From the NCBI GenBank assembly GCA_023954495.1, contig JAMLIA010000030.1, forward strand, positions 1 through 34,135: a DNA stretch of 34,135 nt, given 5' to 3'. Both the position numbers and the translations under genes were made by a program. The notes beneath the pieces were generated by a model. It ran no database searches. It was not told where the DNA came from and worked only from the letters and a program-made list of their open reading frames with translations. Shown one piece after another: positions 1 to 34,135 of the stretch. This stretch comes from Thermomicrobiales bacterium. GTDB lineage: Bacteria > Chloroflexota > Chloroflexia > Thermomicrobiales > CFX8. Numbering within the stretch: position 1 is the stretch's first letter; every line of letters begins with the position of its first letter.

Positions 1-51
1 CCGCGCGATTTATGATTCGAGCGTGGAGATGGCCCCGAGGAGAGGATGTGC

Positions 52-783
52 ATGACTGGTCCGACGACGCTACAAGAGTTTCTCGCTGGCGCTTCGGTTG
101 ACGATGCCGTGTTTGCGCTACGCCCCGACTATCGCGTCATACTGCTGGCCGTCGATGGCCTGACGCCCGGCGCGAGTGATGAGACGAGCGATACGCTGTT
201 GCGGCAGGCGGAAGCCGTAGCGCTCGAGGCCCTCGGCGATGCGCCGCCCGATCAGCTGCCGCACGTCGCCGCCTGGCGCGATGCCTACCGCGCGTTCGGC
301 GCGAAGCCGCAGCGCACCCGCAACAGCCTTGAGGCGCTATTGCGTCGCGTTGCCGCCGGTCTGCCACGCATCAATCGACTGACGGACATCTACAACGCCA
401 TCTCGGTACAACACCAGATTCCGCTGGGTGGTGAGGACCTGCAGCGCTACGTCGGCCCGCCGCGCCTGAACCGCGCGGTCGGCAACGAGCCGTTCCACAC
501 GACAGCCAGCGGCGAGGAGGTTGTCGAATTGCCCGAACCCGGCGAGGTTGTCTGGTGCGACGATGCCGGCGTGACCTGTCGACGCTGGAACTGGCGGCAG
601 GCCCGTCGCACCCAGCTGCACGACTCGACGACCACCGCGATCTTCATCCTCGATGCGCTCGATCCGCTGACGAATGAGGCGCTGCAGGCTGCCGCTGATG
701 ATCTCATCGCCGATCTCAGCCGCATCGGCCCTGATGTCGTCGTTGCTCAGCGCCTGATCGCTGCCAATTCCAGCTCGGCCTGA
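52..783 (+). CDS. B3/B4 domain protein (PheT-like tRNA-editing fold)
   Basis: This is an intact 243-residue protein resembling the stand-alone B3/B4 domain family, related to the editing domain of the phenylalanyl-tRNA synthetase beta chain. Family hallmarks visible are the central AYRAFGAKPQRTRNS segment, then NRLTDIYNAISVQHQIPLGGEDL, and near the C-terminus ARRTQLHDSTTTAIFILDAL. Members of the family are usually 220-240 residues, so the length fits. Two in-frame ATGs exist (46 and 52). The second is preferred because the AGAGG at 41-45 lies six bases upstream of it. The role is inferred to be hydrolysis or checking of misacylated tRNA or a free amino acid derivative, but many stand-alone members are uncharacterised. 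It converges on the SARP-type regulator, whose end lies about 80 bases downstream. No frameshift is seen. Confidence 0.85.
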   Translation: MTGPTTLQEFLAGASVDDAVFALRPDYRVILLAVDGLTPGASDETSDTLLRQAEAVALEALGDAPPDQLPHVAAWRDAYRAFGAKPQRTRNSLEALLRRVAAGLPRINRLTDIYNAISVQHQIPLGGEDLQRYVGPPRLNRAVGNEPFHTTASGEEVVELPEPGEVVWCDDAGVTCRRWNWRQARRTQLHDSTTTAIFILDALDPLTNEALQAAADDLIADLSRIGPDVVVAQRLIAANSSSA

Positions 784-854
784 AAGCGCAGGGTACCCGG
801 AGTGGAGACCGGTCGCGACGCCATCCGCCGCGCGTTGACGGGCGCTGGGCGCGC

Positions 855-882
855 GAGCCGACCGCTCTAGCCCGGTCGGCTC
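855..882. terminator. Hairpin between convergent genes, overlaps regulator stop codon
   Basis: A perfect 10-bp stem (GAGCCGACCG / CGGTCGGCTC) with an 8-base loop lies between the B3/B4 gene and the convergent regulator. The TAG stop of the regulator reading frame (867-869 on the minus strand) falls inside the loop. No clear U-tract follows on either side, so this is a plausible bidirectional transcript-end hairpin rather than a textbook intrinsic terminator. Confidence 0.45.
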
Positions 883-3716
883 GATCCGCAGTCATCGTCG
901 CGTGCGTATGCAACGGTATCTTCGAGGCTGAGAGCAGCGCCCTCAGTGAATACCCTGTCCCACGTCGCTTGGCCAAGTGCCAGACGGCCGGCGCTGGCCG
1001 TCTGCTCGGCTTCAACGCTCTCGGCTGTTGCAGCGATGGCTCCGAGGCGTGTCCGTATCCGGTTGGCCGCGCCAAGCAGGCGCGCGGCGCGCTCCATCCG
1101 TTGCTCGGTAACGGCAACGGCGGCGAAGCGTTCCAGCGCCACCGCGATCTGGCGCGGATCGTTCATCGCCAGGTTGAGCGTGAGCGCTTCCCTGAGGTAC
1201 GCCGTCGCGCGCTCTGTTTCGCCTTGCCGGTTCGACACGTTGCCGAGGTTCGAATAGAGCGGGCCGACTGAGTTGGTCATCCCTGCGTTCTCTGCGACCG
1301 TCAGCGCCTCCATCTCCGCTGCGGCCGTGCGCTCGAGATCGCCGAGGTAGTACCAGGCAGCTCCCAGATTGCCCAGCGCTCGGGACAAAGCCTCCGGGTA
1401 CTCGATCTGCCGCGCCAGCCGAACGCAGCGCTCCAGATCTCGATCGCGCGCGAGAACTCCCCCGTAGTCGTAGGCAATGCCGGCCAGCAGGATCCAGCGA
1501 GCTTCCACTCCCCGGCTGGCGGCTGTCGCCGCGGCCCTGGTAGAGCGCGACGCTCTGCTCGAAGAACCGATCGCCGTGCTTCCGATCGCCCTGTGCGTTC
1601 CAGAGCATGCCGCTGGCCCGATAGAGCAGCGCCCGGACGGAGAGCGGCGCACGCTCGAGGTCGGGACGGGCGAGCGCGCGCTCACCCGCTCGCGCCCCTC
1701 GCCGATGTAGCCGCGCAGGAGCCAGAAGCGCGAGCGCACCGGCCAGCCGGATCTCCGCGTCTCCATTCGGCTGCTCGCGCGCCCAGGCCAGCGCCGCCCG
1801 CAGGTTATCGTGCTCGCTTTCCAAGGCGCCAGGATCAGCTGGCTCGCCCGTAGAGCTCGATGGCCGACTGCTCCGCCAGCGCGATGTAGTACTCGGCGTG
1901 TCGCCGAGCTGGCGCCGCCGCCTCCCGGATCGCTCGCCAGACGTTCGGCTGCGAAGTGGCGCAGCAGCTCGTGCATGGCATAGCGGCCTGTTCCACCGCT
2001 CTGCCCCAGCAGCGACCGATCGACCAGTCGGACCAGTACCGGCGCGTGTGGCAGCGCGACGTCCTGCGCAACCGGCACCGGTCGAAGCTGCCCTGGAACA
2101 CTACCAGACGCATCAGCGCCCGCTGCTCTTCCTCGCTGAGCAACCGCCAGGAATGCTCGAATACTGCCCGCAGACTGCGATGGCGATCCGGCATGTCGCG
2201 CGTGCGTGCCGCCAGCGAGTCGAGGTCGGACTGCAACGCTGCGGCAATCTCGTCCGTGCTGTAGTGATCGACCCAGTGCGCCGCCAGCTCGATGCCCAGC
2301 GGCAGGCCGTCGAGCAATCCGCAGAGCCGGATCGCACCGTTCAGATCCTGCGCGTTCCGCCCCCAGCCCGGCATCCGTCGTCCCGCGTGGTCCAGAAAGA
2401 GGCGCACGCCGGCATGGCTGGCCGGATCGCTGGATTGCTGCATTCGGGACGGAGAGGCCGCCCAGGCGTAGCAGCGCTTCGCCGCTGATACCCAGCGGCT
2501 CGCGCGACGTCGCCAGGATTCGTAAATCCGGAGCGGCGCGTAACAGCACCCGCGCGATGGTGCCAGCCTCCGGCAAATGCTCGCAGTTGTCGAGGATCAG
2601 CAGCATCGTTCGTGTCCACGCCGGCCAGTGCCTCCAGCGGGGCCCGTTGGCCATCCATGATCAGGTCGAGCGCTGCGGCAATGGCCCCGGCAACGGTTGC
2701 GACCTGCAGGGCCGGAGTCTGCGCGGGCTGAACACCGGCTAGAGGAACCCACCGAGACGCCATCGGTAGCGGGATTGCATCGCCCGGGCACCTTCCGGTG
2801 CCAGCCGGGTCTTGCCGACCCCGCCAGCGCCGACGATCGTCGCCAGCCGCGATGAGCTATCCGGCAGACCGAGCAGCCTCGCCAGCTCCTCCTCGCGTCC
2901 GACCGGTGGCGCGAGCGTGGCCGGCAGATTGTGCGTGTGATGTCGCATGCTCTCCGCGCCGCCGGGCGACGCGCAGCGCGACAGCACCGACCCGGATGCG
3001 CTCGGCCAGCTGCGCCGTCTCGCTGTCGGGCGTCACGCCCAGATCGTTGCGCAACGTCGGCACGTGACCCGAGCGTAGGCAGCCAATGCGGCAGCGCGAT
3101 CCCCGTTCAGCGCATGCGCGCACATGAGCTGGCGGTAGGCTGCTTCGCGCCACGGATCGAGCGCCAGTTGCCGACCGGCAGCGGCGACCGCTTCAGCGGC
3201 GCGTCCGGCAGCGAGGTAGCGCTCGGTGACGGTCTGCACTTGCAGGACGCTCGGTGCTGCTCGCCCGCGGTGTCTCGCGCTTGAGCAGCAGCGAAGTGCT
3301 CAAACGCCTCGCAGCGGCAGGCCGAAGCCCGCCAGCAGCTCGGCCTGATAGAGGGCGGCGGCGCGTTCCAGATCGGCGAGATCTGCGCTACCGGCCAACC
3401 GGGCGAACTCGCCGACATCGACCGTTGCAACATCGGCGCTCCACTGCATCGATGTGCGATCCGCCAGCACCGGGTCCGTGCCGTCCGCAAATCCGGCTCG
3501 CACCCGAACGAGCGACTGCGTCAGGTTGCGCAGCGCGTCGGCCTCTGGCAGCTCCGGCCAGAGCAGCCCGGCCAACAGGCTGCGACTGTGGGGGCGATCC
3601 GACTCAACGGCCAGATAGGCCAGCAGCGCCTGAACCTTGACGCCACGCACGGCCGACGTGGGTGCGCCGTTGTGGCGCACCTGGAACGTGCCCAGGCAGC
3701 AGATGTCGTACCCCAC
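867..3716 (-). pseudogene. SARP/BTAD-STAND ATPase-TPR transcriptional regulator, frameshifted
   Basis: This is the reconstructed gene for a roughly 950-residue AfsR/SARP-like activator, read in pieces across all three minus-strand frames. The N-terminal piece (3716 to about 3300) carries the winged-helix start YDICCLGTFQVRHNG and LLAYLAVESDRPHSR, then the BTAD helices (piece around 3239-3033). The NB-ARC/STAND ATPase follows, with Walker A GAGGVGKT (about 2831-2808) and Walker B MLLILDN (about 2606-2586) plus the TSREPLG sensor. Helical and TPR-like repeats run to the end (LGNLGAAWYYLGDLERT, LYSNLGNVSNRQGETERA). The chosen start is GTG at 3716, because GGGAG sits six bases upstream and the reading begins exactly at the domain. 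At least six frame changes are needed. It is transcribed away from the small gene at 3883 and the beta-helix gene at 4185, and by analogy with the two modules further right may control them. Frameshifts may be sequencing errors. Confidence 0.75.
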
Positions 3717-3882
3717 AGGGGACTCCCAGAACGCGGTAGCAACATAGCGAATATGCAAGCAAGTGCGCTCACCATATCACGACACGACCGTGCTCAAGCA
3801 ATCTGAATGAACTGACACCACTTTTGCGTCCCAGTCGCACTCCGGTCGCCTGGCGGATGCAGTCGCCGGTCATGCTGGGAGC

Positions 3883-4151
3883 ATGAACGGACGAAATCGA
3901 CATTCGGGAGATCAGCGGCGGCGCGACCCCAGCGCCATGCGTTTCTGCTCACGCTCTGGCAGGAGCAGGCAGACAGGCCGTGGCGAAAGCGGCCTTGCGT
4001 CCCGCCGATGGTGGCGAGCGTCAGGGGTTTGCGGCGATCGAGCATCTTGCCGCCTATCTGCCGCCTCACCACGCCGGATGCAGCGGACGAAGGCGTACCG
4101 CATCAGATGCGCGGATGCGCCGTCCTGGAGAACGATGCCGGGCCGGCGTAA
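3883..4151 (+). pseudogene. Small (~90 aa) conserved-looking hypothetical protein, frameshifted
   Basis: Between the regulator and the first beta-helix gene, the plus strand carries a small coding remnant that switches frame twice. The readable pieces are HAFLLTLWQEQADRPWR (from about 3936), then AALRPADGGERQGFAAIEHLAAYL (from about 3986), then RLTTPDAADEGVPHQ to a TAA at 4149-4151. The order (hydrophobic strand with a Trp, a charged turn, then a helix ending in LAAYL) recalls very short Chloroflexota proteins of the form 'F-LW-E---WR--L----GE---F--L--L--YL'. That match is from memory and no function is known. The start is uncertain: ATG 3883 is the nearest candidate but is in a different frame from the first clear piece. 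Its end lies 33 bases before the beta-helix start, so the two may be co-transcribed. Confidence 0.4.
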
Positions 4152-4184
4152 GACACCGGCAGCAACGACGGAAGGTGCAGGGAG

Positions 4185-6543
4185 ATGGAACGGCAAACGA
4201 TCCCCACGACGATTCAGGCGCGATTGCGAGTGCTGATCCAGCGCGCTGCTGCTGGCCGGCCTGCTCGTCACGCTCGTCCCGGCGGTGAGCCGGGCAGCGA
4301 GCTTCACGGTGACGAACCTCAATGAGTCCGGAACGGCTCACTACGTCAGGCCTTGGCTGACGCGAAGGCGGCGGTTGGCGACGATACGATCTCGTTCGAG
4401 GATGGGTTGACCGGCACGATCACCGTCACCAGTCAATTGGTCATCGATAGCAACGTCATCATCCAGGGACCGGGCGCGGACCTGCTGACGATCAGCGGTG
4501 GGGAATGCACGGTGTTCCTGGTGAAGGACAGCCGCCACGCTCGACGGCCTTGACGATCAGCGATGGCAGTGCCGAGAAGGCGGCAGTATCCACGTTGCTT
4601 CGAGCACGCGCTCACCATCACCAACAGTGTCTTCACCGGCAACGGCTACGTCAACGTTTGGGGCGGATGGGGCGGCGCAATCAACGCCTCGTCGAGCACT
4701 GTCGCCATCACGAACAGCACATTCTCGAACACTTCCGGATATCGGTGCCGCAGTCCATTCTGCCGATTCAGTGCTGCGCATCGAGCACGACGGTGGTACA
4801 ATCTGAAACCTCTCTCGCCGGAGGGAGTCGAGCATGGGCACCGGCTCGGCGACGATCGTTGACAGCATCTTCACCAATAGCAGAGGCGTTGATCGACACC
4901 GGCGGCGGCGTCTACGCTGACTGACCTCACCGTCATCGGCGCTCGTTCTCCAATAACGACGCGGGTGAGTATGAAGCTGCAGGAGTGGCGGCATCGCCAT
5001 GTTCGGCGGCGATCTGTGATTGCAGAACGACTTCATCGAAAAACCTGCCGACAGTGGCGGCTATGGAGGCGCGATCTTCGACGTACGCAGCATCGATAGA
5101 GATCGCTGACAGCGAGTTCGTTGAAAACACGGGCTGGATGGGTGGTGCTATCTACACTGAAGGTGACTCGACCATCAGTATGATCAGCAGCGGCACGTTT
5201 GATCGGAACCATCACAACGGATACCGGCGGTGCAATATACGCGTCAAAACCTCTCAACATCATCAACAGCACGTTTAGCGGCAATTCCGCAAAGACAGGT
5301 GGAGGGATCGGTTCGTACCATTTTGGCTCAGCGGCTGACAATGTTGTTGCCAACAGTACCTTCAGCAGGAATTCGGCGGCCTGACAAGGGAAACAACGCA
5401 GCCACCTTCAGCCCCATGACGATTGCCGGTTCGATCTTTGCCGATCAAGATGGATCATCCTGCTGGATCAACGACCCAGGTACATCATCGTCGCGCCAGA
5501 TCTCGATAGCGGCTACAACCTGTCCAGCGACGCGACTTGCGTCAGCGCCGACACCAGCCTGGCAAACGCCGACCCGCTGCTCGAGCACTGGCCATTGGCG
5601 GCTCCACGCAGACCCACGCTCGCTTCGAATAGCCCGGCGCTCGACGCCGTATCCCGGTCGGCACCCTCGTACCGGCACCACCCTGACGACTGATCAGCGC
5701 GGCGTCGAGCGACCACTGGGGACGGCCTGCGACATCAGTGCACGTTCGAGGCGCTCGCCGACTGCCCCGGTCATCCGCCCGACGTGAACCGGCACCCAGG
5801 GCGGCAACGGCTGGTACACCAGCGACGTGACCGTCTCCTGGGTATGGTGACGTGCGAAGTCGGCCATCAGCGCCTCGGCTGGTTGTGACGCGATCATCAC
5901 CGAACACCGCTGGCACGACGCTGACCTGCGAGGGCACCGGCCGCCGGTGTGCCGCCAGCCAGTCTGTCACCATCCAGCGTGATGCCACGCACCCATCGTC
6001 AGTGTCACCGGCATCACCGACGATTGCGGTCACACCTCGGCGGTGATCCCAGCCGTTGGCTGCACGACGACCGATGCCACCTCGAACGTCGCGTCAGAGG
6101 CAACCGCGACGACCAGCGGTGGCACAGTCGGTGAGATCACCGTGACCTGCTCGGGTGCCACCGACAACGCCGGCAACACCGCCTCGGCGTCGATCAGCTA
6201 CGCCATCCACTACGCCTGGGGCGGCTTCAAGGGCGTCGTCAAGAACCAGCCCAGGGAGAACACCTGGATCGCGCTGCTGCCGGTGCCGGTCATGTTCACC
6301 ATCGACGGCAATCAGGGTCGTGATGCCATCACCAGCATCACCTCACGCAGTTGCAGTAACGCACCGGGTGTCGGCGGGTTCAGCGCCGGGTCGCTGTTCA
6401 ACATCGGTGTGGTCAGTCTGGGACGCAGCGACCAGTACCTGTTCATCTGGACGACGCCACGCTCGTGGGCGCGCACCTGCCGCGTGCTGACCGTCACCCT
6501 GGCGGATGGCACGTCTCACGAAGCGATATTCAACTTCAAGTAA
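4185..6543 (+). pseudogene. Secreted beta-helix (choice-of-anchor Q) / Ig-like protein 1, heavily frameshifted
   Basis: The readable order is: a signal peptide (LLVTLVPAVSRAAS); the start of a right-handed beta-helix (SFTVTNLNESGT, then DTISFEDGLTGTITVTSQLVIDSNVIIQGPGADLLTISGG from about 4380); repeated helix rungs (NSVFTGNGYVNVWGGWGGAI, NSTFSGNSAKTGGGIG); the Q-domain end; one Ig-like repeat; and the conserved C-terminal module ending TPRSWARTCRVLTVTLADGTSHEAIFNFK (6043-6543 is one clean frame). Such proteins are exported. Parallel beta-helices commonly act as adhesins or polysaccharide-binding or lytic proteins, but no catalytic residues are evident. The ATG at 4185 has a poor Shine-Dalgarno site. 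More than ten frame changes are needed between 4330 and 6040, the densest damage in the window. A near-identical C-terminal module is present in the genes at 24156 and 26387. Confidence 0.7.
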
Positions 6544-6563
6544 GCAACGCGGCATACAACCGC

Positions 6564-6604
6564 CCGCAGCGGGGTTCTGTTCGTCACCCAGCGCCCTGCT
6601 GCGG
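6564..6604 (+). terminator. Hairpin after beta-helix gene 1
   Basis: An 11-bp stem, CCGCAGCGGGG against CCCTGCTGCGG with one imperfect pair, begins about 20 bases after the stop codon. There is no strong U-tract. It is best read as a candidate terminator separating beta-helix genes 1 and 2. Confidence 0.4.
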
Positions 6605-6640
6605 AACGACATACGCCGGTAAATGGTGATTGAAAGGGAT

Positions 6641-9312
6641 ATGGATATGGCGAGGCCTGTCGCAGTTTACTCATCCCGCTCGTTCGTGCGCTTGCTCCTG
6701 AGCGCCTTCCTGCTGGCCGGCCTGCTCGTCACGCTCGTCCCTGCGGTGAGCGGGCGGCGAGCTTCACCATGAACACGGACGATAGCGGCCCCGGGTCGCT
6801 GCGTCAGGCTGTACCAGATCATCAGGGTTGTCGGGTGACCACACGATTACCTTCGCCCTGAACAATTGCCCCTGCACGATCGTCCCCTCACGAGTGTGCT
6901 GATAATCAGTGGCAACATCACGATCCAGGGATTGGGCGCAGACATGCTGACGATCAGCGGTGGAAACACTACGCAGATCATCGCGATACCACCGGCTGTC
7001 ACCGCGACTTTACTTGACAAGCTGACGTCAGCGACGGCTACACTGCTACTGGTCTTGGTGGCCGGAATCCTCGTCGCAGGCAAGCTCACAATTTTGCATA
7101 GCTCCATCAGTGACAACAAAGGCCTATAGCGGTGGCGGTATTTACAGCACTGGCACGCTCAGCATCGCCAACAGCACCTTCAGTGCCAATACGGCATCAA
7201 TACAGGTGGCGTCACGTGTTGAATGGCTCGGGGCCTCTCACCATCACGAACAGCACCTTCACATCGACAATCAGGCTGGTAGTGGCGGTGCCATTTACGC
7301 GTTTCAGCGGTCGTTTGACTGTCAGCGACTGCAGCTTTATCGAGAACCGTGCCGTCGCTGCACCAGGAACGCCCGGTGGCTACGGTGACGGTGGTGCTAT
7401 CTATACGTACCGTACAACGATGAAGTTACGACTGAGTTCATCGGGAATACCGCCGTAGCTGGTGGTGCTGCGGCCAACACCATCAGCACCACGATCACCG
7501 GAATGGCAACAGCACATTTGCGAATAACCATGTGACCAACGATGGCGGTGCGATCTCTGCGGACGAACCGCTGGTCATTGTCAACAGCACTTTCAGCGCG
7601 AATAAGGCAGGCTCGCTTGCTGGCGCAGTCATGGCGTGGGCAACGAGTAATGAGGGCGACAGCCTGATCGTCGCCAGTACCTTCTGGGGTAACACGGCAC
7701 CATATGGCGGAAGTAGCATAGCCCCAGGCGGTAAGGTGACCATTAGCGGCTTTGATCTCGCACGATAAGGTGGATCGTCCTGTATGGCTGATGACCAAAT
7801 CATCGACGGTGGCTACAACCTGTCCAGCGACGCGACCTGCGTCAGCGCCGAGACCAGTGTGGTGACAACCGACCCGCTGCTGCTCGGCCCACTGGCTGAC
7901 AATGGCGGTCTTACCCAGACCCACGCCCTGCTTCCCGGCAGCCCGGCGCTCGATCGCATCCCGCTCGGCACGCTCGGCTGCGGCACGACCCTCATGACCG
8001 ATCAGCGCGGCGTCGCGCGACCGAAGGACGCCGGCTGCGACATCGGCGCATTCGAGTCTCCCGACAGCACGCTGCCCGTCATCGCCCCGACCATCGACGG
8101 TACACTCGGCAGCAACGGCTGGTACACCAGCGATGTCACCGTCAGCTGGAGTGTTGTGGACGACCAAACGGGCATCTCCGACTCATCCGGCTGTGATACT
8201 GCGACGATCGACCGACACCACCGGCGCGACGCTCACACCTGCGAAGCGACCAGCCTCGGTGGTACCAGCAGAGAATCGGTCACAATCAAGCGCGATGCAA
8301 CCGCGCCGCTCGTGACAGTCACTGGCGTGACCGATGGCGCGACCTATTCGTTTGGTGCCGTTCCGGATGCGGAGTTGCATCACAGCGGATGCAACATCTG
8401 GTGCGTCCAGCGCAATGCTCTCACGAAGTGGGGGACCGCTGGGCACCGTAGCCAGCGACATAACCCAACGGTGCTGTGGACGCGCTGAACAGTGGTTCGT
8501 CCTCCGTTACCTACGCCGTGACTGACTCCCGCAACGCCAACCATTACCCCGACGGTGAACGGTACCCTCGGCAGCAACGGCTGGTACACCAGCGACGTGA
8601 CCGTCTCCTGGAGTGTCGTTGACGGCAGTCGGCCATCAGCGCCTCGGCTGGTTGTGACGTACGATCATCACCGAAAGCACTACTGGTACGACCCTCACCT
8701 GTGAAGCGACCAGCGCGGGTGGTACCGCCAGCCAGTCCGTCACGATCAAGCGCGATGCGACGAAGCCCTTCGTCATGGTGACCGGCTTCACTGATGGTGC
8801 GGTGTATACGGTCGGCGACAGCATGCCGTCGCTCGGCTGCCTCACCATCGACCCGTCAGGCGTGGCGACCGCTGCAGAGCTCCCATAACTGGCGGTACGG
8901 TCGGTCGTTGTTATCTACGCTGGAGCAATCGACAACGCCGGTAATTCCAGTTTGCCCGTCTCAGCAACCTACACGGTTCACTACGACCAGCGGAAGGATT
9001 TTGTCCCCGCAACGGATTCTCGGCGCGGACCGAGAAAGCTGCTGGCCGGTCCCCCGCTGACCGTCGTGTTCGTCATCAATGGTGGTGTTGGTCTGGATGC
9101 AGTGGAGAGCATCACATCGATCGCCTGTAATGCTGCCCCAGGGACGGAGCCGACGATCGCCCTGCCCGGTGGGTCGTAGGGCGAGTTACAGCAAGGTGCA
9201 AACACCTTCATCTTCCAATGGAAGACATCCCGCGCGTGGCTGGAACCTGCAGGTGCTCCGCGTCACCCTGACGGACGGCACCTCCCACGACATCACCTAC
9301 CACTTCCTCTAA
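6641..9312 (+). pseudogene. Secreted beta-helix (choice-of-anchor Q) / Ig-like protein 2, frameshifted
   Basis: The gene begins MDMARPVAVYSSRSFVRLLLSAFLLAGLLVTLVPAVSG, a signal peptide closely matching protein 1, with AAAGGG just upstream; ATG 6647 is an alternative start. Beta-helix rungs follow (LTSVLIISGNITIQGLGADMLTISGGNT; SIANSTFSANT; LTVSDCSFIENRAV; VIVNSTFSANKAGS). A cleaner stretch (about 7784-8200) gives the Q-domain end LGPLADNGGLTQTHALLPGSPALD with TDQRGVARPKDAGCDIGAFE, then about two Ig-like repeats (NGWYTSDVTVSWSVVD), and a divergent C-terminal module (LTVVFVINGGVGLDAVESITSIAC, ending VLRVTLTDGTSHDITYHFL). About ten frame changes are needed. It lies about 100 bases after gene 1 in the same direction and is probably a tandem duplicate of it. 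Surface or secreted role is inferred; ligand unknown. Confidence 0.7.
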
Positions 9313-9430
9313 GAGGAAGCGTTGCTCTCCTGACGATGATCGCCCCAGTAACGGTCATGGCCAGGACCTCCACACAGAACGACGGCGGTCGAGCTGCTCG
9401 TGCCGTCATCTATCCGGCAACGCTCAGGTG

Positions 9431-11112
9431 TCAGAATCCCATCGCCGCGCCGCCGGAGCGCGGATCCGCGCCACCGCGTAGCGTGCCGGTCGCCGGATCG
9501 CGTCACGGCCTGAACGAGCGCGAAGTTGCCGTACGGTGCCGGGTTCGGGACGAGCTGGAAGCCACGTTCGGCAAGCTCGCTCTTCACCCAGGTCGGGATA
9601 CGCGACTCGCAATCCAGCAGATCGCCCTGGCAATCGAAGCGCGGCGCTGAAACTGCCTCGACCGGCGACGGGCGTGGTCGAGCACATTCAGCAGCACCGC
9701 CGCCGGTGATGATCCGCGTGCCGCCCGGCGCGCCGAGCGCCGAGTACCAGCTCGCCGTCGCGCAGGACGATCGTCGGGCACATGCCGGTGATGCGCGACT
9801 TCCTGGCGCGATCGAGTTCGGTAGCCCGGCTGCAGGTTCGCCGCGTTCATGATGTTGTTCCAGGTGAAGCCGTAGCCCGGGGAGACGACGCCGCTGCTCG
9901 CGCCGAGCGAGTGCGTCAGCGCGATCGCGTTGCCGGCGTCATCAACGACGGTGACGTTCGTCGTCGTCGGCGCTTCCGGGTAGCGCGGCACGCTGAACTG
10001 CTCGCCAGCCTTGATCCTGGCGTACCACTCGCCGGCCCGTTCGTCCGACAGCAGCATATAGCCGGCACATCGTGGAAGCGCCGCGGGTCGGCGACGTGAC
10101 CGTACCAGTCGGCGTAGGCCGCCTTCATCGCGTGGCCAACGAGGTCGATGTACTCGACGCTGTTCAGGCCCAGCGCTGCGATGTCTTCATGCTCGACGAT
10201 CTTCAGCGTCTCGGCCATGCAGATACCGCCGCCGGCCGGTGGGTTCGTCAGGACGGTCTGGCCGCGATAGCTGATCCGGATCGGCTCCGAGACGTGGACC
10301 GTGTAGTTCGCCAGGTCTTCAGCCGTGACGTACGAGCCATTATCGGTCAGGTCGGCAGCCAGCTCGCGCGCTAGTGCGCCCTCGTAGAACTCGCGCGGCC
10401 CACCCTCGGCCAGACGCTGGAGCGTGCGTGTGTGATCCGGGTTCATCAGCCGCTCGCCTGGAGCCATGTAGCCGGAGCCGTCCGCCTTCGTGTAGATCGC
10501 GCGTGACGCCTCGGTCGCGCGAATGCGCTCGCCGAACGCGATGTGCAGACCATAGCCCGGCGTATTCCACAACCGCCAGAGCTCGGGCGTGACGACGTAG
10601 CCCTCGTCGGAGATACGGATCGCGTCGCGCAACGCGTCCTGCCAGGTGATCGTGCCGAAGCGCTCCAGCAGCTCGGCCATCCCGGCCACCGTGCCGGGCG
10701 TCATGATCGAGCCGTAGCCAATGTCGTTGACCTGCCCTTTGAGGTGATAGCCGTAGCCGGTCCAGTCCTGCTCGATAACGATGTCCTGCCACATCGCGGG
10801 CGTCGCCTTCGATCCGGCTGTGCCGTTGAAGTCGATGCAGATTTCGGTGCCATCGGCGTGCGGACCGTCGCGCCCGAAGCCGCCGATCCCGCACATCTGC
10901 GGATCGACGACCATCTGCACAAACGCCGCGGTCACGGCTGCGTCGATGGCATTCCCACCGGAGCGCAGAACGCCGACCCCCGATTCGACCGCCGGTATCT
11001 GCGGCGCGACGACCATCCCACCCATGCTCGGCTCCTCCCCATGCAGCGCAATGAAATCCGGCCACGTTGTCGTCCATGGCCGGATGATCACCGATCGTGA
11101 GGTATCGGGCAA
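9431..11112 (-). pseudogene. ggt: Gamma-glutamyltransferase family protein, frameshifted near its end
   Basis: This is an Ntn-hydrolase family enzyme of roughly 560 residues that transfers or hydrolyses gamma-glutamyl groups, for example from glutathione. The first 350 residues are in one clean frame: GGMVVAPQIPAVESGVGVLRSGGNAIDAAVTAAFVQMVVDPQMCGIGG, YGSIMTPGTVAGMAELLERFG, and LTNPPAGGGICMAETLKI. A frame change near 10060 is followed by NVTVVDDAGNAIALTHSLGASSGV, which carries the autocleavage site. The first Thr of the T-T-N motif (codon 9962-9964) aligns with the catalytic Thr of E. coli Ggt, where the motif is T-T-H. Two or three further shifts lead to the canonical end TGTLRGGADPRSGGAAMGF, with stop at 9431-9433. 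It starts 10 bases after the binding-protein gene, so the two are probably one operon. No signal peptide is evident in the called start, so location is unclear. Confidence 0.85.
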
Positions 11113-11121
11113 GATGTTGGG

Positions 11122-12338
11122 CTATGCCATCGGCGGCTCGTTCGTCGTTGGGTCGCCATCAAGCGCCGCAACCAGATGCGGGACGATCGCCTCCAATGTA
11201 AAGGCGATGCTCAGCGGGCTGTTGAACGCGATCGCGTTGTCAACATCCCCTTCGACGAACACATGGCGACCCTCGGTCGCAACCCGCAGGCGCGCATACA
11301 ACGGATTCTTCTCGATCGCGTCGCGGCCACCAGCGAAGGGAACCTGCAGCCAGGTCACGACATCGACGCTGTTCAGAATGTTCAGTTGCTCGTTGCTGAA
11401 GTTGGTGAAGAACGTATTCGGGTCGAGGACATCAATGATGCTCTCCGGGATCGTCAGGCCCAGCCGGTGATGATCCGTGCCCGACCGTCCTCAACGTTGA
11501 ACAGGGCGAAGTTGCTGCCGTCCTCGCGCATCGCCGCGACCGCGACCGTCGATTCCTCGAAGATCGGGTTCTCCGCTCGATAGGTCGTGAACAGGTCATC
11601 GATCTCGGAGATGATCTCCTCAGCGCGCTCCGGCTGCCCGAGCGCCGCGCCATGAGCGCCTCCCACGGCATGCCGTATTCGATGTAATCGCCGAGTTGCG
11701 CAACAGTCGGCGCGATCTGCGAGAGCGTCGCGTACTCCTCCTCGGTGATGCCAGAGTAGATCGCGATGATCAGGTCTGGCGAGTAGGTCGCGATCAGCTC
11801 GAAGTCCAGCTCCGGCATTTTCAGCACCGCTGGCGCGGGGCCGGTCAGGGATGCCTCCGCCCAGGGGAAGATGACGTTCGTCTCATCGCCGTACCAGTAG
11901 CGTGAGGCGACCGGCGTCACGCCGAAGGCCAAGACCTGATCCTGGTCGTTGTAGCCCAGCGTCACAATGCGTGTCGGCTCGCTCTCGACCGTTGTCGTGC
12001 CGTACTTGTGCGTCACTGTGGCCGGGAATGTGCCACCGGTCGAGGACGGCTCGGTCGCCGTCGCCCGCGCCAGCTGGGGTCGGCGCCTCCGTCGCTTCCG
12101 GTTCTGATGAGTCAGTTGGCGATGCGACGGCTTCCGGCGTGTTGCTCGGCGCTTCGGTGGCTGGCTCGCCGCCTGATGCAGCCGGTGTGCTGGTCGGCTC
12201 GTCGCCATCCCCGCCGCATGCCGCCAGCAACGACAGCACCGGCGCGACGGCGATAACCCGGCGGCTCGACGGGCTGCGCCCGGCCGGTTCGGCAATGGAT
12301 ACTCCCCAGCCTGAACCCACCCGCGTCTCTCGCATCAT
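11122..12338 (-). pseudogene. Siderophore/iron-type ABC transporter substrate-binding lipoprotein, frameshifted
   Basis: This is a periplasmic-binding-protein type III (FecB/FepB/BtuF-like) lipoprotein of about 400 residues. The start ATG at 12338 follows AAGGGG. The N-terminus has paired arginines and a lipobox, SRRVIAVAPVLSLLAAC, with Cys at about residue 41, then a Thr/Pro/Glu-rich linker. The binding domain is read as KYGTTTVESEPTRIVTLGYNDQDQVLAFGVTPVA, MPELDFELIATYSPDLIIAIYSGITEEEYATLSQIAPTVA, then AAMREDGSNFALFNVEDGRARIITG and VTWLQVPFAGGRDAIEKNPLY, in three frames (breaks near 12040, 11660 and 11455). These are family landmarks for capture of ferric siderophores or related chelates. 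No permease or ATPase gene is nearby. It lies directly upstream of the gamma-glutamyltransferase and is divergent from the beta-lactamase-family gene. Confidence 0.8.
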
Positions 12339-12373
12339 TGTCCCCTTCGTCGCGGTTCTCAGCCGCCCCACTG

Positions 12374-12404
12374 CTAAATCCGACTATAATGATCGGGATT
12401 GTAG
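12374..12404. promoter_or_regulatory. Imperfect dyad with a TATAAT core in a divergent promoter region
   Basis: The 190-base gap between the siderophore-type binding protein (-) and the beta-lactamase-family gene (+) holds an imperfect inverted repeat: CTAAATCCGA on the left matches TCGGGATTGTAG on the right with one-base gaps. The centre contains TATAAT (12385-12390, plus) and, on the other strand, TATAGT. This could be a shared operator and promoter. It does not match the Fur or IdeR consensus I know, so the regulator is unknown. Confidence 0.35.
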
Positions 12405-12528
12405 CGACGCTTCCTGAGCGCCGTGTCAATGCGCCGCCGGGCCTGCCACGACCACGATGCGTCGGTTGCGGCGATACTGCGCCTCGGTGCCAAACGAGCG
12501 AGCGTAGTGAAGGGAACGACGAGACACG

Positions 12529-14110
12529 ATGGCAGACGTAACTGACACGGTGCTGAGTCCACGCGATGATGAGCTGTTCGCCGAGTGGGACAAGCCGGAT
12601 AGCCCCGGAGCTGCGGTCGCCGTGCTGCGCGGTGGCAAGGTGATCCACCAGCGCGGCTACGGTATGGCGAACCTCGACCACGCCATCCCGATTACGCCGG
12701 ATTCAGTCTTTCATGTCGCCTCGGTGTCGAAGCAGTTCACGGCGTTCGCCATCCGGCCTGCTGGCCGATGAGGGCAAGCTCGCTGGACGACGGGTGCGCA
12801 AGTACGTGCCGGAGCTGCCCGACCTCGGCGAGGCCTTCACAATCGAGCAGTGCATCCATCACACAAGCGGCCTGCGCGATCAGTACGGGCTCTTCCGGCT
12901 GGCCGGCTGGCGCGACGACGACACGCAGACGTTCGACGATGTGCTCGATTTCGCCTATCGCCACGAGCGCCTGAACTTCACGCCCGGCGATGAATATCGC
13001 TACTGCAACACGAGCTACACGCTGCTGGCCCTCATCATCGAGCGCGTCAGCGGCCAGTCGTTCAGCTCGTTTGTGAAGGAGCGACTGCTCGACCCGGTCG
13101 GCATGACCAGCAGCCACATCCACGATGACCACAGCGCGATCGTCGCCCGCCGCACCAGCGCCTATGCCTCGCGCGGTACGGATGAAGGCTTCAAGGTCGC
13201 CAACTCAACCGTCGAAGGTCGGCGCAATCTGCCTGTTCACGACCGTCGAGGATCTTGGTCGCGAACTATCAGACCCGCGAGGTCGCCGGATCGATCATGG
13301 ATCAGGTGATGGCGAGCGGGATGCTCAACAGCGGCTCCCCAACCCACTACGGCTTCGGCCTCTTCCTCAGCTCCTACCGCGGCCAGCGCACGATCCGGGG
13401 CAGCGGTAGCGTTCAATACCGGGCGCAGGTAACCTGGTTCCCGGACGCCGACTCAAGCGTCAATCATCTCACAATCTCAGCTCGATGAAGCCCGGCAAGC
13501 TGGCGCTGCGAATCGCCGACGTCGTCATCCCCGACGCGCTGGGCGCCGACGACCTGGCCGATGCGCCAACGGTGGACGTTGCGTCCGAGGATCTGGAGCC
13601 GCTGGCCGGCATCTACCATATGACACCGGCGCGCCAGATCCGCGAGGTCTTCTATCGCGATGGCAAGCTCGTCATGCCTTCCGGCTTCGGCGACGATCTC
13701 GACCTGACGCCTATCGGCCAGCGACGCTTTCGCGCCGACGACCCGCCATTCGGTGCGCTTCGTCGGACCGGACGATGCGCTGGAGCTGCACGAGATCGAC
13801 CGCAACGGTGACACCCGCGTCTACGCCCGGCTGGAATCACACGAGCCGACGCTTGAGGAGCTTGCTGCTCTCGTTGGCAGCTACGACTGCCCCGAGATCG
13901 GCGCGACGTACCGCGTGTCGCTGAAGGACGGCGGTTTGGCGGTCGGCGAGCGCAAGAACGGACCGCGCACGCTGCGCCCACTCGCGCCGGACTTCTTCGC
14001 CGTTGATGGCTACGGGAACAACTCTGGCCGTAACGCGCGATGGCTACGGCCAGGTCGCCGGTCTGCAGCTCTTCAACGAGCGCATTCGCTATCGCTTCGA
14101 CCGGCGCTAG
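12529..14110 (+). pseudogene. Serine beta-lactamase-family (class C / PBP-like) hydrolase, frameshifted
   Basis: This is a beta-lactamase/transpeptidase-fold protein of about 525 residues. The N-terminal piece has SPGAAVAVLRGGKVIHQRGYGMANLD and the S-V-S-K nucleophile motif (Ser65, Lys68 from ATG 12529). The next frame gives IEQCIHHTSGLRDQYGLF and the Y-C-N motif (YRYCNTSYTLLALIIERVSG). Later pieces are FGLFLSSYRGQRTIRGSGSVQYRAQVTWFPDAD, a C-terminal lipocalin-like domain (LEPLAGIYHMTPARQIREVFYRDGKLVM; LVGSYDCPEIGATYRVSLKDGGLAVGE), and the end QLFNERIRYRFDRR. Breaks lie near 12750, 13220, 13250, 13465, 13750 and 14025. The third conserved motif (HxG) is not legible at its expected place. There is no signal peptide, so a cytoplasmic esterase or peptidase is as likely as antibiotic hydrolysis. 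GAAGGGA lies upstream at rather long spacing. Confidence 0.8.
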
Positions 14111-14113
14111 GAG

Positions 14114-14513
14114 CTATGCCTGGAGGCAGCGGCTGGCGGTCCGGCCCATCAGCGGGATGATCGTCGCCGCCGCGCCGATGTGCAGGTAAATCAGCGCCAG
14201 CTTCGACGACGTATCAACCGCGCTACTGATCGGTCCGAGCAACGAGACGGGAAAAGCGTCACCGCGATGACCGGCCGCTGCTCGACCGACCTCCACTCCA
14301 GTAGCTCCGGCATCTTTAGGCGAGCAAGCCGACGATGGCGGTGACACGACGATTGTTGAGACGATGCCGATGATCGTCGCCACTCACGGTTGCGACTGGA
14401 TAGCCGCCGTTCACAACACGAGCAATCATCAGGATGACGAAGTTCACGATGATGGCGACGGCGATAGCCATCGAGCGTTGCTGGCGCACCGGCAGTTGCT
14501 GGATCGATTGCAT
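14114..14513 (-). pseudogene. Small membrane protein, DUF6069-like, frameshifted
   Basis: A four-helix membrane protein of about 133 residues can be assembled from three frames. The pieces are MAIAVAIIVNFVILMIARVVNGGYPVATVSG (helix 1), ATIIGIVSTIVVS with AIVGLLA (helix 2), KMPELLEWRSVEQRPVIAVTLFP, then VSLLGPISSAVDTSSKLALIYLHIGAAATIIPLMGRTAS (helices 3 and 4). The order and the L-GP-…-LA-IYLHIGAAATIIP ending resemble the DUF6069 family as I remember it. Function is unknown. The start ATG at 14513 has GGAAGGA upstream. It begins 36 bases after the VC0807-like gene in the same direction and is probably the third gene of the TetR operon. Confidence 0.6.
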
Positions 14514-14548
14514 AGTGGGTCCTTCCAGTTGGCATATGTGGGAATGCT

Positions 14549-15307
14549 CTAGCGCGAGCCGTCGCTGACGGTCTCAAAGGTAGGGCGGTACTGCCGCGCG
14601 CCGGGCGCATCATGCACGATCGGCCACAGCCCGGCCAGCATGTAGTAGCCGTTGGTCACCACCTGCATGACGAGGACGGTGACGAGCATCAGTCCGGTCT
14701 GAAGCGCCGGCACACTATGCACCGGTAGCGTGTAGGCCATAACCACCCGCAACGCCGCGTCGATCAGCAGCGCCACCGTCCACATCACGGTCGAAACGCG
14801 CCAGATGTGGCGGAAGCGTGGCTCCTGCTCCCAGAGCTGCTCCCACGGCAGGTTCGGGTGGCCGGAGCGCCCTTCCATCAACGGTCGAGTCAGTCGGTAA
14901 GTCAGTGGACGTTCCTGCCAGAGACTCCTGAAGAACCAGAAGGCCGCTATCGACGTCAGCACGCTCTCCTTGGCGAGCAGGAAGCGGTCGCTGCCGGTGA
15001 TTAGCGCGAGGCCGAACCCGACGAGCGCCATCGCCAGCATTTGCGGCGCGAAGCTCTGACGCCCACCGCCACGCAGATGCGAGATGAGCGCCGTCATCGC
15101 AGACAGCCCCGCCGACACGAGCAGCGCCGCGTACAGGCTTGATCCACGCCAGAGCATGACGTAGAGCAGGGCGGTCGGCACGACGATGTCGAACGCGATC
15201 CAGAGCAGCCCGAGGTGGCGACGTATTGGCCCACGTCTCTCTCGCTCGGTATTCGGCTGTTCGGTGGTGGGCGGCGATGTCATCAGGATGTCCACCTCAT
15301 TACTCAT
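14549..15307 (-). CDS. VC0807-like integral membrane protein
   Basis: This is an intact 252-residue protein with about six hydrophobic segments: LLWIAFDIVVPTALLYVML, LYAALLVSAGLSAMTALI, MLAMALVGFGLALITG, SIAAFWFFRSLW, STVMWTVALLIDAALRVVMAYTL and LQTGLMLVTVLVMQVVTNGYYML. The sequence EPRFRHIWRVSTVMWTVALLIDAALRVVMAYTLPV strongly resembles the VC0807-family signature, in which charged residues precede the fifth helix. The function of that family is not established. Its ATG overlaps the TGA of the TetR gene in an ATGA arrangement, which implies translational coupling and an operon. Regulation by the TetR protein is the obvious inference, as with many TetR-adjacent membrane proteins. A second in-frame ATG at 15283 is possible but less well coupled. 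Confidence 0.75.
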   Translation of the reverse strand: MSNEVDILMTSPPTTEQPNTERERRGPIRRHLGLLWIAFDIVVPTALLYVMLWRGSSLYAALLVSAGLSAMTALISHLRGGGRQSFAPQMLAMALVGFGLALITGSDRFLLAKESVLTSIAAFWFFRSLWQERPLTYRLTRPLMEGRSGHPNLPWEQLWEQEPRFRHIWRVSTVMWTVALLIDAALRVVMAYTLPVHSVPALQTGLMLVTVLVMQVVTNGYYMLAGLWPIVHDAPGARQYRPTFETVSDGSR

Positions 15308-15924
15308 ATCCGTTGTGCTTGTGTTGCCAGTGTGAAGAGCATGACCAGCTCACGCGCATACTGGTCGAGGTCCAGATGCTCATCGACCGATTGCGCCAGC
15401 GGTATGCCATCGAGCGAGCGTTGAATCGTTGTCGCCATGACGTGGACGTTGAATGCGCGAAAGACACCCTCGCGCTGCCCCCATTCCAGAATGGCGCTGA
15501 TGCCCTCAGTGGCTGCAATCTCGGAACCGGCGTCATAGCTCACGCCGCCGTGCATGACGACGCCGACCATGGCCCGCAGCGCGTTCGGATCGCGGCGCAT
15601 GAAGTCGATGAGTCCCTCGATGTACGCGACCAGCGCTGCCTGTGGGCCGCTGACATCGGACATCGCGATTGTCATGTGCGCCTCAAGACGCGCGTAGACC
15701 TCGGTGACAACCGCCCAGTCCAGATCCTTCTTGCTGGTGAAGTGATAAGAGATCAGGCCGGTGCTGCTCAAGCCCGCTCGCTTCGCGATCTGGGCGAACG
15801 ACGCGCGCGGATAGCCCAGCTCAACGATCGTCTCAATCGCTGCGGCGACGATCTGCGCTCGCCGCGCTTGCTCGGTCAGGCTCGGTTGTGTTCGTGATCG
15901 CTGTCGACGTGGTGTTGCTCGCAT
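15304..15924 (-). CDS. TetR/AcrR-family transcriptional regulator
   Basis: This is an intact 206-residue repressor-type protein. The N-terminal TetR DNA-binding domain (about residues 20-67) reads QARRAQIVAAAIETIVELGYPRASFAQIAKRAGLSSTGLISYHFTSKKDL, with the helix-turn-helix at 41-62. The rest is a helical ligand and dimer domain with an 'IEGLIDFMRRDPNALRAMVGVV' segment. ATG 15924 is chosen over the in-frame TTG two codons upstream. No Shine-Dalgarno site precedes it, so the mRNA may be leaderless or start very close. It overlaps the downstream VC0807-like gene by four bases and probably controls itself and that membrane-protein pair. The tandem motif at 15915-15950 overlaps the start and is a candidate operator. 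The ligand is unknown. Confidence 0.9.
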   Translation of the reverse strand: MRATPRRQRSRTQPSLTEQARRAQIVAAAIETIVELGYPRASFAQIAKRAGLSSTGLISYHFTSKKDLDWAVVTEVYARLEAHMTIAMSDVSGPQAALVAYIEGLIDFMRRDPNALRAMVGVVMHGGVSYDAGSEIAATEGISAILEWGQREGVFRAFNVHVMATTIQRSLDGIPLAQSVDEHLDLDQYARELVMLFTLATQAQRI

Positions 15925-15950
15925 AAGCAAATACTAGCACACATGAGCAA
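15915..15950. promoter_or_regulatory. Candidate TetR operator: two tandem 16-bp near-repeats
   Basis: On the minus strand two related 16-mers, TTGCTCATGTGTGCTA (15950-15935) and TTGCTTATGCGAGCAA (15930-15915), match at 12 of 16 positions. They start exactly 20 bp apart, about two helical turns. The second is itself a dyad (TTGCT…AGCAA) and overlaps the TetR start codon. This fits cooperative binding of two TetR dimers for autorepression. It is a sequence-only inference. Confidence 0.5.
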
Positions 15951-15961
15951 CCAGTCAATCT

Positions 15962-15979
15962 CGCAGGTCGCGACCTGCG
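15962..15979. promoter_or_regulatory. 18-bp perfect palindrome in divergent intergenic region
   Basis: CGCAGGTCGCGACCTGCG is an exact palindrome 38 bases upstream of the TetR start and 110 bases upstream of the VOC gene. It has no loop and no U-tract, so an operator is more likely than a terminator. The VOC-side -10-like hexamer TATACT lies at 16030-16035. Confidence 0.4.
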
Positions 15980-16088
15980 CCGGAGTTGCGAGATTGGACA
16001 CGCAGAAACTCCCTGTGTCGATTCGTGTCTATACTGCTCGACTACCTATGAGAATGAACCTCCGTATCCGGCTGAACAGGAGCAGCGC

Positions 16089-16472
16089 ATGGCAGGATGG
16101 GCGACCGGTGTAACGGCGATAACGTTGTTCGTTGAGGACATCGAAGCGACGAAGCGGTTCTACCAGGAGATATTCGAGCAGCCGTTGATGTTCGAGGACA
16201 GTGTTTCCGCCGCGTTCAAATTCGGCGACCTGATCGTCAATCTGCTGGCCAATTCTGAAGCGGAGGGACTCATCGGCCCGGCACTGGTTGCAACCGCTGC
16301 CGGTGGCTCACGCATTCAGCTCACCATCACGGTTGAGGATGTCGATGCTGTGTGCGCCGACCTCGTGCGTCGCGGCGTCGCATTGATCAACGGCCCGATG
16401 GATCGACCGTGGGGCATCCGCACCGCCTGCTTCCGCGATCCGGCCGGGCATGTCTGGGAGGTCGCTTCCTAG
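16089..16472 (+). CDS. VOC (glyoxalase/bleomycin-resistance fold) protein
   Basis: This is an intact 127-residue single VOC unit made of two beta-alpha-beta-beta-beta modules. Module one is GVTAITLFVEDIEATKRFYQEIFEQPL…VSAAFKFGDLIVNLL, and module two is RIQLTITVEDVDAVCADLVRRGVALINGP…GIRTACFRDPAGHVWEVAS. The closing 'RDPAGHVWEV' carries the Glu that usually serves as a metal ligand. This small single-domain form normally dimerises. The family includes glyoxalases, dioxygenases and drug-binding proteins, and nothing here identifies the substrate. AGGAG at 16078-16082 lies six bases before the ATG. It is transcribed alone, divergent from the TetR operon. Confidence 0.88.
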   Translation: MAGWATGVTAITLFVEDIEATKRFYQEIFEQPLMFEDSVSAAFKFGDLIVNLLANSEAEGLIGPALVATAAGGSRIQLTITVEDVDAVCADLVRRGVALINGPMDRPWGIRTACFRDPAGHVWEVAS

Positions 16473-16594
16473 ACCATCCCCTCTCGAAGGGCGTCGTCGC
16501 TGATCGAGCGATCTGCGGCACATCATGAGAATGTCGTCAGAACAGCGCGTTCCCGCGTCGGCATGGGTAGCAATCCGCCCGCAACCACGCGGAA

Positions 16595-16621
16595 ACCGGC
16601 GCAGCATTGTCGTGCGCCGGT
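16595..16621. terminator. GC-rich hairpin downstream of the VOC gene
   Basis: A perfect 9-bp stem (ACCGGCGCA / TGCGCCGGT) with a 9-base loop lies about 120 bases after the VOC stop. An outer pair, ATGGGTA (16563-16569) and TACCCAT (16621-16627), could close a larger structure. No U-tract follows. It may end the VOC transcript. Confidence 0.35.
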
Positions 16622-16811
16622 ACCCATTTCACGTCCGGGTGCTGTCTTCCTTACGTATATAGAGATATGAGGATGGAGCGAAATCCGTCTCCATGCCCTG
16701 CGTGCGACCGCAGAGCGGTTATGTGGAGTTAATGGAAGGCGCTACGGCGGGGGATTACGTGCCTGTTGGTGCCTGGTGTTCGTCCGGGACGAGCGCATGT
16801 TCCAACTGAAG

Positions 16812-16856
16812 AAAAGCCTGAAGGCACCGCTTTTCGCGTGCATCTTCGTTATAATC
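16812..16856 (+). promoter_or_regulatory. Putative promoter of the ABC binding-protein gene with adjacent dyad
   Basis: A consensus -10 hexamer TATAAT sits at 16851-16856, about 200 bases before the ABC binding-protein start. No good -35 is found at 16-18 bases upstream. A 7-bp inverted repeat GAAAAGC / GCTTTTC (16812-16818 and 16830-16836) overlaps the expected -35 zone and could be an operator. The intervening leader (16857-17059) shows no gene. Confidence 0.35.
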
Positions 16857-17059
16857 CTTCCGCTTATTGAAGCGAAATGTCCGTGCCTCTCCGTCAGTCG
16901 ACAGCAACGTTGAAACCGGGTTGCGTCTGCGACGCATGCAGCGCGATAGACCAGGCGGACGCACGTCACAACGATCGTCTGGAGGAGGAGTCGAAGGGAG
17001 TTGAGACAACCGCAGTCCTGTTTCATCTGAACAGTTGATATGTACCGAAGGGTTCATTG

Positions 17060-19003
17060 ATGGATTCCAAGGATCGATTGCTTGACGAGCTCGTTAGTGA
17101 GCTCGGCGTCAAGCGCCTGAAGCGGCGCGATGTTCTGAAGCGCGGCCTCGCGCTGGGCCTGAGCGCGCCGGTCATTGCCGGTCTGCTGGCCGCCTGCGGC
17201 GGCGATGACGACGAGACTGATACGCCAGCCGCGACCGCTGATACTGGTGGCAGTGCGACTGAACCGGCCGGTGAGACGCCGGAAGCCGAAGCCACCGAAG
17301 GCGAGACTGAGGGCGATTCAACACCCGAGGCCGAAGCGACCGAAGCCGAAACCGGCAGCGGTGGTGGCCGTGGACAGGGCGACCTGCTGCGCCTGCTCGT
17401 CTGGCAGGCCCCGACCATCCTCAACACGCACTTCTCGCAGGGTGACAAGGACGGCCTCGCCGCCCGCCTCATCCTTGAGCCGCTTGCCAACCTCAACTCC
17501 GACGGCACGCTGGATCCAGTGCTGGCCGAGGAAATCCCGACCCTGGAAAACGGCGGCGTCGCTGCCGACGGTATGAGCGTCACCTGGAAGCTCAAGCCGG
17601 ACGTGGTCTGGTCGGACGGCGAGCCGTTCACCGCTGCGGACGTCGAGTTCACCTGGCAGTACGCGACCAACATTGATGTTGCTGCGACGACGTTCGCCAA
17701 CTACGACACCATTTCGGAAGTCGAAGTCGTTGACGACCACACAGTGACCTTCAAGTACGCCGAGCCGAACCCGGCCTGGTTCACCGCCTTCGCCGGCTCA
17801 TTCAATGGCTCAGTGCTGCCGAAGCACATCCTCGCTGACGTCCTCGGCGCGGAAGCCCGCAACGCGCCGTTCAACCTGAACCCGATCGGTACCGGCCCGT
17901 ACAAGCTCAAAGAATTCCGCCCGGGCGATACCGTCCTCTACGAGATGAACGAGAACTTCCGCAACCCGGACAAGCCGTTCTTCCCGGAGGTCGAGCTCAA
18001 GGGTGGCGGCGACGCGACTGCTGCGGCCCGTGCCGTGCTGCAGTCCGGCGAGACCGACTACTCCTGGAACCTCCAGATCGAGAAGGCTGTCGCCGAGCAG
18101 ATGGCCGCCAACGCCTCAACCGGCGTGCTGGTTGCCACACCGGGCAATAGTGTCGAGCAGCTGCTGCTGAATTTCGCTGACCCGAACACCGAGGTCGACG
18201 GCGCGCGTTCCGAGCCGTCCACCGAGCACCCGATCTTCAAGGACAAGCCGGTCCGCGACGCGCTCCGTGTGTCGTCGGACCGCGAGACGATCGCCACGGA
18301 GCTGTATGGTGACGCCGGCTCACCGACGCCGAACACGCTCGTCGCCCCGACATCCTTCGACTCGCCGAACACCTCGATGGAGTACGACCTCGACAAGGCC
18401 GCATCCCTCCTCGAAGAGGCCGGCTGGGTGCTGGACGGCAGCACTCGCAAGAAGGACGGCAAGGAGCTCGCGCTCTCGTACATGACGACCGTCAATCCGG
18501 TCCGTCAGAAGACGCAGGAGATCCTCAAGCAGTCCTGGGAGCAGATCGGTATTTCGGTTGAGCTTCGTGCGATCGATTCCGGCGTCTTCTTCTCGTCGGA
18601 CGCCGGCAACCCGGACACGATCTCCCACTTCTACGCTGACATCGGCATGTTCACCAACGGCCCGGTCAGCCCGTATCCGCTGGATTACATGTCCGGCTTC
18701 AAGTCGAACGAGCCGGAGACGGACCTCGCTCAGCAGTCCAACCAGTGGTCTGGCAACAACTACAACCGCTGGGTCAATGAGGACTACAACAAGCTGTGGC
18801 TGCAGGCCAAGACCGAACTCGATCCGGACACGCAGCAGGAGCTGTTCATTGGTATGAACGACCTGGTCGTGAACGAGGTTGTCCGCATCGGCCTCGTCCA
18901 CCGCAACGGCCTCACCGGCTTCTCAAACCGGATCAAGGGCCACGTCGATTCCTCCTGGGAGATGGAGGTCTACGACATCGAGAACTGGTACGCGGAGGAG
19001 TAA
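17060..19003 (+). CDS. ABC transporter substrate-binding lipoprotein, family 5 (oligopeptide/nickel type)
   Basis: This is an intact 647-residue extracytoplasmic solute-binding protein of the SBP_bac_5 family. The N-terminus has a Tat-like twin-arginine stretch, KRRDVLKRG (Arg22-Arg23), then a hydrophobic run ending in the lipobox LAAC (Cys46). A Thr/Glu/Ala-rich linker follows (about 47-105). The binding domain shows LTW-type landmarks: LARLILEPLANLNSDGTLDPVLAEEIPTLE-like start, VTWKLKPDVVWSDGEPFTAADVEFTWQY, IGTGPYKLKEFRPGDTVLYEMNENF, and PVRDALRVSSDRETIATELYGDAG. It probably captures peptides or similar solutes at the outer face of the membrane for import. ATG 17060 is chosen over the preceding TTG because GAAGGG lies seven bases upstream. 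No permease or ATPase gene is in the window, so it is an orphan here. Codon quality is clean, unlike most neighbours. Confidence 0.93.
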   Translation: MDSKDRLLDELVSELGVKRLKRRDVLKRGLALGLSAPVIAGLLAACGGDDDETDTPAATADTGGSATEPAGETPEAEATEGETEGDSTPEAEATEAETGSGGGRGQGDLLRLLVWQAPTILNTHFSQGDKDGLAARLILEPLANLNSDGTLDPVLAEEIPTLENGGVAADGMSVTWKLKPDVVWSDGEPFTAADVEFTWQYATNIDVAATTFANYDTISEVEVVDDHTVTFKYAEPNPAWFTAFAGSFNGSVLPKHILADVLGAEARNAPFNLNPIGTGPYKLKEFRPGDTVLYEMNENFRNPDKPFFPEVELKGGGDATAAARAVLQSGETDYSWNLQIEKAVAEQMAANASTGVLVATPGNSVEQLLLNFADPNTEVDGARSEPSTEHPIFKDKPVRDALRVSSDRETIATELYGDAGSPTPNTLVAPTSFDSPNTSMEYDLDKAASLLEEAGWVLDGSTRKKDGKELALSYMTTVNPVRQKTQEILKQSWEQIGISVELRAIDSGVFFSSDAGNPDTISHFYADIGMFTNGPVSPYPLDYMSGFKSNEPETDLAQQSNQWSGNNYNRWVNEDYNKLWLQAKTELDPDTQQELFIGMNDLVVNEVVRIGLVHRNGLTGFSNRIKGHVDSSWEMEVYDIENWYAEE

Positions 19004-19024
19004 TCCCGCGTCTGCTCTCAACGG

Positions 19025-19058
19025 AGCCCGCCTTGCACATCGCGAGGCGGGCTTTCCT
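19025..19058 (+). terminator. Intrinsic terminator of the ABC binding-protein gene
   Basis: A perfect 9-bp stem, AGCCCGCCT / AGGCGGGCT, with an 11-base loop starts 22 bases after the stop codon and is followed by the T-rich TTCCTT. This is the best intrinsic terminator in the window. Confidence 0.75.
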
Positions 19059-19063
19059 TCTAT

Positions 19064-19819
19064 TCAGCTGCGATGCGAGCAAACGTAGATCATGCGTGGG
19101 CTGGTGCCGTCCAGCGGACGACGATCCCAGTCGCCGTACACCTCGCGGATGGCGAAGCCGTTGTAATGCAGCAGCGCCACCATCTCCTGCGGGAAGATGA
19201 AGCGCAGAACGGCGCGTTCCTGCACCGTCTGTTCCTGCCCGTCTTCCTGCCAGCGTCGGAGGACGAAGTATTCGGCAACCTGGCTGATTGCGTCGAAGCG
19301 CTGCTGTGTCGAGACGGTTACGGTCCGTCCATGCTCGATCCTCGAAGGTGCGCCATGGCGTCTCAGGTGACCACTCGCCCGACAGCGACTCCGGTGTTAG
19401 CAGGTCGGACATCTGCGGGAAGCGCGTGTCGAAGCTGAACAGCCCGTCCGGCGCGAGGTGTCGCCGGACAGTCTCGAGCAGCGCCTCCAGATCAGCACGG
19501 GTGCGGAACTCCTGAAAGGCGTTGCCGGTCATCGTCACCAGCTTGAACTGGCGGCCAAGCTCGAACGTCCGGCAATCGGCCAGCACCCAGTCGATCGGCA
19601 GGTTGCCCGATTTGCTGCGTGCATGGTCGAGCATCTCCGGCGCGAGGTCGACGCCGACGGCAGACAGACCGCTCTGTGCCAGTGGGATCGTCAGGTAGCC
19701 GGTGCCGCAGGCCAGATCGAGCACCGGGCCGCCGGTCCTGCCGTGCCAACTCCAGATAGAGGCAGGATCTCTGGCCCATTCGGTCCGTTCTCCTGGTCGT
19801 ATTCCTCCAGCTCCGACAT
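19064..19819 (-). pseudogene. Class I SAM-dependent methyltransferase, frameshifted
   Basis: This is a 250-residue Rossmann-fold methyltransferase in two or three frames with no net shift. The N-terminus reads MSELEEYDQENGPNGPEILPL; a shift near 19750 leads into the SAM-binding motif I, VLDLACGTGYLTIPLAQSG, followed by AVGVDLAPEMLDHARSK (acidic residue for the ribose), WVLADCRTFELGRQFKLVTMTGNAFQEF, and LLETVRRHLAPDGLFSFDTRFP. A second shift near 19330 gives the end, ALLHYNGFAIREVYGDWDRRPLDGTSPRMIYVCSHRS. The substrate cannot be deduced. The start ATG at 19819 has only a close GAGG. It converges on the ABC binding-protein gene, separated by its terminator. Confidence 0.8.
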
Positions 19820-20174
19820 ACCTCGATGTACTCAGAGAACTGTGATGTATCTGTCAGAGTGCGGCTCCATCTCGAGCATGTCCACGGAAATCTACCGTTC
19901 TGACCATACCCTGCTGCTGCCTGTGCTTTAATCGCCGCGGCAGCACACTCCGTATGCTGAATTGTCGAGCACAGTGAATCTGTCCAGGTGGGACAGCGCT
20001 GGCTGTCATCGCCGGGAGGCGACGCCCCGCCGTGGATGTGCAGGACGACGCAGCAGAACAAACGGCGCGCAAACCCTTTGTGGACATGAAACAGGCTTGT
20101 CCATCGCTGTGAGGCGATCACTCCCGCTCGAAGATTAGCGTGCTGGGCGCGGGGTTCTACGTTGGTTCGCCACC

Positions 20175-20396
20175 CCAAATGTGAGGGGCGTATCGCATAC
20201 GCCCGGCTAGAACGCCACATACGCGGCCATCCAGTAGGTTCGCCGGAGCATTGTGGCTGCCGGTTGAGCGGGTCGAGGGCCAAACGGGCGTATGCGATAC
20301 GTGGCCATCCAGCAGGTTCACCCCCGGACACCGTGGCTGCCGATCGGAACGGGTCGAGGGCCAAACGGGCGTATGCGATACGCCCCTACATTTTGG
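20175..20396. repeat. MITE/REP-like inverted-repeat element 1 with internal tandem repeat
   Basis: This is a 222-bp element bounded by about 30-bp terminal inverted repeats (20175-20204 and 20367-20396; 26 of 30 identical without gaps). Each end contains a core palindrome GGGCGTAT-CGC-ATACGCCC. A third, degraded copy of the core lies at 20286-20304. The interior is two tandem copies of a roughly 85-bp unit (about 20217-20300 and 20301-20384), both containing GGCCATCCAG, TGGCTGCCG and GGGTCGAGGGCCAAACGG. No transposase is encoded. Such GTAGGGGCGTATCGCATACGCCC-type sequences are, from memory, dispersed in Chloroflexota genomes. Confidence 0.7.
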
Positions 20397-20488
20397 ATCG
20401 TGGGTACCGGCCTGCGAGCGCGATAGTTGGACGTTGGAATGTCTGATTGCTCGATCGGTCGCATCCCTCTTGTTCTGTTATTCCGAGC

Positions 20489-20682
20489 ACGTTGTCAATG
20501 TCAAGTCGTCAGATCGGCAGCCTGCCCCGTCCTCTGTCATTTCACGCCCGGAGGGCACCCGCGCAGCCGAGAAATCTCTCCTGCGTTGGACTGAGTCGAA
20601 CGGATGGGAGATCTCTCACTGTGGTTCGAGATGACAGGCTAAAGGGTAGGTTACCGATTGGACAACTCGACATTGACAATGT
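20489..20682. repeat. MITE-like inverted-repeat element 2
   Basis: This is a 194-bp element with imperfect 55-bp terminal inverted repeats (20489-20543 and 20628-20682; 41 of 55 positions match). The outermost TTGTCAATGTC is the best conserved part. The interior contains GAGAAATCTCTC and GGGAGATCTCTCAC stretches flanked by TGTCAT / ATGACA, which resembles the 'TGTCATTTCGAGCG…GAGAAATCTC' interspersed repeats known from many bacterial genomes. It carries no gene and would be mobilised only in trans. Confidence 0.65.
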
Positions 20683-20867
20683 ATTTAGAGCAACGTAATC
20701 GCTGCATAGCCATGTCGGCGGGACATTGAGTGACGCGGACCCACCGCCCACGATCTCCGGGACAGTGCGCGGTTGGTCTGCGTGCGTTGTTTAGCGGACG
20801 TTTTCCACGCAGCATATGAAGCTGAGTTGTTCGCACACCATGCTACTGCTGGTGCCCCTCCCCGACG

Positions 20868-21374
20868 CTATTCGCTATGCACCGGCGCGCGGTTCGTGTC
20901 TTCGGCAAACTCCCAGACGCCAAGCTGCGGGCACGCAGCGCCGATCTGGGTGAGTGTCGTGCAGATCTGTGTGCGGTGCTCGTTGCTGTGGTGCAGGGCC
21001 TGCGTCAGGATGACGCCCGACGGCACGTCACGCTGGATACCACCATCCCACTGGACGACGTGGATGTGTTCGGCATCAAACGGGGTCTCCAGGAGGCGGG
21101 CCCAGCGCCCGGCCATGTCGGCAGCGTGCGAAGCCAGCTCGTCGATGCCGGCGGTCTCGATCGCGTCCGAGTACCAGTCCGGTGTTTCGCCGGAAAGCCG
21201 CCGATAGTAGCTGCCCTCCGACCCGATGATATGCCGCAGCATGGAAATGGTGCTGCCGAATGTGCCGGCCACTTCCGAGTTCAGTTGCTCGTCTGAAAGT
21301 TCGCGACAGGCAGCAAGCACCTGGTCTGTCGCCCAGGCGTTATGTCGAAAGGCGTCGATGAGTCCGTCGTTCAC
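20868..21374 (-). CDS. DinB-family four-helix protein (putative metal-dependent)
   Basis: This is an intact 168-residue protein of the DinB/YfiT-like four-helix-bundle family. The first helix reads LIDAFRHNAWATDQVLAACREL. The three-histidine metal site is visible: His48 in MLRHIIGSEGSYYRRLSG, and His129 and His133 in ALHHSNEHRTQICTTL. The LW/GE-like 'SGETPDW' turn is also typical. Members are thiol-dependent transferases or of unknown role. The start is taken as GTG 21374 because AAAGGA lies seven bases upstream; an in-frame GTG at 21389 would add five residues. It is oriented like the regulator upstream of it (about 95 bases away) and may be read from that transcript or its own promoter. Confidence 0.85.
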   Translation of the reverse strand: MNDGLIDAFRHNAWATDQVLAACRELSDEQLNSEVAGTFGSTISMLRHIIGSEGSYYRRLSGETPDWYSDAIETAGIDELASHAADMAGRWARLLETPFDAEHIHVVQWDGGIQRDVPSGVILTQALHHSNEHRTQICTTLTQIGAACPQLGVWEFAEDTNRAPVHSE

Positions 21375-21467
21375 AAGTCGTCCTTTCACTGTTGAGAGCA
21401 GGATTGCATGTCGGGCGAACGGAAGGGCGGCCTACGGCGATGGTAACAGACGCTCGCGAGGGGACGG

Positions 21468-23900
21468 TCAGTTGTTCAGGATGCGATCCATGACGCGGCT
21501 GAGTGCGTCGACCGCCGCCAGTGCCTCTGCACCGGCCTGCTCGATCGTCATCGCGCGCCCCTCGACAACGGCGCGACCGAGTACCTCGGGCGGCAGCAGC
21601 GCCTGCAGTGTGGCAAGCGTGTCTTCGGCGTCGGTGCGCTGCATCGTCTCCACAACCGAGTTCAGCGCGCTGCGAATCGACTGCCCCGCTCCGTGGGCGG
21701 CGTGCATCGTTTGCACCGCGCCGAGGAGGCGGGCGACCCGTTCCGGCTGCTCGGCGGCAACCAACGTCGCGATCTGCCAGAGGCTGACGAGCAGAAACGC
21801 CTGATCGCCGACAGCGAGGTGGCCGATCAGGCCAGCGCGGAGGCACTGTCTGGCGAGCTTGATCTCGCCGAGTCGACGCAGTACTTCCCCGAGCAACGTG
21901 TTGGCAATGGCGATGTAGCGCGGATTCCCCAGCGCGATGTAACGCGCGAGGCTGTCTTCAAAACACGCCCGGCTTGTCGTCAGGTCGTTGACGTTGGCGG
22001 TGGCGAGACCGAAGCTCAACAGCGCCAGTGCGATCGCAGGCTGGTCGTTGATCGGGCGTGCAACCTCCAGCGCGCGATTGAGCGCATCGATCGCGCCGTC
22101 CGTATCGCCCCGCCGCCAGAGAATCGTGCTGAGCCACGAAAGTGCCTCGCTCAGCGTCGACCCATCGCCGATCTCACTCGCCAGCGCCATCGTCGCTTCC
22201 AGGATCTCGATGGCGACATCGAGGTCCAGTTGCCAGATTGCCAGATCGCCAGATCGCAGCAGCACTCTGGCGCGCAGGTTCGGCGTGATCGTCGCCGCGC
22301 TGGGCAGCGCCTGCATCGCTTCCAGCCAGCGGCGGCCCTCGCCAGTGTGCCCACGGATTGACCAGAACGGAGAGAGTGCCACCGCCATGCGCAGCCCGCT
22401 CTGTGCGTCGTCATGCTCGGCGAAGCGGCGCAGGGCCGTGCGGATATTGTCCTGATCGCGGTCGAGTCGCTGCAGCCAGTCGATCTGCTGCGGGCCTTCC
22501 AGATCCTCAGCCGCCTGCTCGGCAAGCGCCCGGAACGCATCTGCATGCCGCGCCGCAACCGTCTCGACTTCGCCGTTGGCAGCCAGTCGATCTGCAGCGA
22601 AGAGCCGGACCGGCTCCAGCAGCCGATAGCGAGCGACCGCGCCGCCGTCCTCGACCTGCACGAGCGATTTGTCGACGAGCTGCGCCATCAGGCCGAGGAT
22701 GACCGGCCCGGGCAGGTCGTCGCCATGGCAGACCGCCTCAACCACCTCACGGTCCGCACCGCCACGGAAGACGGACAGCCGCTCGAACAGGCGTTGCTCC
22801 TGCGTTTGCAGCAGGCGGTAGCGCCATTCGAGCGCGGCCAGCAGCGTCTGCTGGCGGCCGCGATTCGTGCGGCTGCCACCGGGCACGATCGTGATCATGT
22901 CGGCCAGCCGGGCCGCGACCTGCTCGACCTTCAGCACACGCACCCACGACGCCGCCAGCTCGATCGCCAGCGGGATGCCCTCCAGCCGGACGCAGATGTC
23001 GGCAACCGCAGCGGCGTTCTCGTCAGTCAGCTGGAAGTGCGCGTCAACGCCTTGCGCGCGCTCGACAAACAGCCGCACCGCCGCGACACTCGCGATCTGC
23101 TCGGCGCTGATCGTCGTTTCCATCGGCGGCACAGCCAGCGGCGCGAGCCGCCAGATCTGCTCTCCGGCGATGTGAAACGGCTCGCGGCTGGTGGCGATCA
23201 GGCTGAGCGTTGGGCAACCGGCAAGCAATCTGCGCAGCAGCTCGGCACAGGTGTCGGTCAGGTGTTCGCAGTTGTCGAGGATGAGCAGTGCGTGGCGCTG
23301 CTGGAGGAAGCCGACCAACCGATCAATCAGTTGCTCGCCCAGCACTTCGCGAACACCGCAGATCTCGGCGACCGCCCGCGCGACATCGGCCGGGTCATCA
23401 ATCGGAGCCAGCCTGACGAACCAGACACCATCGGGGAACGTCGGGCCGACCTCGGACGCCAGTTGGAGCGCCAGGCGGGTCTTTCCCATCCCGGCCAATC
23501 CCGTCAGCGTCGTCAGTCGGCTGGACGTTGGGCGGCTGATCCGGGTTCGCAGGCTGGCCAGATCGTCTGCGCGGCCGATCAGCGGTGATGGTGGGACGGG
23601 CGGGTGCGCGCCACTCGCTGGCGCAGGTGCTGGTTGCGGCGGTGTGGCCTCGGCGCTGGGCGGACGTGTGGCGGTATTCAGGAACTGATCGCGATCGACA
23701 TCGTCAAGCTCCAGTCCATCGGCAAGCTGGCGGGCGGTATATGGGTAGGGACGTCCGCGCACGCCGCGCTCCAGCGCGCTGATCGCCGAGACGGTCAAGC
23801 CCGAGCGTTCGGCTAGCTCGGGCTGGCTCAGGCCAAGTCGACGGCGAAAGAACCGGAGGAGTTCGCCAAACGTGGCCCCGGGCGCTGCTCGATCGTGCAT
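21468..23900 (-). CDS. XRE-HTH / STAND ATPase / TPR transcriptional regulator A
   Basis: This is an intact 810-residue regulator. An XRE-type helix-turn-helix occupies residues 12-66 (FGELLRFFRRRLGLSQPELAERSGLTVSAISALERG). A Pro/Ala-rich linker leads to a STAND/NB-ARC ATPase with PLIGRADDL, Walker A GLAGMGKT (134-141), Walker B LLILDN (205-210) and the TSRE sensor (237-240). A winged-helix segment (ALEWRYRLLQTQEQRLFERLSVFRGG) and TPR-like helices follow to the end. Proteins of this design are ATP- or ligand-gated activators. ATG 23900 is chosen over upstream in-frame starts because the HTH begins right after it and AGGAGA lies 10 bases upstream. It is head-to-head with beta-helix gene 3, 255 bases away, and is the best candidate to control it. 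It is the only one of the three STAND regulators here without frameshifts. Confidence 0.92.
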   Translation of the reverse strand: MHDRAAPGATFGELLRFFRRRLGLSQPELAERSGLTVSAISALERGVRGRPYPYTARQLADGLELDDVDRDQFLNTATRPPSAEATPPQPAPAPASGAHPPVPPSPLIGRADDLASLRTRISRPTSSRLTTLTGLAGMGKTRLALQLASEVGPTFPDGVWFVRLAPIDDPADVARAVAEICGVREVLGEQLIDRLVGFLQQRHALLILDNCEHLTDTCAELLRRLLAGCPTLSLIATSREPFHIAGEQIWRLAPLAVPPMETTISAEQIASVAAVRLFVERAQGVDAHFQLTDENAAAVADICVRLEGIPLAIELAASWVRVLKVEQVAARLADMITIVPGGSRTNRGRQQTLLAALEWRYRLLQTQEQRLFERLSVFRGGADREVVEAVCHGDDLPGPVILGLMAQLVDKSLVQVEDGGAVARYRLLEPVRLFAADRLAANGEVETVAARHADAFRALAEQAAEDLEGPQQIDWLQRLDRDQDNIRTALRRFAEHDDAQSGLRMAVALSPFWSIRGHTGEGRRWLEAMQALPSAATITPNLRARVLLRSGDLAIWQLDLDVAIEILEATMALASEIGDGSTLSEALSWLSTILWRRGDTDGAIDALNRALEVARPINDQPAIALALLSFGLATANVNDLTTSRACFEDSLARYIALGNPRYIAIANTLLGEVLRRLGEIKLARQCLRAGLIGHLAVGDQAFLLVSLWQIATLVAAEQPERVARLLGAVQTMHAAHGAGQSIRSALNSVVETMQRTDAEDTLATLQALLPPEVLGRAVVEGRAMTIEQAGAEALAAVDALSRVMDRILNN

Positions 23901-23917
23901 CTGGCGCCCGTCTCCTA

Positions 23918-23967
23918 TCCAAAGTGTGCGGCAAGTGTGCGGGTTCCGTGCGGGTTCCGTCCGTTCC
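23918..23967. promoter_or_regulatory. Conserved GTGCGG-iterated block, copy 1
   Basis: This 50-base block between regulator A and beta-helix gene 3 matches 26171-26220 at 48 positions. It contains three phased units: AGTGTGCGGCA, AGTGTGCGGGT and CCGTGCGGGT. A single related unit, AGTGTGCGAGT, lies at 32740-32750 in front of regulator B. Conservation outside a gene suggests an operator for the STAND regulators, although recent duplication could also explain it. Confidence 0.5.
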
Positions 23968-24017
23968 GCTCGTCTGGGAAGCGTCAGATACTTGCGGTAT
24001 CGACCGGGCAAGCGGTT

Positions 24018-24060
24018 TCGCACGCGATGCCCAGATGATAGCGCAATGTTTCACCGCTGC
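24018..24060. promoter_or_regulatory. Conserved divergent control block, copy 1
   Basis: This 43-base block matches 32813-32855 at 38 positions, including the run CCCAGATGATAGCGCAATG. In both places it lies 106-118 bases from the regulator start and 91-96 bases from the beta-helix start. On the minus strand it contains TATCAT, a possible -10. It is probably part of a shared bidirectional promoter. Confidence 0.5.
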
Positions 24061-24155
24061 GTCATGCACCGGGCGTCTTCTTGCGCCCTTGTCATCTCTG
24101 TTGCTCCGGTTGGCGTGTATTCGTGGTTTGAATCTGTCCGTGGAAAGGAAACGGT

Positions 24156-26097
24156 ATGTCACGAAGAGTCCTTCGGATCGTCCTGACGCTGGGGATGATG
24201 CTGGCCACATTCAGCTGGGCCGCACTTCCGGCGGCTGCGGCGTCCACGATCCCGGTCTGTCCGACCGATCAGGCCGCGCTGGAAGCGGCTATTGCCAGTG
24301 CCGGGAGTGGCGGCACGGTGCTATTCACCTGCGATACGGCACTCACACTGACCAGCACAATCGCACTGGCCGATGTGACGCTCGATGGCAACGGCTTTGA
24401 CGTCACGCTCGACGGCAACGACGCCGTGCGCATCTTCACTGTATCCGGCACCGTCTCACTGGCTGGCCTGAAGCTGGTCAATGGCGACTCTGGGCAGAAC
24501 CAGTATGGTGGCGCGATCAATGCAGCTTCCGGAAGTGTCCTGACGGTGACGGGCAGTGTGTTCGATGGGAATAGAGCTGATCGGGACGGCGGTGCAGTTT
24601 ACGCTTCCAACGCCACGCTCACAATCACTGGCAGCACACTGAGCGGCAACACGGGCTCTTGGGGTGGTGCGATTGCAGCTGCTAATACCGCAATCACAAT
24701 CACGGGCAGCACACTGAGTGGCAACACAGCGATCGATACGGGCGGTGCAATCAACTTTGATGGTGGGAGCATCACCATCGCGAATAGCACGCTGACGGGC
24801 AACACCGCAGACGTTGGCGGAGCGATCAGAGTCAATGGCGACGTGACGCTGCTCAATAGCACGTTCTACGGAAACCAGGCGACGTGGGGTTACGGCGACG
24901 GCTACAAGTACGGTAACAGCCTGTACTTCCCCAGTGGCTCCACATTCACCATGACGAACACCATCATGGTCAGCTCCACAAAAGGTGAGTGCGCCACCGA
25001 TGGCGGAATCAACCCGGTTGACAACGGCGGCAATCTTCTGACCGACGACTCCTGTGCATCAAATGACTATCACTACGACCCGATCGGCACTGTCGTCACC
25101 CTTGCCGACCTCGACCTCGGCGCGCTGGCTGACAACGGCGGCCCGACGCAGACCATCGCGCTCGGCGAGAACTCGGTCGCCATCGGTGCTGGCGTCCTGG
25201 CGGCCTGTGCCGCAGCCCCGGTCAACGGCCTCGACCAGCGCGGCTACACTCGCCCGACGACGACCTGCGATAGCGGCGCGTTCGACAGCGGTGCAGCCGC
25301 TCCGGACAGCACCGCGCCGGTCATCACGCCGACGGTGAACGGCACGCTCGGCGCGAACGACTGGTACACCAGCGACGTCGCTGTCTCGTGGAGCGTCGTC
25401 GATGACGAGTCGGCCATCAGCGCCTCGACTGGCTGCGAAGCGACGACGGTTACCACAGACACCACCGGCACGACCTTCACCTGCGAGGCGACCAGCGCTG
25501 GCGGCACCAGCACAGTCCGCCAGATCACGTTACGCCACCGCACCAGCAGTCAGCGTCACCGGCATCGCCGATGGAGCGGTCTACACGCTCGGCGATACGA
25601 TCCCGACGGTTGGTTGCACGACGGATGACGCCACCTCTGGTGTCGCGACACAGGCCACCGTCAGTACGACAGGCGGACCGGTCGGCGAGATGACCGTCAC
25701 CTGCTCCGGTGCAACGGACAACGCGGGCAATACCGCATCAGCCTCGATCACGTACGCGGTGCACTACGACTGGGAGGGCTTCAGCGGACTGGTCAAGAAC
25801 CAGCCGAAGGCGACCACCTGGATCGCCCTGCTGCCGGTCCCGGTCATGTTCACCATCGACGGCAACCAGGGACGCGACGCCATCACCAGCATCACCTCCC
25901 GGAGTTGCAGCAACGCACCGGGTGTTGGTGAGGTCAGCGCCGGGTCACTGTTCAACATCGGTGTGGTCAGCCTGGGACGCACTGACCAGTACCTGTTCAT
26001 CTGGACGACGCCACGCTCGTGGGCACGTACGTGCCGCGTGCTGACCGTCACGCTGGCCGACGGCACAAGCCACGAAGCGACGTTCAACTTCCGTTAG
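24156..26097 (+). CDS. Secreted beta-helix (choice-of-anchor Q) / Ig-like protein 3, one frameshift
   Basis: This is a 650-residue exported protein. The signal peptide MSRRVLRIVLTLGMMLATFSWAALPAAAAS is followed by a beta-helix whose rungs repeat the pattern 'TLTITGSTLSGNT…GGAI' (about 35-270). The Q-domain end is LGALADNGGPTQTIALGENSVAIGAG…GLDQRGYTRPTTTCDSGAFD. Next is an Ig-like repeat (APVITPTVNGTLGANDWYTSDVAVSWSVVDDESAIS), a second sandwich segment (VSVTGIADGAVYTLGDTIPTVGCTTDDATSG), and a C-terminal module, WIALLPVPVMFTIDGNQGRDAITSITSRSC…SWARTCRVLTVTLADGTSHEATFNFR. A single frame change lies between about 25520 and 25545; each side is clean (24156-25540 and 25545-26097). AAAGGAA precedes the ATG. 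No LPXTG motif, transmembrane tail or S-layer motif is seen. It is head-to-head with regulator A. Confidence 0.85.
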
Positions 26098-26120
26098 ATA
26101 ACCATCGCCCTCTACGCACC

Positions 26121-26152
26121 CACTGGCCGGCGTCGATCGACACCGGCCAGTG
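26121..26152. terminator. 32-bp near-perfect palindrome after beta-helix gene 3
   Basis: CACTGGCCGG and CCGGCCAGTG flank an inner GTCGATCGAC palindrome, giving a 32-bp inverted repeat with one mismatched pair, 24 bases after the stop codon. It has no U-tract. A strong RNA hairpin is expected, and the most likely role is ending or protecting the gene 3 transcript. Confidence 0.5.
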
Positions 26153-26170
26153 GCCTTAGATTGATCGGTG

Positions 26171-26220
26171 TCCAAAGTGTGCGGCAAGCGTGCGGGTTCT
26201 GTGCGGGTTCCGTCCGTTCC
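26171..26220. promoter_or_regulatory. Conserved GTGCGG-iterated block, copy 2
   Basis: Second copy of the block at 23918-23967, with two differences in 50 bases. Here no regulator gene lies alongside. It sits 167 bases before beta-helix gene 4, as if a regulator-proximal control region had been duplicated without the regulator. Confidence 0.5.
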
Positions 26221-26386
26221 CGCGCAGGCTGAATCACGACAGACTTCTGTCATTGACCGGAGCGTTCGTTGAATCGCCGCTGCCCGTGTGGGAGGTGCTG
26301 CGTGTTGCGCGGCCCGACTGGCGGCCGAACGTCAGGTGGTGTGGTGCGTGGTGTTGGAGAGCAGCGTGGAACGACAGGGTGCAGGC

Positions 26387-29300
26387 ATGATCAAACGGCT
26401 TGGACGCACCATCCTCGTGCTGGGGATGGTGCTGACGACATTCAGCTGGTTAGTACCGTCGGCATCGGCGGACGGAGCAACCGTGCCGGTCTGTCCGGCA
26501 GACGAGATGGCGGTGCGGGCCGCTCTGATCGCAGCACGTTATGGCGGCACGGTGTTGTTTACATGCGATGCGCATATCACGTTGGCCGACAAGCTCTTGC
26601 TGGGCGATGTGACTATCGATGGCAACGGCTTCGACGTGACGATCGACGGCAACAACGCCGTAGGTGTCTTCTCCGTCTTCGGCACGGTGTCGCTGATCGG
26701 TCTGCACATCGTCAATGGCTTTGGCAGTACCGCTGGCGCGATCTACGCGGATAAGAACAGTACGCTAAGGATCGCTAACAGCACGTTGAGTGGTAATCAT
26801 GTATTGTCGCATGGTGGAGCTATCTTTGCTTCAGGTGGCTCCATAACCATCGTTGACAGCACCATAAGCGATAACGTCGCCAAAGAGATCACGCCAACCG
26901 GCGGCCAATACGGTTATGGAGGTGCCATCTTCGGTAGTGGGACACTGGTCATCGATCGCAGTACGATCAACAATAATGTCTCGATGAATGGTGGGGCCAT
27001 CCTCGGATCCTTCTCCCGGCTGAGCATCTCCAATAGCACCTTGAGTGGCAATAGTGCCGACATCGGAGGCGCTATCAAGATCGGTTTGAGTTCATCAGTT
27101 CTGGAGATCACCAATAGCACGCTCGCGGGAAATAGCGCCAGATACGGCAGCACCATCATGTTCGACGCAGCCGCGACCCTGAATGCAACCAACAGTATCT
27201 TCGCTGGAGGAGGGCCAAGCACCACCTGTGTATTTCCCTACGCGCCGACGGTCAATGACCTGGGCGGCAACTTGGCGAACGACTCGTCATGTGGCATCGG
27301 TACCTTCGCCAGCCTGGCAAACCTCAAGCTCGGCCCACTTGCCGACAACGGTGGCCCAACGCAGACAATCGCGCTCGGGAACGGCTCAGTTGCTATCGGC
27401 GCGGGCGACTCGGATGTCTGCAACGCCGATCCGATCAACGGCGTTGACCAGCGCGGCTCTGCCCGTCTGACGATGACGTGTGACAGTGGCGCGTTCGATA
27501 CAGGCACGCCTCCAGACACCACCGCCCCGACGATCACCCCGACGATCAGCGGGACGCTTGGTGAGAGCGGCTGGTACACCAGTGACGTTGATGTCTCGTG
27601 GAGTGTCGTTGATGCCGAATCGACCGTCAGTTCTCAACCGGCTGCGAAGCGACGACGATAACGGAGGACACCACCGGCACGACCTACACTTGTGAGGGCC
27701 ACCAGTGCTGGCGGGAGCAGCAGCGAATCCGTCACGATCAAGCGCGACGCGACAGCTCCGGTCGTCAGTGTCACCGGCGTCAGCGACGGCGCGTCATATG
27801 TTGCTGGCTCCGTTCCGAAGCTGATTGCAGCACAAACCGACGCAGACGGTGGCTCTCGGTGAGAACTCGGTCGCCATCGGCGCAGGCGTATCAGCAGCCT
27901 GTAACGCTGACCCGGTCAACGGCCTTGACCAGCGTGGTTATATCCGTCAGACGACGACCTGCGACAGCGGCGCATATGACAGCACTGCGGACTTTGTCGA
28001 CACGACCGGCCCGGTCATCACCCCGACCGTCAGCGGTACCTAAGGTGCAAATGGCTGGTATACCAGTGACGTGACAGTGACCTGGAGCGTTATCGACGAG
28101 TCGACCATCATATCCTCAACCGGCTGCAACGCCACGACAGTCACCGCGGACACTATCGGCACGACACTGACCTGCGAGGCGACCAGTGAGGGCGGCACCA
28201 GCAGCCAGTCGGTCACGTTCAAGCGTGATGCCACCCCGCCGACGGTCTTGTATTTTGGTCCGAGCGATGGATCGTCCTATCTTCCTGGTACTGTTCCCGA
28301 GGCGGGTTGCACAACGCTAGACGCACTCTCTGGCGTCGCAACCAACGCAACGCTCTCGACGAGTGGAGGTCCCAGCGGCTCTATTACCGTTACCTGCTCA
28401 GGCGCAACGGACAACGCCGGGAACACTGCGGCAGCGGTCTCCGTCACCTACAACATCGTCGACACCACAGCGCCGAGCATCACCTACATCTTCGACACCA
28501 ACGGCACCGTGCCGGTCAACGGGTGGTACGGCAATAATCTCACGCTCACCTGGGTCGTTACTGAACCGGAATCGCCGGATACCCTTGTTCTGGATGGTTG
28601 TGAAGATCAGATCATCACCGGCGATCTACCGATCACGACCTTCAGTTGTTCGGCAACATCTGCGGGTGGCACAGCCGGACCGGTCACGATCACCTTTGGG
28701 AACGACAAAACTGCGCCCGATATGACATTCACGGGCCTGACTGCCGACGCGATCTATCCACTGAGTGCGGTGCCGGTGCCGGTTTGCGAGGCGACCGACG
28801 CGACCTCCGGTATGGCCGACGGCTTCCCAACGCTGACCTATGACGGCGGGCCGCTCGGAACGGTGGTGGCAATCTGTTCCGCTAAAGACGTCTACGGCAA
28901 CACACGGCAGATAGGTGTGCACTACACCGTCATTGATGACACTGCCCCGGTGATCACGCCGACCCTCGACCCGGCAACGCCCGACGCTGCCAACGGCTGG
29001 TACAGCAGCGACATCACGGTCAGTTGGACCGTCGAAGACGAGTCTCCCATCAGCGCCTCGGCTGGCTGCGACACCACAACGCTTGACACCGACACCACCG
29101 GCGCGACGCTCACCTGCGAAGCGACCAGTGCTGGTGGCACGAGCAGCCAGTCGGTCACGATCAAGCGCGACGCGACGGCACCGGTCGTCAGCGTCACCGG
29201 CGTGGCAGATGGTGCGTCGTACGTCGCCGGTTCCGTCCCGGCAGCAGGCTGCACGACAGTTGACGCCACATCTGGCGTTGCCACCGACGCGACGCTTTTA

Positions 29301-30224
29301 GCACCAGCGGTGGGCCGCTCGGACCGATCACCGCGACCTGCGCCGGAGCAACGGACAACGCCGGTAACACCGGTAGCGTGTCCGTGACGTATACCGTCAC
29401 GGACAGCAGCGCACCGATCATCGGCTACACGCTCGATCCCGCCACGCCTGATGGCGCGAACGGCTGGTACAGCGGAACAGTCACGCCTGCCACCTGGACC
29501 GTGACTGAGCCGGAAACGCCTGACACGCTGTCGCAGGTCGGCTGCGCGAACCAGACCATCACCGCCGATCAGGCCGAGACGACCTACCCTGCTCGGCCAC
29601 CTCCGGCGGTGCTGCAGCACAGGTCGATGTCACCATCGGTCGCGACGCCACCGCCCCGGTAGTGAGCGTCACGGGCATCGCCGATGGCGCGGTCTACACG
29701 CTCGGCGACGTGATCCCAGCCGTCGGCTGCACGACGACCGACGCCACCTCCGGTGTCGCGACACAGGCCACCGTCAGCACGACAGGCGGACCGGTCGGCG
29801 ACATCGTCACCTGCGCTGGTGCGACGGACAACGCGGGCAACACAGCGGCAGCAGCCTCGGCGACCTACTCCGTGCAGTATGACTGGAATGGCTTCAGCGG
29901 CGTGGTGAAGAACCAGCCGAAGGCGACCACCTGATCGCCCCTGCTGCCGGTGCCGGTCCTGTTCTCGATCGATGGCAACCAGGGACGCGACGCCGTTACC
30001 AGCATCACCTCGCGCAGTTGAAAGTAACGCACCGGGTGTTGGTGAAGTCAGTGCCGGATCGTTGTTCAACATTGGCGTCGTCAGTCTGGGACGGACTGAC
30101 CAGTACCTGTTCATCTGGACGACGCCGCGCTCGTGGGCACGCACCTGCCGGGTGCTGACGGTCACGCTGGCCGACGGCACTTCGCACGAAGCGACGTTCA
30201 ACTCGCCAGCGAAGGAGGAACTAG
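26387..30224 (+). pseudogene. Giant secreted beta-helix / multi-Ig protein 4, frameshifted and chimeric
   Basis: This is a protein of about 1,270 residues. The signal peptide MIKRLGRTILVLGMVLTTFSWLVPSASAD and the beta-helix (rungs such as TLRIANSTLSGNHVLSHGGAI and SISNSTLSGNSADIGGAI) run cleanly to the Q-domain end at about 27500. An Ig-like repeat follows, then an abrupt jump at about 27838 into a second Q-domain end (PTQTVALGENSVAIGAGVSAACNADPVNGLDQRGY). About five more Ig-like repeats follow (28071-29390 is a clean frame), and then the conserved C-terminal module with PVLFSIDGNQGRD and SWARTCRVLTVTLADGTSHEATFN. Breaks lie near 27640, 27700, 28042 (TAA), 29300, 29590, 29815, 29933 and 30022. 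The last codons are uncertain. The long repeat stalk suggests a surface-exposed or matrix protein. The start has only a weak ribosome site. Confidence 0.75.
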
Positions 30225-30247
30225 CCCTATTCGTTCGCACGAACCCG

Positions 30248-30288
30248 GAACCGCGGCCGATGTCACCGACGCTGGCCGCGGTTCGTTG
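30248..30288. terminator. Hairpin between convergent beta-helix gene 4 and regulator B
   Basis: A perfect 11-bp stem, GAACCGCGGCC / GGCCGCGGTTC, with a 15-base loop lies between the two convergent gene ends. GTTGTA follows on the plus side. It is a likely shared terminator. Confidence 0.6.
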
Positions 30289-30304
30289 TATCCGGCGGCG
30301 ATCG

Positions 30305-32707
30305 TCAGTGAACCGTTGGCAAGTCAGGGTCGGCAGCGAGCATGGCGGATGCCGATCGAGCGCGGCCATCGCCGTCGATTGCGCCTGCTCGATCGTGAGC
30401 ATGTAGCCGCTGGATATGGCGGCGTCGATCCGCGCCGACGAGAGCTGGCGCCGAATCGTGGAGATCGTCGCCTCGTTCGTGCGCTCCCCGAGCAGGTCAG
30501 CCTTCGCCTTGAGTGTCTCCCGTAGGGTGTAGGAGGCTCCAATGAGTTGGGCCGCATCTTCCGGCTGACGTTCGGCGATGAGTGACGCGACCATACGCAG
30601 GTTGCTGCTGTGAAGGCCCGGTCGCCGACCGCGCCAGCCCCGGCCAGTCCTCGCGGAACAAGTCTGCGGCCCGCGTGTAATCGGTGGCGACGTTTGCCGC
30701 CCCGCCGCGCATCGTCGCGACGAGATGGCGACGAACCGCGTGTTGCCCAGCGATCTCATAGCCAGGCTGTCGTCGAGCGCCGCCAGCCCGCTCGCCAGCT
30801 CCTCGGCGTAAACGAGCGTGACTCCGAGATTCAGCAGGCCAAACGCGATGACCTGCCGGTCGTCCAGTCGCTGTGCGATTGCCAGCCCCGCTTCAGTTAC
30901 ATCCGCGGCTGCGCGGATGTCGCCCCCGCCGCTTGACGATGCCGAGCCGATCAGCGCTTCGGCCAGCGTGCGTTGGTCGTCGAGCTGCTCCGCCAGTCGG
31001 CAGCACGCGTTCAGCGTCTCCAGCGCCTCGTCCAGCAGCGCCTTCGCCGCTCGCGCCAGCTCGCCGCTACGCAGCAGCCCCGCCATGCGCAGCGGCAGCG
31101 GTACCGACTCGTCGCGCCGCGCCAGCAACGGGTTCAGCCGACGGCCCTCGCTGAGATAGCTGCGCACCGACCAGAACGGCGCAAGCGCGACCGCCAGCCG
31201 CAGCCCCTCGGTCGTCATATCGCCGTCGCTGAGCCAGCGCGCGGCGTGCATGTTCTCGGTATCGCGATCCAGCTTCAGCAGCCAGTCGACCTGCCCGCCA
31301 TTCAGCTCCGGCGCGCTGCGGAGCGCCAGCGCCGTGAAGGCGGCGGCGTGTCGGGCAGCGACGATGTGCCGATCTCCCGATGCCGCGAGTCGTTCGTCGG
31401 CGAACAGCCGCACCGGCTCCAGCAGGTATTAGCAGCGTTACCGGACCGCTACGATCAACCTGAATCAATGACTGATCCACCAGTTGCGGCAGCAGCCCGA
31501 GTACCTGCCTGACTGGCAGATCGTTGCCGGCGCAGACCGCCTCGGCAGACTCAAGGTCGCAGCCGCCGCGGAAGATCGCCAGGCGCTCGAACAACCGTTG
31601 CTCCGGGGCGCTGAGCAGCGAGTAGCCCACTCCAGCGCTGCCTGCACCGACTGATGGCGGCTGGGTGTGCCGGTCCGTTTGCCCGATCTTCGGACAGCAC
31701 GTCCGCCAGGCGCGTCGTGACCTGCTCGATGCTCAACACCCGCAGCAGCGCCGCCGTCAGCTCGATCGCCAGCGGCACGCCCGAGAGGCGGACGCAGATG
31801 TCAGCGATGGCGTCCGCGTTGTGCTCAGTCAGCTCGAACTGCGGCACGATGACCTCGGCTCGATTGACGAACAGCTGAATCGCCGGGATGGCGGCTAGTT
31901 GCTCCAATCGTCAGTGCGCGGTCGGTTTGTGGGGTCTCAAGCGGATGAATGCGCCAGATCTGCTCCCCGGCGATGTGGAGCGGGGTACGGCTGGTCGCGA
32001 TGATACGGAGACAGCAGGCGCGAGCAGCCATCGGCCAGCTCCGCGCAGCCGCTGAGGACGTGCTCGCAGTTGTCCAGCACAAGCAGCGCGTGGCGCGATC
32101 CCAGGAAGGCGATGATGCGTTCGACGAGCGGTTCGTCCGGCGCCTCGCGCAGATCCAGCGTGAGTGCCACGACTGTCGCCACCTGCTCGGCTTCATCGAG
32201 CGGCGCAAGCTGGACAAACCAGATGCCGTCCGGAAAATCCGTTGCGGCTTCCATGGCCAGATGCAAGCGCCAGCCGCGTCTTGCCGATCCCGGCAAAGCC
32301 GGCCAGCGTGAGCAAGCGCTTGTCGGTTGGCGCGCTCAACCTGGCACGTAGTGCGGCCATCTCGCTCGAACGCCCAATGAGCGGCGTCGCCGGTACGCTG
32401 ACCGCGCCACGTGCCGATGTCACGACCGTGCCAGGGTCTCGGGTCGCCCCGGCTCCGGCTCGACGATGCGCGCCTGTTGCGCCGAGCCGAGCAGGTCGGC
32501 GCGTTCGCTGCCGGTCAGGTTCAGTCCGTCAGCGAGCTGCCGCAAAAGGATGGGCACTGATGCGTGCGAATGCCGCGTTCCAGCGCGCTGATCGCCGAGG
32601 CCGTCAGCCCGCGCGATCCGCAAGCTCAACCTGCGGAGCCCGGCACGGCGGCGGTAGTGACGAAGGAGTTGCCCAAATGTGAGCGGCGATGCTGACTCTC
32701 TGGGCAT
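30305..32707 (-). pseudogene. XRE-HTH / STAND ATPase / TPR transcriptional regulator B, frameshifted
   Basis: This is a paralogue of regulator A with the same domain order and length (about 800 residues). ATG 32707 starts MPRESASPLTFGQLLRHYRRRAGL, an XRE HTH that shifts frame inside the recognition region and resumes as LLRQLADGLNLTGSERADLLG. The ATPase carries PLIGRSSEMAALRARL, Walker A GFAGIGKT (about 32300-32277), FPDGIWFVQLAPLDEAEQVATVV, and Walker B LLVLDN (about 32086-32069). Further pieces are VPLAIELTAALLRVLSIEQVTTRLADVL, GYSLLSAPEQRLFERLAIFRGG, and a long C-terminal TPR-like piece (from about 31413) ending MLTIEQAQSTAMAALDRH. The end is ambiguous between two frames; 30305 gives a natural stop, and reading on in the other frame only translates the antisense of gene 4. 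It is head-to-head with beta-helix gene 5, 238 bases away. Confidence 0.8.
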
Positions 32708-32812
32708 CGTGCGCCCATCTCCCGACTGAATGTATAACCAGTGTGCGAGTATTGACCGTTCTATCGCACCGGTGAATTCCAGACACTATCTGTAGTGATC
32801 TGACTGGCGTTG

Positions 32813-32855
32813 TCGCACGCGACACCCAGATGATAGCGCAATGGCTCACTGCTGC
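32813..32855. promoter_or_regulatory. Conserved divergent control block, copy 2
   Basis: Second copy of the block at 24018-24060 (38 of 43 identical), in the same relative position between regulator B and beta-helix gene 5. The gene-proximal sequence after it is not conserved until the ribosome-binding site. Confidence 0.5.
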
Positions 32856-32945
32856 TTCCGGCAGCGGGTGGAATCGTGTACCTTCGTACAGGAAAATCCC
32901 GGCTGACGCTGATTCTGTTTGTCCTCATCCTGGAAGGGAAAGACT

Positions 32946-34135
32946 ATGTCAAGGAAAGTCCTCCGGATCATGCTGACGCTGGGCATGACCCTGGCGACAT
33001 TCACCTGGGCCGCGCTGCCAGCGCAGGCGGCAGGCACGGTTCTGTTCTGTCCGTCAAACCAGGCCATGCTGGAAGCTGCCATCGGTGCTGCCGGCCCCGG
33101 CGGCACGATGCTGTTCAGTTGCAACACGAGCATCACGCTGACGAGCACGATCGCGCTGGCCGACGTCACGCTCGATGGCAACGGCTTTGACGTCACGCTC
33201 GACGGTAACGACGCCGTGCGCATCTTCACTGTGTCCGGTACCGTGTCGCTGATCGGCCTGCACCTGACCCATGGCTTCTCTAGTGCATACCTGGATGGCG
33301 GCGCAATCTATGCAGCTTCTGGCAGCGTTCTGACCGTGACGAGCAGCGTCCTTGATGAGAATCATGCTGACTATAGTGGTGGTGCGATCTACGGATACAA
33401 CGTGACGACGACCATCGTCGACAGTACGCTGAATGGCAACTCCGTCCAGCAACTGTATGGCGGCGCGCTTTCCATCAGCGGTTCGCTCACGATCTATGGG
33501 AGCACACTGAGCAATAACTCTTCAGGCTGGGCAGCTGGTGCGATCGACTTTAGTGGTGAACAAGTCAGCTTGACCAACAGCACGCTGACTGGGAACACCG
33601 CTGGCGCTGGCGGCGCAATGCTTGCCAACGGCGACGTGACGCTGACCAATAGCACGTTCTACGGAAACCAGGCGACGTGGGGTTATCGCGACGACTACAT
33701 GTACGGAAACAGCCTGCTCTTCCCCACCTCTGGCTCCACACTCACCATGACGAACACCATCATGGTGAGCTACACAAAGGGCGAGTGCGCCGTCGATAGT
33801 AGTAATGGAATCAACCCGATTGACAACGGCGGGAATCTTCTGAGCGACGATTCCTGTGCATCAAATGATTCACATGTCAACCCGATCGGTACTCAGATCA
33901 ATCTCACCGACCTCGACGTCGACGCGCTGGCTGACAACGGCGGCCCGACGCAGACTCTTGCCCTCGGCGAGAACTCGGTCGCCATCGGTGCTGGCGTCCT
34001 TGCGGCCTGTGCCGCAGCCCCGGTCAACGGCCTCGATCAGCGCGGCTACACCCGCCCGACGACGACCTGCGATAGCGGCGCGTTCGACAGCGGAGCGATT
34101 GCGCCGGACAGCACCGCGCCGGTCATCACGCCGAC
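32946..34135 (+). CDS. Secreted beta-helix (choice-of-anchor Q) protein 5, cut by window end
   Basis: This reading frame is open without interruption from ATG 32946 to the window edge (396 codons). The start follows GGAAGGGAAA. The signal peptide is MSRKVLRIMLTLGMTLATFTWAALPAQAAG. Beta-helix rungs follow (TLTSTIALADVTLDGNGFDVTLDG, LTVTSSVLDENHADYSGGAIYG, LTNSTLTGNTAGAGGAML, VTLTNSTFYGNQATWGY). The Q-domain end, LADNGGPTQTLALGENSVAIGAG…GLDQRGYTRPTTTCDSGAFDSG, is complete, and an Ig-like repeat begins (DSTAPVITPT) at the edge. It is the closest paralogue of protein 3, with long nearly identical DNA stretches, and is expected to continue into Ig-like repeats and the conserved C-terminal module. 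It is head-to-head with regulator B. Confidence 0.9.
   Translation, partial: MSRKVLRIMLTLGMTLATFTWAALPAQAAGTVLFCPSNQAMLEAAIGAAGPGGTMLFSCNTSITLTSTIALADVTLDGNGFDVTLDGNDAVRIFTVSGTVSLIGLHLTHGFSSAYLDGGAIYAASGSVLTVTSSVLDENHADYSGGAIYGYNVTTTIVDSTLNGNSVQQLYGGALSISGSLTIYGSTLSNNSSGWAAGAIDFSGEQVSLTNSTLTGNTAGAGGAMLANGDVTLTNSTFYGNQATWGYRDDYMYGNSLLFPTSGSTLTMTNTIMVSYTKGECAVDSSNGINPIDNGGNLLSDDSCASNDSHVNPIGTQINLTDLDVDALADNGGPTQTLALGENSVAIGAGVLAACAAAPVNGLDQRGYTRPTTTCDSGAFDSGAIAPDSTAPVITP

Follow-up and report, generated by a model that had tools for sequence, protein, structure and literature searches.

The window, the whole stretch of 34,135 nucleotides analysed here, holds three cassettes in which a regulator gene on the minus strand faces an exoprotein gene on the plus strand (units 1, A and B), and a fourth cassette of this neighbourhood (unit 83) is found on contig C83 of the genome (Table 1). 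Each of units 1, 83 and A contains two exoprotein genes, and the contig end truncates unit B. A first-pass annotation of this DNA had described two regulator/beta-helix pairs, those of units A and B, and a third, related pair in unit 1. The genes of all three are present where it placed them, the third pair being strongly diverged, and the inventory is enlarged here by bhC, the second exoprotein gene of unit A, and by unit 83, a duplicate of unit 1. In the present assembly the frames of regB, reg1, BH1, BH2 and bhC are broken, as is that of bhA towards its end. For the third regulator, described as SARP-type, the STAND-TPR architecture is recovered and the SARP label is unconfirmed, the sole match being to Trans_reg_C (E = 0.012) on the C83 copy, the N-terminus of which is frame-broken. 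RNA families and tRNAs were looked for and none was found.

Table 1 Features of the window and the evidence for each.
Feature	Position	Strand	Evidence and remarks
B3/4-domain gene	46..783	+	Pfam; matches in G001:C185 and C83; conserved flank of unit 1 and of its C83 duplicate
reg1, STAND-TPR regulator of unit 1	867..3716	-	multi-frame; duplicate partner is reg83 on C83
BH1 and BH2, the two unit 1 exoprotein genes	4185..9330	+	mosaic of the two C83 copies
Gamma-glutamyltranspeptidase (GGT) gene	9438..11112	-	far flank of the cassette insertion
regA, XRE(HTH_31)-STAND NTPase-TPR regulator, 810 aa	21468..23900	-	intact; Pfam, AF2, Foldseek, AfsR NOD profile
Putative operator, 11-bp direct-repeat array	23926..23968	.	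shuffle test and genome pattern search
Promoter-proximal block, conserved, containing CCCAGATGATAGCGCAATG	24012..24073	+	blastn and pattern search; 82% identical to 32807-32868
bhA, exoprotein	24156..26091	+	one frame break near 25530; profiles, AF2, Foldseek, dN/dS
Second copy of the array, 5′ of bhC	26179..26216	.	50 bp at 96% identity to the regA|bhA copy
bhC, other exoprotein of unit A	26387..30205 (approximate)	+	architecture as bhA; several assembly frame breaks
regB, regA paralogue at about 45% identity	30305..32707	-	readable across several frames only
Promoter-proximal block, second copy	32807..32868	+	blastn and pattern search
bhB, exoprotein of unit B	32946..34135	+	frame open up to the contig end; 73% identical to bhA at the aa level

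Among the regulator genes, only regA forms a single reading frame. The ATG at 23900 fits the family as its start, and an alternative ORF from a GTG at 24023 also exists. The N-terminus of the product matches HTH_31 (Pfam, E = 1.3e-11), which stands in the place of an N-terminal SARP domain (ODB plus BTA). The middle is an AAA/NB-ARC-like NTPase (Pfam matches to AAA_22, AAA_16 and NACHT) with the P-loop motifs GLAGMGKT (Walker A) and ALLILDN (Walker B), and is followed by TPR_12 repeats (E = 4e-14) as the sensor part. The C-terminal half is all-helical in the AF2 model (pLDDT 85.7), and the best Foldseek match of the model is the STAND-TPR protein 6mfv. The nearest NOD-TPR relatives of RegA, namely C25, G004a and G004b (clade support 1.00), carry a LuxR-type DNA-binding domain at the C-terminus and adjoin secreted-type Ig, glycine-rich or beta-helix genes. 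STAND regulators are related to switch proteins that act in apoptosis in animals and in immunity in plants and, to our knowledge, the target site is known for few bacterial members.

The exoprotein encoded by bhA combines a signal-like N-terminus, a right-handed beta-helix, a choice-of-anchor Q motif, Ig-like repeats and a PxKF C-terminus (NF038114). The choice-of-anchor Q profile NF041518 matches both head-to-head exoproteins (E = 4e-15 and 3e-14), and the exoprotein matches to it score 55.9, 52.9 and 58.1 bits against a cut-off of 25; the signal-like hydrophobic stretch was judged by eye only. The exoproteins are probably secreted, with a beta-helix, repeats of Ig-like type and PxKF at the end. 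The dN/dS between bhA and bhB is 0.36. Among choice-of-anchor Q/PMP-repeat exoproteins, rhombotarget A (9cdv) shares the beta-helix, the choice-of-anchor Q motif and the PxKF end, although its Foldseek match to the exoprotein model is weak (E = 1e-3, TM 0.50).

The intergenic region common to regA and bhA contains an array of heptamers with 4-nt spacers (GTGCGGC-aagt-GTGCGGG-ttcc-GTGCGGG-ttcc-GTCCGTT), which recur every 11 bp and are therefore all exposed on the same side of the double helix. Its lag-11 score was matched by none of 1,000 shuffles. With up to 3 mismatches allowed, the array occurs at exactly two sites in the 3.36-Mb genome, here and 5′ of bhC, a gene that is not adjacent to regA, and the 11-bp spacing is significant at both. 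The cognate link between regulator and exoprotein proposed in the first-pass annotation is supported for regA, since these two genes are the only ones in the genome with the array. The array is probably the DNA site bound by RegA and provides an exact operator candidate, although the second copy could stem in part from duplicated upstream DNA rather than from selection. By the same shuffle scoring, the regB|bhB intergenic region has no significant 11-bp array, and units 1 and 83 have weak ones (P 0.11-0.14). The block containing CCCAGATGATAGCGCAATG was rejected as an operator: it is confined to units A and B and resembles a promoter more.

Helically phased repeats extend to the wider family, the CCCACGCA core of which is not matched by the regA array sequence. 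Across the order, XRE-STAND-TPR regulators diverge from their neighbour in 25 of 30 cases, versus 94 of 263 (P = 6e-7). Direct repeats of the CCCACGCA type, 11-12 bp apart and counted as CCCAC pairs plus CCACG pairs, were found in 19 of 60 regions upstream of these regulators, in 2 of 259 controls and in none of 24 regions upstream of XRE-less STAND relatives. With a spacing of 11 or 12 bp, CCCAC pairs alone account for 15 of the 60 on the gene strand (0.17 expected) and are absent from the opposite strand of the same regions. Stouffer Z was 4.9 at lag 11 and 5.0 at lag 12 in the discovery set (n = 36), and 6.1 and 3.5, respectively, in the held-out set (n = 24), where every other lag gave 2.5 or less; upstream regions of other genes scored -0.5 at lag 11. 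The literature searched held no account of a regA-type operator or of its regulator family. As a rule, 11-12-bp-spaced CCCACGCA-type repeats 5′ of divergent regulators could predict the targets of many uncharacterised regulators.

The closest parallels come from SARP and LAL regulators. AfsR (SARP-NOD-TPR; Streptomyces; 8jke, 8k60) binds 11-bp direct repeats (PMC10936776); like RegA, for which the operator is putative, it has a TPR C-terminus and an NOD homologous to that of RegA (profile E = 1.5e-34). It differs in its DNA-binding domain (SARP, ODB plus BTA, versus XRE, HTH_31), in operator sequence and in belonging to an antibiotic cluster, where regA does not lie. The PimR operator consists of three heptamers with 4-nt spacers, and such operators lie between paired regulator genes (PMC5930380). 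The regA array shares this 7+4 geometry of PimR-type SARP-LAL operators, whereas the heptamer is CGGCAAG there and GTGCGGG in regA or CCCACGCA in the family, the DNA-binding domain differs, and the PimR-type targets are antibiotic regulators, unlike the putative ones of the regA cassette. The regA array follows SARP-like 11-bp direct-repeat spacing despite a different domain in its presumed regulator, which suggests, from sequence comparison, that one operator geometry is served by two unrelated DNA-binding domains on a common oligomerising core. MalT and the LAL regulators likewise join a STAND switch to a helical-repeat sensor, and MalT boxes are direct repeats. Their LuxR HTH is C-terminal, whereas that of RegA is N-terminal and no GerE domain is present; their layout is that of C25, G004a and G004b.

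Units A and B align over 3 kb (22360-25333 with 31169-34135) at 69.7% nucleotide identity, and unit 1 aligns with the C83 unit (33-9394 with C83 4286-13250). The repeated module is far beyond chance, the 3-kb duplications being unambiguous, and the segmental duplication suggested earlier is borne out within each pair. The expansion of all units from a single origin is not: the 1/83 and A/B regulators are ~26-34% identical and occupy separate regions of the regulator tree, so recent duplication of a single ancestral pair does not account for all the units. Regulator and exoprotein trees are congruent, both being ((A,B),(1,83)), a weak test with four pairs within one genome. The unit 1 site is empty in genus-mate G001, in which the B3/4 gene directly adjoins the gamma-glutamyltranspeptidase gene. 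Genus-mate orthologues of the SBP and B3/4 genes (77-82%) and agreeing tetranucleotide profiles rule against bin contamination and, because S15 and GGT are single and B3/4 is double, tandem duplication is favoured over two co-binned strains. A GH15-like gene considered as the far flank of units A and B was set aside, having no close orthologue in the source genome.

We consider it reasonably likely that each cassette is a local switch, in which a STAND protein regulates its own gene and oligomerises on an operator with helical phasing, and that RegA controls bhA and bhC. RegA, a STAND-type transcription regulator, joins a helix-turn-helix of the XRE type to an NTPase switch and a TPR sensor, and its gene is divergent from bhA, with the array between the two. 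Binding of a ligand by the TPR part would lead to nucleotide exchange in the NTPase and to oligomerisation; the tandem HTHs would then occupy the array cooperatively, and its occupancy would set transcription of regA, bhA and bhC, by activation or repression. On this view the unit originated in this lineage and duplicated there, and its exoproteins recombine among themselves.

The head-to-head arrangement was not found in about 60 related genomes. The loci inspected were 13 exoprotein loci of related genomes, 47 regulator loci, the arrays of exoprotein genes in G004, a genome of the same family, and 80 exoprotein loci sampled across bacteria. The first-pass annotation, which had envisaged a conserved cassette family, had named a lack of enrichment elsewhere as evidence against widespread pairing, and zero pairs with this exoprotein family were found; the conserved-cassette idea is smaller than was proposed. 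This absence would fit a regulator that is a generic neighbour, within a duplicated chromosomal segment devoid of any functional link to the exoprotein. So would the genes faced by its relatives: taken together, family members lie opposite genes for enzymes, transporters and other products (oxidases, enolase-like enzymes, transporters and a sigma factor among the divergent neighbours), and three further paralogues in the source genome adjoin recX, an SDR and an MFS gene. We nevertheless regard this explanation as unlikely: the array recurs at bhC, away from regA; the family is strongly divergent with upstream arrays, as local control predicts; the codon pattern stays constrained in reg1/reg83 and regA/regB; and C25, G004a and G004b adjoin other secreted-type genes despite their LuxR-type domain.

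We advance a broader proposal tentatively. The XRE-STAND-TPR proteins of the order would form a very large family of like-working local switches, divergent from their target and autoregulated, whose HTHs line up in tandem on CCCACGCA-type repeats with helical phasing. SARP-like operator logic would then be executed by a DNA-binding domain unrelated to SARP. Within the family of sensors, a single NOD-TPR subclade would track secreted exoprotein clusters in two genera with its DNA-binding domain swapped (N-terminal XRE versus C-terminal LuxR). If so, it is the sensing on behalf of the exoprotein system that is conserved and not the promoter.

The exoprotein genes of unit 1 are mosaic. BH1 reaches 0.98 identity to BH83a near its start, is mostly 0.91-0.99 identical to BH83b in its middle and reaches 1.00 identity to BH83a at its end; for BH2, identity to BH83b is 0.98-0.99 at the start and falls to 0.81-0.97 at the end. 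Such patchwork, and the many frame-broken copies, might indicate surface variation, in which one or a few expressed exoproteins receive segments by gene conversion from an archive of broken copies. We find this improbable, as neither an expression site nor a recombination signal sequence was found, tandem repeats ordinarily recombine, and the frame breaks resemble consensus errors.

In the reg1/reg83 and BH1/BH83b comparisons, indels that break the frame number ~15 per kb; none occurs in the neighbouring SBP, DinB and S15 genes. Their density is equal in low-divergence and 23%-divergence stretches. Divergence between reg1 and reg83 is 0.11-0.12 at codon position 2 versus 0.40-0.43 at position 3, and nonsense changes are absent from 473 codons of GGT aligned to an intact genus-mate orthologue and from 673 codons of regA/regB. 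This codon-position bias, the lack of nonsense changes and the failure of indels to become denser as divergence rises indicate patchy consensus errors. A pseudogene reading of reg1, reg83, regB and GGT was first adopted and was dropped after the codon-position test. A decaying island, with three of the four regulators and most exoproteins as pseudogenes, would fit the contrast in indels between reg1/reg83 or BH1/BH83b and the neighbouring genes but is very doubtful given the uniform indel density, the intact third-position bias and the nonsense-free GGT and regA/regB alignments. BH1 and BH2 contain 3 nonsense changes, and these two genes may thus be partly decayed.

The cassettes of the window, in which a STAND-NTPase-TPR regulator gene faces genes for secreted-type beta-helix exoproteins, are real and, within our sampling, lineage-specific; the view taken in the first-pass annotation holds in part. 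The regulators regA and regB and the exoprotein genes bhA and bhB have the positions and domains assigned to them there. Units A and B, headed by regA and regB, are 69.7% identical in an alignment spanning 3 kb, and in unit A there is a further exoprotein gene, bhC. The same genome (3.36 Mb in 152 contigs, the window being contig C30) has a fourth unit on another contig, C83: window positions 33-9394 correspond to C83 4286-13250, including a B3/4 gene, a regulator (reg1 and reg83, respectively) and two exoproteins (BH1 and BH2; BH83a and BH83b). The exoproteins comprise an N-terminal beta-helix, choice-of-anchor Q, Ig-like repeats and a C-terminal PxKF domain. In the AF2 model, residues ~31-240 form a confident beta-solenoid, and the best solved-structure match, rhombotarget A, is weak (E 1e-3). 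The regA model (pLDDT 85.7) matches the folds of STAND-TPR and Apaf-1-like proteins, and regA matches AfsR in profile comparison.

Features of the window
Feature	Position	Strand	Description
Indel-rich patch	847-6000		indels of 1-5 nt, next to clean genes
Indel-rich patch	9438-11024		indels of 1-5 nt, next to clean genes
Solute-binding protein gene	17057-19003		Family 5
Tandem repeat	20219-20383		81 bp
Dispersed repeat	20496-20680		intergenic, with inverted parts
regA	23900-21468	-	XRE(HTH_31)-STAND-TPR
Putative operator array	23926-23968		regA-bhA intergenic; GTGCGGC-4-GTGCGGG-4-GTGCGGG-4-GTCCGTT
bhA	from 24156	+	exoprotein
Indel-rich patch	30305-32700		indels of 1-5 nt, next to clean genes
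regB	32707-30305	-	regulator
bhB	from 32946	+	exoprotein

More interesting than the cassettes is a candidate operator rule built on a family-level repeat spacing. A 50-bp copy of the putative array between regA and bhA, 96% identical, stands upstream of bhC; a genome-wide pattern scan (≤3 mismatches) found the array at these two sites only, and a reversed control pattern at 0 sites. Shuffle-normalised repeat scores over 36 upstream regions of regulator relatives gave Z of 4.9 at spacing 11 and 5.0 at spacing 12, and 24 later-fetched regions gave 6.1 and 3.5, with other spacings at ≤2.5; the upstreams of other genes scored -0.5 at spacing 11, and their codon periodicity inflates spacing 12. The core common to the regulator upstreams is CCCACGCA, of which the regA repeats, reading GGAACCCGCAC on the regA strand, are a variant. 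Because this core was noticed while viewing both sets (36 and 24), the spacing alone was tested on a genuine hold-out set. CCCAC pairs 11 or 12 bp apart occur on the regulator strand in 15 of the 60 upstreams (0.17 expected) and on the opposite strand in none of the 60; with CCACG pairs added the count is 19/60, against 2/259 control upstreams of other genes and 0/24 STAND relatives without an XRE domain. An R(G/A)xSDLERG-like recognition helix goes with a higher frequency of CCCAC-type arrays (17 of ~37, versus 2 of 17 for other helices; P 0.016, in a grouping made by hand and post hoc). Divergence from the upstream neighbour is seen for 25 of 30 XRE-type regulators, against 94 of 263 other genes (P 6e-7; counts that rest on a simple gene caller).

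For the SARP regulator PimR, the described operator has heptamers at intervals of one helical turn, with 4-nt spacers between them, and binding is cooperative and on one face (PMC5930380). The target of AfsR is a pair of 11-bp direct repeats (PMC10936776). Because regA has the AfsR-type oligomerising core in common with AfsR but a different DNA-binding domain, we propose that the core would set operator geometry. Ligand at the TPR part would cause regA to oligomerise, and the oligomer would switch regA, bhA and bhC.

Regulator relatives occur in 54 of the 61 genomes of the order, in all genera, and the scarcer exoprotein relatives in 13 of 61. The two are together at 0 of 13 exoprotein loci and 0 of 47 regulator loci from other genomes of the order, and no head-to-head pair was found there or at 80 exoprotein loci of a species-wide collection. 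Given this absence, head-to-head pairing is special to the source genome, as far as sampled. A STAND gene lies close to an exoprotein at the 80 loci only in a same-family genome, G004 (two overlapping loci), and on one Chloroflexi contig (L092, same strand); at three further loci it lies at a distance. Tandem arrays in G004 hold ~25 exoprotein genes and, interspersed in the same orientation, two STAND genes. A well-assembled genome from a different family of the order offers an independent case of a regulator facing an exoprotein (L211:5966-10719): there the protein faced by an XRE-STAND regulator with a CCCAC array is of surface type, has Ig/PKD/MBG domains and is unrelated to the exoproteins of the window. 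The genes faced by regulators of the XRE-STAND-TPR family include berberine-bridge FAD oxidases in four cases (L171, L178, L194, L205) and enolase-like MR_MLE enzymes in two (L169, L197), a hint of metabolic regulons.

In trees built from merged-frame sequences, the regulators form the pairs (regA,regB) and (reg1,reg83), each with support of 1.00, and the two types are not sisters. Among the exoproteins, whose genes are mosaics of each other, bhA joins bhB (0.999), bhC and C2 being the next to join; a group with support of 1.00 holds BH1, BH83a, BH83b and BH2. The closest relatives of regA and regB (support 1.00) are a regulator on contig C25, which is the closest to regA in the source genome outside the cassettes, and G004a/b; in all of these a C-terminal LuxR domain replaces the XRE domain. 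These relatives, too, have secreted-type neighbours: at C25 ALK_LTK glycine-rich and Big_13 proteins, at G004a/b the products of beta-helix genes. The three loci thus suggest that the sensor half follows the exoproteins and the DNA-binding half is exchanged. On C25 (L041:2-7284), the LuxR-type STAND regulator is followed by three co-directional secreted-type ALK_LTK genes, one with Big_13; on contig C219 of G004 (L064-L065), two LuxR-type STAND regulators are embedded among numerous exoprotein genes of the beta-helix and FG-GAP types, arranged in tandem.

A genus-mate genome, G001, has the gene order S15, B3/4, GGT (gamma-glutamyltranspeptidase), and its B3/4-GGT gap of ~110 bp is an empty site for the unit 1/83 cassette. 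S15 and GGT are single in the source genome and B3/4 is double, which fits tandem duplication of a block of B3/4, regulator and two exoproteins. Similarly, the solute-binding protein gene of G001 adjoins DinB, and the place that unit A holds in the window is taken there by a small gene and one that we take, on our own reading, to be glycoside-hydrolase-like.

No single reading frame runs through reg1, reg83, regB, GGT, BH1, BH2 or bhC. Frame-breaking indels number 15 per kb between reg1 and reg83 at 23% divergence, and 15.6 per kb between BH1 and BH83b at 12% overall divergence, where long near-identical stretches are broken by 1-5 nt gaps. Substitutions nevertheless keep to a codon-position pattern: between reg1 and reg83 they stand at 0.11-0.12 for position 2 and 0.40-0.43 for position 3; GGT and an intact orthologue give a third-position ratio of 4.35 with 0 nonsense changes in 473 codons, and regA/regB show 0 in 673. 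Since the indels are independent of divergence in genes otherwise evolving under constraint, the best reading is that the MAG retains consensus errors in patches, or that the breaks are very recent. BH1 and BH2 may be partly relaxed, as their codon-position bias is weaker and they carry three nonsense changes. The dN/dS values, 0.36 for bhA/bhB and 0.16-0.22 for the PxKF region, point to moderate constraint on the exoproteins. The three indel-rich patches of the window are probably uncorrected consensus errors, in which annotation of the MAG will call false pseudogenes.

The dispersed repeat recurs at C83 4123-4244 and on several G001 contigs; it resembles a small element of the REP or MITE kind, and the 81-bp tandem repeat adjoins it. 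The Family-5 solute-binding protein has many paralogues (16 matches in the genome).
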